DNA of 64,000 bases, taken from the NCBI RefSeq assembly GCF_014077095.1, contig NZ_JACGVG010000028.1, forward strand, positions 1 through 64,000. Direction: 5' to 3'. Within the stretch, counting starts at the first letter, position 1. Each line of letters begins with the position of its first letter. Made by a program: the position numbers and the translations under genes. This document shows, one piece after another, positions 1-64,000 of this stretch. This DNA is from Colwellia sp. MB02u-6. GTDB lineage: Bacteria; Pseudomonadota; Gammaproteobacteria; Enterobacterales; Alteromonadaceae. The notes below the pieces were generated by a model. That model was not told the origin of the DNA. It worked only from the letters and a program-made list of their open reading frames with translations, and did no database searches.

Positions 1-704
1 GTTTTATCTAAAGACGATAAACAAAATTCACACTTAAACGGACAACCACGCGAGGCTTCAACATATAGCAGACGATGGGTTAAATCTTCATCGGTATAAT
101 ACTGATAAGGTGATGCTAGCTCATTTAATTCAACGGGTTTTGAGTGAACTATTTTTTTATCGGGTGGCGAGTTATTTATAATGTCTTTACACAGTTGATA
201 AAAACTTAAATCAGCCGGACCTGTTAATACATAATCAGCATTGGCAACAATGGCTTGCTGCTCAGTTTCATAACTTACTTCAGGCCCACCTAAAATAATC
301 TTAATGTCAGGTGCGATAACTTTTAATAAGCTAACCACATCGGTGGTTTCAACAATGTTCCATATATAGACCCCAAACCCAACAATATCAGGCTTTGACA
401 CTAATATTTGTTCAACAATATCAATAGCGCGAGTTTGTATAATAAACTCTTTTATTTCACAGTAATCCTGTAATTCTTTTAAATTAGCGTAAAGATAACG
501 TAAACCAAAACTGGTGTGAAAGTATTTAGCATTGAGGGTAGCAAGCACAATTTTAGGCACAGTTTTATCGATTTCATCACTGTTTTTCTCAGCAACCTTT
601 GTACACTCTTTTATTGCATCAGGTTTTGTGGCATCTGAGGTATGATCTTCAGTTAAATGAAGCTGGGTAACCGTTAGTTCGGGATGATTTAATTGCTCTG
701 CCAT
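1..704 (-). CDS. B12-binding domain radical SAM protein (DUF4080-like), 5' part only
   Basis: The minus strand reads open from an ATG at 702-704 to the window edge, giving 234 codons. After a variable N-terminal stretch of about 48 residues comes a cobalamin-binding-like Rossmann region (motifs VLATLNAKY, VGFGVYIWN and ILGGPEVSYE), and near the edge the radical SAM cluster motif RGCPFKCEFC with cysteines at about residues 221, 225 and 228 (CxxxCxxC), which would bind a 4Fe-4S cluster and S-adenosylmethionine. The sequence after the cluster motif resembles the DUF4080 family of B12/radical SAM proteins. Substrate unknown. The start is uncertain because relatives usually begin nearer the VLATLNAKY motif and no strong Shine-Dalgarno precedes this ATG. 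The C-terminal half lies outside the window. Confidence 0.85.
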   Translation of the reverse strand, partial: MAEQLNHPELTVTQLHLTEDHTSDATKPDAIKECTKVAEKNSDEIDKTVPKIVLATLNAKYFHTSFGLRYLYANLKELQDYCEIKEFIIQTRAIDIVEQILVSKPDIVGFGVYIWNIVETTDVVSLLKVIAPDIKIILGGPEVSYETEQQAIVANADYVLTGPADLSFYQLCKDIINNSPPDKKIVHSKPVELNELASPYQYYTDEDLTHRLLYVEASRGCPFKCEFCLSSLDK

Positions 705-798
705 ACTGCTTTTTAAATACCTTTGATTAAATACCTGATGATGGTGTGATTGCTGATGTTATTCAGCAATCTTATTTTGGCTATTCCAGCTTACTATT

Positions 799-1776
799 TT
801 ACTGTAAACAACACTTCTTATATTTCTTCTGGCTGCCACACGGGCAAGGATCATTGCGATTAGCTTTTGCTAATGAACTTACGGGCACACTGTTTTCTAA
901 AATTGTATTTTCGTCGTACAAGATATTAGACAACAAACCACCCTCGCCCATTAACGAATCAAATACATCAAGGTTGTCGTTTGAAAGGCTATCGATTGAA
1001 GGATTGTCGAATACCTCATCATCTGAGCCATCACCTTCAGCCCAGGAATTTAAGGTATCAACAAGATTAAACTCTGTTTGAATGATGCCAGACTCAATCA
1101 ACTTACGCGCATTAAGGCTTTTCCATGCTTTTACTTCATCTTGTTTAAAGCGGTATTCATCAAATACGTCTTTATCACATAAGTCAAAAAACTGACCTTT
1201 AAGATCATCAAGTTGATATTCGATACAATAATCAGCTAATGCGCTAATTAAAAAACTGCTGATTGAACTGGGTAAAGCCAAAAATGCGGCTAACCATAGC
1301 GTGATATGTTCACTTAATTCAGCCTGATCAATAGTGCCCACTTCGTATTGAGCAAATACCGCTTCCATAGCAGAAGCTTTACCATACATCGCTTGATGAC
1401 TAGCAACAATATAGTCAGACAAAGCTTGTGTATTACCATTGGCGACATTATAAAATAAGGTTGATGTTAATTCAGTAATCGCATCACCAAATACCCCTTC
1501 AATAGGCGTTAAAAAAGCGTCACTGCACGAAAAAAGTTGCAAGCACTTTGATAGCGCGGGAGAATATTTTAACTCTGCTAATAATAAGGTGCCAAAAAAT
1601 AAAACGGCATTCTGCTCATCGGTTAGCGAACTATCATCTGCGACAAATTGATCTATTACCTGCTCTAATTCAGCATAAAATGCTGACCAATTCGTTTTAG
1701 CTACGTCGAGCGCGGCAACAGGTAGTTCGTTGTCATGTGCATTACCTATTTCCAATAAAGCTTGTTCTAAATTCAT
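799..1776 (-). CDS. DUF1186 / SEC-C motif protein
   Basis: This 325-residue acidic, mostly helical protein ends in a SEC-C zinc-binding motif, NDPCPCGSQKKYKKCC, in the last 20 residues. SEC-C tails are known from SecA, where they bind zinc and contact SecB and ribosomes, and occur on many uncharacterised proteins. The preceding 280 residues look like the DUF1186 family. There is no signal peptide, so it is cytosolic. It stands alone, about 90 bp downstream of the start of the radical SAM gene, on the same strand. Function is unknown; a chaperone-like or ribosome-associated role is only a guess from the tail. Confidence 0.8.
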   Translation of the reverse strand: MNLEQALLEIGNAHDNELPVAALDVAKTNWSAFYAELEQVIDQFVADDSSLTDEQNAVLFFGTLLLAELKYSPALSKCLQLFSCSDAFLTPIEGVFGDAITELTSTLFYNVANGNTQALSDYIVASHQAMYGKASAMEAVFAQYEVGTIDQAELSEHITLWLAAFLALPSSISSFLISALADYCIEYQLDDLKGQFFDLCDKDVFDEYRFKQDEVKAWKSLNARKLIESGIIQTEFNLVDTLNSWAEGDGSDDEVFDNPSIDSLSNDNLDVFDSLMGEGGLLSNILYDENTILENSVPVSSLAKANRNDPCPCGSQKKYKKCCLQ

Positions 1777-2278
1777 GTAAATTCCGCGTTAAATAATCAA
1801 TGATGAGTGGCAAATGCCGAATGTTATGACCATGCAAAGTGCGTAGATTTTAGTAGGGTTAAAAATGTTAACTACAAGGCGCATGATTTACTAATAGCCG
1901 GCTATTAGGATTGAATGCAACAGGGTAACTGGCTTTTTAAAGCGAATAAAACAAGCAATTTGTATGATGATGGGGGTATCTTAAACACTTATTATTACCG
2001 TTACCATGCAAAGCATCAGATTCAACCGAATTTTCAATTGATTGATCACTATAACGTTCAAATTGATCTAGTTTCGCTGCAATAAATTTAACATCCCAAT
2101 TTAACTAGAACACACTAGTTGTAAAATTAAGAACAAGGTTTAAGCCAACCTGGCTTTATTTGGAATAAAAAATTTCCTTACAGTAGGTTAGGTGAGTTTT
2201 CTTATATAGCTTGTTGATTGGATTGAAAATAGCGTAAACGCAGTCCGTAATCTGTAATTTAATCTTCTGTTTAAGTTT
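1777..2278. other. Intergenic gap with one unassigned open stretch
   Basis: About 500 bp without a supported gene. On the minus strand 1,937-2,104 is open for 55 codons after a stop but has no usable start; the implied peptide (including KFIAAKLDQFERYSD and a run of three histidines) is not recognised and may be the end of a decayed gene. No clear terminator or repeat was seen. Confidence 0.4.
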
Positions 2279-2746
2279 TTAGCCATTAAATTGCTCAAAT
2301 TTTAATGATAATTCTGTTGCCATTTTATGTTGTCCTTTAAGCCTTAATACTTCGATTATGCATTCGATGGTACATAGGCCACCTTTAGGTTGATTGGCCC
2401 TAAGTTTATATAACGAATCATTTACCGTTTTTAAAGTACATTTTGGCGCATTTTTTAAATACGAGCTCTGGTTGAAGATTTTTTTTGCTTCCTGCCATGT
2501 GCCATCAATAATAATAATATTTTCATACTCTTCAATTGTTGGTCTTGATACAGCAGACGATGATTCTGCCTTCGAATATAATAATACCGCCTCATTATTT
2601 TCTATGAGTCGAGTAAGGTCTTTATTAGGGGTTACTCTTTGCCAGAGTATACGTTCAACAATTTCATTAGCACTTTCTAGTGCAAGAGCGCCGGTATTAG
2701 TTGCCCTATGTAATTCGCGCTCATGTGTAAGTAAAAATATTTTCAT
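2279..2746 (-). CDS. DTW domain protein, compact tRNA-uridine aminocarboxypropyltransferase-like
   Basis: The 155-residue product carries the DTW family signature as DGTWQEAKKIF at residues 81-91, preceded by THERELHRATNTG near the N terminus (the 'TNTG' block of TapT) and followed by the LRANQPKGGLCTIE block at about 113-128. DTW enzymes (TapT/YfiP in E. coli) transfer the 3-amino-3-carboxypropyl group of SAM to U47 of tRNA (acp3U). This version lacks the N-terminal cysteine cluster of TapT and is about 75 residues shorter. It could be a shortened TapT or a DTW paralogue with another RNA target. Confidence in family is high, in substrate low. Confidence 0.82.
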   Translation of the reverse strand: MKIFLLTHERELHRATNTGALALESANEIVERILWQRVTPNKDLTRLIENNEAVLLYSKAESSSAVSRPTIEEYENIIIIDGTWQEAKKIFNQSSYLKNAPKCTLKTVNDSLYKLRANQPKGGLCTIECIIEVLRLKGQHKMATELSLKFEQFNG

Positions 2747-2862
2747 TATTATGTATTGTTCCGCTTTAAATTATTGTTGTAAAGCTTGTTCGCCAGACCT
2801 GCAATGGTTAGCACAAAATCTACATTAAGCGCTTCAAGTGAAATGTAGAGCCATACCAGGAT

Positions 2863-3072
2863 TCACTGGGTAATAATAGAATGGGCTAGATAAGCGGCAA
2901 AGGATAAAAAGCCAACTGTATTTATATCTAACAAATAATCAATCTTATGTTTAAATACTATTAGCGCAAAAGTGAGTAACAGAGTAACAATAATACTTTG
3001 CACCAGTAAACTACTGTAATTAACCAAAGTGCTGTTAACTATAAAGACAAATATTAGAGAAAGGCTACACAT
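2863..3072 (-). CDS. Small hypothetical membrane protein, possibly an acyltransferase-3 remnant
   Basis: A 69-residue hydrophobic peptide starts at an ATG with a plausible ribosome site (AGGGTAG) five bases upstream. It has two or three likely membrane segments, and its end, GFLSFAAYLAHSIITQ, is reminiscent of the last helix of acyltransferase-3 (OafA/YrhL) proteins. It is too short to be a functional member, so it is either an orphan small membrane protein or a gene remnant. A hairpin (CTACATT...AATGTAG) lies just downstream. It sits at the outer border of the accessory block. Confidence 0.35.
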   Translation of the reverse strand: MCSLSLIFVFIVNSTLVNYSSLLVQSIIVTLLLTFALIVFKHKIDYLLDINTVGFLSFAAYLAHSIITQ

Positions 3073-3159
3073 AGGTCTACCCTTCAGCGTGTAGTATCTA
3101 TAAAAGTATTGAACGCTAGAAATTCTATAAAATCATATAACCCTTATAGATAGAAGAAA

Positions 3160-3225
3160 AAAACTGCTAATTTTTCAATTAGCAGTCTTTTATATTTTGT
3201 TAGTGAGATAGGGATTTAAACTGCA
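3160..3225 (-). repeat. Degenerate copy of tRNA-Ser 3' end plus its terminator (candidate island attachment scar)
   Basis: This stretch aligns with 13,507-13,575, the terminator and T-arm/acceptor end of the intact tRNA-Ser(UGA) gene, at roughly three quarters identity over about 70 bases. The terminator stem is kept by paired changes: ACTGC/GCAGT here against ACCGC/GCGGT there. The tRNA portion (GAGATAGGGATTTAAAC) has decayed. A second 3' end of the same tRNA about 10 kb away in the same orientation is the geometry left by integration at a tRNA. Confidence 0.6.
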
Positions 3226-3345
3226 TCCTTTCAACTTTGAAAAAACTTTAAATTTTTAATACGTAACAATAAAAATCCAAACCAAAGTTGGCAATTAGTG
3301 AATGCATTGACTTTGTATAACCCCGGCTATTTTGTCAACCTAAAC

Positions 3346-3390
3346 AGAAAGAAAGCACCAGTTTATCATGTGCTTTCTTTCTTAGTTTTT
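3346..3390 (+). terminator. Strong hairpin followed by T-run
   Basis: A 13-bp inverted repeat (AGAAAGAAAGCAC / GTGCTTTCTTTCT) with an 11-base loop is followed by a T-rich tail on the plus strand. It looks like a rho-independent terminator, yet no plus-strand gene ends here. It lies just left of the first attC site and may insulate the cassette array. Confidence 0.5.
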
Positions 3391-3471
3391 TTGAATCCAA
3401 AATTAAGATGGTTAACTTTACACGCGGATTAATATCACTTTTACTACATTCGCGACATTAGGTTTTGTATC

Positions 3472-3528
3472 GGTAACGCCTTAAGAAGGGCGCAGTTTAC
3501 TGCGTCCCACTTACTTAATTTGTTAGGT
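3472..3528 (-). repeat. Integron attC site 1 (short, about 57 bp)
   Basis: Read on the minus strand the element begins CCTAACAAATTAAG and ends CTTAAGGCGTTAC, with an inner stem GGGACGCAG / CTGCGCCC. That is the attC layout: R'' (..TAAC), L'', a foldable centre, L', and R' (GTTRRRY). It starts directly after the stop codon of the 194-residue gene at 3,530, as expected for a cassette recombination site. It is shorter than the other three sites in the window. Confidence 0.75.
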
Positions 3529-3529
3529 T

Positions 3530-4114
3530 TTAATTGTCTGGATGAACAGCGACTTTAATTGCATCTTTGCTAATTTTTTTGACTGATGAGAGCTTACTCA
3601 TTAGTAAAGAACCTTCTTCTAATATTTCGTCAAATAATTCTACATCTTCTTTGTTAAATTCTGGTTGAGCCTCAATGATGCATTTAATATATTGAAGTTG
3701 ATTTAGCAAGTTGTTGATTATGTGCTGCGAACTGTGAATTGTAGCCAAATAAATCTCTTCTTTTTCTTTGGCTGCATTATTTTTAATGTCAACAATTTCT
3801 TTGCTGTGAGCTTTCCATTTGAATACTAAAATAGCTGTTACCCATACCGCGAAGATAGCCAAAGCACGGTTAAAGAAGACCTTCCACTCTTCACCACCAG
3901 CAGGAGAGAAGTAGTACCCTAGAGCAACCATTATTGAACAAAGAACAGCGAAGTAGATGATTGGACTTTGCTTTGTAGCCCAAAGAGTAATCAGTATAAC
4001 TGTGATGTATGGGACTCCCCCTGCGACACCTAAAGGTAAGTTGATATCAATTATAAATATTAAAATAACGATACTCAAACAAGTGGTATAAATTTTCAGA
4101 TCTTGAGAGCTCAA
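3530..4114 (-). CDS. Integron cassette gene: membrane sensor-like protein without kinase domain
   Basis: The 194-residue protein has four to five membrane segments in the first 120 residues, with motifs LPLGVAGGVPYITVILITLW and SPAGGEEWKVFFNRALAIFAVW that resemble the N-terminal sensor region of PAS/histidine kinases. Then comes a cytoplasmic helical region with IHSSQHIINNLLNQLQ, like a DHp phosphoacceptor helix of HisKA_2/HWE type. No ATPase domain follows; the protein ends at VHPDN. The start appears to be TTG. The stop is immediately followed by attC site 1. It may act as a membrane dimer titrating a partner kinase, or be a truncated relic. Family assignment is inference. Confidence 0.65.
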   Translation of the reverse strand: MSSQDLKIYTTCLSIVILIFIIDINLPLGVAGGVPYITVILITLWATKQSPIIYFAVLCSIMVALGYYFSPAGGEEWKVFFNRALAIFAVWVTAILVFKWKAHSKEIVDIKNNAAKEKEEIYLATIHSSQHIINNLLNQLQYIKCIIEAQPEFNKEDVELFDEILEEGSLLMSKLSSVKKISKDAIKVAVHPDN

Positions 4115-4152
4115 ATTTCCACGTCCTATTTTGAGATAATAGTTGAAGCTAA

Positions 4153-4250
4153 ACCTAACGCCCTAATAATGGGCAAAAAATTGTTGGCTAAAATGTTGAG
4201 GGACGAAAGCAGCAAACTGTTTTCTGTCCTTATTAATTAGCTTGTTATAT
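4153..4250 (-). repeat. Integron attC site 2 (about 98 bp)
   Basis: On the minus strand the element begins ATAACAAGC and ends GCCCATTATTAGGGCGTTAGG, closely resembling the ends of long, VCR-like chromosomal attC sites. An inner stem pairs GGACAGAAAACAG with sequence near CTGCTTTCGTCC. The stop codon of the VOC gene (TAA) lies inside the R'' box, which is typical of cassette genes. Confidence 0.85.
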
Positions 4251-4637
4251 GCCAACTTGCTCATATAGCTCTAATGGTAGACCATCAGGGTCACTAAAAA
4301 AGGTAAACTTTTTATTAGTATATTCATCTAGCCTAATCGGCTCAACATCCACGCTTTGAGACAAAAGGTAATTTCTAACCGATTCAACAGACTCTACATT
4401 AAATGCCAAATGCCTTAAACCTAGAGCTTCAGGGAAACTGGGTCTATCCGGTGAATTAGGGAAAGAAAATAATTCTATTTGACCACCATCTGGTAATTTT
4501 AGATCGAGTTTAAATGAATCTCGCTCTTCCCGATAATTCTCAGCTATAACCTCTAGTCCAAGAATTGAAACATAAAATCTCTTAGATTTTTTATAATCTG
4601 AGCAAATTATAGCAGCATGATGAATCGATTTAAGCAC
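4245..4637 (-). CDS. Integron cassette gene: VOC-family (glyoxalase I-like) metalloprotein
   Basis: The 130-residue protein starts at GTG with a good AGGAGA site and shows the two beta-alpha-beta-beta-beta modules of the vicinal oxygen chelate fold: HHAAIICSDYKKSKRFYVSILG at the start and LRHLAFNVESVESVRNYL in the middle, ending FFSDPDGLPLELYE. Likely metal ligands are His7 or His8, the Glu in QIELFSF, His of LRHLAF and the final Glu of LELYE. It resembles the YaeR/GloA2 group (SMU508-like). The substrate is unknown; glyoxalase, dioxygenase and fosfomycin/bleomycin-resistance members share this fold. The stop codon is embedded in attC site 2, so this is a mobile cassette. Confidence 0.85.
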   Translation of the reverse strand: MLKSIHHAAIICSDYKKSKRFYVSILGLEVIAENYREERDSFKLDLKLPDGGQIELFSFPNSPDRPSFPEALGLRHLAFNVESVESVRNYLLSQSVDVEPIRLDEYTNKKFTFFSDPDGLPLELYEQVGI

Positions 4638-4651
4638 CTAATCTCCTTGGT

Positions 4652-4751
4652 ATATAACGCCTCGTTAAGGGGCAAATAATTGTTGCCTAAAATAAGCGAC
4701 GCAGGAGTAAAAGCCAACTGTTATTTGTTCTGCTTTAACGACTTGTTAGCT
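4652..4751 (-). repeat. Integron attC site 3 (about 100 bp)
   Basis: Minus-strand ends are GCTAACAAGTCGTTAAAGC and GCCCCTTAACGAGGCGTTA; internal arms AACAGTTGGC and GGCAACAATT can pair. It is roughly three quarters identical to attC site 4, including the shared centre GCGACG-AGGAG. Such similarity between neighbouring sites is characteristic of sedentary chromosomal integrons. The stop of the next gene (TAA) lies within its R'' box. Confidence 0.88.
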
Positions 4752-5033
4752 GTATTTACTTTTTAGATGAATTAACAAATTTGTCCGAACAATTTCAAGA
4801 ACAAATGAAACAGTCACCACTAAAGTTGAGTGAATTATATAACCTAACCCGACCAATGGATCAGATGAACAACTAGAGTTAAGGATTTCACAATAAAAGA
4901 AGTCCACAAAGAATGTAGATGCAATAGCTAAAAAAAGTAATAGTACGAATCGAAATAACGACACCAATTTTAGTAAATGTATAATTAAAACTATTACGAT
5001 TGATGGTAATAAAACGTTTAATATTCCTTCCAT
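4746..5033 (-). CDS. Integron cassette gene: small membrane protein of unknown function
   Basis: I start this gene at the ATG at 5,033, preceded by GTGAGG, rather than at an upstream TTG inside the attC boundary, giving 95 residues. There are three hydrophobic stretches (ILNVLLPSIVIVLIIHLL, FRFVLLLFLAIASTFFV, STLVVTVSFVLEIV) separated by a short loop with CEILNSSCSS, so it is probably an inner-membrane protein with two extracytoplasmic cysteines. No family recognised. The stop overlaps attC site 3. Small membrane proteins are common in integron cassettes. Confidence 0.65.
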   Translation of the reverse strand: MEGILNVLLPSIVIVLIIHLLKLVSLFRFVLLLFLAIASTFFVDFFYCEILNSSCSSDPLVGLGYIIHSTLVVTVSFVLEIVRTNLLIHLKSKYS

Positions 5034-5055
5034 GGTATGCCTCACATGCTGATGC

Positions 5056-5154
5056 AACTAACGCCTCACTAAGAGGCAAATGATAGTTGGTTAAAATAAG
5101 CGACGAAGGAGCAAAAACCAACTATTTTTTGCCCTTTTGAGTGCTTTGTTAGTT
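5056..5154 (-). repeat. Integron attC site 4 (about 99 bp)
   Basis: On minus it begins AACTAACAAAGC and ends TGCCTCTTAGTGAGGCGTTAG. The internal arms AATAGTTGGTTTTTGC and AACCAACTATCATTTGCC are inverted and foldable. It is closely related to attC site 3. It separates the small membrane-protein cassette from the broken cassette gene at 5,154-5,920. Confidence 0.88.
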
Positions 5155-5920
5155 TATTTATTACCAAGAACTAGAACTTGATTTGCTTCTGGACCTTTCT
5201 TTCCTTGAGATATAGTTAATTGAACCTGATCTCCTTCATTCAAATCCTTTTCATCGCCTATAATCGCCTCCTCGACTTTAGCCACAACAATTATTACAGA
5301 ATAATTTTCCAGCATTGATACATAAACTTGCACTGATACCGACTTTCCAGTACCTGTCTGAGCAGGAAAGACAAGATTTCTAACAGTTTTAGGAAGCTCT
5401 ATATTGGGACGAATAGAAAAGTTAAACAGTCGGCACATATGCTCCAAAAGCTCAGGCATATCCTTAGATATTAGAACGCTTTTAGATGCTAACTGAACTA
5501 CCACCTTCTCTACAAATTCCTCAGGTTCTATTGGCGTATCTGGCATTGTTGCAGGATTAAGTATAGTTTGATTGTTCGGATGATACAGGTCGTGAGGATT
5601 ATCCATGGAAAATTGTATACTTTTCCCCTCATCATCAAAATAATCCTCTGATGGGAATTTTTGCCAACTCGGTTAAAAACCTTTATACCTAGCTCGGTCG
5701 CCCAACCCATGAAATAGAGACTTAGCGTATTCCAGAGAGAAAACATCTAGGTCATAAAAGCTTTCACTGTTTGGACGTAGTATTCACCATACTGATCGTG
5801 ATCAAAGCTGTTGGTGTGACTCTGTCTTATCAGGTCATATTCATCCTGAAAGTCATCAAAGTCGTAATGCATTATTAATCTATTAATCGACAGACTAGCA
5901 TCATACGAAAATGGTTTCAT
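5154..5920 (-). pseudogene. Broken cassette gene with cold-shock-like C-terminal tail
   Basis: Three open segments on minus appear to be one damaged gene. The first (ATG at 5,920, 57 codons, MKPFSYDASLSINRL...) runs to a stop at 5,747. A frame change near 5,760 opens a segment containing YDLDVFSLEYAKSLFHGLG, which ends at an in-frame TAA near 5,680. The same frame resumes with PSWQKFPSEDYFDDEGKS and continues through the ATG at 5,606 to 5,154. The final 35 residues (DLNEGDQVQLTISQGKKGPEANQV) resemble the last strands of a cold-shock domain; mid-protein AQTGTGKS looks like a P-loop but lacks its context. Intact length would be about 255 residues. The last 150 codons could still be expressed alone. 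Its end abuts attC site 4. Confidence 0.5.
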
Positions 5921-6406
5921 TGTGCAATAATTAAGTTAATTACCAGTAAAAAATGAAAGAAAAAAACTTCAAACTTATCCTGTCAATTTAACTAGGTAAT
6001 TAGACAATTACTCAATCAACTCCCTTCATTCTTCAAGCCGCATAGTATGATTATAAGAGGCTTTGACCTTATTGCCCTCATATGACCTAGCTGCTGAGGC
6101 TCTAACAGAACAGCATCAAGCCTACAGTGCTCTCTCCTGAGTTTTGAAAAACTAAAGCGGTACCCATGAAACAGGTAATCACCATAAGATAAATCAACCG
6201 CTAGTTTTAAAAAGTTAATAACAGGTATTGTTAAGTCTCTATTACAAATATGAAGCTGACAAGGGAGTAGTTTTATATCTTGGTTCGGCCTTTAGGGTTA
6301 ATACAGGATAATTTAAAGCCATAAAACTTTTAAGTAATGCTAAAGCTTAACTAAAAAATTTAAACCGTGAAAAAGATCTAAAACCGCACCTATTCAATCA
6401 TTTGTT
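5921..6406. other. Gap with start-less open stretch (possible gene remnant)
   Basis: No intact gene or integrase is visible upstream of the cassette array, where attI and intI would be expected. On minus, 6,016-6,291 stays open for 91 codons before its stop, but without any usable start codon (peptide includes VDLSYGDYLFHGYRFSFSK). It looks like protein-coding sequence that lost its 5' end. Family not recognised. Confidence 0.35.
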
Positions 6407-6490
6407 ATAACTTAAAACATTTAAGAACTGCATAAAATGAAATTTTACGAAGTTGAACCAACGTTAGATAATTACTGGCGAGCAATCATA
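6407..6490 (+). repeat. 84-bp direct repeat, copy 1
   Basis: Matches 9,266-9,349 with only about six mismatches. It holds the leader and the first 18 codons of the gene at 9,296. Here the reading frame (ATG at 6,437) leaves the homology after TRP-ARG-ALA-ILE-ILE and stops at 6,517 after 26 codons, so this copy is a truncated 5' fragment. The two copies flank the lipoprotein and DUF4105 genes. Confidence 0.85.
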
Positions 6491-6517
6491 TTTTTTTGGG
6501 CGTACGCCACCTATTAA
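6437..6517 (+). pseudogene. Truncated 5' fragment of the gene at 9,296
   Basis: The 26-codon frame begins MKFYEVEPTLDNYWRAII, the same as the start of the 9,296 gene (MEFYEVEPTLDNYWRAII), and then diverges and stops. It is the coding part of the 84-bp repeat. Probably left by insertion or unequal duplication of the segment between the repeats. Confidence 0.7.
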
Positions 6518-6665
6518 CAGTACTTTAACATATTGAAAGAAATAGTATTTTCTATATGGAAAGGAAAATACTCCCAAGGTTGCTTTTTAAATTTTACTTC
6601 GGTAAAATTCTGCCGACTCAGGGATGAACTGTCTCAGGGATGTATTTAATAAAGGACTCTATAAG

Positions 6666-7028
6666 ATGAAATTAAAGGTTATATTTACTTTAGCTATTGC
6701 GACTATATTCGCATCTGGCTGTTCCACAATTCTCACAGATGATACTCATAAAATGAATGTTTCTACTAGTAATGGTAAAAAAATTGATGTCGAAGTTGAT
6801 GGGAACATTCAGGCTGTACCTGGTATAGTAATTGTAGAAAAAGAAAATAAAGATAAAATTTTAATCACTAAAGATGCGGCTTGTACAAGTAATACTGCCT
6901 TAAACAAAGAAGTGGAGACTACGTTCTTCGTAAATCTTCTTAGTGGTGGTGTTTTGGGTTCTAGTACTGATTATGGGACAGCTAAAATGTGGAAATATCA
7001 AGATTCAGTGACTATTAGCTGCAACTAA
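6666..7028 (+). CDS. Small lipoprotein, partner of the DUF4105 gene
   Basis: I place the start at the ATG at 6,666, with AAAGGA nine bases upstream, rather than at 6,624, because it leaves a proper lipoprotein signal: MKLKVIFTLAIATIFASGCS with lipobox ASGC and a lipidated Cys19. Serine at +2 predicts outer-membrane targeting. The mature 100 residues hold one beta-rich domain with a likely disulfide (Cys in DAACTSN and the penultimate Cys in TISCN) and a hydrophobic glycine-rich stretch (FVNLLSGGVLGSSTDYG). The next gene begins three bases after the stop, so the two form an operon. No named family recognised. Confidence 0.75.
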   Translation: MKLKVIFTLAIATIFASGCSTILTDDTHKMNVSTSNGKKIDVEVDGNIQAVPGIVIVEKENKDKILITKDAACTSNTALNKEVETTFFVNLLSGGVLGSSTDYGTAKMWKYQDSVTISCN

Positions 7029-7031
7029 ACT

Positions 7032-8879
7032 ATGTATCACTTATTATTTAAAGGAAGCCTATTCGCTTCCTTTTTTATATGCCATTTTAGCGTATATGCT
7101 TTATCATCAAACGTTACATCACCTACTAAAGATACCAGCGAATTGGTTGAACAGTCTAAAAAACTTGTACTTTTTGAACATCCGATTTGGCAAGCGATTC
7201 TCCACGTAAAAAACGGGCAACCAATCAATTCTAACTATGAACGCTACCTAAGTGCTAACAATTTTTCAGTAGAAAAAGAAATGGCGTTAACCCTTGAATT
7301 GATTCTTAATGACAAACAAAGTGAATGCAACTACCCTGCTAGAATAAATTTTTTACAAGAATTTTTGGATTTTAATGAGACATTAGATTTAAGCCATTGT
7401 GATAGTTATCAAGAGTATTTACACAAAGTACCCATTGCTGATATTTATTTAATATACGCTTCAGAAAACGTAAAGAATGCCAGTTCGATGCTGGGTCACA
7501 TTATGCTAAGGATGGATGGTATCAATGATAAAGGTTTAAACGTAAGCCACGGCATCACTTTTTTCACTGAACTAAAAGGTTTTAATGTTCCTAAAATCCT
7601 TTACGATAGTTTAGTCACGGGAAAAAAAGGTATTTTTCAAATAGCCCCTTACTCTGATTTTGTAAATAACTATTTAAACATTGAACTAAGAAACATTTGG
7701 GAGTATAAACTTTCATTATCAGATATTCAAAAGCAGCTTATTCGGGATATTACTTGGGAACTCGGCAGTACTGATTTATCATACTTCTTTCATACTTATA
7801 ATTGTGCCACAGTTACTCAGTTATTAATTGCTAGCTCCGTACCAGAGACAATTCCGACATTACAATCATGGCTAACACCTCTAGACGTTGTTCATTTCGT
7901 CGAAGAAAATAATTTAGTAGAGAAGACCAATCTTATCCCATCAGAAGAATGGGAACTACGTGCATTAATTGATAACTTACCACAAGAAGTAATAACCAAA
8001 GCAATACAGTCTGTCCATAGTGCAAATATTGATTTGAAAACAATTTCTTCGGAAAGAGACAAGTTGCTGACCATAGCATTTTACAAAGCTTACAATAAGT
8101 TTTCCGTGAGAAAAAATTTAATTAATAACGACGTTTATGAGAGAAACAATATAAAAATTGAGCAATTAACGACAAAATCGCCCAATTTTCAGCTTGAAGT
8201 AAGTGATTATAAAATGCCTACTGCTGCGTCACCTGATGGACAAGTTGCTGTTGGTTGGCGAAGTGAAAATAAAAAAGACTGGCTGTCAATTAATCTATTT
8301 CCTGTGGCAAGTCATCAAGGCGATAACAAGAAGCACGTTTTTGGGGAAACAACACTTACACTTGCATCACTTGATATATTGTATAATCCGGAATCTAACA
8401 ATATTAAACTTGATAATTTTATTGTCTACTCTATGCATTCTATGATCCCTTTTGATAATACATTAAAAGGGTATTCAACGGGTTTTCGATTTGGATTAGA
8501 GAGACATAATGATGTCAAGCTTACTGGAAAGTTAAACGCCTTTATAGAAGGAAAACTTGGGTTTACTTATGAATTTAACCAAGACATCGGAGCATATTTT
8601 GAAACTGCACTAGGTATTGGCAGTGACAGCAACTCAACCTACTTGTATACAACACCACAATTAGGAGCATACGTATATTTGATTGGCGGCATAAAATTAC
8701 ATGTTCAGAATAGTATTAGTTTTAATAAACAAAAGTCCGATCTAGTCTTAAATACATCTTCACTCTTTCTTGACTGGCAAATTAAAAGAGACTTATACCT
8801 GTCCGCTGATTACATCAAATATTGGAATTCTATTAAATCAACTAAGTCGTATGGGATGCGTTTAAGATATAGGTTTTAG
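7032..8879 (+). CDS. Lnb/DUF4105 domain outer-membrane protein
   Basis: A 615-residue protein with an N-terminal signal (cleavage near VYALSS). The middle, about residues 115-330, matches the DUF4105 (Lnb N-terminal periplasmic) family with SSMLGHIMLRMDG near residue 155 and the papain/NlpC-like cysteine in HTYNCATVTQLL near residue 260. The C-terminal 200 residues alternate polar and aromatic positions and end in YGMRLRYRF, a beta-barrel with terminal Phe for BAM insertion. It thus resembles DUF4105 proteins that present a periplasmic catalytic domain on a barrel. The catalytic pair would be His158 region and Cys near 260. Substrate unknown; peptidoglycan, lipoprotein acyl chains or amide bonds have been considered for such folds. 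Co-transcribed with the lipoprotein upstream. Confidence 0.8.
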   Translation: MYHLLFKGSLFASFFICHFSVYALSSNVTSPTKDTSELVEQSKKLVLFEHPIWQAILHVKNGQPINSNYERYLSANNFSVEKEMALTLELILNDKQSECNYPARINFLQEFLDFNETLDLSHCDSYQEYLHKVPIADIYLIYASENVKNASSMLGHIMLRMDGINDKGLNVSHGITFFTELKGFNVPKILYDSLVTGKKGIFQIAPYSDFVNNYLNIELRNIWEYKLSLSDIQKQLIRDITWELGSTDLSYFFHTYNCATVTQLLIASSVPETIPTLQSWLTPLDVVHFVEENNLVEKTNLIPSEEWELRALIDNLPQEVITKAIQSVHSANIDLKTISSERDKLLTIAFYKAYNKFSVRKNLINNDVYERNNIKIEQLTTKSPNFQLEVSDYKMPTAASPDGQVAVGWRSENKKDWLSINLFPVASHQGDNKKHVFGETTLTLASLDILYNPESNNIKLDNFIVYSMHSMIPFDNTLKGYSTGFRFGLERHNDVKLTGKLNAFIEGKLGFTYEFNQDIGAYFETALGIGSDSNSTYLYTTPQLGAYVYLIGGIKLHVQNSISFNKQKSDLVLNTSSLFLDWQIKRDLYLSADYIKYWNSIKSTKSYGMRLRYRF

Positions 8880-9013
8880 GTATCTTTGTGATACGTACAA
8901 GTTGATCTTTAGTTTAACCATATACCTTCAAGAACGCCTTAAAAGCTTAATGATAAAACTGCCCACTAACTAATAGTGAGCAGTTGACTTAAAGAGCAAC
9001 CGATAGCTGATGT

Positions 9014-9211
9014 CTATAAATCGTACTTAGTTGTTGTTTTATAATGTTCTATTATTAATTTTGTAGGATCTAATCCAAATAATCACATGACTTGAGGGAC
9101 ACCGTCTTTAGCATCTGCTAATGACTGAGTAACCATTAAGGCTATCATCTTACCTAGTCGATTAATTGCACCCTTCGAACTCACCTGATAATACTCTGGC
9201 CTCGCTGTTGG
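9014..9211 (-). pseudogene. Gene remnant with an in-frame TGA
   Basis: Between a stop at 9,212-9,214 and one at 9,014-9,016 the minus frame reads as plausible protein (PEYYQVSSKGAINRLGKM, then DAKDGVPQVM, TGA, LFGLDPTKLIIEHYKTT). The TGA splits an otherwise coherent peptide. No start codon with ribosome site is visible. The family is not recognised. The rest of 8,880-9,265 shows no gene; a short hairpin (CTGCCCACTAACTAATAGTGAGCAG) at about 8,958-8,983 may end the DUF4105 operon. Confidence 0.4.
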
Positions 9212-9265
9212 TTAACTAAGCTCAATATTTATTTTTTACTATACGTTGACGATATATTCGTTATT

Positions 9266-9349
9266 ATAACTCAAAGTATTTAAGAGCTGCATAAAATGGA
9301 ATTTTACGAAGTTGAACCAACGTTAGATAATTACTGGCGAGCTATCATA
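9266..9349 (+). repeat. 84-bp direct repeat, copy 2
   Basis: Second copy of the repeat at 6,407-6,490, in the same orientation, covering the leader and first 18 codons of the broken gene at 9,296. Divergence is about 7 percent, so the duplication is not very recent. Confidence 0.85.
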
Positions 9350-9612
9350 CTGTTTGGTCGAAATGTAGCTTCTTACAAATTTGCTTTAGCTAAGTCTCTA
9401 TATGAGCTTCATGCTGTACCTAATGACTTAGTTAAAATGGAGCAATTAGCAGCCCCTTTTAGCCATCAGCTATGTGAACACCTACAACACAATAACGTCA
9501 AAATCTAGTGCGTTTTTAAGTGCTTGTAGTAGTTATAATAATGGCAGTTTAAGCCATGAGAAGTTAATAGGCCAAACGATTAAGCTTGGTTTCAATAATG
9601 TAATAGATGCTT
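9296..9612 (+). pseudogene. Frameshifted 5' part of a gene, possibly an HNH nuclease family protein
   Basis: The frame starting MEFYEVEPTLDNYWRAIILF runs 70 codons to a stop at 9,508. Around 9,490 the coding similarity moves to another frame (SKSSAFLSACSSYNNGSLSHEKLIGQTIKLGFNNVIDAFH), consistent with loss of one or two bases. The N-terminal block is one I associate, with low certainty, with HNH-endonuclease proteins of defence or mobile contexts; the HNH part itself is absent, so this cannot be confirmed. At 9,612 the sequence switches to a different family. Confidence 0.55.
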
Positions 9613-9913
9613 TTCATATTGATAAGTATGATGCTATATGGTGTTGTGCTTCCCTCTACACGTACCTGAGAGCGACTTACTTACTACTTTTAGCACCTTA
9701 TCGTTTAAGTATGGTGACTCACAGAGAGAAGAAGGTGGTCGTTTATTTACTGATGTTAATGAAGTAAAGCTAGCTACTTTGGTAAGTACTTTACCTCATA
9801 TTAAAGTAAAGCGTACTTGGATTACAGAAGATAATCGCCCTGAAAGAAATCAGAATTGGCTTAATACTGTTTTAAAGAAAAATAATTCACGTAAATTAAA
9901 AATTAGATGCTAA
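9613..9913 (+). pseudogene. C-terminal remnant of a class I SAM-dependent methyltransferase
   Basis: The first part (DKYDAIWCCASL) continues the frame of the preceding remnant; then the frame changes to LHVPESDLLTTFSTLSFKYGD, REEGGRLFTDVNEVKLATLV and WITEDNRPERNQNWLNTVLKK. Together these are the second half of small class I methyltransferases (the 'D-x-I-W-x-x-A-S-L-L-H-V-P' and 'W-x-T-x-D-x-R-P' blocks). The SAM-binding GxGxG half is missing, and about ten residues around the 'LKPGG' turn appear deleted. It is fused directly to the end of the previous remnant, so this is a deletion scar rather than a working gene. Confidence 0.7.
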
Positions 9914-9945
9914 GTTGTTTAAGAACCTAGCATCTAATGGTAAAA

Positions 9946-12102
9946 CTACATCTCGATAAAAACACCATCACCAGCACTTAAGCTAGTAATAATCCCGATA
10001 TTCTTGTCTTCCAGTTGTTGAGCCGTATTAGTGTTTGAGCTGTAGCCAGTCCATGCTTGAGTCTCGTTGTTAAAGAACCACACAATTTTAGCATCATTGA
10101 AAATACCTAAATCAGTAACATCTTCAGGTATAGAGATCATCTTCCAACCAGAAGGTAACTGAGCAAGACCTTCTTTAGATAAACCTACAACTATATTAAG
10201 ACCATAAGTTACTGGATTATTGATTACATTATTTTCACCATCAGTTATACCAGTTGTTGCTGCTGCTGCTGCTACTGCTGCTACTGCAGTTGCTTGAGCT
10301 GCTTCAGTAACTAAACTGAACTCAGCAAGGTTATTTTGTACATACTGCTTACCTGTGGTGATACCAGACGTATTTGAGGCCGCTACTGCTATTGCTTGAG
10401 CGGCTTCAGTAACTAAACTGAACTCAGTAAGGTTATTTTGAACATAATGCTTACCTGATGAGAAAGATTTAGATTTTTCAATATCAATTTCAGAAATAAG
10501 TAGTTCATAATATTCAGGAGAAACCGCTTTGATAAGCCTTTGTTCGTAAGTCATTTCATTCCAAGGTAGCTCACTAATAGCTACACCTAGACTTGAAGTA
10601 GAAAACTCGCCTTCACTATCAGTTACTTTTACGTTAACCGTATAAGTTCCTGCTGTATTGTAGGTATAGGTATTTAAAGAGGTATAGTTTTCATCATTCA
10701 AATAGTCATATGAAACATCAATTACACCCCTACCATCGGCCAATGTGTAATCTGTAGTAAATGTAAGCTCACTTTGCTCTTTAGCTGTCCCTGTATATGT
10801 TACAAAATTTATAGTTGGCTTTGTGGAACTAAATTCATAAGGCCCTATGTCTATATTGCCGCCTGAAATCCTATCATTTCCATTTAAATCCGTTATTAGT
10901 AAGTCGATATCATCTATAACTGCTGTACCTACATCTATTAAATCTGATACACCTGTAAGGTTGTAATTATCATTAATTTCACTTACAAAACCTAGCGTTA
11001 CATTATTAAAAATAATTGATTCAGTAACCACAGTTATAGCAACATCATTTAAATCTAAATAGGAGTTTTCAATGTTTATAATTGGCTCTCCACTGACACG
11101 TGAGCCATTGATACTTGAGGATAATATTATTGTGTTATATATATTATTATCTATATATGACAAGTAAAGGTTACTATTGTTAAACAATGAATTTTCTATT
11201 GTATTTTTTTTACTCAGTAAAACTGCTGTGCCAGAATTAACAAATATTGAATTTTTTATTGATGATTTTTGATTATAATAAGCATTTCCAGACCTTATGC
11301 TCTTTTTAATGTTGTTATTAATAAATATACTATTGTTAACAGTAATCCCCCAATTCGTACTTAATATAGAAGAGGAGCCATAAAGTCCCCAAGACGGATT
11401 AAATAATATAGGAGAACTATCACTTGTATCTCCATTATTATTAAAATTCGAGTTTGTTACTTTTATATTTCTAAGGCTATCATCGGGACCACTATTATTT
11501 GCAGATACTACATTCTGTGTATTGTTGGAATCAAAGGTTGAATCATCAATATAGGTATTTGCTGAGTAAACAGTACTCCCTCCTAAGCGTTCACCTGGAA
11601 CTGGAATTCCATTAAAAGAGTTCTTAATAAATTGAGTACTTTGTATTGTTAAATTTTTACCATATATTGCAGAGCCTATTTCAGATGAATTAACTGCAAA
11701 GGCAGAGCCTTTTATATTCAAGTGTAATGTAGAGTAAATGCCACCGCCCTCAATATTTTTTCCATTTAAAAAAGAAATGTTTGTTAAGTTGATTTTTGCC
11801 ACAGTTTGAGTCGATTTAAAGTTGATAATACCTGTTTGATAATTTCCACTTAAGATTGCATTATCGGCTGAGGAACCTTGAATAATCAATGAATTGGACT
11901 CATTACTTAAATAAATAAATGTACCTTCTCCATCATCAGTGGTTTTATAAGTTCCATCAGCAAGGTTAATAGTGTCATCTTCACCGTTTGTTGCTGCTGT
12001 TGATAATGCAATTCTCAGCTCTGGAGTAGTTGATACATTAAATGTTGCTGCTTGAGTTAATGAAGACGCAGCAACTAGTAATAATAATAAATATTTTTTC
12101 AT
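9946..12102 (-). CDS. Secreted beta-helix surface protein with PKD-like domain
   Basis: I start at the ATG at 12,102 (AAGGAAAG upstream), giving 718 residues with signal peptide MKKYLLLLLVAASSLTQA. After cleavage comes a right-handed parallel beta-helix of about 380 residues (DGTYKTTDDGEGTFIYLS, IIQGSSADNAILSG, repeated N-rich turns, ending NGNDRISGGNIDIGPYEFSS), typical of polymorphic outer-membrane/pectate-lyase-like folds. A PKD or Ig-like domain follows (AGTYTVNVKVTDSEG). Then two 35-residue repeats with V-Q-N-N-L-x-E-F-S-L-V-T-E-A-A-Q-A, encoded at about 10,240-10,460, and a C-terminal 80-residue domain (LPSGWKMISIPEDVTD, VWFFNNETQAWTGY). Probably cell-surface adhesin or sugar-binding. 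Follows the lipoprotein gene by 10 bp in one operon. Confidence 0.72.
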   Translation of the reverse strand: MKKYLLLLLVAASSLTQAATFNVSTTPELRIALSTAATNGEDDTINLADGTYKTTDDGEGTFIYLSNESNSLIIQGSSADNAILSGNYQTGIINFKSTQTVAKINLTNISFLNGKNIEGGGIYSTLHLNIKGSAFAVNSSEIGSAIYGKNLTIQSTQFIKNSFNGIPVPGERLGGSTVYSANTYIDDSTFDSNNTQNVVSANNSGPDDSLRNIKVTNSNFNNNGDTSDSSPILFNPSWGLYGSSSILSTNWGITVNNSIFINNNIKKSIRSGNAYYNQKSSIKNSIFVNSGTAVLLSKKNTIENSLFNNSNLYLSYIDNNIYNTIILSSSINGSRVSGEPIINIENSYLDLNDVAITVVTESIIFNNVTLGFVSEINDNYNLTGVSDLIDVGTAVIDDIDLLITDLNGNDRISGGNIDIGPYEFSSTKPTINFVTYTGTAKEQSELTFTTDYTLADGRGVIDVSYDYLNDENYTSLNTYTYNTAGTYTVNVKVTDSEGEFSTSSLGVAISELPWNEMTYEQRLIKAVSPEYYELLISEIDIEKSKSFSSGKHYVQNNLTEFSLVTEAAQAIAVAASNTSGITTGKQYVQNNLAEFSLVTEAAQATAVAAVAAAAATTGITDGENNVINNPVTYGLNIVVGLSKEGLAQLPSGWKMISIPEDVTDLGIFNDAKIVWFFNNETQAWTGYSSNTNTAQQLEDKNIGIITSLSAGDGVFIEM

Positions 12103-12112
12103 GGTTCTTTCC

Positions 12113-12860
12113 TTAGAATACTGGCATTGGTGGTGGCGTTGAAATTTCATCTGATGGTATTTGTGTTAAAGGAGGAATAGATACTTGAAGAACCTGTAAG
12201 GTAAACTCAGTACTATCTTCTAGCTCACCATCTGACACATTTACTGCAATCACCTCATCGCCAACATATTGATTGATAGGAGTGATATGCAAAATATCAT
12301 CTGAAATATTTACTTCAAAATTAGCATTATTTGACAGTGAAGTACTATAGCTAAGCGTATCTCCATTTGAATCACTAGCAGTTAGCGCTATTTCTATGGC
12401 TGTGTCTTGGTAAGTAGCTTTGTTTTCAATCTGTGACAATATAGGCGCTTCATTAACAGAGTTTACTATAAAGCTAACGGTATCTTTACCTGTTGCTCCA
12501 TCATTGTCTGTTACGGTTAACTGAAAAGTTAATGTGACTTGAGTATTAGTTGTTATATCAAAGCTTGCTGAACTACTAGAGGCATTATCAATCGTTACAG
12601 ACTCACCTGATGTTTGAGTCCAGCTATAACTTGAAATAGTGCCATCTGAATCAGTACCACTACCTAATAAAGTAACACTACTTCCTTCATCAACAGTTTT
12701 GTCTTCTCCTGCGTTAGCTATAGGTGTTTTATTAGTAGGAGAAGGCGCTGGTTTTTCTCCACCACCATCTGAGCCACCACCACAGGCCGCCAGCGAAGTA
12801 ATTAATAGAGATTGCGTTAAGGTTTTTCTCAAAAAATGATGTGAATTATATTGAAGCAAA
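12113..12860 (-). CDS. PKD/cadherin-like domain lipoprotein
   Basis: The open frame extends to an ATG at 12,886, but the best start is a TTG near 12,859 with AGAAGGA nine bases upstream, leaving a lipoprotein signal LRKTLTQSLLITSLAAC and a glycine/serine/proline linker (GGGSDGGGEKPAPSPTNK). The body is a PKD domain (IANAGEDKTVDEGSSVTLLG ... LTFQLTVTDNDGATGKDTV) followed by a cadherin-like or Ig-like domain (LSQIENKATYQDTAIEIALTASDSNGD ... VNVSDGELEDSTEF), ending in a proline-rich tail. It is predicted to be an outer-membrane-anchored extracellular beta-sandwich protein. Upstream gene of the beta-helix operon; the two may form one surface assembly. Confidence 0.7.
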
Positions 12861-12872
12861 ATTAGAGTCCTT

Positions 12873-12956
12873 CTAGGTTGATTCATCAGCGTATGTAATA
12901 CCAGAAAAGATTAATGAGGATGTAAATGTTGCGGAGGTTAATAATGTGTTTTTCAT
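12873..12956 (-). CDS. 27-residue signal-peptide-only ORF, leader or truncated gene
   Basis: The ATG at 12,956 has a strong ribosome site (AAAGGAAT, three bases away) and encodes a textbook Sec signal peptide, MKNTLLTSATFTSSLIFSG followed by ITYADEST and a TAG. The stop lies just before the AGAAGGA site of the next lipoprotein gene. It is either a leader peptide coupling translation to the lipoprotein, or the start of a secreted protein cut off by a deletion that joined it to the lipoprotein gene. Confidence 0.45.
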   Translation of the reverse strand: MKNTLLTSATFTSSLIFSGITYADEST

Positions 12957-13098
12957 GTTATTCCTTTATATTCTAGAAAGTTCAAATACAAATCATTTGC
13001 ATTAATTCCATTAAAACAATTACTTCATTGCTTAATTTAACATTTGCACAATATTTATAATGTAAGATATACCCGCTTATTATGTAAGACATCTGCCG

Positions 13099-13252
13099 TT
13101 AGAGGATATATGTTACACTTGCGCCGTAAGAATAGTTAGAGTTCATACCGTACATAGTTGCCGAGGCCAAACCATTACATCGCATTTGGAATACCATTCT
13201 GAGCACCATTAAGATAGAGAGTGACTTGTTTCTTGAAAAAGCTTGCTAACGC
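13099..13252 (-). pseudogene. C-terminal remnant of an outer-membrane beta-barrel protein
   Basis: One minus frame reads SALASFFKKQVTLYLNGAQ then NGIPNAM and a stop at about 13,177; an overlapping frame continues with NGLASATMYGMNSNYSYG and ends ASVTYIL at 13,099. Joined by one frameshift, this looks like the last two or three strands of a porin-type barrel (the -K-Q-x-x-L-Y- strand and a final hydrophobic strand). Nothing upstream of 13,252 continues it. The remaining part of 12,957-13,426 shows no gene; a GATC-rich hairpin (CTGATCtacGATCAG) lies at about 13,287-13,303. Confidence 0.4.
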
Positions 13253-13386
13253 GCTTCACCTGCAACCTTAAATAAAATTATGGGGTTCTGATCTACGATC
13301 AGGTTCGATTAATTTTATATGAGGTCGTTTTTTATAGTAACGTGAGTATTTGACGGTTTTCTTGACGGTTCAGAAAGTATAAGATA

Positions 13387-13418
13387 TAAAAAAGCCCTTT
13401 GATAACAGGGGCTTATCT
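13387..13418 (-). terminator. Rho-independent terminator after tRNA fragment
   Basis: On minus, AAGCCCC and GGGCTT pair around a ten-base loop, followed by TTTTTTATATC. It follows the partial tRNA-Ser copy as the next terminator follows the intact tRNA. Confidence 0.6.
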
Positions 13419-13426
13419 ATAAAATT

Positions 13427-13482
13427 TGGCGGAGAGATTGGGATTTGAACCCTAGAAGGATTGGCGCTATAAATCCTAGGTT
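13427..13482 (-). repeat. Partial second copy of tRNA-Ser 3' end
   Basis: Bases 13,427-13,461 repeat the acceptor/T-arm end of the intact tRNA-Ser (TGGCGGAGAGAT, GGGATTTGAACCCTAGAAGG) with one mismatch, and weaker similarity continues into the variable arm (CTATAAAtCCT). The anticodon and D arms are missing. It includes the genomic CCA. Such a copy 120 bp from the tRNA suggests a small or successive insertion event, or a decayed tandem tRNA gene. Confidence 0.75.
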
Positions 13483-13505
13483 ATTATAGTTCACTAAATT
13501 CTAGA

Positions 13506-13545
13506 TGAAAAAAAACCGCTAATCTTTCGATTGGCGGTTTTTTAT
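13506..13545 (-). terminator. Terminator of tRNA-Ser
   Basis: On minus, ACCGCCAATC and GATTAGCGGT pair around GAAA and are followed by TTTTTTTTC. It lies immediately downstream of the tRNA. The diverged copy at 3,160-3,200 keeps the stem. Confidence 0.8.
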
Positions 13546-13549
13546 AATT

Positions 13550-13640
13550 TGGCGGAGAGATAGGGATTTGAACCCTAGAAGGGCTATAAACCCTTGCTGG
13601 TTTTCAAGACCAGTGCTTTCGACCACTCAGCCATCTCTCC
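13550..13640 (-). tRNA. tRNA-Ser(UGA)
   Basis: The minus strand gives GGAGAGATGGCTGAGTGG at the 5' end, anticodon stem-loop CTGGTCTTGAAAACCAG with anticodon UGA, a long variable arm (GCAAGGGTTTATAGCCCTTC) typical of class II tRNAs, T arm AGGGTTCAAATCCCT and acceptor TCTCTCC with discriminator G and encoded CCA. It decodes UCA (and other UCN) serine codons. The mature body is 88 bases plus CCA. Its 3' end is the probable insertion point of the accessory block to the left. Confidence 0.97.
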
Positions 13641-13800
13641 AATGTTCAAAAGCATTACTGCTTGAGAACGAGACGCATAGTAAAGGCTCGAAATTGTCTT
13701 GTAAAGGATTTATTCTATAAAACAGTTTGTTTGCTAAAAAAATCAACGATTTGTCATTTATTTAAGCAAATTCAGTAGATTTCATGTTTAAGGAAAACTT

Positions 13801-14397
13801 ATGAGTGAAGAAAACCTTTGTCGATGTCCGTGGTTAGATACAACAAAACCCGATTATGTTGCCTATCATGATAATGAATGGGGTGTTCCTGTTTTTGATG
13901 ATCAACAATTATTTGAATGTTTAATGCTTGAATCAGCACAGGCAGGTTTAAGTTGGTATACGATTTTAAAGCGTCGCGATAGTTACCGTGCCGCCTTCGC
14001 TAACTTTGACGTTAACCTTCTTGCCCTATTTACCGATGCTAAAGTTGAAGAGCTAGTAGTTAACCGCGCTATTATTCGCCACAGAGGTAAAATTAATGCT
14101 GTGATTAATAATGCTAAAATATTTATCGACATTCAAAAAGAATTTGGCAGCTTTAGCCGCTATATGTGGGGCTTTGTAGACCATAAAACTATTGTCAATA
14201 ATTGGGCTACATTAAACGATTACCCTGCTACCTCTAAAGAGTCTAATGCTTGGAGCAAAGATTTGAAAAAGCGGGGATTTAAGTTTATTGGTTCAACCAT
14301 TTGTTATGCCCATATGCAGGCTTGTGGTATGGTTAACGATCATAGCAATGACTGTTACAAACGCTCGCAAATTATTGTAAAGTTTCAACAGGGTTAA
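13801..14397 (+). CDS. tag: DNA-3-methyladenine glycosylase I
   Basis: The 198-residue protein matches Tag throughout: RCPWLDTTKPDYVAYHDNEWGVP at the start, LFECLMLESAQAGLSWYTIL in the helix-hairpin core, and MQACGMVNDHSNDCYK at the end. The zinc site is formed by an N-terminal Cys (RCPW), His of YHDNEW, and the C-terminal His and Cys of NDHSNDC. Tag excises 3-methyladenine from alkylated DNA in base-excision repair. Family length is about 190, so it is complete. It is monocistronic and follows the tRNA on the opposite strand. Confidence 0.96.
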   Translation: MSEENLCRCPWLDTTKPDYVAYHDNEWGVPVFDDQQLFECLMLESAQAGLSWYTILKRRDSYRAAFANFDVNLLALFTDAKVEELVVNRAIIRHRGKINAVINNAKIFIDIQKEFGSFSRYMWGFVDHKTIVNNWATLNDYPATSKESNAWSKDLKKRGFKFIGSTICYAHMQACGMVNDHSNDCYKRSQIIVKFQQG

Positions 14398-14558
14398 AGA
14401 TAGTATTTCAAAATGCACCGTGCCATAATATGTCAATGTATTTATAATTAATTATCACTGAAGTGATGAAGTAAAGGTTAAATATTTAATTTACCCTTGA
14501 ACTATTTAACAATAGCCCATATCTAAAAAATAGAATTGGCATACTTAGAGGAAATATT

Positions 14559-15224
14559 ATGCAATCAAATACTAGTATAAATGCTAGTCGAAGTTCAGCG
14601 GTTGAAATTAATAAGGTATTGAAAAATACCTATATGTTACTTTCGATGACTTTGGCGTTTAGTGCCGTAACTGCTGCTATTTCTATGGCAATGGGCCTAC
14701 CTCAAATGGCGGCCCTAATAATGATCTTAGTTTCATTTGGTTTATTATTTGTTGTTAATAAAAACGCCGATAAAGCGAGTGGCATTTTTTGGATTTTTGC
14801 TTTTACAGGTTTAATGGGTGCATCATTAGGTCCAATGCTTAACTATTATGCAGCAATGCCTAACGGCGCTTCATTAATTATGCAAGCATTAGGTGGCACA
14901 GCATTAATTTTCTTTGCACTTTCTGGCTACGCGTTAACTAGCAAAAAAGACTTCTCGTTTATGGGTGGCTTTTTAATGGTTGGTTTAATCGTTGCAGTTA
15001 TTGCCATGGTAGCAAATATATTTTTCCAAATTCCTGCGCTGTCGTTAGCTATTAGTGCTGCAATTATTATGATCATGTCTGGTTTGATCTTATATGATAC
15101 AAGCCGCATTATTCACGGTGGTGAAACAAACTACATTCGTGCAACTGTTTCGCTATACTTGAATATTTATAATATTTTCGTACACTTATTAAGCCTATTA
15201 GGGGTTTTAGGTAGCGATGACTAA
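14559..15224 (+). CDS. yccA: Bax inhibitor-1 family protein YccA
   Basis: A 221-residue protein with seven hydrophobic segments that closely follows E. coli YccA: NKVLKNTYMLLSMTLAFSAVTA near the start and FETS-like YDTSRIIHGGETNYIRATVSLYLNIYNIFV at the end. YccA is an inner-membrane substrate and modulator of the FtsH (HflB) protease and its HflKC partners. As in enterobacteria it lies next to the Tus sulfur-relay genes. A ribosome site AGAGGAAAT precedes the ATG. Confidence 0.95.
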   Translation: MQSNTSINASRSSAVEINKVLKNTYMLLSMTLAFSAVTAAISMAMGLPQMAALIMILVSFGLLFVVNKNADKASGIFWIFAFTGLMGASLGPMLNYYAAMPNGASLIMQALGGTALIFFALSGYALTSKKDFSFMGGFLMVGLIVAVIAMVANIFFQIPALSLAISAAIIMIMSGLILYDTSRIIHGGETNYIRATVSLYLNIYNIFVHLLSLLGVLGSDD

Positions 15225-15280
15225 TTAGCAGTTAAAAATCATTAACTATGATTAATAATTGTTTATACTCTACGTATAAA

Positions 15281-15313
15281 TAAAAAAGCCTCTATATTGA
15301 GGCTTTTTTATTA
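15281..15313 (+). terminator. Rho-independent terminator after yccA
   Basis: AAAAAAGCCTC and GAGGCTTTTTTA pair around TATATT, ending in a T-run on plus. It separates yccA from tusD. Confidence 0.85.
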
Positions 15314-15353
15314 GCTGTATTTAAATAACGTTAATTAAGGCGAAAAGCAGAAC

Positions 15354-15731
15354 ATGCAGAATAAGTTAGCTTTAGTGGTGACTACCCCGCCCAACAGTAA
15401 TTTAACAACAACGGCAATTAATCTTGTCAAAGCGGCGTTTGATAGTGGTGTAAGTATCATTGGGGTATTTTTCTATCAAGACGGTGTGTTAAATGCCGCT
15501 AAATATTTATCCATACCCAGTGATGAATTTCAAACACTAGCACAATGGCAACAACTTAATAGCGAATACAATGTGCCCTTATATTTATGTATTAGTGCCG
15601 CAGAAAAACGTGGTTTAAGTGACGAGCTAAATAACCATGAAAGCTCAAATATAGACTCAGCATTTACAGTTTCGGGTTTAGGTGAGTTAGTTGAGTTGAC
15701 CAGTAAAGCCGAACGTGTGGTGCAATTATAA
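15354..15731 (+). CDS. tusD: Sulfurtransferase complex subunit TusD
   Basis: The 125-residue protein has the DsrE-like fold (LALVVTTPPNSNLTTTAINLVKAAF ... GVSIIGVFFYQDGVLNA) and the conserved active cysteine in VPLYLCISAAEKRG, at about residue 79, equivalent to TusD Cys78. TusBCD accepts persulfide sulfur from TusA and passes it to TusE, for MnmA-catalysed 2-thiolation of U34 in tRNA-Lys, Glu and Gln. Its last codon overlaps the tusC start by one base, so the operon is translationally coupled. Confidence 0.95.
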   Translation: MQNKLALVVTTPPNSNLTTTAINLVKAAFDSGVSIIGVFFYQDGVLNAAKYLSIPSDEFQTLAQWQQLNSEYNVPLYLCISAAEKRGLSDELNNHESSNIDSAFTVSGLGELVELTSKAERVVQL

Positions 15732-16108
15732 TGTCAGAAAATAGACCACATGATAAAACTATCGCCATTATAAATACCCAAGCGCCTTTTTCGAATGCCG
15801 CCGGTAAAGAGGCACTAGACGCCGCATTGATATTTGGCTCATACGAGCAAGCCACGTCGCTGTTCTTTTTAGGTGATGGGGTATTTCAGGTGATCGGAGA
15901 TCAGAATGCCTCAGCCATCGATATTAAAGACTACCTTAAAACATTTTTAGCACTTGAATTTTACGATATTGAAAATATTTATGTTTGCCAACAGTCATTA
16001 ACGGAGCGCAACTTAAGCGCACATTTTCATATTAACAATATACAAGTATTATCAAACCAAGAATTTAGTCAACGCTTACACCAGCACAACGTGATTTACA
16101 GGTTTTAA
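15731..16108 (+). CDS. tusC: Sulfurtransferase complex subunit TusC
   Basis: A 125-residue DsrF-like protein with KTIAIINTQAPFSNAAGKEALDAALIFG and the F-L-G-D-G-V-F-Q motif of the family. It overlaps tusD by one base (ATG within ATAATG). TusC is the structural middle subunit of the TusBCD heterohexamer; no catalytic cysteine is needed. Complete by length (about 119 in E. coli). Confidence 0.94.
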   Translation: MSENRPHDKTIAIINTQAPFSNAAGKEALDAALIFGSYEQATSLFFLGDGVFQVIGDQNASAIDIKDYLKTFLALEFYDIENIYVCQQSLTERNLSAHFHINNIQVLSNQEFSQRLHQHNVIYRF

Positions 16109-16109
16109 C

Positions 16110-16406
16110 ATGGCTATGCTACACCTTATTAGAAACTCAGGCTTTAATAGCAATGCATTAACACAATGCCTTGAGATGATTTTGCCACAAGACAGTATAT
16201 TATTAATCGATGACGGTTGTTATAATTTCAATCATACCCTATTGCTTAGAACACTAACCGAGCAGCAAGACATAACGCTTTACTTTATAAGCCAACACGC
16301 TGACGCTCGCGCACAATGCCCTAATAATAGCTTATTTATACCAATCACCTTAGCCGAAGTAGTAGCACTACTTTTTAAACACGACAATTCAATTACCTGG
16401 TCATGA
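16110..16406 (+). CDS. tusB: Sulfurtransferase complex subunit TusB
   Basis: A 98-residue DsrH-like protein ([37 protein letters not shown]) with the conserved late block around [10 protein letters not shown]. One base separates it from tusC, and it overlaps tusE by four bases (ATGA). TusB completes the TusBCD sulfur relay complex in the cytosol. Confidence 0.93.
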
Positions 16407-16735
16407 GAATAATATATAACAACAAAAGCTTAGCCACCGATAAACAAGGCTATTTGCTCGATTTTAAACAATGGAACGAAAATGTTGCCATATTACTGGC
16501 AAAAAATGATGATATTGAGCTATTAGAAGCCCATTGGGAAGTTATTCGCTTTGTTAGGCAGTTTTATCTAACTTACAATACTTCACCTGCCATTCGCGCT
16601 CTAACCAAAGCGATGAAAGCAGAGTTTGGTGAAGAGAAGGCCAACAGTCGTTATTTATATCGCTTGTTTAAAGAAGGGCCTGCTAAACAAGCCACTAAGT
16701 ATGCAGGCTTGCCAAAACCGGCTAGGTGCATTTAA
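16403..16735 (+). CDS. tusE: Sulfur relay protein TusE (DsrC family)
   Basis: The 110-residue protein matches TusE/Dsr[59 protein letters not shown] and the C-terminal arm GLPKPARCI with the essential penultimate cysteine at 109. The second cysteine of sulfite-reductase DsrC is absent, as in TusE. It takes sulfur from TusD and presents it to MnmA. It is the last gene of the tusDCB-tusE operon; in E. coli tusE stands elsewhere, next to yccA. Confidence 0.95.
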
Positions 16736-16951
16736 CTTGGCTTATCTAGCCAATGAGCTTAAAACGCTGAGATAATTAATTATCTACCTGATTTTAATTG
16801 TTAAAATTAAAATCCATAATGTTAAAAAATTTATAAGCAGCTAACTATTTATCAAATTTTATGCCTTGTATTTAGCCATTCTTCCTCATAAAAAAGTAAA
16901 ACACTTAATTAAACAGGTGTTAAGCCAAGGAGAGTCTTGATATTTATTGGC

Positions 16952-16985
16952 AAAAAAAAGCGCTTACCTACAAGGTAAACGCTGA
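16952..16985 (-). terminator. Terminator of the long GAPDH gene
   Basis: On minus, AGCGTTTACCT and AGGTAAGCGCT pair around TGT and are followed by a run of T. The rest of 16,736-17,025 shows nothing else. Confidence 0.85.
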
Positions 16986-17025
16986 TTAGAATAAACTAAC
17001 TTTACATTTTGTTATCTATCATTCG

Positions 17026-18474
17026 TTATGTGAAGGGTAATGTGGGTACATCAATACCTGACATTGCTAACATCACACGCACTACCTGACAGCTATAACC
17101 AAACTCATTGTCATACCATACGTATAGTACAGCGCGATCACCATCAACAATCGTTGCTTGAGAATCAACAACACCAGCGTAACGTGAACCGACTAAATCA
17201 GTGGATACAATTTCAGTCGAAGCGGTGTAATCAACTTGATTTTGTAATTTAGAGTTTAAAGAGATGTTACGTAAATAATCGTTTAATTGCGCTTTACTGG
17301 TCTCTTTTTTCAAGTTCAAGTTCATAATAGCCATTGAAACATTCGGCGTAGGAACGCGAATCGCATTACCCGTTAACAAACCTTTTAATTCAGGTAATGC
17401 TTTTGCTACCGCTTTAGCTGCACCCGTAGTACTGATCACCATATTCAATGGCGCACTACGGCCACGACGCGGCGCTGGATGGTAATTATCAATTAAGTTC
17501 TGATCATTAGTATATGAATGTACAGTCTCAACATGACCATTGCGAATACCAAACTCATCATTGAGTGCTTTAAGTACCGGCGTAATCGCGTTGGTTGTAC
17601 AACTTGCTGCAGAAATCATGGTGTCTTCTGCTAAAATCATATCTTCGTTTACACCGTATACGATGTTTTTAATCTCACCTTTAGCCGGTGCGGTTAGTAA
17701 AACTTTAGCAACACCTTTTGATTGTAAATGTTGTCCTAAGCCCTCTTCATCACTCCAAATCCCAGTATTATCAACCACTAAAGCGTTATTGATACCATAA
17801 GCAGTGTAATCAATTTCTGATGGTGCTTTAGCATAAATAATTTGAATAAAAGCACCGTTCGCTTTAATAACGTTATTTTCTTTATCAATGGTAATACTAC
17901 CGTTAAAGGCACCGTGCACTGAATCACGACGCAGTAAGCTTGCACGTTTTTCTAAATCATCTTCTTTACCTGGGCGAATAACAATGGCGCGTAACTTAAG
18001 CTTAGCGTTGGGGCCAGCACGTTCAATTAATAAACGCGCTAACAAACGACCAATACGACCAAAACCGTAAAGTACAACGTCTTTAGATTCTTGTACGTCG
18101 GTATCTTTAGCGATGGAGGCTAATTCTTTTTCTAAAAATTGTTCAATTGACAAGCCATTCGCTTCACCTTTAAATAAATAACGGTAAGCTAATTTACCTA
18201 CGTCCACACGCGCAGGTGCTAATGACATATTAGCTAAAGCTTGAATAAAGGGAGAACTTTCACGTAAACGCAATTTATTTTCTTCATGTAAAGCCACTGA
18301 TTTGTGTGCTTTAATGATATCGATGGCAGAAGCATTGACTAATGTGCGACCGTAAATAGAAATTTCTATACCGTCGTTTCTAAATAATTGTCCGATAATC
18401 GGCTGCATGTTTTCAGCGAATGTTTGACGTTCCTGCCAACTAGCTAGATATTGTTCTTCAAGAAGAGAAGTCAT
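17026..18474 (-). CDS. Glyceraldehyde-3-phosphate dehydrogenase, long (about 480-residue) type
   Basis: The C-terminal two thirds are a GAPDH: nucleotide site YGFGRIGRLLARLL at 136-150, catalytic SAASCTTNAITPV with Cys292, HSYTNDQNLIDNYHPAPRRGRSAP and WYDNEFGYSCQVV. A 130-residue helical N-terminal extension precedes it. The second beta strand ends VIRPGK where NAD-specific enzymes such as GapA have an Asp (INDL), which suggests different cofactor use, possibly NADP, but this is inference. Long GAPDHs of this kind occur beside classical GapA in Shewanella, Vibrio and relatives. It is transcribed alone, on minus, opposite a DUF2989 gene. Confidence 0.9.
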   Translation of the reverse strand: MTSLLEEQYLASWQERQTFAENMQPIIGQLFRNDGIEISIYGRTLVNASAIDIIKAHKSVALHEENKLRLRESSPFIQALANMSLAPARVDVGKLAYRYLFKGEANGLSIEQFLEKELASIAKDTDVQESKDVVLYGFGRIGRLLARLLIERAGPNAKLKLRAIVIRPGKEDDLEKRASLLRRDSVHGAFNGSITIDKENNVIKANGAFIQIIYAKAPSEIDYTAYGINNALVVDNTGIWSDEEGLGQHLQSKGVAKVLLTAPAKGEIKNIVYGVNEDMILAEDTMISAASCTTNAITPVLKALNDEFGIRNGHVETVHSYTNDQNLIDNYHPAPRRGRSAPLNMVISTTGAAKAVAKALPELKGLLTGNAIRVPTPNVSMAIMNLNLKKETSKAQLNDYLRNISLNSKLQNQVDYTASTEIVSTDLVGSRYAGVVDSQATIVDGDRAVLYVWYDNEFGYSCQVVRVMLAMSGIDVPTLPFT

Positions 18475-18632
18475 TGCGTAAACCTTTTTATGTCAGTCAA
18501 TTGAGTGATGGGTTATTATTAATGTAAAGAGGTAATTAGCAATAACTAATTACTGAATGCGGCGCATATTGTAATCCAACATGAATTATTTCGCCACCAG
18601 TTACAAATATTTTTCTGGGATAAATAGAGAAA

Positions 18633-19439
18633 ATGATGAAATTTGATAAATTAATGATAATTTTACTTTTTTGCCCATTGATGGCCTGTGAAAACAGACC
18701 TAATTTTGCTGAGTTATGTGAACAACATACAAAAATTTGTCAAGAATTTCAAGAAGACACTTGGTGTAAACGAGAACGTGTCGCGGTTGGCTTTGCTAAC
18801 TTAGCAGAAAAAAATGATGCTAACGATGGCAACAAATATCAGCAGTTAATTGCCTACGAAGGCTATGAGAAATGCATGCTTCATGCATCTAAAATTGAGC
18901 ACATTAAGTTAAAGGTTAAGAAAACCATTCGCATTAATAATGTGGTTAAGGCGCAGGCTAAAATTAAAGCGATAGCATTTGCTACGCAAAGTTCTGAACA
19001 CCCTGACCTGTTATTTTTCCATTGGTCGCGCTACTTAAATGAGCACTCACTAAATAAATTTATTGCCTTAGAAGGCAGTGAATTATTAGAGAAACCTAAT
19101 CGACAAATCAACTTAGCCAGCTATTACGCGAAACATGATGCCACTAAAACCTTAAACCTGCTCTATCATGCACTAGAGCTTTACCCAAGCGATGCCACTA
19201 TAGATACCGAGATATTTCAGTCTCTCGCCAGTATTTTTGCCCATAAAAAAGAGCATAAGCAAGCTTATATCTGGTCAAAAATATTATATTTATATAGTCC
19301 AAAAGACAGCACTATCAGCCATGAAACTTTAGTCAGTTACTTTAAAAACAATAACTTAAACACTGAGTTTTTAGACCAAGTAGCGAAAAAAACCTTAAAT
19401 AACATTATTGATAATAAGTTTAAAGCGCCACATACCTAA
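18633..19439 (+). CDS. DUF2989 lipoprotein
   Basis: A 268-residue protein with a lipoprotein signal (LMIILLFCPLMAC, Cys19) and the DUF2989 pattern FAELCEQHTKICQEFQEDTWCKRERVAVGFAN. The rest is helical, with TPR-like repeats near residues 150-250 (YYAKHDATKTLNLLYHALELYPSDA). Role unknown; a periplasmic envelope lipoprotein. It ends about 100 bp before the gnd stop on the other strand. Confidence 0.82.
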   Translation: MMKFDKLMIILLFCPLMACENRPNFAELCEQHTKICQEFQEDTWCKRERVAVGFANLAEKNDANDGNKYQQLIAYEGYEKCMLHASKIEHIKLKVKKTIRINNVVKAQAKIKAIAFATQSSEHPDLLFFHWSRYLNEHSLNKFIALEGSELLEKPNRQINLASYYAKHDATKTLNLLYHALELYPSDATIDTEIFQSLASIFAHKKEHKQAYIWSKILYLYSPKDSTISHETLVSYFKNNNLNTEFLDQVAKKTLNNIIDNKFKAPHT

Positions 19440-19541
19440 TTTGGCGATTACTGGCAAGCCTGTTTTTTGAATAAAGCGCTAGCCAAATTAACGATTACCC
19501 AAGTAGAGCTAGAGCCTACTCGGGTTGATACACGGCTATAC

Positions 19542-21071
19542 TTAATTAATTTCCTGCATATTACGTGCTTCACTTGACCAATTAACGTGATACTTTTTGC
19601 CAGTGGCTTTATCGATACGTTCAAAAGTATGAGCGCCAAAGAAGTCACGCTGTGCTTGTAATAAATTGGCCGGCAGCACAGCACAACGTATAGAGTCATA
19701 ATATGACAGTGCAGATGAAATTGCCCCGGTTGGAATCCCCATCAAGGCAGAATTTGACACTGACTTTCGCCAATTCAATTGATGTTGACTTAATTGCTCA
19801 GCAAAGAACTCATCTAAAAGTAGATTGTCTAAGTCAGGGTTTCGCTCAAATGCTTGCGTGATTGACTGTAAAAATGCCGCACGAATAATACAGCCCGCAC
19901 GCCAAATTTTGGCAATACTAGCAAAGTTAAGTTGCCAATTATGCTCTTGCTCCGCAAGTTTCATTAATTGAAAACCTTGTGCATAGGCACATATTTTTGC
20001 GCTATATATAGCATCATGTAACTGTTCAATAAAGGCCTGTTTATCTTCACCAACAAGTATCACCACTTCTGGACCTGACAATATGCCTGAAGCTTTAACA
20101 CGCAAATCTTTAAAAGATGAAATAGAACGAGCAAAAACCGCTTGAGTAATAGTTGGCGCAGGTGTGCCTAATTCTAAACTACTTACCGCAGTCCAAAGTC
20201 CAGTACCTTTTTGACCTGCTTTGTCTAAGATCAGATCAACTAACGGTGTTTTTTCTTCACCAACTCGATGACGTAAAACCTCGACCGATATTTCCATTAA
20301 ATAACTTTCTAATGGGCCACCATTCCACATTTCAAAAATATCAGCAATTTCATCACTGCTTAATGCTAAGCCGTCACGTAGCATTTGATATGCTTCACAT
20401 ATAATTTGCATATCGGCATACTCAATGCCGTTATGGACCATTTTCACATAATGCCCAGCACCCGCTGGACCAATATAGGCAGCACAGGGTTCACCTTCAG
20501 TAACAACTTCACCTGGTTTAGTGCGTTCAATGGGTTTACCTGTTTTTGCATCAACCTTTGCAGCAATGGCTTGCCAAATAGGTTTTATTCTTGCCCATGC
20601 GTAGGGTGAACCACTGGGCATTAATGCCGGTCCAAAACGCGCACCCACTTCACCACCTGAAACAGCTGAAGAAAATAAAATAAAGTTATTTTTGTATTTT
20701 TTCTCGCGTGCAACGGTATCAACCCATAAGCTATTACCTGTATCAATAACAATATCATCAGGTTGAATACCGGCACCAATCAAGTTTTCACACACTTGAT
20801 CAACCGGTGCGCCTGCTGGCACTGATAGTACGATAAGGTGTGGTGGCTTTAAGCGAGAAAGTAATTCTGTATAGGACGAACAACCAATAACACGTGCGGT
20901 TGATGAGCCACTTTCAGCCTTGTCTTGAGTAATGGCATCTTCAACTTTACTGATATCAAGATCGAAGGCGGCAATACTAAAACCGTTATCAGCCAAATTA
21001 AGCACTAAATTCTTGCCCATGACACCTAAACCAATAAAGCCGATATCGCATGCACTGTTGTTCTGTATCAT
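19542..21071 (-). CDS. gnd: 6-phosphogluconate dehydrogenase, decarboxylating
   Basis: 509 residues with the NADP-binding IGFIGLGVMGKNL near the start and the active-site block GAGHYVKMVHNGIEYADMQ (catalytic Lys) near residue 215. It converts 6-phosphogluconate to ribulose 5-phosphate and CO2, in the oxidative pentose phosphate pathway. It is longer than E. coli Gnd (468) mainly because of an inserted loop around KTGKPIERTKPGEVVTEGEP before the catalytic block and an extended C terminus. It is monocistronic and is not part of the zwf operon, though it draws on the same substrate. Confidence 0.95.
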   Translation of the reverse strand: MIQNNSACDIGFIGLGVMGKNLVLNLADNGFSIAAFDLDISKVEDAITQDKAESGSSTARVIGCSSYTELLSRLKPPHLIVLSVPAGAPVDQVCENLIGAGIQPDDIVIDTGNSLWVDTVAREKKYKNNFILFSSAVSGGEVGARFGPALMPSGSPYAWARIKPIWQAIAAKVDAKTGKPIERTKPGEVVTEGEPCAAYIGPAGAGHYVKMVHNGIEYADMQIICEAYQMLRDGLALSSDEIADIFEMWNGGPLESYLMEISVEVLRHRVGEEKTPLVDLILDKAGQKGTGLWTAVSSLELGTPAPTITQAVFARSISSFKDLRVKASGILSGPEVVILVGEDKQAFIEQLHDAIYSAKICAYAQGFQLMKLAEQEHNWQLNFASIAKIWRAGCIIRAAFLQSITQAFERNPDLDNLLLDEFFAEQLSQHQLNWRKSVSNSALMGIPTGAISSALSYYDSIRCAVLPANLLQAQRDFFGAHTFERIDKATGKKYHVNWSSEARNMQEIN

Positions 21072-21272
21072 AAAAAGTCCAAAAAAATTATAGATGGAGA
21101 CATTATGCCATCATAGAAAAATAATAACCTTATGGAAGAGCCAATAAATAAGTATTTATAGCAAGGCTATGTTTAATAGCCGACATTTTAGTAACAATAC
21201 GCAATAAAACAAGGTTTAAATCAACATTTATTGCTTTATATCGAGTTATAACTTGTAATCTTTATAAAATGG

Positions 21273-21287
21273 TGTAATTTTACTACA
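21273..21287. promoter_or_regulatory. HexR box upstream of gapA
   Basis: TGTAATTTTACTACA is a near-perfect 15-bp HexR palindrome (consensus TGTARTWWWAYTACA). It lies 34 bp upstream of the gapA start. HexR bound to KDPG-free DNA is known to activate gapA in Shewanella-type regulons; the direction of control here is inferred. Confidence 0.85.
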
Positions 21288-21311
21288 TTAATTTTTAAAG
21301 TTTTATTTTAG

Positions 21312-22319
<1,008 letters not shown>

Positions 22320-22344
22320 GTCCTTGTTTGCCCGCTAATAAACT

Positions 22345-22380
22345 AATAAAAAAGCCAGATTAATTCTGGCTTTTTTATTA
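22345..22380 (+). terminator. Terminator of gapA
   Basis: AAAAAAGCCAGA and TCTGGCTTTTTTA pair around TTAAT, with a T-run on plus. Confidence 0.88.
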
Positions 22381-22643
22381 GTTTTTTCCCCTCCTAAGCT
22401 CCTGACTTAAAAGTTACGAAAACTGACTTTATTACAAAAGATACTTGTTGGTTAATCTCATTTAGTGGCAATAATCATCATGGTTCATCGCTGAGCACTA
22501 GCTGGCTTAGTGTTATGTGGTGCGATTATTATCTTTAATATGTAATAAAACAACAAAAACGATCTCTTGTTGTTTTATCAGTTACAAACCAACTACAACA
22601 GTGAAGTCCAATATTGTTATTATTTTTGTTTGGTATTTTAAGT

Positions 22644-22673
22644 AAAAAAAAACCAGGCAATGCCTGGTTTTTA
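22644..22673 (-). terminator. Terminator of the zwf-eda operon
   Basis: AACCAGGCA and TGCCTGGTT pair almost without a loop; A and T runs on both sides make it bidirectional, and on minus it ends the operon after eda. Between it and gapA's terminator nothing is seen. Confidence 0.88.
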
Positions 22674-22720
22674 CTGATAGATTAATTATCTTTTCAGCCC
22701 TTAGTTAGCACCAATAGCTC

Positions 22721-23368
22721 TTATTTTACGTGCGCTAGTGCTTGCTTTGCTAAACGCGTAATTTCTTGCCAATTACCTTGTTTAATAATTTCATCAGACA
22801 CTAGCCAAGAGCCACCACAACATGAAACATTGGGTAAAGCTAAGTAGTCTCGAACATTATTTAAGTTAATACCACCGGTTGGACAAAATTTAATATCAGG
22901 AAATGGTCCACCAATTGACTGCAATGCCTTAACACCACCCGATGCTTCCGCAGGGAAGAACTTAAGATGATCATAACCACAGTCAATGCCATCCATTAAT
23001 TCAGAAATAGAAGAAATACCTGGAATTAAAGCGATATTACCTTCTTTACCTGCTTGTAATAAACCTTTTGTTAGTCCGGGGCTGATGGCAAACTTTGCAC
23101 CAGCTTCATATGACTTTTGTAATAGATCTCGATTAGTAACCGTGCCCGCACCAACAATGGCCTCAGGTAAGTGTTTAGCTATGATGCTGATCACTTCTAA
23201 TGCCGCAGGTGTACGTAAGGTGACTTCTAGCACTTTTATGTCTGCTGCTAACAATGCTTCTGCAATAGGTAGCGCATCTTTAACATCTTTTATCACTAAA
23301 ACCGGCACTATCGGGCCCATAGCAAAGAGATCTTTTGGCTGTATTTGCCAATTATTTGATAATGTCAT
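22721..23368 (-). CDS. eda: KDPG/KHG aldolase
   Basis: 215 residues, TIM barrel, with VLEVTLRTPAALE (catalytic Glu near residue 50), GAGTVTNRD, and the Schiff-base lysine in HLKFFPAEASGG. It cleaves 2-keto-3-deoxy-6-phosphogluconate to pyruvate and glyceraldehyde 3-phosphate, the last Entner-Doudoroff step; the product may feed GapA. Last gene of zwf-pgl-edd-glk-eda, eight bases after glk. Confidence 0.96.
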   Translation of the reverse strand: MTLSNNWQIQPKDLFAMGPIVPVLVIKDVKDALPIAEALLAADIKVLEVTLRTPAALEVISIIAKHLPEAIVGAGTVTNRDLLQKSYEAGAKFAISPGLTKGLLQAGKEGNIALIPGISSISELMDGIDCGYDHLKFFPAEASGGVKALQSIGGPFPDIKFCPTGGINLNNVRDYLALPNVSCCGGSWLVSDEIIKQGNWQEITRLAKQALAHVK

Positions 23369-23376
23369 AATTGCTC

Positions 23377-24387
23377 TTAATACCTTGTTATGTTATTTTT
23401 TTGGATGATGTCATTAGCTTTTTCTGACATCAATTGGTTAAGATACGCTGATGCACCAAGTAAACCAGGTTGTTTTTCAGTGACAACAAATGTTGGAATA
23501 GGTTGAGTAAAACTTGATAGACGCCCTTTCTGTTCAAATCGTTGCCTAAATTCACTGCTAGCAAAAAATTCGATAAAACGAGGAACAATGCCACCTGCAA
23601 TATAAACACCACCATAGCTACCAAGGGTTAACGCTAGGTTACCAGCGAAACTTCCTAAAATCCGACAAAATTGCGCTAAGGTTTCTACGGCCAATGAACA
23701 ACTGCCTGACAAGGCTTTTTCAGTGATTTCTTTTGCGGATAATTTTGTTATCTCACCATTTTTTTCAAAACTCAAGGCTTGGTATATTTGTTCAATACCT
23801 AGTCCTGACAATACCTGCTCATAGGAAACACGGGGATATTTTTTTGAAAGAAATTGTAAAATGGCAACTTCTTGTTGATCTACGGGAGCAAAGTCTACAT
23901 GGCCACCCTCGCCACTTAAACTATGCCAACCAGAATCTATGGCGATTAAATTAGCTACACCTAAACCCGTACCAGCACCACAAATAGAAATGGGCTTGTT
24001 TGCTACAACATCACCAACACCTATTTGCACCTTTTGCGCAGCATCTAAGTGCGGAATTGCATGAGCTATCGCAGTAAAGTCGTTAATTAGCACCAACTCG
24101 TTAAACTGTAACTCTGCTTTTAGTTGTGTTTGTGAAAACTGCCAAGGTAGATTAGTCATAACAATAAGATCTTTATCTACTGGGCAAGCAATAGCTAAAC
24201 AAGCATTAACTTTCTTACCCACTAATTGCTGTTTTGTAATAAAGTCGGTTAATACCTCAGCTAAACTGGTGTAATCGGCACAAGCATAAATGGTGATGTT
24301 AGCAATATGCCCTTGCGCGTCGACTAAGGCCACGCGCATATTGGTACCACCAATATCAGCAATAATATTTATTTCACTATCGGACAT
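23377..24387 (-). CDS. glk: Glucokinase
   Basis: 336 residues of the proteobacterial Glk type (ROK-unrelated): IIADIGGTNMRVALVD phosphate-1 motif, LVLINDFTAIAHAIP with the catalytic Asp, GAGTGLGVANL, and LSGEGGHVDFAPVD. It phosphorylates glucose to glucose 6-phosphate with ATP and so feeds Zwf. It lies two bases after edd, showing the organism channels free glucose into the Entner-Doudoroff route. Confidence 0.95.
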   Translation of the reverse strand: MSDSEINIIADIGGTNMRVALVDAQGHIANITIYACADYTSLAEVLTDFITKQQLVGKKVNACLAIACPVDKDLIVMTNLPWQFSQTQLKAELQFNELVLINDFTAIAHAIPHLDAAQKVQIGVGDVVANKPISICGAGTGLGVANLIAIDSGWHSLSGEGGHVDFAPVDQQEVAILQFLSKKYPRVSYEQVLSGLGIEQIYQALSFEKNGEITKLSAKEITEKALSGSCSLAVETLAQFCRILGSFAGNLALTLGSYGGVYIAGGIVPRFIEFFASSEFRQRFEQKGRLSSFTQPIPTFVVTEKQPGLLGASAYLNQLMSEKANDIIQKNNITRY

Positions 24388-24389
24388 GA

Positions 24390-26252
24390 TTATCGCTCGC
24401 CTTGAAAATCATCAGCAAACAGTGAACATGCACCGGTTTCAGCTGAGCTTAAGTTACGACGCATAAAGCCAAATAATTCACGCCCCATACCTTGATGATG
24501 ACCATTAACTTCAAAAATAGCATTTTTACGTTTTGCAAGTTCAGCATCATCAACTAACAAAGTTAACTCGCCACTTTCGCCATCAAGTAAGATCATATCA
24601 CCGGTTTTAATTTTTGAAATTAAGCCACCATCTAATGCCTCTGGACATAAATGAATAGCCGCCGGTACTTTACCTGAAGCACCAGACATTCTACCGTCGG
24701 TAACTAAAGCAACTTTGAAGCCTTTATCTTGTAAAACCCCCAATGGTGGCGTTAATTTATGTAGTTCAGGCATACCACGGGCTTTTGGCCCCTGAAAGCG
24801 AACAACAGCAATAAAGTCTTTTTCTAACTCACCCGCATCAAAGGCAATATCAAGTTCGTGTTGATCTTCAAAAACAACTGCAGGTGCTTTAATCACAAAG
24901 CTACCTTCGCGCAGTGATGAAGTTTTCAACACTGAAATACCTAAGTTACCTTTCATAACTTTTAAACCACCATGGCTACTAAAAGGTTTTTCAGCAGTGG
25001 CAATAATTTCGTCATCGCCTGAGCTAGTTGCGCCGTCGATCCAGACTAATTTTCCATCTTGCAATACAGGTCGTTGGGTATAACGAGTTAAGCCACGACC
25101 GCAGATGGTCTCAACGTCTTCATGAACCAAACCAGCATCAATAAGCTCTTTGAATAACAATGCCATGCCACCCGCTTCTTGAAATTGATTAATGTCAGCA
25201 TGACCATTGGGATAAATGCGGGTTAATAGCGGCACCGCGTCAGATAAATCATTAAAGTCTTGGAAATTAATAATAATACCCGCTGCTTTGGCAAAGGCGA
25301 TGATATGCATAGTTAAGTTCGTTGAACCACCGGTGGCTAACAAGGCAACAATAGCATTAACAATTGAACGCTCATCAACCATTTTACCTATTGGCATATA
25401 ATTGCCCGATGGCTGAGTTAAACGCGTAACTTGGCGCGCTGCAGCTTTGGTCAATTCTTCACGTAATTGCGTATTGGGTGCAATAAACGAAGCGCCTGGT
25501 AGATGTAAACCCATCACTTCAACCACTAATTGGTTAGAGTTTGCCGTACCAAAAAATGTACAAGTACCAGCGGTGTGATAAGACGCAGATTCTGCTTCTA
25601 ATAACTCTTCTTTACCCACTTCACCTTGAGCATATTGCTGACGAACACGCGCTTTGTCTTTATTTGGCAAACCAGAAGGCATTGGGCCTGCGGGTACAAA
25701 AACAGTAGGTAAATGACCAAAAGTCATACTAGCAATCAATAGTCCAGGCACTATTTTATCGCAAATACCCATCATCAGTGCGCCATCAAACATATTATGT
25801 GACAGCGCAACAGCAGTCGACATAGCAATAACGTCTCGGCTCATCAAACTTAAATCCATACCTGGCTGACCTTGTGTAACACCGTCACACATCGCAGGTA
25901 CACCACCGGCAAATTGGGCTACGCCGCCGGTTTCTTTGACCGCGGCTTTAATAATGGCTGGGTAGGTTTCGTACGGTTGATGCGCTGAAAGCATATCGTT
26001 ATAAGCAGATATAATAGCAATGTCTGAATGACTAAGACCACGTAATGTCGCTTTGTCATCGCTACCACAAGCAGCAAAACCATGAGCTAAGTTACCACAA
26101 GATAAACTAGCGCGATGTACAGTAGTTGATTTTTCACCCGCTATCTTTTCAAGGTAAGCCGCACGGCTTGCTTTACTTCGATCTATGATACGTTGTGTGA
26201 TCTGTACAATACTTTTATTCATAACTGTTTTATTCATAATTACTTGGCCCAA
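24390..26252 (-). CDS. edd: 6-phosphogluconate dehydratase
   Basis: 620 residues of the IlvD/Edd family. Cysteines at CGSD, GICDKIV and [13 protein letters not shown] are the likely Fe-S ligands, and [17 protein letters not shown] is the C-terminal signature. It dehydrates 6-phosphogluconate to KDPG. The true start may be an internal ATG shortly after 26,252 because the open frame has several early methionines ([14 protein letters not shown]); the upstream end overlaps pgl by 13 bases, so coupling is likely either way. Confidence 0.95.
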
Positions 26253-26944
26253 TAAATTTGTGTATTAATGTTTGGCGCTTGTAAGAAAGCTCTGATTGGC
26301 ATTTCTTTACATACTTCTCCAGCAATAGCTTTAGCCAATACTTGTTTTTTACTGGTACCGCTAATGTGTAAAAAAGTATTTTTACTTTGTGCTAAAGCAG
26401 CAAAACTAAAACTGATTCGCTGATGTGGCGCCGTTTTTGGTGTTACTTTCAATAATGCTTGGCTATCCTTTGCCAAGCATTGCGTTATTTCATCACTGCA
26501 AGGAAATAACGAGGCAGTATGACCATCTTCACCCATACCTAAAATGAGTACATCTAATGGCAATAACTGCTGATTTGCTGCTAGGTTTAAATCAGTTAAG
26601 GTTTCATCGCTAAGGATTTCACCTTGTTTTAAATAGAAAAACTTAGCTTTTACCGCTTCATTTTGTATGAGGTATTCATGTACTAACTTAGTATTACTAT
26701 CACTTGAGTCAATATCAACCCAGCGTTCATCCGCTAAGGTAATAGTTATAGCTTGCCACGCTAGCTTTTTCTTTGATAAGGCTTGAAAAAAACCTTTTGG
26801 TGTTGAGCCACCAGAGACCGCGATACTCGCTTTACCTTTACTTTCCAGCGCAGCCGTTAATAACGCGGCAACTTTATCTGCTAGTGCTTCGTCTAATAAT
26901 TGACGTTCTTCGAATTCATTGATTTGGTACATTATTCTACCCAC
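26240..26944 (-). CDS. pgl: 6-phosphogluconolactonase
   Basis: 234 residues of the DevB/Pgl family (NagB-like fold), with IAVSGGSTPKGFFQALS, DERWVDIDSSDSN and LGMGEDGHTASLFP. It hydrolyses 6-phosphogluconolactone. The frame overlaps zwf by 13 bases; the alternative start at MYQINEFEERQLL would lie just downstream of the zwf stop. Confidence 0.93.
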   Translation of the reverse strand: MGRIMYQINEFEERQLLDEALADKVAALLTAALESKGKASIAVSGGSTPKGFFQALSKKKLAWQAITITLADERWVDIDSSDSNTKLVHEYLIQNEAVKAKFFYLKQGEILSDETLTDLNLAANQQLLPLDVLILGMGEDGHTASLFPCSDEITQCLAKDSQALLKVTPKTAPHQRISFSFAALAQSKNTFLHISGTSKKQVLAKAIAGEVCKEMPIRAFLQAPNINTQIYWAK

Positions 26945-28416
26945 TGGCGATCATCGCGCGCGATTAAAGAAATTGATGAAACCGGTCCCCATGAACCCGC
27001 AGCATAAGGTTTAGGTGCTTCATTGTTTGCTTGCCATGCATCGATAATACTATCAGCCCATTGCCACGCCGCTTCAACTTCATCACGACGAACAAATAAA
27101 GATTGATCACCTTTAATAACTTCAAGCAATAAACGTTCATAGGCATCAACAACACGTTGGTTGTCGTAAGCTTTAGAAAAACTTAAATCAAGTTTGTTTT
27201 CGTGAATTTGCATTTGCGACGCGATACCCGGAATTTTATTCATCATTTCAAGTTCAACACCTTCGTCAGGTTGCAAACGAATGGTCAATTTATTTGACGG
27301 TAAATCGGCATAACTCTCACTGAAAATATTATGAGCTTGTTGTTTAAAATGGACCACAATTTCACTGTGTTTTTGCGGCATACGTTTACCTGTTCGCAAG
27401 TAAAAAGGTACGCCAGCCCAGCGCCAATTGTCTATTTCGGCTTTAATCGCAACAAAAGTTTCTGTTTTACTATTGGCTTTTGCACCCTCTTCGTTCAAAT
27501 ACCCAGGGACAGCTACACCATTTAAATAACCATCCGCATATTGGCCACGCACGGTTTTATCTTTAACATTTTGTCGAGTAATAGGTTTAAGCGCTTTGAT
27601 CACTTTTAGCTTTTCATCACGGACACAGTCCGCACTTAATTCAGCTGGTGGTTCCATGGCAACTAACGACAGTACTTGCAATAAGTGGTTTTGCACCATA
27701 TCTCGCATTTGCCCTGCTTCATCATAAAAACCCCAACGCCCTTCAATACCAACACTTTCTGCAACGGTAATTTGGACATGGTCAATACAGTTTCTATCCC
27801 AATTATTGGTAAAAAGGCTATTGGCAAAACGCAGCACTAATAAATTTAATACCGTTTCCTTACCTAAATAGTGGTCAATACGGTAAATTTGATTTTCATT
27901 GAAGTAACGAGAAACCTGATCATTAATCACTTTAGATGATTCTAAGCAATGGCCAATAGGTTTTTCCATCACAACTCTGTCTGCGTCATTGATTAACTTA
28001 GCCGTTTTTAAACCTTGACTAATATCACCATAAATAGCCGGCGGTGTAGAATAATAATAAACTCTCACACCTGATGCAGGTGATAAGCTTTCGGCTAATT
28101 GCTTGTATGATTTAAGATCTTTAAAATCAAGCTTTTGATAAACAAGCCTAGCTAAAAACTTGGTCAAGGCTGCGACATCTAATGCTTCAGGTATAAACTC
28201 ATTTAAGCTTTCATCTATTTGTGTAGTAAATTGCTCAAGGGTTAGTTCATTTCGAGCAACAGCAATAATTCGGGTGTTATCACTCAACAGGCCGGCAAGT
28301 TCTAACTGATATAAAGAAGGTAAAAGTTTGCGACGAGATAAGTCTCCCAACGCACCAAAAATAACAATCTCGCTTGCTAAAGGGCAATCTATGTTTTTCA
28401 TAGTGTGTATTCTCAA
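26932..28416 (-). CDS. zwf: Glucose-6-phosphate 1-dehydrogenase
   Basis: 494 residues with IFGALGDLSRRKLLPSLYQL (coenzyme loop) and the substrate block RIDHYLGKETVLNLLVLRFAN. It oxidises glucose 6-phosphate to the lactone. It is the first gene of the operon. The best start is probably the second Met (MKNIDCPLASEIVIF). Two HexR boxes at 28,430-28,444 and 28,492-28,506 lie in its divergent promoter with hexR, matching repression by HexR and release by KDPG. Confidence 0.95.
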   Translation of the reverse strand: MRIHTMKNIDCPLASEIVIFGALGDLSRRKLLPSLYQLELAGLLSDNTRIIAVARNELTLEQFTTQIDESLNEFIPEALDVAALTKFLARLVYQKLDFKDLKSYKQLAESLSPASGVRVYYYSTPPAIYGDISQGLKTAKLINDADRVVMEKPIGHCLESSKVINDQVSRYFNENQIYRIDHYLGKETVLNLLVLRFANSLFTNNWDRNCIDHVQITVAESVGIEGRWGFYDEAGQMRDMVQNHLLQVLSLVAMEPPAELSADCVRDEKLKVIKALKPITRQNVKDKTVRGQYADGYLNGVAVPGYLNEEGAKANSKTETFVAIKAEIDNWRWAGVPFYLRTGKRMPQKHSEIVVHFKQQAHNIFSESYADLPSNKLTIRLQPDEGVELEMMNKIPGIASQMQIHENKLDLSFSKAYDNQRVVDAYERLLLEVIKGDQSLFVRRDEVEAAWQWADSIIDAWQANNEAPKPYAAGSWGPVSSISLIARDDRQWVE

Positions 28417-28429
28417 TTATTTATTTTAC

Positions 28430-28444
28430 TGTAACTAAACTACA
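28430..28444. promoter_or_regulatory. HexR box 1 between zwf and hexR
   Basis: TGTAACTAAACTACA, 14 bases from the zwf start, is a good match to the HexR palindrome. Placed over the likely zwf promoter and start region it should repress. Confidence 0.82.
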
Positions 28445-28491
28445 TATGAGGCTAATTTATCTGCTATGGCCTCGTCAGTAAAGCTCTTTTT

Positions 28492-28506
28492 TGTAATATT
28501 ATTACA
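28492..28506. promoter_or_regulatory. HexR box 2 between zwf and hexR
   Basis: TGTAATATTATTACA is a perfect palindrome apart from its centre. It is 62 bp from box 1, a spacing near six helical turns that would allow both dimers to lie on the same face. Confidence 0.85.
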
Positions 28507-28720
28507 TTTCATCCATTTCATTTAAAAACGGCTACTTCAAGACTACTTTAGTATGAAAATGGATTAAATGTTTGCAAAATTCAGCACTTTTGTTTTATAT
28601 TAGTCGAAAATATGAAACAAATTTTCATATTTTCTGTTATCAAGACAGAAAATAAATTACAGTTACCCTTTATTTGCTCGGTAATTAACCAGTTAAGTAA
28701 CATGCGAAGGCTTAAGCGTA

Positions 28721-29569
28721 ATGAATATATTAGAAAAAATCGCCAACGAGTTAGAGACTTTCAGTAAATCTGAACGTAAAGTGGCAGAAGTTATATTATC
28801 ATCACCTGAAACGGTTATACATGCCAGTATTGCTGCCTTGGCGAAACAAGCTAATATAAGTGAGCCCACGGTAAATCGCTTTTGTCGACGACTCGATACT
28901 AAAGGCTATCCAGACTTTAAACTGCATTTAGCGCAAAGTTTGGCTAATGGCACACCTTACGTCAATCGCCATGTTGATGAAAATGATTCGGCTGAAGAAT
29001 ATACTTCAAAAATTTTTGAATCTACCATGGCTAACCTAGAGTTAGCGCGTAAAAGTTTAGACAGTTCCACCATAAATCGCTCTGTTGACCTATTAACCCA
29101 AGCCAATAAAATTTCTTTTTTTGGTTTAGGTGCTTCTGCGGTCGTCGCGCATGACGCACAAAATAAGTTTTTTCGCTTTAATGTCCCTGTCGTCTATTTT
29201 GATGACATATTAATGCAACGTATGAGTGCTATAAATAGTTGCCAAGGTGATGTCGTTGTCGTGATATCACATACCGGCAGAACTAAGTCTTTGGTTGATG
29301 TGGCAAGTTTAGCACGTGAAAATGATGCTACTGTTATAGGAATAACAACAGCAGGATCACCATTAGCCAAAGAATGTAATATAGTGCTATCAGTTGAGGT
29401 CGCTGAAGATACTGACTTATATATGCCAATGGCATCACGTATTGCCCAGCTAACCTTAATTGATTGTTTGGCGACCGGTTTTACTTTGCGTCGCGGGACA
29501 AAATTTAGAGACAACTTGAAGAAAGTTAAAGACAGTTTACGTAGCTCACGCTTTGAACGTAAAGACTAA
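28721..29569 (+). CDS. hexR: RpiR-family regulator HexR
   Basis: 282 residues with an N-terminal helix-turn-helix (SKSERKVAEVILSSPETVIHASIAALAKQANISEPTVNRFCRRL, about 16-60) and a C-terminal SIS sugar-phosphate domain (ISFFGLGASAVVAHDAQNKFFRF, VISHTGRTKSLVDVASLA). Family members sense KDPG. It is divergent from the operon it should control and just upstream of pyk on the same strand. The leader of about 200 bases contains long A/T tracts (AAATATGAAACAAATTTTCATATTTTC is foldable). Confidence 0.94.
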   Translation: MNILEKIANELETFSKSERKVAEVILSSPETVIHASIAALAKQANISEPTVNRFCRRLDTKGYPDFKLHLAQSLANGTPYVNRHVDENDSAEEYTSKIFESTMANLELARKSLDSSTINRSVDLLTQANKISFFGLGASAVVAHDAQNKFFRFNVPVVYFDDILMQRMSAINSCQGDVVVVISHTGRTKSLVDVASLARENDATVIGITTAGSPLAKECNIVLSVEVAEDTDLYMPMASRIAQLTLIDCLATGFTLRRGTKFRDNLKKVKDSLRSSRFERKD

Positions 29570-29638
29570 TTAGTGGCTATTGACACATAGCCAATCGTTG
29601 ATAAATACACAAAATATTATATAAATTTAAGGATTACC

Positions 29639-31093
29639 ATGCCTAGAAGAACCAAAATTGTCGCGACCTTAGGTCCAGCAACTGACGATAGAGCCATATT
29701 GAAAGAAGTACTTGCTGCAGGTGTAAACGTTGTTAGATTGAATTTCTCTCACGGTATTGCACAAGATCACATCGACCGCGCAAATACAGTACGTGAATTA
29801 TCGAAAGAGCTAGGAATTTATGTTGGTATATTAGGCGACTTACAGGGACCTAAAATTCGAGTTTCAACATTTAAAAATGGCCCTATACAACTAGTCATCG
29901 GTGAGAAATTCGAATTAGACGCCTCATTAGCGAAAGGCGAAGGTTGCCAAGAGAAAGTGGGTATTGATTACAAAAAACTTCCTCAAGATGTAGTGCCAGG
30001 TGATATTTTGTTACTCGACGATGGCCGTGTACAATTACGCGTGCTTGAAACCAAAGGAGAGTCAGTTTTTACTGAAGTTACTGTTGGTGGTCCATTATCA
30101 AACAACAAAGGCATTAACCGTCAAGGCGGTGGTCTTACTGCTCCTGCCCTTACTGATAAAGACAAAGAAGATATTAAACTAGCAGCAAAAATTAACGTTG
30201 ATTTTCTTGCGGTATCTTTTCCACGTGACGCCGCTGATATGCGCGAAGCGCGTTTATTAGCACAAGAAGCCGGTTGTGACGCTCGTTTAGTGTCAAAAAT
30301 TGAACGTGCTGAAGCGGTAAATGATGACAAAGTGTTAGACGGAATCATTCTAGCGTCTGATGTTGTTATGGTTGCCCGTGGTGATTTAGGTGTTGAAATT
30401 GGCGATGCGGCCTTAGTAGGTAAACAAAAACATATTATTCTCCGTAGTCGCCAGTTAAACCGCGTAGTTATCACGGCAACGCAAATGATGGAAACCATGA
30501 TTGAGCAACCTATGCCTACACGTGCTGAAGTGATGGATGTTGCTAATGCCGTGCTTGATGGCACAGATGCAGTCATGCTTTCTGCTGAAACCGCTGCGGG
30601 TAAATACCCGATTGAAACGGTAAAAGCAATGGCGAGTGTTTGTATCGGCGCAGAGAAAGAAAGATCGGTAACTACCTCAAAGCATCGCGTGGAAACGACC
30701 TTTACTGAAGTGTCTGAAACCATCGCTATGTCGGCTATGTACGCGGCTAATCATTTAGTCGGTGTTAAAGCCATCATCGCATTAACTGAATCGGGTCATA
30801 CTACAAAAATTATGTCACGAATTTCTTCTGGCTTACCGATTTATTCGTTATCACGCCATGCTAAAACCTTAACTAAAACAGCGATTTACCGTGGTGTTTA
30901 TCCAGTTTCGTTTGACTCTACAGATGCTGACAATGCTGAAAAAATGGCAGAAGATGTATTGTCTACCGTGGTTAAAGGTTCTGAATTGGTTGTGGGCGAT
31001 AAAGTGATCTTAACGCACGGCGATGTAATGGAAACTGTTGGGGCAACTAACACCTTAAAAGTGCTAACCTTAACTAAAAGCCACTTTGCTTAA
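29639..31093 (+). CDS. pyk: Pyruvate kinase, PykA type
   Basis: 484 residues with [36 protein letters not shown] (substrate/metal region) and [30 protein letters not shown]. It transfers phosphate from PEP to ADP. The closest E. coli counterpart is PykA (type II, AMP/sugar-phosphate activated), judged from the R-R-T-K start. It follows hexR by 69 bp and ends at a strong terminator. Confidence 0.93.
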
Positions 31094-31144
31094 TATCGTT
31101 TTATAGCGTTTAACCTAGCTGACCGTGGTAAACGGTAGTTAACT

Positions 31145-31182
31145 AAAAATAGGTAGCTAAAAGCTACCTATTTTTTTTGTTT
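31145..31182 (+). terminator. Terminator of pyk
   Basis: AAATAGGTAGCT and AGCTACCTATTTTTTTT pair around AAA, ending in a long T-run. The block preceding it is AT-rich and empty. Confidence 0.9.
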
Positions 31183-31224
31183 TTTATCGCGCTATTTGTA
31201 TTTAGTATTTAAGCACCCAACGCA

Positions 31225-32073
31225 TTAATCATCATTAATTAAATACTCTAAATCGCCAAGTATTTTATCAATTTTTTTATTGATGCGTTTACGCTGCTTA
31301 TTAGTTGCCGTTGTCACCATATAAAGAAAAATGTTAGCGAACACCTGATTGTTATCGCTCGTAATGGTATTAAATTTTTCATCTCGTAAACTACGACCAT
31401 TAACAAATAAACTGTAAAACTCCAATTTAAATTGATGGTCTGGTAAGTTGCCATTTAATAAGTCAGCAAACTGCTGGGTCCAACGTTGTCGGTAAAGCAT
31501 ACGCGGTTCAAATGAGCGCTGAAAGCCTTTGCCCAGCGACGTTACTTGCGATTTTTGCTCAGGGCTTAACTTACCAAACCAGTCTTTAAGTTGCTTCTTT
31601 TGCTGATCCGTGCGTTCTTCCAACCAGTCCTGCTCAGATAAAGCTTCATCATCATCAAGCCTTTCTTGATGAGCTTCTTGTAGTGCTTGTAACAACTGCT
31701 GTGTTTGCTCGGTTGACAAACTAACAACCAATGGCTGTAACTTAGGCTCTGTAGCGATTAAAAAGTTTTGCCAATGCTCAGTAAATTTTACAAAGTTAGC
31801 CGCGATGTCCTGCTCAGTTATTTGCTCGTTAATCGCCACTTTAAGGGCTTTAAGCTGCTGCACATAAGCGGGTAACTGTGTGGTGCGATGCCATAAATGC
31901 AACTGTTCAAACTCATCATCGAAGCGTTGCTGTTGTTGCTCAGTTAGCGTGACATAGTCATCAAGATACCAATGAGTCCACCAGTCTAAATGGTTATAAA
32001 CAAAACGGAAACTACAGCCAGATAAGAACACAGCAATTAATAACCAAATTAGTATTAGTTTTATTTTCTTCAT
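31225..32073 (-). CDS. DUF6279 lipoprotein
   Basis: 282 residues starting MKKIKLILIWLLIAVFLSGCSFRFVYNHLDWW: signal II with Cys20 and the conserved Tyr/Leu/Trp block of DUF6279. The remainder is a long helical, glutamine-rich segment (EQQQQRFDDEFEQLHLWHRTTQLPAYVQQLKALK, LLQALQEAHQERLDDDEAL). Probably a periplasmic outer-membrane lipoprotein. Function unknown. It is transcribed alone between pyk and pfkA. Confidence 0.85.
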   Translation of the reverse strand: MKKIKLILIWLLIAVFLSGCSFRFVYNHLDWWTHWYLDDYVTLTEQQQQRFDDEFEQLHLWHRTTQLPAYVQQLKALKVAINEQITEQDIAANFVKFTEHWQNFLIATEPKLQPLVVSLSTEQTQQLLQALQEAHQERLDDDEALSEQDWLEERTDQQKKQLKDWFGKLSPEQKSQVTSLGKGFQRSFEPRMLYRQRWTQQFADLLNGNLPDHQFKLEFYSLFVNGRSLRDEKFNTITSDNNQVFANIFLYMVTTATNKQRKRINKKIDKILGDLEYLINDD

Positions 32074-32228
32074 TTAATATTTCTCGTACAACTTACAGCA
32101 ATTGAATTAAGCCCAGTTATTGACCTAGAATAAACTATGCGCGCCTTAATGAAAAACTATTTTACCTTAAGGTAAATCACTGCTAATTTGAAATACGTTC
32201 TTCGGACATTTAAAACGAGAAGAAAGCT

Positions 32229-33281
32229 ATGCCGACTGATGACAAAAATAAGATCAAAACGGTTAAGAGAATCGCTGTTTTAACCAGCGGTGGTGACGCA
32301 CCAGGTATGAATGCTGCTATTAGAGCTATTGTGATTTCCGCACAGCATTACCAAATAGCAGTGATTGGTTTTTGTGCCGGCTTTAACGGCTTGATTGACG
32401 ATATGTCAATGCCACTTAGCGTTAAAGACGTCGCAAATATTATTCAAAAAGGTGGTACTATTTTAAAAAGTGCGCGCTGCCCCGCGATGAAAACACCATT
32501 AGGTATAGCGCAAGCAGCAAGCACTCTGTTAAAAGAAAAAATTGACGCCTTGATTGTTATTGGTGGTGATGGCTCATTTGCTGGCTTAATCGCCTTGCAG
32601 CAAGAGTGGTCTGGTCAAGTTATTGGTATTCCTGCCACCATTGATAACGATATTGACGGTAGCGACTTTACTATAGGTTTTTCAACCGCTATCAATACCG
32701 CTATAGAAGCAATAGATAAAATTCGCGATACGGCAGAAGCATTTGAGCGTATTTTTATTGTTGAATTAATGGGCCGTCATAGTGGTCATATTACTTTTAA
32801 TGTTGGTATTGCTTGTGCTGCTGAACAAGTTATTTCATTTGAAAATTTTGCCCATAATAATCAAACAATGGGTGAGCAAGAAAAACTACTCACATTAGCG
32901 CAAGAAATAAAACTCGCTCAAGCCAATAGACATGCCAGCTATATTATTGTTATTGCTGAAAATGTATGGCAAGGAGGTGCCTCTGTGTTAGCTCGACAGC
33001 TACAAGACTTAGCACATATTGATTGCACTGCCTGTATTCTTGGCCATATTCAACGGGGTGGCTCACCGGTTGCCAAAGATCGAATTTTAGCAACCAAATT
33101 AGGGGTGGGTGCTGTACAAGCCATAATAGCTGGAAAATCAAATATCATGATTGCAGAGCAGAATAACACTGTTGCTGCGGTAGCCTTACAAACAGCCATT
33201 ATGCACCAACAAGGGGTTAGTAAAAGTTTAATACAAGCACAGGAAAATATTTTAGCTTTAACTGCGCAACGTCTTTGTTAG
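32229..33281 (+). CDS. pfkA: 6-phosphofructokinase, ATP-type
   Basis: 350 residues of the PFK group I family: AVLTSGGDAPGMNAAIRAI at 17-33, ATP-binding IGGDGSFAGL at 111-120 (Gly after GGD, the ATP rather than PPi pattern), catalytic PATIDND at 135-141 with Asp139, and GRHSGH. The residue before TIDND is Ala, where ATP enzymes have Gly and PPi enzymes have Lys, so the phosphate donor should be tested. A functional PFK next to a complete Entner-Doudoroff operon implies both upper routes. It stands alone. Confidence 0.9.
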   Translation: MPTDDKNKIKTVKRIAVLTSGGDAPGMNAAIRAIVISAQHYQIAVIGFCAGFNGLIDDMSMPLSVKDVANIIQKGGTILKSARCPAMKTPLGIAQAASTLLKEKIDALIVIGGDGSFAGLIALQQEWSGQVIGIPATIDNDIDGSDFTIGFSTAINTAIEAIDKIRDTAEAFERIFIVELMGRHSGHITFNVGIACAAEQVISFENFAHNNQTMGEQEKLLTLAQEIKLAQANRHASYIIVIAENVWQGGASVLARQLQDLAHIDCTACILGHIQRGGSPVAKDRILATKLGVGAVQAIIAGKSNIMIAEQNNTVAAVALQTAIMHQQGVSKSLIQAQENILALTAQRLC

Positions 33282-33407
33282 GTTATTATTTTCTATTTAT
33301 TTGCTCTTGTTAAATGACTAAAATTTGACTTAGCTTTCATTCTTTAAGCCTGTTTGCTGAAGTTATTTACTGAGCCAAATTTTTTTGAGTAAACTGACAG
33401 ATTTTTC

Positions 33408-34328
33408 TTAACGGTCTTTAATGAGCAATCTTGCTTGTTGTTGATCAAAAAACTGTTTTAGAAAATCAATTAAAAGCCGCAATTTTTTTGACGTGGCAGC
33501 CCCAGGCGGAAATACCCCATAAACGTCAATGGCTTTAAGCTGGTAATCGTCTAATACCACTTGCAAACGCCCTGCTTTAATTTTTGGCCAAGCATCATAG
33601 GTTGGAATCCGCCCTAAACCATGGCCACCCAAAACAAAAGCAGTTCTTGCCGTAGCATTATTGGTGGTTATTGTGCCTTTTATATCAACGGTATGTGACC
33701 GACCTGACTTTTCTAGTGTTAACTTATTACTGGCCAGTTTATAAACAACCCAATTATGTTGGCTTAATTCACTTGGCTTATTGGGGCGACCATATTGCTC
33801 AAAGTAGCCTGGTGAGCCACAGAGGCAAGTTGCTAACACAGCAAGCTTTCGTGCTTGCAAGCCAGAATCTGCTAAAGGCGCTCCTCTAATAGCCAAATCA
33901 ATCCCTTCTTTGACAATATTGACTACTTCATCTGTCAGCATGATGTCGAGTTCAATTTTCGGGTAAAGATGACGAAATTTATCTAATGCCGGCACAATCG
34001 TATGCAGGCCGACACTGACCGGACAGGTGATCTTAAGTAGGCCCTCAGGTTCATTTTTAACGTTTTCAATTTGTTGATTAGCGGCGCTAGCCTGCTGAGC
34101 AATAATACGACACCTTTGATAATAATCATTACCTGCTTGCGTTAAGGCAATAGAGCGCGTTGAACGATTCAAAAGCGTAATACCAAGCTGAGTCTCAAGT
34201 TTTTTAATATGGTAGCTCACTACCGCTCTAGAAAGTCCAATATGTTTTGCTGCCGCGCTAAAACTGCCTTGCTCGACCACATGCGAAAAAACCACCATAC
34301 TTTTTAATTGCTCAAAAGAAATATCCAC
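33408..34328 (-). CDS. LysR-family transcriptional regulator
   Basis: 306 residues with the N-terminal winged helix (VFSHVVEQGSFSAAAKHIGLSRAVVSYHIKKLETQLGITLLNRSTRS, about 11-57) and a periplasmic-binding-like effector domain starting near residue 90 (LLKITCPVSVGLHTIVPALDKF). This resembles the CrgA/AaeR-like subgroup that controls neighbouring genes. It is divergent from the DJ-1-like gene about 460 bp away, the probable target. Effector unknown. Confidence 0.88.
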   Translation of the reverse strand: MDISFEQLKSMVVFSHVVEQGSFSAAAKHIGLSRAVVSYHIKKLETQLGITLLNRSTRSIALTQAGNDYYQRCRIIAQQASAANQQIENVKNEPEGLLKITCPVSVGLHTIVPALDKFRHLYPKIELDIMLTDEVVNIVKEGIDLAIRGAPLADSGLQARKLAVLATCLCGSPGYFEQYGRPNKPSELSQHNWVVYKLASNKLTLEKSGRSHTVDIKGTITTNNATARTAFVLGGHGLGRIPTYDAWPKIKAGRLQVVLDDYQLKAIDVYGVFPPGAATSKKLRLLIDFLKQFFDQQQARLLIKDR

Positions 34329-34789
34329 TTAGTCCCCTTATTAATAGTCACCTTTATTAAAAATTTACTCAGTAAATATTTTTCCCTGTACCCAATGGAT
34401 AAAATAATTGACCAATCGTTAATAAAGATAACGAGTCAAAATCCAGCCATCCTATTGATAATTATATGGATATAAGCCAACATTACAATACAGGATAATA
34501 TTATCAAGTAATACTTACCTATGTCATTGCACACCACCATAAAGTTGACTATGTTGAATTTGAGATGTGAAGCCGATCAATTAATTGATCGATTGCTACA
34601 ACTTACACCCAACATATTGTATCAATAATTAAAACAATGTTGTCAACTTTATCTGCATTGTATTAAAAGCAGTTAAGCATATACTTGATACACAAATGAG
34701 ATGCATCAATAGGCACTCAAAGAAAGTTTACTTTGAAATTAACTACTTTCAACAATAAACACCTTATTAACTAGCATAGGAAAATTTAA
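34329..34789. promoter_or_regulatory. Long divergent regulatory gap with an 18-bp palindrome
   Basis: The 461 bp between the LysR gene and the DJ-1-like gene hold no gene. At 34,574-34,591 the sequence CGATCAATTAATTGATCG is a perfect palindrome and a candidate regulator site. A T-N11-A-type LysR motif could not be singled out from AT-rich background. Confidence 0.45.
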
Positions 34790-35485
34790 ATGACTGTAAC
34801 AAATACAACTAACGTATTAATGGTAATAACTTCACATGACAAGCTAGGTAACACAGGTGAAAAAACTGGTTTCTGGTTAGAAGAGTTTGCTGCACCTTAT
34901 TATCAATTAATTGACGCAGGCTTCAATGTCACATTAGCCTCACCCTTAGGTGGACAACCGCCGTTAGACCCAACAAGTGCCAAAGCTGACTTTCAAACTG
35001 ATGCCACTCGTCGTTTTGAGCAAGACAAAACAAACCAAGCAGTATTGGCAACAACAACCAAGTTAGAACTGATTGATGCGAATGATTACGCCGCTGTTTT
35101 TTATCCAGGTGGTCACGGTCCAATGTGGGATTTAACCACTAACCAAAAATCAATTGCGTTGATCTCAGCATTTATTGAGCAAAATAAGCCAGTAGCTGTG
35201 GTTTGTCATTCAACGTCAGTATTGCTTAATGTTAAAGATAAAAATGGCGCTGCAATCGTGCAAGGTAAAAAAATAACAGGTTTTACTAACAGTGAGGAAG
35301 ACGCTGTGCAATTAACCGAGATTGTACCTTTTTTACTTGAAGACGAGCTAATTAAGCAAGGCGCTAACTACCAAAAAGGCGACGATTGGGCATCATTCGT
35401 TGTTGAAGATAGCGGTATTATCAGTGGTCAAAATCCAGCAAGTTCAAGCGAAGTAGCCACACGTTTAATTAAGCAATTAAGCTAA
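34790..35485 (+). CDS. DJ-1/PfpI-type class I glutamine amidotransferase-like protein
   Basis: 231 residues with nucleophile elbow VAVVCHSTSVLLN (Cys near residue 140), YPGGHGPMWDL and an N-terminal LMVITSHDKLGNTGEKTGFWLEEFAAPYYQL that places it in the type 1 glutamine amidotransferase-like/Hsp31-like group (catalytic triad Cys-His-Glu). Such proteins detoxify glyoxal and methylglyoxal or act as chaperones. Downstream is a terminator. The upstream LysR gene is its likely regulator. Confidence 0.88.
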   Translation: MTVTNTTNVLMVITSHDKLGNTGEKTGFWLEEFAAPYYQLIDAGFNVTLASPLGGQPPLDPTSAKADFQTDATRRFEQDKTNQAVLATTTKLELIDANDYAAVFYPGGHGPMWDLTTNQKSIALISAFIEQNKPVAVVCHSTSVLLNVKDKNGAAIVQGKKITGFTNSEEDAVQLTEIVPFLLEDELIKQGANYQKGDDWASFVVEDSGIISGQNPASSSEVATRLIKQLS

Positions 35486-35517
35486 CAGCTTAACCTTACA
35501 CTACGTAAAGCGGCGTA

Positions 35518-35555
35518 ATAAAAAAACACGGGTGTAAAGCTCGTGTATTTTTATT
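35518..35555 (+). terminator. Terminator of the DJ-1-like gene
   Basis: AAAAAAACACG and CGTGTATTTTTATT pair imperfectly around GGTGTAAAGCT, with a T-rich end on plus. Confidence 0.6.
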
Positions 35556-36175
35556 AGCTTGATGGTGATTAAGCTTGTAATTTCAGAACTGTTACGTCAC
35601 GAGATTAAGCCAAATCCGCCTGAAAACCGACCTTTACCTTTGTGTAAAAATTTCAATTATTTCTGGTAATAATATTTAGGAAATAGGATCAAATAGGCTA
35701 GTGTTTAATACTAGGTTAATATCGTATTGATATAGTTTGATGTGGCCAAGTATTATTTAGCGATATTTTCTCAAGCACGACAACCATTCACCGTCTATTA
35801 ACATTGCCTTAGATATTGCCATCAACCTACCTTGTAATTCCTCTAATAACGAATTTATCATACGATAAGTAGAGTCTTGATGATTATTGTTTGAAGAATA
35901 AATTTCGCATTTTTACGGTTAAATACTGTGCGGTTGCGCACATTAAAGGGTAATACTTAGGTGTTTAACCATTGATTCTTTAATATTATCTTTCGCATGA
36001 CTGACATTAACCTGTGTAATGTCACCACGATTAATCAGCTTATCTAGCCCTAAATAACGATAACCCACTAATCGGGCCGTAGTGTTACCTTTTCATGACT
36101 CTGTTCATTTATATTCAAACGGATTAGCAAGGATAGATAACTCGCCTAATGGGATGATCAGAGAAATGAGTTTCC
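35556..36175. other. 620-bp gap with one protein-like remnant
   Basis: No intact gene. On minus, at about 35,955-36,090, a frame encodes TTARLVGYRYLGLDKLINRG followed by DITQVNVSHAKDNIKESMVKH and a stop, without a start. This reads as the tail of a lost gene of unknown family. Nothing else was recognised. Confidence 0.35.
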
Positions 36176-36625
36176 TTACAGTTTATTGAACTCTCCTAGC
36201 CATTCACTGAAGCTAGGTGATACTTTTTTCACTGTATGAAGTTGGTGGTCAAAAAACCAGACGGGTATATCTATGTGCTGACGTTCACAATCACTCAGTT
36301 TGAAACAAAACATGTTGCCCTTACAGTCAGAGGCAAACAAAACATGGCCCTTGGGCATGCCACTCATTTCATATAACTTGGATAATGAATATACGTCTTC
36401 AAGACTTAAAAAATCTTGTACCTCAGATATATCGACACCTAAATCACATATTCTGCTTAACACATTCGGTGTGTGCACCAAGCCATAATTCGATAGTAAG
36501 TATTTATAGCTGTTAGGGAGAATGGCCGCTAGTCGTTGTTCGAGTTCTGCTATATCAGCGCTATCGATTGGGGTCATCGATTGTTTGCTGCCCCAGTTTT
36601 TTACAAAAAGATCAATACTGTGCAT
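36176..36625 (-). CDS. SMI1/KNR4 (SUKH) family protein
   Basis: 149 residues with the SUKH layout: IAELEQRLAAILPNSYKYLLSNYGL (the helix plus L-P-x-x-Y-x-x-x-L block), LEDVYSLSKLYEMSGMPKGHVLFASDCKGNMFCFKLSD (strand-turn core with the G-x-G/D-x-x-G-N-x-x-C pattern) and VKKVSPSFSEWLGEF. Many bacterial SUKH proteins are immunity proteins against polymorphic nuclease toxins; no toxin gene is seen here. Orphan position between remnants supports a horizontally acquired immunity gene. Confidence 0.82.
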   Translation of the reverse strand: MHSIDLFVKNWGSKQSMTPIDSADIAELEQRLAAILPNSYKYLLSNYGLVHTPNVLSRICDLGVDISEVQDFLSLEDVYSLSKLYEMSGMPKGHVLFASDCKGNMFCFKLSDCERQHIDIPVWFFDHQLHTVKKVSPSFSEWLGEFNKL

Positions 36626-36782
36626 TTAAAAAATTCCAGAAATAACGACTATTATACAGCTGTAGGTTTTGGTTTATAATTAGCATTGCTGCTAAAAAAG
36701 CCAACTGTTATTTGTGATATCTTAAATAAAACATTCACAGCGGCTTATAGTATTTAGCTGAGTGCTTGTCCCATTAAAGCGC
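36626..36782. other. Gap with attC-like sequence
   Basis: A 20-base stretch at 36,696-36,715 is identical to the core of attC site 3 (4,709-4,728: AAAAGCCAACTGTTATTTGT). Flanks do not give full attC ends, so a degraded attC is possible but not proven. Confidence 0.35.
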
Positions 36783-37226
36783 TTAACAAATCGCTGTTAA
36801 CATAGATTGTCCTAACTCGATATAAGCATTAGCATCTTCGCTAATCGCTTTCGATTTAAGATGATCAGCAAAACCTAGTCTGGCCGTCATGGCCAACCAA
36901 AATACGGCACTAATAAAACCTACAACACGCCATAAAGTAGACTTTGCCCATTTAAGCGCCAAAGTAATAGAAAGTACATAAATGACAAAACCAGCTAATT
37001 TTGATGATGCCCAACCATTAACAAAGGGGTACAAATTAAGTGGATTAACGGCAACAAGGTAAATAAAGGTGCAAACAAAAAGAGTATATAAAATATGTGG
37101 CCCAATCTTCAACAGCTTATTATTGACCTTATCAGAGCCTTTCATTGTTAAGACAAAATTAATCATGAAAAAGATAAAAGTAAGCATAATTATAGTCAGA
37201 TGGGTGTGCTTAACTATCATGTACAT
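36783..37226 (-). CDS. SirB2-like membrane protein
   Basis: I start at the ATG at 37,226 (AGGGA nine bases upstream), giving 147 residues; an open frame runs further upstream without support. The start MYMIVKHTHLTIIMLTFIFF, the middle LLKIGPHILYTLFVCTFIYL and the four membrane segments match SirB2-family proteins, whose role is unknown. It ends with an extra helical tail (AISEDANAYIELGQSML). It stands between the SUKH gene and the LytTR regulator. Confidence 0.75.
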   Translation of the reverse strand: MYMIVKHTHLTIIMLTFIFFMINFVLTMKGSDKVNNKLLKIGPHILYTLFVCTFIYLVAVNPLNLYPFVNGWASSKLAGFVIYVLSITLALKWAKSTLWRVVGFISAVFWLAMTARLGFADHLKSKAISEDANAYIELGQSMLTAIC

Positions 37227-37361
37227 ATGGTTGATCCCTAAAGTGCTTTTATTTATTACTAAGACCTGCAGTATATCTTTGTTTGAGTCAGACAACACCA
37301 TAACGCTTATATTAATTATCTCAATCGCGTTAGTATTGAGTTTTTAATAAATGGAAGCTCA

Positions 37362-38186
37362 CTATGCAACCACGGCTTTTTTAACCTTTTCTTTATAACT
37401 GCGGCTAACTTTTAACTCTTTACCGTTTGTCATGACTAAATAGTATTCACCATTGAGCTGGCTGCAAAACTTATTAATATAACTTTTGTTCACTATGGTA
37501 GAGCGGTGGCTGCGGAGAAATCGTCGGGGGTCTAACACTGCTTCCAGTTGTTTCATGGTTTTACGAAGGATATGAGTATTATCGTCAGTATGAACACACA
37601 TATAATCGCCAGCAGCGTCAATCCATAAAATATCTTTTACCGGCACTCGGCTAACTTCACCAGCATCTTTTATCGCTAATACATCAGAATAACTAGAGAC
37701 ACTGACCGGCTCGTTATTTTCTAGCTCTTGTAAAATTTTTTCACAATCGTTACCGGTAACGTCACTTACTAAACGTACTAATTTTGACTTATGAAGAGCA
37801 TTAACTTCACTACTGATACTTTGACGTATTTTATCTAAGGTTTGAGCAAGCCGTTGTTCGTCAGCGGGTTTAAGTAGATAATCCTGCGCATGTACTTCAA
37901 AAGCCTGCATAGCGTATTGGTCAAAAGCGGTAACAAATACCACCATAGGTAAATGCAAACCCTGTGCAATAATCGCTTCAACGACTTCAAAACCATTTAA
38001 GCCCGGCATTTGAATATCAAGAAATATTAAGTCGGGTTGATAGGCTCTAACGGCTTCTAATGCTTCTCTGCCGTTAGTACATTGGGCAATAATGTTGATG
38101 TCTTTGTGTTCTTGCAGACGAACCGCTAAGCCTTTTCTAGCGAGAGGTTCATCGTCAACAATTATAGTGTTGAGCTGTTTGCTCAT
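37362..38186 (-). CDS. LytTR-type response regulator
   Basis: 274 residues with a receiver domain (IIVDDEPLARKGL, phospho-acceptor Asp57 in LIFLDIQMPG, VFVTAFDQYAMQAF with Thr and a Lys in LLKPADEQ) and a C-terminal LytTR DNA-binding domain (VKDILWIDAAGDYMCVHT, LRSHRSTIVNKSYI, LKVSRSYKEKV). AlgR/BtsR type; it binds promoter repeats and activates transcription. It overlaps the sensor gene by four bases (ATGA), so they are coupled. Confidence 0.92.
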   Translation of the reverse strand: MSKQLNTIIVDDEPLARKGLAVRLQEHKDINIIAQCTNGREALEAVRAYQPDLIFLDIQMPGLNGFEVVEAIIAQGLHLPMVVFVTAFDQYAMQAFEVHAQDYLLKPADEQRLAQTLDKIRQSISSEVNALHKSKLVRLVSDVTGNDCEKILQELENNEPVSVSSYSDVLAIKDAGEVSRVPVKDILWIDAAGDYMCVHTDDNTHILRKTMKQLEAVLDPRRFLRSHRSTIVNKSYINKFCSQLNGEYYLVMTNGKELKVSRSYKEKVKKAVVA

Positions 38187-39265
38187 ATTCGACCGCCAAC
38201 TTCATAAGGAATTCGTATACTGATTTTAACACCAGTGGGTATATTGTTGGCAACAACTAACGAAAAATCATTCTGATATAAAGCTTGCAATCGTTCTCGG
38301 GTATTGACCAAACCAACACCATTTTCACGAAATAAGTTACCATTGTTAATTTCTGCACCTGGGCCATTATCAGCCAACTCAATCAGTAAATCGTTACCAA
38401 AACGATGCACATACACGTTAATTGCACCGCCTTGCTCTTGTACTGCTACAGCATATTTTATTGAGTTCTCAGCTAACGGTTGTAATATCATGCTCGGTAC
38501 TAAGGCCAAGTTACAGTCGCTAGCCACATTAAATGTGACTTGTAAGCGTTCTTCAAAACGTACTTTTTCAATGTCTAAATAAAGCCTTAAGGCTTGCAAC
38601 TCGCTGTCAAGTGTTACTCGCTTCATAGGGTCTTTGTCCAGCGAGTAACGTAAAAACTCACTTAACTTAGTAACCATACCATTGGCTATTTTGTTTTCTT
38701 GTACCAAAATTAGCGTTGATATCGCGTTTAGGGTATTAAACAAAAAGTGAGGGTTAAGCTGATAACGCAGCATTTTTAACTGTGCTTGATGGGCAACCGC
38801 ATTGGCACGTAATACATTCTGTTTTTCTTTTTGCAGCATTTGATAATATTTAGTACCAAAATACAAAGCACTCCAACTTAAAATTATGAAGAAGGATAGT
38901 AGACTGTTTTTTGTGTAATAAAGCCAAAAATCAGGGCGATAACCGTGCTTGTATATCTCCCAATAATTAATATTTTTTACTACTTGCCATAATACGCCGG
39001 TACAATAAGACGTTAATATCACCACAATGGCGATTTTTAACGGTGTGAAGTTCCAAACACGACGATAAATATACCTTAACGGAACCGTAAATAGCCAACC
39101 GGCATAGGTATTCAATAAGATAATAATCAGAAAAATATCGCGTAAATCGTGCAGTAATGAACCTAAGTAATGTACTAAGGCAAAACCACACCAGCCAGCT
39201 GTATGAACCAACCAAAATAAGCGATTTCTATTTTCTACAAATTCTTTCCAATTCACACAAGACAC
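38183..39265 (-). CDS. LytS-type sensor histidine kinase
   Basis: 360 residues with four membrane segments (LFWLVHTAGWCGFALVHYLG to SLLSFFIILSWSALYFG), then a His_kinase domain with the phospho-acceptor His173 in QLNPHFLFNTLNAIS, N-box PLAENSIKYAV and G-box DNGPGA. It lacks a GAF domain, unlike BtsS/LytS. The stimulus is unknown. It forms a two-component pair with the LytTR regulator downstream. Confidence 0.9.
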   Translation of the reverse strand: MSCVNWKEFVENRNRLFWLVHTAGWCGFALVHYLGSLLHDLRDIFLIIILLNTYAGWLFTVPLRYIYRRVWNFTPLKIAIVVILTSYCTGVLWQVVKNINYWEIYKHGYRPDFWLYYTKNSLLSFFIILSWSALYFGTKYYQMLQKEKQNVLRANAVAHQAQLKMLRYQLNPHFLFNTLNAISTLILVQENKIANGMVTKLSEFLRYSLDKDPMKRVTLDSELQALRLYLDIEKVRFEERLQVTFNVASDCNLALVPSMILQPLAENSIKYAVAVQEQGGAINVYVHRFGNDLLIELADNGPGAEINNGNLFRENGVGLVNTRERLQALYQNDFSLVVANNIPTGVKISIRIPYEVGGRI

Positions 39266-39341
39266 CAGTAAGTGGGGTTAATGCAATTATGCGCTAAGCA
39301 CACAACTCTAGCACTACCACTAATCTTAAGATTTGTACGCC

Positions 39342-40415
39342 TTATCTCATTTCATCTAAGAGCCTACTTACCTGTGGATGCCTAATTGCCAGTAACATTA
39401 ATTGCTTTATTGACAATATTTTGTATTTTATTAACTTATGCTCCTGATATTGTGACAAATACCATAAGCCATTGATTAAAAGAGAAAAATCAAAGTAACA
39501 CGTAACTAGTAGTGACGAAATGTTACTATTTTCCTGTTTACTTGCTGTTAAATTGTCGATAATTTTTGTTAATTTTTGTTGCTGATTTAAGCGCGTTAAT
39601 GCTTGCTGATAGAGCGAAGTAATCATTTCAACTTTACTGCTATCAATGCTGTTAACGGCCATTAGCATCGCAAGGTCGTATGCTATTGGAGCGATACATG
39701 CACATTCAAAATCAATTATTTTATATAAATTTTCTGAGTTTGCAGTCTCATTTTTCAGCGCTATAATATTGCTATAATTAGCGTCGCCATGACAAAAAAC
39801 TTGCCTGGTGTACTGCAATATTTCATGAGTTTCGGCCAAGTTTTGTTGAAAGACATTGACTAAGAATTTTAGCGCCTGATGTTGAGTAGAGCTAAGAGCT
39901 ATATTTTGTAATAATTGCTTAATAGTCGCGGATATATCCAGATTCTGTAAGTAAGACTTTTTTGATCGCTGATTATCGGTTAGTGATATTTTTTGTGTCA
40001 AGTTTTGATGATTACTGTGATTACTTTCACTCTTACTACTCGACAGAGCAATATTATGACAGCGCACCAATAGCGCTATTGTGACGGCTAACTTTTCTTC
40101 TTCACTCTGGTTGCTGTTATCTAGGCCCTGACCTTCTATAAACTCAGTAATTAACCAGTTTTGTCCAACATATATTAACTTAGGAGAAATGCCATCTCTG
40201 GCCGCGAGTTGGCTCGCTAAGGGCTCTATACTATTAGCGATTAAATACTTGGCAAAATAGGTTTTATCTTCATGGTTAACTTGAAAACAAGGCTGGCTTA
40301 ATCCCGCATTAATGACACTAATATTATCTACCTTGAGATTAAAACAAGGTAGATGGCTTAATTTTAGTGCTAGCGATTGTTGATGCGGGTCTATTATTGC
40401 TTGATCAAATTTCAA
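39342..40415 (-). CDS. Choline/aminoglycoside-kinase-fold phosphotransferase, likely thiamine kinase
   Basis: 357 residues of the APH fold: Brenner motif VFCHGDANYSNII (catalytic Asp211, Asn216) and metal-binding IIDFECACIAPIAYDLAMLM (Asp235). An N-terminal nucleotide region (FAKYLIANSIEPLASQLAARDG) is short. Next to a PnuT thiamine transporter in a TPP-riboswitch operon, the natural reading is thiamine phosphorylation to trap it inside, like ThiK. A low-complexity Ser/Asn/Gln insert (SSSKSESNHSNHQN) lies near 125-138. Last gene of the operon, 15 bases after pnuT. Confidence 0.75.
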   Translation of the reverse strand: MKFDQAIIDPHQQSLALKLSHLPCFNLKVDNISVINAGLSQPCFQVNHEDKTYFAKYLIANSIEPLASQLAARDGISPKLIYVGQNWLITEFIEGQGLDNSNQSEEEKLAVTIALLVRCHNIALSSSKSESNHSNHQNLTQKISLTDNQRSKKSYLQNLDISATIKQLLQNIALSSTQHQALKFLVNVFQQNLAETHEILQYTRQVFCHGDANYSNIIALKNETANSENLYKIIDFECACIAPIAYDLAMLMAVNSIDSSKVEMITSLYQQALTRLNQQQKLTKIIDNLTASKQENSNISSLLVTCYFDFSLLINGLWYLSQYQEHKLIKYKILSIKQLMLLAIRHPQVSRLLDEMR

Positions 40416-40430
40416 AATGCTTCCTACAAG

Positions 40431-41105
40431 TTATCCGGCAACAGAGTTATTAATGTACAGGTTGTTGTGCTCTTGGGTAAATTGCAGCTTATATTGTTTG
40501 CGCCATTGCCAGTAACCATAAGCCGCTAAGATCACGAAGCTGCCAAATAGTGCTGCTGTTGGGATTAAGCCCTTTTCAACATAGAGATATATCGATACTA
40601 GATCAATCACAATAAAATATAACCAATTCTCTAATACCTTTTGGGTAATTAAATAAGTAGCAAACACCGCAAAAACTGTGGTTGCACTATCAAGATATGG
40701 AAAGTGTGCTGGGGTATAAGTCGCCATTATCCAACCTAAAACTAACGACACAAGCGTTAAAAGCGAAATAACACTGCTATGGCGCTGTAAAGTCCATTGG
40801 CTATACAAAAGCTTATTCGAATCAGTATCGGTGTTTGAGGGCTTATTTTTATGCCAGCAAAGCCAACCATACACAGCCATCAATAAATAATATAACTGCA
40901 GCACGCTGTCCATCCAAAGATAAACATCATAAAAAATAACAGTATATAACACAGTACTTAATATGGCGGCAGGCCAGCACCAAATACTACCTTTTGCCGC
41001 TAAAATCACATACAGTAATGATGCTACAACCGCGATCAACTCTAATAAGGGCAAGGTAGTGAAATAAGTAATAATTTCACTGGTTGCACTGATTGAATTC
41101 ACCAT
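40431..41105 (-). CDS. pnuT: PnuC-family transporter, PnuT-like thiamine permease
   Basis: I use the ATG at 41,105, which overlaps the stop of the upstream gene (TAATG), giving 224 residues. Seven membrane helices and the PnuC motifs KGSIWCWPAAILSTVLYTVIFYD and WLYFIVIDLVSIYLYVEKGL identify the family; PnuT members take up thiamine by facilitated diffusion and trapping by phosphorylation. TPP control and neighbours point to thiamine rather than nicotinamide riboside. Confidence 0.85.
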   Translation of the reverse strand: MVNSISATSEIITYFTTLPLLELIAVVASLLYVILAAKGSIWCWPAAILSTVLYTVIFYDVYLWMDSVLQLYYLLMAVYGWLCWHKNKPSNTDTDSNKLLYSQWTLQRHSSVISLLTLVSLVLGWIMATYTPAHFPYLDSATTVFAVFATYLITQKVLENWLYFIVIDLVSIYLYVEKGLIPTAALFGSFVILAAYGYWQWRKQYKLQFTQEHNNLYINNSVAG

Positions 41106-41371
41106 TATGTTTCGGCTTCTACAACAGAGCGATCGCCACCTATAAACTTGCAAATAAATACCGCAGCATTTAGCGTTTGATGTACATGCTTAATTTCTGC
41201 CATAACATGCGCCGTAGCTAAGTCATAATCGCCAAATACTTGTGTGCTCATGCCGTTGGTAACTACCTTGAGCCCTGGAACTAAGCGTAAACGTTTAATA
41301 AACGCCCATATTTCTGTTTTAAATTTTTCTTCCGCTAACGGGTATAAACTAATTTCAATTGATATTTTCAT
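41105..41371 (-). CDS. YkoF/MTH1187-like thiamine-binding protein
   Basis: The best start is the ATG at 41,371 (MKISIEISLYPLAEEKF), giving 88 residues; the upstream open part is not conserved-looking. The single ferredoxin-like domain (FIKRLRLVPGLKVVTNGMSTQVFGDYDLATAHVMAEI) matches the YkoF/MTH1187 family, known to bind thiamine or HMP. It may buffer thiamine or aid transport. Coupled to pnuT by TAATG overlap. Confidence 0.8.
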   Translation of the reverse strand: MKISIEISLYPLAEEKFKTEIWAFIKRLRLVPGLKVVTNGMSTQVFGDYDLATAHVMAEIKHVHQTLNAAVFICKFIGGDRSVVEAET

Positions 41372-41522
41372 AAATAACTTTCTTCTTTTTTGATCAGTAA
41401 TGCGTTGTAGCCTATTAAACACTTTATCTAATATGCTACAACATTCATGGATATGTAAACTATTTGCTAAGACCTAGCGGACAGAGGTAAGTTGCTAAGC
41501 ACAAATATTTACTTATATTTTA

Positions 41523-43616
41523 TTAGAAATTATAATCAAATGTTGCACCAAATACAGCTGGCTCAGCTAATTGATAATAAGCTTTTGCGGTATATTCGTC
41601 TCTTGGGTCATTGCCAAAATAAAAACCACGCGTAGCATAACTTTCATCAAACAAATTACGTGCCCACAACTTCACTTGCCAGTCATATTTTGTATAACTA
41701 ATTGACATATTAACCACTTCAATGGCTGCAGATTTTTCTTTATGACTATCAGAAAATAAAAACTTGTCTTTACCATCAACAGAAATATTCACCCGTAAGT
41801 TATTCGATAATTGATAATTCAAACCAAGATTAAATTGGTAGCTTGGGGCATGTGCTTGTTCGTCACCTGATTTATCATTGCCGTCAGCATCAATGAAGCC
41901 ATTGTATTGAGTATCTAACAACCCAACAGCGCCATAAATTTCAAGTTCAGGGCTGATCTGCCACCCTGCCTCTAGTTCAAGACCTACATTGGTGCCGGTT
42001 GCCGCGTTACCTAAGTATGAAACAAAGTCGGTACTGCCATCTTCACGTTCTTGTAAAAATGACGTGCGCACCTGCATATCATCCCTGTCCATGTAAAATA
42101 CGGCGCTACGAACATAGGCTTGATTATCCAATAAACTGACTTTATAGCCTAATTCGTAATTCCACAAATACTCAGCCGTGAACTCACGCAGCTCAGTGGG
42201 TAAACTGCCATCAGTGTTTGCGCCTCCGGCCTTGTAACCACGATTCACTGAGCCATAGAATAAATTATTTTTATCCGCTTGATACGACAACACCACTTTA
42301 CCACCTACCATGGTATCGCTTGGATCAAAACTAAGTTGCTCTGAATCGGTATAATCTGAGTTTCTCCGCTCCAACCTTAAACCAGTTGTTAGACTTAACT
42401 GTTGAGTCAGTTGGCTATCAAATTGTATGAATGCAGCAATGTTATCGCTATCAAAAGACGAGCTAAAATCACCAGACAGATAGGTATATTGGCGTAATAA
42501 ATCTTCTTTTTCTTGCTTGAAGTATATACCTGTTACCCAAGCGGTACTGCCATTAAAAATCTCACCTCCTTGCTCTGAAAGCGCTCTGAGCTCAAATGTC
42601 GCTGATGTTTTATCACGAAAGTAATGATCTTCTGAGTTATATTCCCAAGCCGGGCGAATACCCACATAGGCCCAATCTTCATCATAGCCGTAGTCTAATG
42701 TTGAGTCAGCATAGCTGATGATAGTCTCGAGTGTAAAATCGCTAACGCCTTGATAGGTAAATTTAGTCGCTAACGCTTTGGTATCTTGGCGATCAAAGCC
42801 TGGTTGGTCTGATAAGGTATGACGTGTATTGTCCAATGAAAAGGCATCATAGCCATTATCAAAATCAGCGACAAATGCCGTTATATCAAGGCTTAAATTT
42901 TTACTTATCGCAATAGCTAACTTACCACGCATGGTTAATTCATCACGGTTGTTAGTGTCATCACGATTTAAAAAGTCATTGTCGATAAAACCATCACTAC
43001 GGTACTGTTCAACCGCTAAACGGTAATTTACTTTTTCAGTGGCTGGACCGGATAAAACCAAACCAGCGCTATAACTGTCATAATTTCCAGCAGATAGTCT
43101 GACTTTACCTTCAAAGACATCGGTAGGCGCACTTGAAGTGATATTTATCATGCCTGCCATAGCATTAGCGCCAAAGCGCGTACCTTGAGGACCACGATAA
43201 ACGTCAACTTGTTCAACATCAAAAGTTGACGCTATGCTGCCAATACTGGAAAAGTCTATACCGTCGATTACTAAACCAACAGAGGGGTTAATCGGTTCTT
43301 TGAATTGGCTACGCTCACCAATACCGCGAATTTGATAATACCTAGCGCGTTGTGTACCACTAGAGAAATTAACGTTGGGGGTACGGGCAATTATTTCTTC
43401 TAAGTTCTGAGCATTACGCGCGCTAATTTCATCACTAGCGATAACAGATAAAGAACTGGCGGTTTTTTGTAGTGACGTAGAGCGAAAGTCACCGTCTATG
43501 GTAATAACTTCTATTGTTTGCTCTGCAGTGTTCACAGGGGTGTCAGCGGCAAAAGTTGTAGAAGCAAAGATGCTGGTTAAAATAGCTAAAGTAATAGGTG
43601 ATTTTATAAATGTCAT
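41523..43616 (-). CDS. TonB-dependent outer-membrane receptor, thiamine-type
   Basis: 697 residues: signal peptide MTFIKSPITLAILTSIFASTTFA, TonB-box-like QTIEVITIDG, plug domain (LEEIIARTPNVNFSSGTQRARYYQIRGIGER ... VDVYRGPQGTRFGANAMAGMINI) and a 22-strand barrel ending FGATFDYNF. TonB receptors import scarce solutes with energy from the inner membrane. A TPP riboswitch 150 bases upstream identifies it as a thiamine-regulated receptor (like OMR1 of other gammaproteobacteria). It heads the thiamine operon; 150 bp separate it from the next gene. Confidence 0.9.
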   Translation of the reverse strand: MTFIKSPITLAILTSIFASTTFAADTPVNTAEQTIEVITIDGDFRSTSLQKTASSLSVIASDEISARNAQNLEEIIARTPNVNFSSGTQRARYYQIRGIGERSQFKEPINPSVGLVIDGIDFSSIGSIASTFDVEQVDVYRGPQGTRFGANAMAGMINITSSAPTDVFEGKVRLSAGNYDSYSAGLVLSGPATEKVNYRLAVEQYRSDGFIDNDFLNRDDTNNRDELTMRGKLAIAISKNLSLDITAFVADFDNGYDAFSLDNTRHTLSDQPGFDRQDTKALATKFTYQGVSDFTLETIISYADSTLDYGYDEDWAYVGIRPAWEYNSEDHYFRDKTSATFELRALSEQGGEIFNGSTAWVTGIYFKQEKEDLLRQYTYLSGDFSSSFDSDNIAAFIQFDSQLTQQLSLTTGLRLERRNSDYTDSEQLSFDPSDTMVGGKVVLSYQADKNNLFYGSVNRGYKAGGANTDGSLPTELREFTAEYLWNYELGYKVSLLDNQAYVRSAVFYMDRDDMQVRTSFLQEREDGSTDFVSYLGNAATGTNVGLELEAGWQISPELEIYGAVGLLDTQYNGFIDADGNDKSGDEQAHAPSYQFNLGLNYQLSNNLRVNISVDGKDKFLFSDSHKEKSAAIEVVNMSISYTKYDWQVKLWARNLFDESYATRGFYFGNDPRDEYTAKAYYQLAEPAVFGATFDYNF

Positions 43617-43693
43617 TATGATCTCATAAATTCGATTAGGAATACGTTATGGGATCCGGCATGGGGAAGTGAAATAGCTACTCGGTATTAATC

Positions 43694-43744
43694 TGTAACA
43701 TTATAGTTAGCAAGCGAGTAATGCCTAAAAAGTATAATGTTACA
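43694..43744 (-). promoter_or_regulatory. 12-bp inverted repeat, candidate riboswitch expression platform
   Basis: TGTAACATTATA at 43,694-43,705 and TATAATGTTACA at 43,733-43,744 form a perfect 12-bp inverted repeat with a 27-base loop. It sits between the TPP aptamer and the receptor gene and could be the switching hairpin. No T-run follows, so translational control or a long-range switch is more likely than plain termination. Confidence 0.5.
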
Positions 43745-43767
43745 TAACGGTAATGCGATTAGCTTAA

Positions 43768-43862
43768 CCATTCCTACGCCGGTACTATCCGGTTCAGGTT
43801 CTAAGGGTTCGCTTCGCATCTCAGCCATTAAAATCGTAATAATTTTCAGGCACCCCTTGGTT
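43768..43862 (-). ncRNA. TPP riboswitch (THI element)
   Basis: On minus the aptamer shows the conserved blocks in order: AAGGGGTGCC, the pyrimidine-sensor helix with GGCTGAGATGC, AACCCTTAGAACCTGA and the final CCGGATAGTACCGGCGTAGGAA. It binds thiamine pyrophosphate and controls the downstream operon, here the TonB receptor, YkoF-like gene, pnuT and kinase. Confidence 0.95.
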
Positions 43863-44005
43863 CGATATGCATACTAACAATATTTGTTTAAAAGTACAGC
43901 GTAAAAACTAAATAAATAAAAATTTTATATTGCCTTATCTTGACTTGAGCTATGGGTAATAAATCATGAAATTTATCTCATAACATACTTATTTAAGCAG
44001 CTAAT

Positions 44006-44374
44006 TTACTTAGGGTTTAACATTTTACCTAACGGTTCTCCCCCCACTAAATGCAGATGAATGTGATAAACCTCCTGGCCAGCGTGTTGATTACAGTTCA
44101 TGATCAAACGATAACCGTTTTCTGCTATGCCCTCTGCTTGTGCCAGTTTCTTCGCTACAGTAAACATACGACCAATAGTTAGCTCGTCTTCTGCTTCAAT
44201 ATCGTTAACCGTTGGAATGAGCTTATTAGGCACAATTAAAATATGACTTTTAGCTTGCGGAGTAATATCACGAAACGCCGACACAAGATCATCTTGAAAA
44301 AGTAATGGTGCTGGAATTTCCTGGCGAATAATTTTTGAAAATATAGTTTCTTCTGCTGTGTTGTTATCAGCCAT
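44006..44374 (-). CDS. hinT: HIT-family purine nucleoside phosphoramidase
   Basis: 122 residues with the HIT motif HIHLHLVGG near the C terminus (HxHxHxx) and [34 protein letters not shown]. HinT hydrolyses adenosine 5'-phosphoramidates and aminoacyl-AMPs. It stands alone. Confidence 0.93.
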
Positions 44375-44484
44375 GGTTTAACCTCTTTATGCTTATGAGT
44401 TTTTAGATCTTGAACATTTATAGTTTAACGATAAGCACGATGATGACAAGGCTATATGCCATCAGCGTGTTAAATTATTTGGCT

Positions 44485-44523
44485 TTAATTAACTAACTTA
44501 ATTAACTAACTTAATTAACTATC
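44485..44523. repeat. Three tandem 13-bp repeats
   Basis: TTAATTAACTAAC occurs three times in direct tandem (the last ends ATC). It lies between hinT and DAHP synthase; possibly a regulator site or simple slippage. Confidence 0.7.
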
Positions 44524-44559
44524 ACTGATTGCCAATTAATGTCATCAATTGGCTACAAC

Positions 44560-44595
44560 AAAAAACGCCAGTCAGAAATTAACTGACTGGCGTGA
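44560..44595 (-). terminator. Terminator of the DAHP synthase gene
   Basis: On minus, ACGCCAGTCAGTT and AACTGACTGGCGTT pair around AATTTC or similar and are followed by a T-run. Confidence 0.88.
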
Positions 44596-44637
44596 TTAAT
44601 AGCCTATTTTTCTGTTATCTATTGCTGATTAACATTA

Positions 44638-45693
44638 CTACAGTGCGCGGCGTTGAATAACGGCTTGATCAAGTTCAGCTAGCAAAGTTTCAGTATCTTG
44701 CCAGCCAATACATGCATCTGTGATGCTTTGGCCATACGTACCCGTTTCACCAAGCGCTAAGTCTTGACGGCCTTCAACTAAATGACTTTCTACCATCACA
44801 CCAAAGATGTGCTTATTACCAGCAGTCATTTGTTGGCAAACGTCACGACAAACTAACATTTGATTTTCAAACTTCTTGCTGCTGTTAGCATGACTGAAAT
44901 CGATCATGATATTGGTATTTAGCCCTGACTTATCCAATTGTTCGGTAACCGCTTTAACACTATCGGCATCAAAGTTTGTGCTTCTACCACCACGTAGAAT
45001 TATATGACAATCTTCATTACCTGTCGTTTCAACAATGGCAGAATGGCCATATTTTGTTACCGAAAGGAAATGATGTGAGGCACTAGCAGCGCCAATAGCA
45101 TCAATAGCCACTTTAATCGTACCATCGGTACCATTTTTAAAGCCAACTGGGCATGATAAACCTGACGCTAATTCACGATGAACCTGGCTTTCTGTCGTGC
45201 GTGCGCCAATGGCACCCCAACACATAAAATCAGCCATATATTGCGGGGTGATCATATCTAAAAACTCACCTGCGGTAGGTAAGCCCAAGTTATTTAAATC
45301 AAGCAATAACTTACGGCCAATACGCAAACCATCATTAAGTTGGAAACTATTGTCCATATAAGGGTCGTTAATAAGTCCTTTCCAGCCAACAGTAGTTCTT
45401 GGCTTTTCAAAATAAACTCGCATAACAATTTCTAGCGTGTCTTGATATTTTTTACGCAATTTAACTAAGCGCTCGCCATATTCCAAGGCCGCTTTGGGAT
45501 CATGTATCGAACATGGTCCGATAACCACAAGCAAACGATCATCTTGGTTATTAAAAATGTCACTTATGGCTTTTCTGCCAGCAAAAACCGACTTTGTTGC
45601 TTGTTCTGAAGAAGGAAATCGCTCAAGTAATGCGATAGGAGGTAAAAGTTCTTTGATGTTATTAATACGGACGTCGTCGGTTTGCTCAAACAT
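44638..45693 (-). CDS. aroG: 3-deoxy-7-phosphoheptulonate synthase, class I
   Basis: 351 residues of the AroFGH family: VVIGPCSIHDPKAALEYGERL, RTTVGWKGLINDPYMD, GARTTESQVHRELASGLSCPVGFKNGTDG and DFSHANSSK. It condenses PEP and erythrose 4-phosphate in the first step of aromatic synthesis; metal ligands Cys, His, Glu and Asp are in those blocks. The feedback type (Phe, Tyr or Trp) cannot be settled from sequence alone, so the symbol is a family label. It has its own terminator. Confidence 0.88.
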   Translation of the reverse strand: MFEQTDDVRINNIKELLPPIALLERFPSSEQATKSVFAGRKAISDIFNNQDDRLLVVIGPCSIHDPKAALEYGERLVKLRKKYQDTLEIVMRVYFEKPRTTVGWKGLINDPYMDNSFQLNDGLRIGRKLLLDLNNLGLPTAGEFLDMITPQYMADFMCWGAIGARTTESQVHRELASGLSCPVGFKNGTDGTIKVAIDAIGAASASHHFLSVTKYGHSAIVETTGNEDCHIILRGGRSTNFDADSVKAVTEQLDKSGLNTNIMIDFSHANSSKKFENQMLVCRDVCQQMTAGNKHIFGVMVESHLVEGRQDLALGETGTYGQSITDACIGWQDTETLLAELDQAVIQRRAL

Positions 45694-45922
45694 ATTTTTT
45701 CTCTTTATACTGCGAATAATTGCTACTCAATATTTACGTCTAGACACCTAGATGATTAGCCTCCTAGCTAATTTATCAGTGTTATCACGCTAATAGCAAC
45801 ATAAAATACGAAAAAGACGGTATAATCAAATCATCTTACATCAGAGCAAGATAAATACGCTTATTGTAGAAAACTCTGGTCGTATTTTTTATCAAACACA
45901 TTCATCTAGGTTGCCAATAACT

Positions 45923-46942
45923 ATGACGCATTCTCAGCTACCATTAATTGATTTACACCGACATTTAGACGGTAATATTCGCCCCAAAACTATTTGGGCA
46001 TTAGCACAAGAGCATCACATCATTTTACCTGAAACTGACTTTGAAGCCTTTATTCCCCATGTGCAAGTACAAGGCAGTGAAAGCGATTTATTAGCTTTTC
46101 TCAGTAAACTTGATTGGGGCGTTGCTGTCCTTAAAACTTTAGACGATTGTAAACGCATAGCGTTTGAAAACGTTGAAGATGTTTTTAACGCCGGTATTCA
46201 TTATGCTGAATTACGCTTTTCACCTTATTACATGGCTATGAATAACAACCTTATGGTTGCTGATGTTGTAGCCGCGGTTGTTGATGGTGTAAGTGCAGCA
46301 TGTAAAGTCTACGACGTAAAAATCAACCTTATTGGTATTTTAAGTCGTACCTTTGGCGTTGAAAAATGCCAAGCAGAGTTAGACGCACTGCTTGCTCATA
46401 AGCAACATTTAATTGCGATTGATTTAGCTGGAGATGAATACAACTTTCCAGGTGAACTATTTGTCGATCATTTTAATCAAGTACAAAAAGCACAATTAAA
46501 TGCCACTATACATGCGGGTGAAGCAGCTGGGCCTGAAAGTATTTGGCAAGCAATAAACCAATTACATGCTAAGCGCATTGGTCATGGTGTTGCATGTCAT
46601 CGCGATGAGCAACTTATGGATTATATGGTAAAACATGATATTGCTATTGAGTCTTGTTTAACCTCAAACTATCAAACCGGAACCATTAAAGATTTAAGTC
46701 AGCATCCCATCAAAGATTTTCTAGCCCGTGGATTATTGGTTTGTTTAAATACAGACGACCCTGCGGTACAAGGTATTGAGCTAAAAAATGAATATAAAAT
46801 TGCTCGCGACATACTAGGTTTTGATGATGACGATATCAAGCAGCTGCAAGAAAACTCGCTTAAAGCAAGCTTTTTATCAGACAGTGAGAAATCAGCGTTA
46901 AAGAAAAAAGTGTTGAATAATAACTCCAGCTTATTGTTGTAG
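45923..46942 (+). CDS. add: Adenosine deaminase
   Basis: The first in-frame ATG is at 45,923; an upstream TTG adds four residues without support, so the product is 339 residues. LIDLHRHLDGN (zinc His pair), HAGEAAGPESIW, RIGHGVACHRD and LNTDDPAVQG are the adenosine deaminase motifs. It makes inosine from adenosine. The XapX and deoD genes follow, forming a purine salvage cluster. Confidence 0.93.
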   Translation: MTHSQLPLIDLHRHLDGNIRPKTIWALAQEHHIILPETDFEAFIPHVQVQGSESDLLAFLSKLDWGVAVLKTLDDCKRIAFENVEDVFNAGIHYAELRFSPYYMAMNNNLMVADVVAAVVDGVSAACKVYDVKINLIGILSRTFGVEKCQAELDALLAHKQHLIAIDLAGDEYNFPGELFVDHFNQVQKAQLNATIHAGEAAGPESIWQAINQLHAKRIGHGVACHRDEQLMDYMVKHDIAIESCLTSNYQTGTIKDLSQHPIKDFLARGLLVCLNTDDPAVQGIELKNEYKIARDILGFDDDDIKQLQENSLKASFLSDSEKSALKKKVLNNNSSLLL

Positions 46943-46979
46943 ATCTTAAGTTAAAATAATTAATTAACGAGGAGAACAC

Positions 46980-47150
46980 GTGTACGAAGTTATTATTGCA
47001 ACAATCACAGGTATTGTTGTGGGCTTGATATTTTCATTACTGAAATTGCCTATACCTGCACCCCCTGTTTTATCGGGTATTGCCGGGATTTTCGGCATTT
47101 ATTTAGGCGGCATCGGTTATCACTGGATCATCGAGCGCTTTTTCAGTTAG
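46980..47150 (+). CDS. XapX-domain small membrane protein
   Basis: A GTG start with GAGGAGAA nine bases upstream gives a 56-residue peptide, MYEVIIATITGIVVGLIFSL then LKLPIPAPPVLSGIAGIFG, ending HWIIERFFS. It matches the XapX family, named for xanthosine-uptake neighbours; two short membrane helices with the P-x-P-x-P-P-x-x-x-G turn. Placed between add and deoD, it fits nucleoside metabolism or transport, though function is unproven. Confidence 0.8.
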   Translation: MYEVIIATITGIVVGLIFSLLKLPIPAPPVLSGIAGIFGIYLGGIGYHWIIERFFS

Positions 47151-47278
47151 AATTCTACTTTAAACATTTAAAAGACATATCAGTAAAACACCCTTGATAG
47201 CGGCTGAATTGATACCAGATATCAGCAACGGCTAGAAACTTACTGTGATTGAAACACCACTAACAAAGGTTAACTCTC

Positions 47279-47983
47279 ATGGCAACAGCACACATAGAAG
47301 CAAACGCAGGTGACTTCGCTAAAACGGTACTTATGCCGGGCGACCCACTACGCGCAAAATATATAGCAGAAAATTTTCTTGATGATGCAAAATGTGTCAC
47401 CCGTGTACGTAATATGTTTGGTTACACAGGTACTTATAAAGACAAACCCGTTTCAGTCATGGGCTCAGGAATGGGCATACCATCAATTTCTATCTACGCG
47501 ACGGAATTGTATAAAGACTATGGCGTTGAAAGTATTATTCGCATTGGCTCTTGTGGCGCAGTTCGTGATGATATAAAACTACGCGACATCATTGTCGGTA
47601 TGGCTGCAAGCACAGACTCAAATGTTAATCGTTCACGTTTAAATGGCTGTGATTTCGCGGTTACCGCTGACTTTGATTTATTACACAACATGGTAAAAAC
47701 AGCGGAAAAAACAGGTAAAAAAATTCGTGTAGGTAATATTTTTACCTCTGATTTATTTTACACACCGCAACCAGAAATGTTTGCCCTAATGGAAAAGTAC
47801 GGTATTTTAGCTGTTGAAATGGAAGCAGCCGGTTTATACGGTGTTGCTGCTGAGTACGGAAAAAAAGCACTAACAGTACTAACCGTGAGCGATCATATTA
47901 AAACTGGTGAGCAAACTACAGCTGATGAACGTGAAATAACTTTCAAAGATATGATGGAATTAACCCTAGATAGCTTGTTGTAA
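47279..47983 (+). CDS. deoD: Purine nucleoside phosphorylase, DeoD type
   Basis: 234 residues: [55 protein letters not shown] and [10 protein letters not shown] with the catalytic Asp. It phosphorolyses purine nucleosides. It lies 129 bp after the XapX gene in a salvage cluster and is followed by a terminator. Confidence 0.96.
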
Positions 47984-48000
47984 AGATTAAGCTAGATAGT

Positions 48001-48030
48001 AAAAAGCCAGTCAACGGACTGGCTTTTTAC
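48001..48030 (+). terminator. Terminator of deoD
   Basis: AAAAAGCCAGTC and GACTGGCTTTTTAC pair around AACG. Confidence 0.9.
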
Positions 48031-48096
48031 TGTCTAGCTTTACCACTATATTATCTAATCTTAATTATTTCATTACTCATACACAATGATCAATCA

Positions 48097-48399
48097 TTAC
48101 AATTTAATCCTTCCTTTATTAAGATCTAATGTGCGCTGACCTACACCTCTAACATTTTTTAAATCATCAAGAGATTTAAATTCACCATTTAACTCTCGAT
48201 AAGCGATGATTGCTTTTGCTCGTTTCGCTCCCACACCTTTTAATAAAGCTAAAGTTTCCATACCCGCTTTATTAATATCAATAGCTTGTATTTCTTGAGA
48301 TGAAATAACTGCTGGCGTTTCGTTGAAGACTAGCGCTTGAAGTGGCAATGACATTACCGTAAATAAGATAACAAGAGAATAACAAATATGCTTTTTCAT
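48097..48399 (-). CDS. ComEA-like helix-hairpin-helix protein
   Basis: 100 residues with signal peptide MKKHICYSLVILFTVMSLPLQA and two helix-hairpin-helix motifs (DINKAGMETLALLKGVGAKRAKAIIAYR, GEFKSLDDLKNVRGVGQRTLDL). ComEA of this kind sits in the periplasm and binds incoming DNA in natural transformation. No other competence genes are nearby. Confidence 0.9.
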   Translation of the reverse strand: MKKHICYSLVILFTVMSLPLQALVFNETPAVISSQEIQAIDINKAGMETLALLKGVGAKRAKAIIAYRELNGEFKSLDDLKNVRGVGQRTLDLNKGRIKL

Positions 48400-48532
48400 A
48401 AGACCTTCCTTTTAATGAAATGAATTTCCATATAAATGAATTATCATAAATAATAATTCATCTTATTAGGTTTAGAAGTCTTATATTTATTTGTCAAATA
48501 GATAGGCTAATAAAAAAAGTTAATCGTTGAAA

Positions 48533-49228
48533 CTAACTAATTGATTGGTTAATTTCTTGTAATACAGCCTGTGGATTTTCAGCTTTAGTGATCGGTCGAC
48601 CAATCACTAAATAGTCGACGCCAACATCAATGGCTTTTTCAGGTGTCATAATACGTTTTTGATCATCGGCATTGCTCCCTGCTGGGCGTATACCTGGTGT
48701 TACCAGTTTAAAGTCTTTACCTAATAATTGCTTCAGTGATTCGGCTTCCATTGCTGAACAAACCACACCGTCTAAACCCGCTTTTTTAGTCAACGACGCT
48801 AGATCCATTACATGTTCAGCCGGTGACTTAGTAATACCTATTCCGGCGAGATCTTCTGGCCCCATGCTGGTTAAAACCGTAACCGCAATCAATAAGGGTG
48901 CCTTATCTCCATAGGGCAATAAAGCTGCTTTGGCTTTTTCCATCATTTTAAGACCACCAGAAGCGTGTACATTAACCATCCAAACCCCTAAATCAGCAGC
49001 AGCTACAACCGCTTTAGCAACAGTATTAGGGATATCATGAAATTTTAAATCAAGAAACACATCAAAATCACGCTGAACAAGTTCTTTAACAAAATCTGGG
49101 CCAAAATGAGTAAACATTTCTTTGCCTACTTTTAATCGACAATCACTCGGCTGAATTTTATCTACAAAAGATAATGCTTCATCTTTGTTATCAAAATCTA
49201 ACGCCACAACGACTTTTGCATCTCTCAT
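48533..49228 (-). CDS. pyrF: Orotidine 5'-phosphate decarboxylase
   Basis: 231 residues, TIM barrel: [19 protein letters not shown], the catalytic [15 protein letters not shown] (D-x-K-x-x-D), and [25 protein letters not shown]. It makes UMP. It follows lapB with the usual gammaproteobacterial order. Confidence 0.96.
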
Positions 49229-49347
49229 GCTGTTTTCCTTACTAGGTAAATATTGCTAATTATTAGGTTTTATCATTTGCATCAGCAAGTGAAAAATTTT
49301 AGGCTTAATCTTCTAACACTTTGACATTCGAACACTAAAGTGTGGCA

Positions 49348-50517
49348 TTACTCGCCATCTAATCCCCGTATAGGTTTAAGTTGCTCCCAATCATGGCATG
49401 AAGGACATGACCAATAATGGGTGCTAGAATTAAAACCACAACTTCTACAACTATAACGGTGCTTAACCTTTAGATAAGCTGAAACAAGCTCACGGATCAC
49501 TTCAAGGTTTTCAGACGTATTTTCAGACTCGCCGTTATTCATTTGCATTTTCACAAAATACTTAAAACCACGAATAGTAGGTCGGCGGTTTAATGCTGTT
49601 AAGATGAATTTTTTCGCCTGATTAACACCCTTAACTTGCTCTATATGTGATAAATACTTGATAAGTGCTGATGTGGCACCCGTTTCTTCGTAAACCTTTC
49701 TGATAAATTGGAAAAACTCTTCTTCAGCATCAAGTGCTTGATAACAAATAAACATTTTATCTATTACATCGGGGAAAAATTCTTTATCTTGCTCATAAAT
49801 AGCCTTATAACATTGGCAGGCTTCATTGTATTGTTGATGATTTTCATATATTTGTGCCATCAGCCAATTTGCTCTAGATGAATTAGGATCATGGCTTAAT
49901 GCATTGTCTAATAGCTCAATAACTTCAATAAATTCATCTTTTTCTAATGCTAGAGTGGCGAGTTCACAATAAAAATTAGCTAACGTATGTAAGAGTTTTG
50001 TGTCACGAGTTTTTGCGATGGCTTTTTTAAGCGCAATACCTTGTTGCCAATCTTTGGTTGATTGATAAATCTTCATCAAGGAGCTAAGCGATTTTAAACC
50101 ATAAATTTTTGATTTTAGTAATTTATGAAACATCGCTTCAGCGCGATCATATAATCCAGCGCTAAGAAAGTCTTTTGCCAATTCAAATACTGCTTGCTGT
50201 TTAGCACTATTAGGTAAGTGTTTTTGGCGCACTAAATGTTCATGTACTTTCAGTGCTCTATCAAGTTCACCGCGACGTCTAAATAAATTTGCCATGGCAA
50301 AGTGAGCTTCTACGGTATCATCTTCAACTTTTAACGCTTCAAGTAGATAATCAATAGCTTTATCTTGTTGATTCGAAAATAAATAATTTAATCCAGTAGA
50401 ATATTTAATAGAAAGTTCTTGTGTAGCTGAATGGTCGTTTTGTTTAACGCTATTGCGTCCCATAAACCAACCATAGCCCATAGCAACCGGCAACAATAAG
50501 AATAATAATCCTAGCAT
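49348..50517 (-). CDS. lapB: Lipopolysaccharide assembly protein LapB
   Basis: 389 residues: N-terminal membrane anchor (LGLLFLLLPVAMGYGWFMGRNS), nine TPR-like repeats and a C-terminal rubredoxin-like zinc ribbon (YSCRSCGFNSSTHYWSCPSCHDWEQL) with four cysteines. LapB (YciM) tethers LPS to FtsH control of LpxC. The start is one base after the lapA stop. Confidence 0.95.
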   Translation of the reverse strand: MLGLLFLLLPVAMGYGWFMGRNSVKQNDHSATQELSIKYSTGLNYLFSNQQDKAIDYLLEALKVEDDTVEAHFAMANLFRRRGELDRALKVHEHLVRQKHLPNSAKQQAVFELAKDFLSAGLYDRAEAMFHKLLKSKIYGLKSLSSLMKIYQSTKDWQQGIALKKAIAKTRDTKLLHTLANFYCELATLALEKDEFIEVIELLDNALSHDPNSSRANWLMAQIYENHQQYNEACQCYKAIYEQDKEFFPDVIDKMFICYQALDAEEEFFQFIRKVYEETGATSALIKYLSHIEQVKGVNQAKKFILTALNRRPTIRGFKYFVKMQMNNGESENTSENLEVIRELVSAYLKVKHRYSCRSCGFNSSTHYWSCPSCHDWEQLKPIRGLDGE

Positions 50518-50518
50518 A

Positions 50519-50770
50519 CTAAGACTTCTTCTCCGTATTCAGTTGATTACTTTTGCTAGATTTTATCATGCTAAGTAGCTTCCAAAACAAAGCAAATAAT
50601 AATCCTAACACGAAACCTATTGAGGTAAATAAACTGACGGCTGCAGCAACTGAAAGATTAGTTTTTGCAATCAAATAATTTAAGCTCAGTACTTGATCAT
50701 TTTGACTACCAAAAACAAATGCAATGGCAAGTAAGATAAGAAAAAGGATAACAGTAATATAAAGGCGCAT
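50519..50770 (-). CDS. lapA: Lipopolysaccharide assembly protein LapA
   Basis: The ATG at 50,770 gives 83 residues (MRLYITVILFLILLAIAFVFG), two membrane segments and a short tail; an in-frame TTG further upstream adds eight residues but runs into the terminator. LapA (YciS) works with LapB. The order ihfB-lapA-lapB-pyrF is standard in gammaproteobacteria. Confidence 0.93.
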   Translation of the reverse strand: MRLYITVILFLILLAIAFVFGSQNDQVLSLNYLIAKTNLSVAAAVSLFTSIGFVLGLLFALFWKLLSMIKSSKSNQLNTEKKS

Positions 50771-50792
50771 AATAGTTCGTCCAAAACAACAC

Positions 50793-50823
50793 AAAAAAAA
50801 GGCATGCTGATAGCATGCCGTTT
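50793..50823 (-). terminator. Terminator between ihfB and lapA
   Basis: On minus, CGGCATGCT and AGCATGCC pair around ATC and are followed by TTTTTTTT. It lies in the short gap and probably trims readthrough from ihfB into lapAB. Confidence 0.88.
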
Positions 50824-50840
50824 AGTCATAAATTCTGCAA

Positions 50841-51128
50841 TTACGCGATTGAAAGATTTACTCTTTCACGTAATTCTTTACCAGGTTTAAAATGTGGAAC
50901 ATATTTTCCGTCAAGCTCGACAGACTCGCCAGTTTTTGGGTTCCGTCCCACACGAGGAGCGCGATAATGCAACGAAAAGCTGCCAAAACCTCTAATTTCA
51001 ATACGCTCACCTTTTGACAAAGTGTGCGCCATCATTTCAAGAATTTCTTTAATAGCTTGTTCTACATCTTTCGCAGCTAAATGATTTAATTTATCTGCTA
51101 ATCTTTCAATGAGTTCTGACTTGGTCAT
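50841..51128 (-). CDS. ihfB: Integration host factor subunit beta
   Basis: 95 residues from the ATG at 51,128 (GGAGG six bases upstream). [33 protein letters not shown] and the arm [31 protein letters not shown] match HimD. It pairs with IhfA to bend DNA. It follows rpsA. Confidence 0.96.
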
Positions 51129-51226
51129 ATGACCTCCAGTGTTCACTATAGCTTCGCGCCATCGGATTTAAACATTAAAGAAGAACTGCTTTAATGCAGC
51201 TCTTCTTCTCTTGGTATTGCTAGGAA

Positions 51227-52894
51227 TTATATCTTAGCGTTTTTAAACGCTTCAGCCATTGCACTAAGACCAGATTCTTCTTCTGGTGCTTGGTTCAATG
51301 TATCCATAGCTTCACGTTCGTCTGCTTGATCTTTAGCTTTGATTGATAAGCTGATAGTGCGGTTCTTACGATCAACACCAACAAACTTAGTTTCAACGCT
51401 GTCATCTACAGATAATTCAGTTGTCGCATCTTCGATACGTTCACGTGAAATATCAGCAACACGAAGGTAACCTTCAACGCCTTCGGCTAATTCAATCTTA
51501 GCGCCTTTAGCGTCTACTTCAATAACCTTACCTGTAACAATAGCACCTTTTTTGTTATCTGCAAGATATTGATTAAACGGGTCATCTTCAGTTTGTTTAA
51601 CACCTAAAGAGATGCGTTCACGTTCCGGATCAACCTGTAATACTACCGCTGAAATCTCATCACCTTTCTTGTATTCACGAACAGCTTCTTCACCGCCAGC
51701 CCATGAAATATCAGATAAGTGAACAAGACCATCAATGCCGCCGTCAAGACCAATAAAGATACCAAAGTCAGTAATTGACTTGATCTTACCTGATACTTTG
51801 TCGCCTTTGTTGAAGTTCTTAGCGAACTCTTCCCAAGGGTTCGGGATACATTGTTTAAGGCCAAGAGAAATACGACGACGTTCTTCGTCAATTTCAAGCA
51901 CCATAACTTCAACTGTATCACCTAAGTTAACAACTTTAGATGGGTGGATGTTCTTGTTAGTCCAATCCATTTCAGAAACGTGAACTAAACCTTCAACGCC
52001 TTCTTGAATCTCAACAAAACAACCGTAGTCAGTTAAGTTAGTTACGCGACCAGTAAGCTTAGCACCTTCAGGGTAACGCTTAGCGATAGCAACCCATGGA
52101 TCTTCGCCTAACTGCTTCATACCTAGAGATACACGAGTACGCTCACGATCGAATTTCAATACTTTAACTTGAATTTCATCACCAACATTTACGATTTCAC
52201 TTGGGTGCTTAACACGTTTCCAAGCCATATCTGTGATGTGAAGTAGACCGTCAATGCCGCCTAAATCTACGAATGCACCGTAGTCAGTAAGATTCTTAAC
52301 AATACCTTTAACTTCAATGCCTTCAGCAAGAGAAGCTAATAGTTCATCACGTTCAACACTGCTTTCTGATTCGATAACAGCACGACGAGATACAACTACG
52401 TTATTACGCTTTTGATCAAGCTTAATAACTTTAAATTCTAAATCTTTACCTTCAAGATGAGTAGTGTCACGAATAGGACGTACGTCTACTAGTGAACCAG
52501 GTAAGAAAGCACGGATATTGCTAACTTCAACTGTGAAACCACCTTTAACTTTACCGTTGATAACACCGATAATAGTTTCTTTTTCTTCGTATGCTTTTTC
52601 AAGCACTTGCCATGCTTCATGACGTTTAGCGTCATCACGAGAAAGAATAGTCTCACCGAAACCATCATCTGTAGCTTTAAGCGACACATCAACTTCATCA
52701 CCAACAGATACTTCTACTTCGCCTGTAAGGCTTTTGAATTGGTCGATTGAAATAACAGATTCAGATTTTAAGCCAGCGTCAACTAAAACGTTGTCTTTTG
52801 TGATGGCGACTACAGTCCCTTTGATAATAGAACCAGGACGTGTTTCGATCGTTTTTAAGCTTTCTTCAAATAGTTGTGCAAAATTTTCAGTCAT
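51227..52894 (-). CDS. rpsA: 30S ribosomal protein S1
   Basis: 555 residues with six S1 OB-fold domains in tandem; the repeats share the G-x-V-x-x-x-x-D-Y-G-x-F-V pattern ([28 protein letters not shown] and similar). S1 binds mRNA on the 30S subunit. Length equals E. coli S1 (557). A stem-loop at about 51,174-51,213 (AGAAGAAGAGCTGCA) may end the transcript or separate it from ihfB. Confidence 0.97.
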
Positions 52895-52990
52895 AACTTG
52901 TATATAAACTCAGTTATTAATCCAGTCAACGTCATTGTTTCATGGGGTAATTAAATAGTTGCCCAGTGCATCCTTACAGTAGGCGATAGG

Positions 52991-53683
52991 TTAATGTTCA
53001 GTTTGCATTAATTTTTCATTACTGAATGAGAGGATTTTACTAACTACCTCTTCAATAGAAAGTTCAGTAGAATCAATGATTAACGCACCTTCTGCAGCAA
53101 CAAGCGGCGCCACCTTGCGGTTTTGATCTCGCTCGTCTCTCAGACGTATGTCCTCCAAAAGGCGCGTTATTTTAACATCAAAGCCCTTTCCTTTCAACTG
53201 ATTAAATCTTCTTTGCGCCCTTTCTTCAGCGCTGGCGGTCAAAAAGACTTTAACTGGCGCATCAATAAACACTACAGTACCCATGTCACGACCATCAGCA
53301 ACTAAACCAGGTCCAACTTTAAAAGCACGCTGGCGTCGCAGTAAAGCTTCACGTACACGAGGAAACGCAGCAACTTTCGATGCTAGTGCGCCTATTTCTT
53401 CGGTGCGAATGGCGTTAGATACATCTTCGCCTTCCAAAATGACTTTACCTTCACCTTCATTACAGGTTTGAAACTGTACATCAAGATTCGCTGCTACTGG
53501 TAATAAAGACTGCTCGTCTTCTACGCTAATATTATGGTGCTGAGCCGCTACAGCTAATACACGATAAATGGCGCCACTATCTAATAAGTGCCAACCTAGT
53601 TGCTCAGCGACAATACGCGCAACGGTACCTTTACCCGCACCACTTGGTCCATCAATTGTAATTACAGGGATTTGTTGGTTCAT
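52991..53683 (-). CDS. cmk: Cytidylate kinase
   Basis: 230 residues with [20 protein letters not shown] (P-loop), [14 protein letters not shown], and [30 protein letters not shown]. It phosphorylates CMP and dCMP. It lies between aroA and rpsA in the conserved cluster. Confidence 0.96.
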
Positions 53684-53723
53684 TCAATTCTTCCTAGCTG
53701 ACTTTTTCTAACACAATAAGCTG

Positions 53724-55085
53724 TTAGTTACTTGGGATTAACGTCAATCCTACTTGGTTTGCTAATGCAACAAAATTTGGAAACGAGGTCGCCACATTGT
53801 CACACTCTAAAATTGTTATTTCACCTGTAGCTCTTAGGGAGCTAATAGCAAATGACATGGCTATACGATGATCGTCATGACTTTCAACTGTACCTGAAGT
53901 TAGCTGACCACCAGTAATATCGATACCATCAGGGTAAATGGTACAATCAATACCTAGCTCAACTAAGCCATCTGCCATTGCTTGAATACGATCACTTTCT
54001 TTAACACGTAATTCTTCAGCACCTCTTAATCGTGTCATACCTATTGCACATGCCGCAGCAATAAATATTGCTGGAAATTCATCTATAGCAAGTGGAACAT
54101 CACGTTCGTCAATATCGATACCTTTAAGCGGCGAAGATGATACCACAAGATCGGCAACAGGTTCACCTCCTGCTAGCCGCTCATTTGTAACAAGTATTTC
54201 TCCATTCATTTGCTGTAAAATATTAATAGCACCTATACGTGTGGGATTCATCCCAACATTACGAATAGTGATTTGTCCTTCTTTAGCAATTAAACCCGCT
54301 ACCATAAAAAAAGTAGCGGAAGATATGTCGCCCGGCACTTTAATATCACAGGCCGTTAACTTGTGACCACCTTCAATGGATATTTTCTTACCTTGTTCAG
54401 TTTCTATCGACTTCACCGGATAACCAAATGCCGTTAACATGCGCTCTGTATGATCGCGCGTAATGCCAGGCTCAGTCACAGATGTTGTACCATTTGCGTA
54501 CATACCAGCCAATAACACACAAGATTTTACTTGTGCGCTAGCCATGGGTAATAAATAGTCAATCGCATTAAGTTTTTCATCTACGGCTAAACCACTGCAC
54601 ACAACTGGGGGCGTGCCGTCACTAGCGGCGGTAATATTAGCACCCATAAGTTGTAATGGTGTAATCACTCGCCCCATTGGACGTTTGTTTAAAGAATTAT
54701 CGCCAGCCATACGAGTGTCAAACCGTTGGCCTGCTAAAATACCTGAAAGTAGTCTAATGGATGTGCCTGAATTACCAATATCTAATAATCCATCTGGTTT
54801 GCTTAAACCATGTAAACCTTTACCCTGTACGGTAACATTGTGTTCGCTATCTGGGCCTTCAATTTTAATGCCCATAGCTTTAAATGTATTCATCGTTGCC
54901 AAGCAATCTTGACCAGGTAAAAAACCACTAATATGCGTGGTACCTTCAGCAAGCGCGCCAAACATTATAGAGCGATGAGAACATGACTTGTCACCCGGTA
55001 CTAAAATATCTCCGTTGACTTTATGGCCAGGTTTAGCCGTTATTGTTAAGGTATTATTTTTTTTAATTTGTAGGTTTGACATCAT
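53724..55085 (-). CDS. aroA: 3-phosphoshikimate 1-carboxyvinyltransferase (EPSP synthase)
   Basis: 453 residues. The sequence (VPGDKSCSHRSIMFGALAEGTTHISGFLPGQDCLATMNTF, GNSGTSIRLLSGILAGQ) follows the Pseudomonas-like, class II-type EPSP synthase pattern rather than the E. coli class I pattern (N-A-G-T-A-x-R-x-L). It joins shikimate 3-phosphate and PEP in aromatic synthesis. It sits between serC and cmk with no fused tyrA. The class call rests on motif memory and should be checked. Confidence 0.93.
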   Translation of the reverse strand: MMSNLQIKKNNTLTITAKPGHKVNGDILVPGDKSCSHRSIMFGALAEGTTHISGFLPGQDCLATMNTFKAMGIKIEGPDSEHNVTVQGKGLHGLSKPDGLLDIGNSGTSIRLLSGILAGQRFDTRMAGDNSLNKRPMGRVITPLQLMGANITAASDGTPPVVCSGLAVDEKLNAIDYLLPMASAQVKSCVLLAGMYANGTTSVTEPGITRDHTERMLTAFGYPVKSIETEQGKKISIEGGHKLTACDIKVPGDISSATFFMVAGLIAKEGQITIRNVGMNPTRIGAINILQQMNGEILVTNERLAGGEPVADLVVSSSPLKGIDIDERDVPLAIDEFPAIFIAAACAIGMTRLRGAEELRVKESDRIQAMADGLVELGIDCTIYPDGIDITGGQLTSGTVESHDDHRIAMSFAISSLRATGEITILECDNVATSFPNFVALANQVGLTLIPSN

Positions 55086-55183
55086 GATTCCAGTTAAATC
55101 TTTCCTTTACGGAAACTTCCCGCTTAACCTAGGCCAATGTTTCACTAGGCTGCTATATTCATTATATTATTGAATGTTGACAC

Positions 55184-56266
55184 TTAATGCTGTTGAGCAA
55201 AGCTGTCCATAAAGTTAATCAATGCGTGCACGCCTTCTATTGGCATGGCGTTATATATACTCGCTCGCATTCCACCAGCCATACGGTGGCCTTTCAGGGC
55301 AGTTAACCCCTGAGCTTCGGCTTGTTTTACAAATTCAGCAGATAAGCTGTCATCCATTAACCAAAAAGGTATATTCATCAAACTTCTATTTTCTGGCACT
55401 ATTGAGTTTTTGTAAAAAGTACTTTTATCAATATATTGATAAAGTAACTGCGCTTTATGCTGATTAATTTCAGCAATAGCACTCACACCACCTTTAGCTA
55501 ATAACCAGTCAAAAACAAGACCCGCTAAGTACCAAGCATAAGTGGGCGGTGTGTTATACATCGAGCCATTTTTAGCCTGTATCTCATAGTTCAAGATTGA
55601 TGGTGTGTCTAAATGCGCCTTACCCAATAAATCTTCACGTACGATAACTAAAGTTAAACCCGACGGGCCAATATTTTTTTGCGCACCTGCGTAAATCAAG
55701 CCAAATTTGCTGACGTCAAATTCACGTGACAAAATAGTTGATGACATATCAGCAACCAAGGGGATATTACCGGTATTTGGCACCTCAAAAATTTCCATGC
55801 CGTCTACTGTTTCATTGGGGCAATAATGCACATAGGCGGCATCTGGACTAATGGGCCATTCGCTACTGGATTTAATACGTTGAACGCCATCAATATATTC
55901 TATTGCATTAAATACATTAATATTGCCGTAATGACTGGCTTCTTCTGCCGCTAATTTAGACCAAGAGCCACTGACGATATAGTCTGCTTTTTTAGTCTCG
56001 CCCAACAAGTTTAACGCCACAGCAGAAAACTGACCACGACCTCCTCCGTGACAAAAAAGCACTTTATAATTTTCAGGAATAGCCATCAGCTGACGTAAAT
56101 TTGCTTCAGCTTGTTCTGCAACAACAAGAAACTCTTTACTTCTATGGCTCAGTTCCATCACAGAGCTACCGGTATCGGCAAAATTTAAAAATTCACTCTG
56201 CGCTTTATTCATTACATCGACAGGTAACATCGCAGGACCTGCGCAAAAATTGTAAACACTAGACAT
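55184..56266 (-). CDS. serC: Phosphoserine aminotransferase
   Basis: 360 residues: [21 protein letters not shown] at the start, the PLP lysine in [22 protein letters not shown], and [21 protein letters not shown] at the end. It makes phosphoserine for serine and phosphohydroxythreonine for pyridoxine. First gene before aroA. Confidence 0.96.
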
Positions 56267-56717
56267 TTAACACTACACCCTTATTTATTAAACTTATTAA
56301 ATTATAATTGGCCTGACATTAGGTCATCAATAGCAAGTTGTTCTATTATCTCACGGTATTATACCAGTTCCATTAAATTTATGATCTTGTTGCGCGCAGG
56401 ACAAAAATCAAGGCACAGGTTTATTTTTCCAAACTAAACCAAAGTACTCACCTTTATATACACAACACAGCCTTGGGCTATTTTAACGAGCACAAGTAGG
56501 TAATAACTTAATCGTATTGGTATGTTACCCAATTAATTACCTGTTCATTTTTAATGATTACAATGAAAAAGTAGCTCACTTAATTAATCAAATTACTATG
56601 ATAACCACCATGAAATTTCACCGCTACTAGCATACCTTTTTGGTACGTAGCATCAATTCAAAAATAGAATTTGATATAACCATTATCAAGCTAAGTAAAT
56701 GGCTAAATTTTACGCAT
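56267..56717. other. Gap between gyrA and serC
   Basis: About 450 bp of AT-rich sequence without a recognised gene; promoter for serC is presumed here but no element stands out. Confidence 0.5.
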
Positions 56718-56750
56718 AAAAAAAGGCGGTTATAACCGCCTTTTTTTAAA
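56718..56750 (-). terminator. Terminator of gyrA
   Basis: AAAAAAGGCGGTTA and TAACCGCCTTTTTTT pair fully; on minus it follows the gyrA stop by about a dozen bases. Confidence 0.92.
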
Positions 56751-56760
56751 TTAACGACAG

Positions 56761-59499
56761 TTACTCTGGAGTATCGTCATTATTAAGTGTTGGCTCCTCG
56801 CCTTCGCTCTCTGTATCAATATCAGTTTCAGGCGTGTTTACTTGCTCACCCTCTATGACTTGAGTTGGCACTAGCTCACCATCTTCGTTTTCTTCAAATA
56901 CTTCAACTTCTGCTATTTCATCGATACGTTGTAAGGCCACAACATGTTCACCTTCAATGGTACGAATGATACGAACACCTTGAGTATTACGACCAATAAC
57001 ACTAACTTCACTAACACGAGTACGCACTAGGGTACCATTATCTGTGATCAGCATGATTTCGTCTTGTTCTTCAACTTGCACCGCGCCAACAACCGGGCCG
57101 TTGCGTTCGCTGACTTTAATTGAAACAACACCTTTAGTTGCACGACTCTTCGCAGGATACTCATCTAATGCCGTACGCTTACCGTAGCCATTTTCAGTAA
57201 TGGTCATGATTGGACCATCATTGGTAGGTACAATTAAAGAAACGACTTTTTGTTCACCCTCTAACTTAATACCACGAACACCAGTACCTGTACGACCAAT
57301 AGGTTTTAATGCCCATTGCTCTAGACCTGTTTCAGGATCGATTTTTATTTCGCCTGTTTCACTGTCACGTCTTTTTTCATTAAAACGAACCACTTTACCT
57401 GCGTCAGAAAACAACATGATGTCGTTAGTTCCGTCAGTAATGGCAACGCCAATGAGAGTATCATCATCACGTAAATTCAGTGCAATAATACCATTAGCAC
57501 GTTGATTTTTATAAGCGGTCAAAGCGGTTTTCTTCACCGTACCTGACGCTGTTGCCATAATAATGTATTTATCTTCTTCGTATTCGCGTACGGGTAAAAT
57601 AGCCGTAATATGTTCACCTTTATCAAGCGGTAAAATATTAACGATTGGACGACCACGAGCGGTACGGCTTGCTAATGGTAATTGGTATACTTTTAACCAA
57701 TAGAGTTTACCGCGGTCAGAGAAACATAAAATCGTGTCATGTGTGTTGGCAATCAGTAAGCGTTCAATGAAGTCTTCTTCTTTCATTTTCGTTGCTGCTT
57801 TACCTTTACCGCCACGACGCTGCGCCTGATAATCACTTAATATTTGATACTTAACATAACCTTCATGAGAAAGCGTTACCACCACATCTTCTTCGGTGAT
57901 CAAATCTTCCATAGATAAGTCATGTGAGGCATTCGTAATTTCAGTGCGACGTTCGTCACCAAACTCATCACGAATCGCTTCAAGCTCTTCCCGAATAACT
58001 TCCATTAAGCGAGTAGGTGTTGCCAAGATATAAAGTAATTCAGCGATTACGTCTAATAATACCTTATACTCGCTTAAGATTTTCTCGTGTTCTAAGCCAG
58101 TTAACTTATGTAAACGTAAGTCAAGTATCGCCTGTGCTTGTGGTGGCGTTAAAAAATATTGTCCATCACGAATACCAAACTCTTCTTCAACCCACTCTGG
58201 ACGTGCAGCATCATCACCGGCAGCAGCTAACATGTCAGCCACAAGACCTAAATCCCAGCCACAGGCTAATAATTGCTCTTTCGCTTCGCCTGGTGTTGGT
58301 GAGTTTTTAATTAATGCGATAATTGGGTCGATGTTAGAAAGTGCAATCGACAAACCTTCCAGTAAATGCGCGCGTTCTCGTGCTTTGCGCAACTCAAAAA
58401 TAGTTCTGCGTGTTACCACTTCACGACGATGTAAAACAAAGGCATCAATCATTTCACGCAGGTTAAATAGTTTAGGTTGACCGTTGGTCAAAGCCACCAT
58501 ATTTAAACCAAATGAAACTTGCATTTGAGTAAGCTTATATAAGTTATTTAAGATAACTTCACCCACTTCACCGCGTTTCACTTCTATCACCATACGCATG
58601 CCATCTTTATCAGACTCATCACGTAGAGCAGAAATACCTTCTAAACGTTTTTCTTTCACCAAGTCAGCCATTTTTTCAATCAAACGGGCCTTGTTAACTT
58701 GGTAAGGTAATTCGTAGACAACAATGGTTTCTTTACCCGACTTCTCATCAACTTCGATTCTAGCTCGAGCACGAATTTTAATTTTACCACGGCCAGTAAG
58801 ATAAGCTTCTTGAATACCCGCTCGACCGCTAATAATACCCGCTGTTGGAAAGTCTGGACCGGGAATATATTCTAATAATTCTTCAAAGCTAATATCGTCA
58901 TTTTCTATAACAGCTAAACAGCCATTAATAACTTCAGTTAAGTTATGAGGAGGAATATTAGTTGCCATACCTACTGCGATACCTGAGGTACCATTGACAA
59001 GTAAGTTAGGAATGCGCGTTGGCATTACCGCTGGTATCATTTCTGTACCATCGTAGTTGGCAACGTAATCAACAGTTTCCTTGTCTAAATCAGCCAAAAT
59101 AGAATGGGCGATTTTCGACATTCTAATTTCGGTATAACGCATAGCCGCTGCTGAATCACCGTCAACAGAACCAAAGTTACCTTGGCCATCAACAAGCATA
59201 TAGCGTAATGAAAATGACTGCGCCATTCGAACAATAGTGTCATAAACAGCAGTATCACCATGTGGGTGATACTTACCGATAACATCACCAACAACACGTG
59301 CTGATTTTTTATACGGCTTGTTAAAGTCGTTACCCAACACGTTCATCGCAAAAAGTACGCGACGATGCACTGGCTTTAAGCCATCACGCACATCTGGTAA
59401 TGCACGACCTACAATTACACTCATCGCGTAATCTAAATAGGAGCTTTTTAGCTCGTCCTCAATATTGACAGGAGCAATATTATTCGCCAAATCGGTCAT
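56761..59499 (-). CDS. gyrA: DNA gyrase subunit A
   Basis: 912 residues. [32 protein letters not shown] leads the breakage-reunion domain; the catalytic Tyr is at 122 (AMRYTEIRM), and the quinolone region reads [17 protein letters not shown] with Thr83 and Asp87. The C-terminal beta-pinwheel has the GyrA box [10 protein letters not shown]. The last 50 residues are strongly acidic. GyrA cuts and rejoins DNA in supercoiling. It is monocistronic. Confidence 0.97.
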
Positions 59500-59971
59500 A
59501 AATTGATGGTATCCCTTAACGTAAATCTAATTCAGAAAATTTCGAAATTATTATATTTATAATTAACACAGCATACTAGCATAAATTTTTGTCATGCCCT
59601 ACCGCTTTGTATTGCTTAATCTTACTGTTAAAAACGGTAAAGTTTCAAGTAAATGCTCGATATTAACCACAACAATAATATGGAGTTGATTTTAGAGGTG
59701 TTTATTAGCTAAATTCAAGCGCCCATACTTAGAGATATTAGCGCTTATTAGTGTTTTAAACATATCTCATATTCAAGCGCTTATTTTACCATCATTATAA
59801 CCTATATACCTACAACCTGAGTGTGAAAAAACAAAGTAATACGCTACGAGCAATGACATGGCAAACAGAAAACATCTCCATTTTTTCTATTGATTTAAGG
59901 TCAATCAACTTTCACACTAGGCTTGTAGTAATTATTGCTTTAGAATCGACGATATTAAAAGACCAACAACA
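59500..59971. other. Divergent gap between gyrA and ubiG
   Basis: 470 bp holding the two promoters, with no gene or recognised repeat seen. Confidence 0.5.
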
Positions 59972-60688
59972 ATGGTAGTTATGTCTAATCCTTTAAACGT
60001 TAATCCAGACGAAATCGCTAAATTTGAACAAGTGGCTAGCCAATGGTGGGAACTTGATGGTGATTTTAAGCCTCTACACCAAATTAACCCTTTGCGCCGA
60101 CAGTTTATTTGCCAGCATGTTGGTGATATTTTTGCAAAAAAAATTATTGATGTCGGCTGTGGTGGTGGTATTTTAGCAGAAAGCCTTGCGCAACTTGGTG
60201 CAGATGTTACTGGCATTGATATGGGACAAGCGCCCTTAAATGTTGCCAAACTACATGCTTTAGAAGCCGGTGTTAGTGTCGACTATCAAAAAATAACCGC
60301 CGAAGAAAAAGCCCAACAACAACCACAACACTACGATGTTGTTACTTGTATGGAAATGCTCGAACATGTGCCTGATCCCGAATCTATTATAAAGGCCTGT
60401 GCTCAAATGGTGAAACCCGGTGGCTTTGTTTTTTTCTCTACCTTAAATAAGTCATTAAAAGCATATTTATTAGCGATAGTCGCAGCAGAGAAAATTTTGA
60501 AACTTGTACCTAATGGCACTCATGACCACAAGAGTTTTATTCGCCCATCAACATTAATAGCATGGGCTGAGTCGTATGAGCTAAAATGCATCGATGCAGC
60601 TGGTATTCACTATAACCCTTTGACTGAAAATCATAAGTTAACCTCATCACTTGATGTGAATTATATTCTTTGCTGTCAACGCGTTTAG
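59972..60688 (+). CDS. ubiG: Ubiquinone methyltransferase UbiG
   Basis: 238 residues with [38 protein letters not shown] motif [24 protein letters not shown] and [14 protein letters not shown]. It performs both O-methylations of ubiquinone synthesis. An ATG nine bases further (MSNPLNVN) is an equally good start. Followed by gph, as in many relatives (ubiG-gph-nrdA). Confidence 0.95.
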
Positions 60689-60813
60689 CCGTGCTAGCTT
60701 AATGCTGAAACAGCCACTTGAGATAGAATGGGTGCAAATTAACGCGTTAATAGAATTTTATTTTCGCCGCAACCCCGCTGATAAAAATAACTATAACGAA
60801 ATAGAGCGATATT

Positions 60814-61491
60814 ATGTCAACTCCACATCATGCAACTGTGCAACTTGCCAGCGTACTTTTTGATTTAGACGGCACACTGTTAGATACCGCTGATGATTTA
60901 GGCGCGGCATTAAACCATGTTTTAAGCCATTACAATAAGCCAACTGTCGCCGCAAAAGATTATCGCCCTATTGCTTCAGACGGTGCTTTAGGATTGCTAA
61001 AACTTGGTTTTGGCTCAGCCATTAAACAATATGACTATGAAGTTTTGCGTCAAAAATTTCTTAATTACTATCAAGAAAATATTGCTGAGCATACCTGCCT
61101 TTATCCAGGCGTTGCTCAATTATTGAAAAAATTAGAAACCAACAATATACCTTGGGGTATTATCACCAACAAGCCTGAGGGCTTAACAAAACTGCTTTTA
61201 CCTTATTACCCTGAATTTGCAAACTGTGCTGTTATGGTCGGTGGTGACACCTTAACTAAACGAAAACCTGATCCTGAGCCAATATTGCACGCTTGTCAGC
61301 AAATTAATGTTGATAATAAACAGTGTTTTTATGTTGGTGATGCGCTGCGTGATATCCAAGCCGGTAATAGCGCCGAGATGACTACGTTTGTGGCTAAATG
61401 GGGATACATTCTTCAAAACGAAAATTGTCAAACTTGGCAAGCAGATCATATCGTCGCTACACCATTAGACCTACTAAGCTTTATTAACTAA
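60814..61491 (+). CDS. gph: Phosphoglycolate phosphatase, HAD family
   Basis: 225 residues with HAD motifs VLFDLDGTLLDTADDLGAALN (nucleophile Asp), IITNKPEG, KRKPDPEP and FYVGDALRDIQAGN. It removes phosphate from 2-phosphoglycolate formed by DNA-damage repair. Between ubiG and nrdA. Confidence 0.92.
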   Translation: MSTPHHATVQLASVLFDLDGTLLDTADDLGAALNHVLSHYNKPTVAAKDYRPIASDGALGLLKLGFGSAIKQYDYEVLRQKFLNYYQENIAEHTCLYPGVAQLLKKLETNNIPWGIITNKPEGLTKLLLPYYPEFANCAVMVGGDTLTKRKPDPEPILHACQQINVDNKQCFYVGDALRDIQAGNSAEMTTFVAKWGYILQNENCQTWQADHIVATPLDLLSFIN

Positions 61492-61993
61492 TACTAAATT
61501 ATTAACCGATACTGAATCATAAGCTGCACTAGTCTGTTAGCTTAGAGCTGCTTTACTTTGTTTATTACATTAAGCGATCAACCCGTTTTACTGACAGTAA
61601 ATCTAGCTCAATGCCAAATTAGTATGAATATTAAAAACAGCACACTTTCGTGGCTAATCCCTCTTCTTACTCACTATCGTTTTAATAATAGCATCAAAAT
61701 ATCATCTATTAGCGTTGATAAAACAATCACTCGTCAATTAATGCGTCCAAGAATCAACCAAAAACATAAACCATTGAATATTAAGACTTATTATTTTAAT
61801 GCTACCTTTGGTTATATAAACTCTAAAAAATAACTTAAAATAATTTAGCGCTAAAAAAAAATAAAAATAACCGTTGCGTTTTAGAAAAATCAAAATTGAA
61901 AAGAGCTACTAAGTTAGTTATTACTAACAGAACTTTCACGGTAAAAAAAGCAACCAATATTCGACAACTTTTGTTCTTGCAATATCACGTAAA
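61492..61993. other. Gap upstream of nrdA
   Basis: Contains no supported gene. An open stretch at 61,558-61,833 begins at TTG and has no ribosome site or family likeness. The nrdA promoter elements lie to its right. Confidence 0.55.
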
Positions 61994-62042
61994 CCGCACT
62001 ATCTTGTGATTAGTTTCGTAAAAACCCCAAGATATAGTGCAT
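61994..62042. promoter_or_regulatory. Pair of NrdR-box-like sites upstream of nrdA
   Basis: CCCCAAGATATAGTGCAT at 62,025-62,042 is a good NrdR box (complement GCACTATATCTTGGGG); CCGCACTATCTTGTGATT at 61,994-62,011 is a weaker copy with a compressed left half. Centres are 31 bp apart, three helical turns, the spacing typical of NrdR operators. They lie about 125 bp before nrdA. Confidence 0.75.
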
Positions 62043-62165
62043 TTTTCATTCAAAGACATTTTGAATGAAATACAATTTACCTTGTGTAATATCATCTTGA
62101 GGCAATTAACATTATATCCATCTATTTTGGATGTTTATAACAACAAACAGATTTACAGGTACTGC

Positions 62166-64000
62166 ATGACTAACAAACTTTTTGTCACAAAACGCAATGG
62201 TTCAAAAGAACTCATCGATTTAGAAAAAATCCATAAAGTAATTGCTTGGGCTGCTGAAGACCTAGACAATGTCTCGGTCTCTCAAGTAGAACTGAAGTCT
62301 CATATTCAGTTCTATGATGGTATTAAAACGTCTGACATTCATGAAACTATTATTAAAGCAGCGGCTGATTTGATATCAGAAGAAACACCTGATTATCAAT
62401 ATTTATCAGCGCGCTTAGCTATATTCCATTTGCGCAAAAAAGCCTACGGCCAGTTTGAGCCACCTGAGCTTTACCCACATGTCGTAAGATTGGTAGAGGC
62501 AGGTAAATACGATCAGCATTTATTAATTGATTACACTGCTGACGAATTTGAACAGTTAGAAAGCTTTATGGACCACGGCCGTGATTTAAATTTTAGTTAC
62601 GCAGCAGTAAAACAGTTAGAAGGTAAATACCTAGTACAAAACCGTGTCACCGGTGAAATTTATGAAAGTGCACAATTTCTTTATATTTTAGTCGCGGCTT
62701 GTTTATTCGCTAAATATCCAAAAGAAACACGCTTAGATTATGTTAAAGGTTTTTATGATGCTATCTCTACCTTTAAGATTTCGTTGCCAACACCTATTAT
62801 GGCTGGTGTACGTACACCCACTCGTCAATTCTCATCCTGTGTATTGATTGAGTGTGGCGATAGTCTAGATTCAATCAATGCAACCTCAAGTTCCATTGTT
62901 AAGTATGTTTCTCAACGTGCTGGTATTGGTATCAATGCCGGTCGTATTCGTGCATTAGGTAGTACTATTCGTAATGGCGAGGCATTTCATACCGGTTGTA
63001 TCCCATTTTATAAGCACTTTCAAACCGCAGTGAAAAGCTGTTCACAAGGTGGTGTTCGTGGTGGTGCAGCGACCCTGTTCTATCCACTTTGGCATTTAGA
63101 AGTTGAAAGCTTACTCGTACTTAAAAATAACCGTGGTGTTGAAGAAAACCGAGTGCGTCATCTAGATTATGGCGTACAATTTAATAAATTGATGTACCAA
63201 CGTTTGATCAAAGGCCAATCTATTACTTTATTTAGCCCAAGTGATGTGCCTGGTTTATACGATGCATTCTTTGAAGATCAAGAAAAATTTGAAGCGCTTT
63301 ATGTTCAATACGAAGCTGATGATTCAATTCGTAAAAAATGTATTAAAGCGATAGAACTATTCACTTTATTTGCTCAAGAACGCGCTAGTACAGGTCGTAT
63401 TTATTTACAAAACGTTGATCACTGTAATACGCATTCTCCATTTGACCCCACTGTGGCACCGATTCGTCAAAGTAATTTATGCCTAGAAATTGCCTTGCCA
63501 ACTAAGCCAATGGAAGATGTTAATGATCCCAATGGTGAAATTGCCCTATGTACATTATCAGCTTTTAATTTAGGTGCTATTAAAAGCCTTGACGAATTTG
63601 ATGGTCTAGCTGACTTAGCGGTACGTGCTTTAGATAGCTTATTAGATTATCAAGATTACCCTGTGCCGGCAGCACATACCGCCACGATGGGGCGTCGTAC
63701 ATTAGGTATAGGTGTTATTAACTACGCTTATTACTTAGCAAAAAATGGGGTTTACTACTCAAACGGTAGTGCCAATAACTTAACTCACCGTACTTTTGAA
63801 GCCATTCAATACTACTTGCTAAAAGCGTCAAATCAGCTAGCTATTGAACAAGGTGCTTGTCCTAAGTTTAATGAAACGCGTTTATCTCAAGGTATATTGC
63901 CTATCGATACTTACAAAAAAGAAATCGATAATGTTACCGCTGAACCCTTACATTTAGACTGGGAGTCGTTGCGCGCTAGTATTAAAGAACATGGCGTTAG
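62166..64000 (+). CDS. nrdA: Class Ia ribonucleotide reductase large subunit, 5' part
   Basis: The first 611 codons of NrdA, open to the window edge. An N-terminal ATP cone (FVTKRNGSKELIDLEKIHKVI) is followed by the catalytic barrel; Cys225 (QFSSCVLIECGD), Asn437, Cys439 and Glu441 (QSNLCLEI) fall exactly at E. coli numbering. It makes deoxynucleotides from ribonucleoside diphosphates with NrdB. Expected C-terminal redox cysteines and nrdB are beyond the window. NrdR boxes upstream suggest dATP-dependent repression. Confidence 0.97.
   Translation, partial: MTNKLFVTKRNGSKELIDLEKIHKVIAWAAEDLDNVSVSQVELKSHIQFYDGIKTSDIHETIIKAAADLISEETPDYQYLSARLAIFHLRKKAYGQFEPPELYPHVVRLVEAGKYDQHLLIDYTADEFEQLESFMDHGRDLNFSYAAVKQLEGKYLVQNRVTGEIYESAQFLYILVAACLFAKYPKETRLDYVKGFYDAISTFKISLPTPIMAGVRTPTRQFSSCVLIECGDSLDSINATSSSIVKYVSQRAGIGINAGRIRALGSTIRNGEAFHTGCIPFYKHFQTAVKSCSQGGVRGGAATLFYPLWHLEVESLLVLKNNRGVEENRVRHLDYGVQFNKLMYQRLIKGQSITLFSPSDVPGLYDAFFEDQEKFEALYVQYEADDSIRKKCIKAIELFTLFAQERASTGRIYLQNVDHCNTHSPFDPTVAPIRQSNLCLEIALPTKPMEDVNDPNGEIALCTLSAFNLGAIKSLDEFDGLADLAVRALDSLLDYQDYPVPAAHTATMGRRTLGIGVINYAYYLAKNGVYYSNGSANNLTHRTFEAIQYYLLKASNQLAIEQGACPKFNETRLSQGILPIDTYKKEIDNVTAEPLHLDWESLRASIKEHGV

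Follow-up and report, generated by a model that had tools for sequence, protein, structure and literature searches.

The described systems closest to the locus analyzed here are clusters of attC sites lacking an integrase (CALINs), which, in the part of the IntegronFinder 2.0 report considered (PMC9024848), share with our locus at least two attC sites, one gene orientation and no integrase nearby. In Shewanella, a marine gammaproteobacterial genus, a similar scatter of attC clusters and single sites (CALINs and SALINs), with and without intI, is described for most strains in the sections consulted (PMC9229058). CALINs comparable to ours also occupy recurrent chromosomal loci outside the main integron site in roughly half of the Xanthomonas genomes, and in the excerpts at hand the authors read them as a sign of ancestral integron activity and state that a functional IntI can mobilize CALINs in trans (PMC12444791). 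CALINs may represent dead integrons, off-target products or still active outposts of a distant integrase.

The stretch of DNA analyzed here, referred to as the window, corresponds to the initial 64 kb of contig C28, which measures 237,448 bases in a draft assembly of 4.01 Mb and 42 contigs. Judged from named matches to one window gene, the top ones being from Colwellia sp. MB3u-45, Colwellia sp. MB3u-41 and Cognaticolwellia mytili, the host is related to Colwellia/Cognaticolwellia. As the window begins where the contig does, the distal side of the array is visible for 3.5 kb only.

The four attC sites and their cassettes

As an Rfam search of the window at gathering thresholds returned a TPP riboswitch and a tRNA and nothing more, a purpose-built attC covariance model (R1) was used. 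R1 was trained on 13 attC sites from two other loci of the same genome, nine beside the intact intI on contig C29 and four adjoining the broken copy at the C28 terminus, with the shortened site C28_c excluded and no window site included, and the window was searched with filters off. All four sites proposed by the initial annotation were found by this model trained elsewhere, with coordinates agreeing to one base, and sites 2 to 4 each had E <1e-15 in the 64-kb window (Table 1). Only one further match in the 64 kb had E <0.05, namely site 4 on its opposite strand (23.9 bits), and the top unrelated match reached 19.4 bits (E 0.068). The presence of four genuine attC sites in the window is confirmed. 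The array is oriented on the minus strand, and the bottom strand for IntI is the plus strand of the window. The TPP riboswitch occupies window positions 43754-43867 on the minus strand, directly upstream of frame 41523-43616, a TonB-type receptor by look alone.

Table 1. Coordinates of the array, its flanks and the attI-like heads found elsewhere in the same genome.
Feature	Sequence	Coordinates	Strand	Description
Degenerate tRNA-Ser 3' end + bases beyond	window	3157..3221	+	82% over 65 bases to 13509-13573
Distal-end motif	window	3456..3477	-	common to other arrays of genus
attC 1	window	3471..3527	-	short type, 57 bases; array's distal end; R1 29.1 bits, E 4e-4
Cassette gene	window	3530..4114	-	194 aa; listed start TTG
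attC 2	window	4153..4249	-	R1 80.9 bits
Cassette gene	window	4245..4637	-	130 aa, VOC/glyoxalase-like, YaeR/SMU1112c family
attC 3	window	4652..4750	-	R1 91.9 bits, E 1.7e-18
Cassette gene	window	4746..5057	-	103 aa; no family match
attC 4	window	5056..5153	-	R1 90.5 bits
First cassette	window	5154..5606	-	150-aa open frame; weak C-terminal cold-shock-domain match
First cassette, upstream coding-looking stretch	window	5607..5920	-	frame change + stop (three-frame translation)
Segment at G009's intI position	window	5921..13257		left edge approximate
tRNA-Ser (TGA)	window	13550..13640	-	ARAGORN; Rfam tRNA 13553-13640; conserved side of locus
attI-like head	L009	3762-3913		intI-less array, directly before first cassette
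attI-like head	L060	3748-3981		intI-less array, directly before first cassette
attI-like head	L063	4866-5011		intI-less array, directly before first cassette
attI-like head	L064	3951-4100		intI-less array, directly before first cassette
attI-like head	L066	5378-5527		intI-less array, directly before first cassette
attI-like head	L067	9041-9192		intI-less array, directly before first cassette
attI-like head	L069	4031-4176		intI-less array, directly before first cassette
attI-like head	L070	5996-6146		intI-less array, directly before first cassette

The annotated placement of the sites at minus-strand gene stops held as well, the stops at 3530, 4245, 4746 and 5154 each lying no more than 3 bases away from the R'' end of the respective attC or inside it by a few bases. 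Sites 3 and 4 are the close kin they had been taken for (84% identity over 73 bases); among the attC regions of the intact integron, site 3 further matches the second (88% over 124 bases) and site 4 the fifth (94% over 94 bases). In the 13 training sites, 85.8% of cells were paired compared with 76.3% after shuffling and 35-54% when slid, for a structure that the analyst drew on that same alignment, and covariation was present. Non-standard pairs numbered 3, 2 and 1 of 30 in sites 2, 3 and 4, respectively, and the bottom strand was found to have paired R and L arms and extrahelical bases, by covariation in the 13 sites and the fit of the window sites to them. When the sites were folded singly, the z values of sites 1 to 4 were −1.7, −3.0, −0.6 and −4.8 on the bottom strand, about equal to those on the top strand (−1.9, −2.3, −1.4 and −5.0). 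The bottom-strand folding invoked initially was borne out by the family structure and its covariation, and in part by the folds of lone sites, which are a weaker support and a poor discriminator. The window sites appear recombination-competent.

Each attC is accompanied by one minus-strand frame, four in all, in the same orientation. The 194-aa product had no Pfam, NCBIfam or PADLOC match at the thresholds used, and the 130-aa product matched NF050075 (200.9 bits, cut-off 140) and PF00903 (71.9 bits). A 77% amino acid relative of the 103-aa gene lies in the corresponding interval of relative G005, between the SEC-C and tRNA-Ser genes, without a detectable attC adjoining. The 150-aa frame scored 22.2 bits with PF00313, below the cut-off of 27, and this weak cold-shock domain was all that PADLOC returned for the cassette proteins. 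Judged from the interrupted stretch upstream of this frame, for which no relative was found for comparison, the gene of the first cassette may be broken. Between 3100 and 6700, 13 promoter-like sites were counted compared with 13.4 in shuffles, which neither favours nor opposes cassette promoters.

Past the last attC, a distal-end motif, GTTAYCGATACAAAACCTAAT, had 19 matches in 7 of 17 genomes, and the reversed-pattern control had none in the 17. The motif abuts an R1-detected attC in 8 of the 19; the other 11 are without such a neighbour, a few of them decayed-attC-like by eye. The intact integron shares the window motif at its last attC. An empty attI joined directly to the motif was matched four times, with 2-3 mismatches, in 4 of the 17 genomes and none in the window's own genome (G000), compared with one match of the reversed control, a result that does not establish an empty platform.

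Across this genome, an R1 scan found at least 41 attC sites at E <=0.001, three of them in the window, whose short site 1 was found by the window search alone. Among the matches listed, 14 attC clusters were distinguished by eye: one of nine sites beside the intact intI, one of five beside the broken intI and 12 without intI, including the window array. All 17 genomes of the genus carry attC sites, from at least 10 to at least 104 per genome.

Integrases and the SEC-C to tRNA-Ser interval

The initial annotation had seen no integrase, and within the window this stands: no IntI family match was obtained at E <=0.001 with the TIGR02249 profile, and tblastn with 19 IntI proteins gave a best E of only 0.018. 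These proteins and three attI profiles found no attI/intI remnant in the window, and no attI core with up to 2 mismatches was present at 5.6-6.6 kb (24 matches vs 16.2 expected in the 64 kb), so that the intI, attI and array of a complete integron are not found together here. It does not stand for the genome, where the search for intI that the annotation had advised located an intact gene on contig C29 and a broken one at the end of C28. The C29 integrase (334 aa; TIGR02249 414.6 bits, cut-off 265), adjoined by nine attC sites, can be aligned from residue 19 to 334 with 2a3v, an integron integrase of solved structure (E 7e-83); its stretches GLRKAE, HTFRHSF and LGHIDLKTTQIYTH presumably hold the catalytic residues. 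It represents a third clade, with 40-45% identity to full-length clade A and B proteins. The broken intI (C28:236381-237282), on the same contig as the window and at its opposite end, was matched in four pieces, three of them with stops, and is the nearest intI trace on this contig, at 236 kb. In the fetched stretch L011 (8330-9300) the broken gene shows several stops and frame changes, and its relative in G012 (C25:19545-20492) is without an inner stop.

Genus-wide, an IntI match above the cut-off was found in 15 of 17 genomes, the top match having an inner stop in G001 and G002. In G016, a draft 99% complete, attC sites numbered at least 58 and IntI was not matched at E <=1e-10; contig ends within its arrays could hide an intI. 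In seven relatives (L175, L177, L179, L180, L182, L184 and L185), intI lies beside 4 to 5 tRNA-Asp genes. The tRNA-Asp cluster is a second recurrent integron site. The clade B integrases of G005, G007 and G014 have one flank in common, with a gene recognizable as gcvP.

The surroundings of the array were compared in 13 of 16 relatives. The closest is G012, to which window positions 1-2768 are 91% identical. SEC-C keeps to one side throughout the relatives taken. It is followed by a DTW gene in just three cases (the window, G012 and G011); in the others DTW is on the other side of SEC-C or out of view. Because the DTW position varies, SEC-C and tRNA-Ser serve better as landmarks. The two can be seen together in the window, G012, G008, G005, G014 and G001, at a spacing of 2.3 to 14.2 kb. 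The fetched stretches of 5 of the 13 relatives contain attC sites (11 in G012, 8 in G009, 3 in G016 and 1 each in G004 and G005), the single site of G005 being on the far side of SEC-C. Between the two landmarks, attC sites were found in G012 only, of five relatives, and none in G008, G005, G014 or G001; these integron-free intervals carry other genes, and no junction matching both window flanks was found.

In G012 the interval holds an array, then an attI-like stretch with about 15 codons of intI, and then tRNA-Ser fragments. This attI-intI piece matches the broken-intI region of our genome (89% over 287 bases) and the clade A attI-intI profile (E 2e-99), whose training includes the G012 copy. 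None of the window cassette genes was found in the G012 stretch. In G009, the end of contig C21 carries an intI (309 aa, its start cut by the contig edge), followed by about 95 bases, a homologue of window 13258-13577, tRNA-Ser and a Tag gene, and contig C1 carries SEC-C followed by attC sites up to the contig end, from which we infer that one integron continues across the two contigs. These parts in G009 and G012 indicate that the interval has held integron platforms, and as the two belong to different IntI clades (B in G009, A in G012), it is a recurrent integron site and not one inherited integron.

Among the genes of the window segment at the G009 intI position are a small lipoprotein-like one, one with an Lnb_N domain and, at 9296, one that is possibly broken; no integron part was found in the segment. 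A 95-base direct repeat (91% identity; 6402-6496 and 9261-9355) brackets the lipoprotein-like and Lnb_N genes and takes in the start of the broken-looking gene 9296-9913, and a 79-base direct repeat (91%; 10277-10355 and 10379-10457) lies within a 734-aa frame (9946-12150), a surface protein in appearance.

attI-like sequences without an integrase gene

The genus-wide occurrence of attI-like sequence, mostly without intI, is a more novel result than the window array itself. A match to the 150 bases that precede the first cassette in the intact integron is present in 16 of 17 genus genomes (E <=0.001), and in a family sample attI-like sequence was found in at least 31 of 147 genomes, our own genus included, and at least 16 of 52 genera (E <=1e-5). 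In an alignment of 27 copies (24 of 30 loci plus L064, L069 and L070), the share of the commonest base averaged 0.85 across the 30 columns leading up to AATAAGCTG/TTA, against 0.38 across the next 30, the drop falling at the G/TTA of this consensus. The GTTA end is present in 23 of the 27 copies and the exact core in 13. Likeness beyond the core was seen in a single pair among 351, that of L203 and L214, which are orthologous. With variants, the core also occurs in the attI beside clade A and three clade B integrases with attI in view.

Of the 30 attI loci fetched, 29 were re-found by nhmmer and 19 have attC on the cassette side. An intI adjoins the attI copy at three of the 30, one of them a fragment, where intergenic intI was sought with the C29 protein only. 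L210 additionally has a 43% match to part of another tyrosine recombinase. In the window's genome, 8 of the 12 intI-less clusters have an attI-like head (seven of C29 type, one of clade A; Table 1), and none was detected for the window array, L061, L062 or L068. All eight except L067 were first found by blastn, L066 weakly (E 0.007); the attI profile was trained on copies including L064, L069, L070, L194, L210 and L222, whose matches are by construction. This recurrence fits either many integrons left without intI by loss or attI sites served in trans. A tentative extension, in which the integrons of the genus might form a distributed system of many intI-less attI stations spread over the chromosome, each with a small cassette array, with one or few IntI acting in trans, would make the window array a station minus its attI.

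Some of these loci differ from G012 in other ways. In L063 (3390-5238), inverted repeats, GTGGTCGGTTGGGCTAAGTGGATAGCCC (2 mismatches), enclose an attI-plus-cassette segment that G012 lacks. To judge from these terminal repeats, the segment may have come by transposition rather than by cassette gain, in the manner of a transposable unit carrying an intI-less integron. One copy of the GTGGTCGGTTGGGCTAAGTGGATAGCCC repeat lies beyond the L064 array and two in the G012 stretch L112. The inverted repeat is not general among the loci compared in this genome, being at both ends of L063 and one end of L064, the latter recurring in L142 and L168. Nor does L066 establish precise cassette gain or loss, its differing unit being bounded by terminal-repeat copies. 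In L067, one G000 cassette is missing in G012, and the crossover lies within near-identical attC copies, off the IntI cut point; this difference is no demonstration of cassette exchange by IntI, as ordinary recombination explains it equally well.

Origin of the array and relation to known systems

The window array, with four attC sites, one same-orientation gene for each and no integrase nearby, is a CALIN. The initial annotation had offered a CALIN or the tail of an array that had lost its integrase; the definition of the former applies, and a lost integrase is the better origin, given the integron parts in the same interval of G012 and G009. We consider it probable that this CALIN consists of the surviving cassettes of a local chromosomal integron, between the SEC-C/DTW genes and tRNA-Ser, whose attI and intI were lost. 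A chromosomal integron would once have stood there, the segment of 5.9-13.3 kb would have taken the place of its lost attI and intI, and the four cassettes would have outlived the platform. The R1 matches, the intact and broken intI of this genome, the parts in G012 and G009, the common distal motif and the likeness of the window attC sites to those of the intact integron would all suit such a loss. Against it would speak the absence of a remnant in the window, four of five relatives without attC between the landmarks, the differing clades of the two platforms, the split of the G009 integron, the lack of a window cassette gene in G012 and the third clade of the intact IntI, which may or may not use these attC sites.

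The interval empty of attC in four of the five relatives with both flanks visible makes local loss slightly less and trans-insertion slightly more likely, that is, the placing of the cassettes by IntI at a non-integron, attG-like target that never had a local integrase. The process is known from the literature, according to the parts considered of three reports (PMC12444791, PMC12901181 and PMC11023631), and this genome has both an intact IntI and 12 intI-less attC clusters among the matches listed. We nevertheless regard this origin as unlikely, since the distal end is the motif of the intact integron and of other arrays rather than random sequence, and G012 and G009 carry integron parts in the very same interval.

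Homologous recombination at attC or terminal repeats, or a tRNA-Ser-bounded island, might alternatively have moved the array or part of it. Copies of the tRNA-Ser 3' end bracket 3.2-13.5 kb, similar attC copies are present on C29 and in the window, and the L067 comparison places a crossover inside near-identical attC copies. The stray tRNA-Ser copy is explicable, however, by the fragments repeated beside tRNA-Ser in relatives, and in the fetched stretches no other compared locus of the genome contained any of the four cassette genes; we therefore hold such a move to be rather improbable. That the sites are chance palindromes or terminators is hardly credible, for even though site 3 folds alone no better than shuffles, the short site 1 scores low and terminator-like patterns numbered 4 vs 1.5 in shuffles at 3100-6700, three of the matches to a model trained elsewhere have E <1e-15, in one orientation and with all sites at gene stops.

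The cassettes of the array may still be within reach of IntI from C29, which could act in trans by excising them via the folded bottom strand and inserting them at its own attI, and IntI made elsewhere could also bring new cassettes into the array. As no platform promoter was seen, we propose that the cassettes would rely for expression on promoters within the array or ahead of it.

In anatomy the window array is an ordinary CALIN, and its interest comes from the locus series and from the surrounding intI-less attI sites. The series, with intI nearly complete in one relative, truncated in another and absent from the window, provides a comparative test bed; if the intI-less attI sites are functional, cassette capture would not be bound to the place of the intI gene. 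IntI reportedly also inserts cassettes at attG sites outside integrons, work credited to Loot et al. 2024. Our arrays resemble such insertions in having cassettes outside integrons and IntI in the genome; a common distal end and attI-like heads in 8 of 12 clusters are unlike insertion at scattered targets. In Colwellia relatives, intI occupies several sites, including tRNA-Asp, tRNA-Ser and, as we take it, gcvP. In contrast, intI of Xanthomonas, where kept, is at one site, ilvD, in the excerpts considered (PMC12444791). The Colwellia clusters have attI-like heads on integrase-less arrays, which are not mentioned in the consulted sections of the Shewanella report (PMC9229058). Relative to the CALINs in the part of the IntegronFinder 2.0 report considered (PMC9024848), nothing essential differs, and the window locus adds integron parts at the same place in two relatives.
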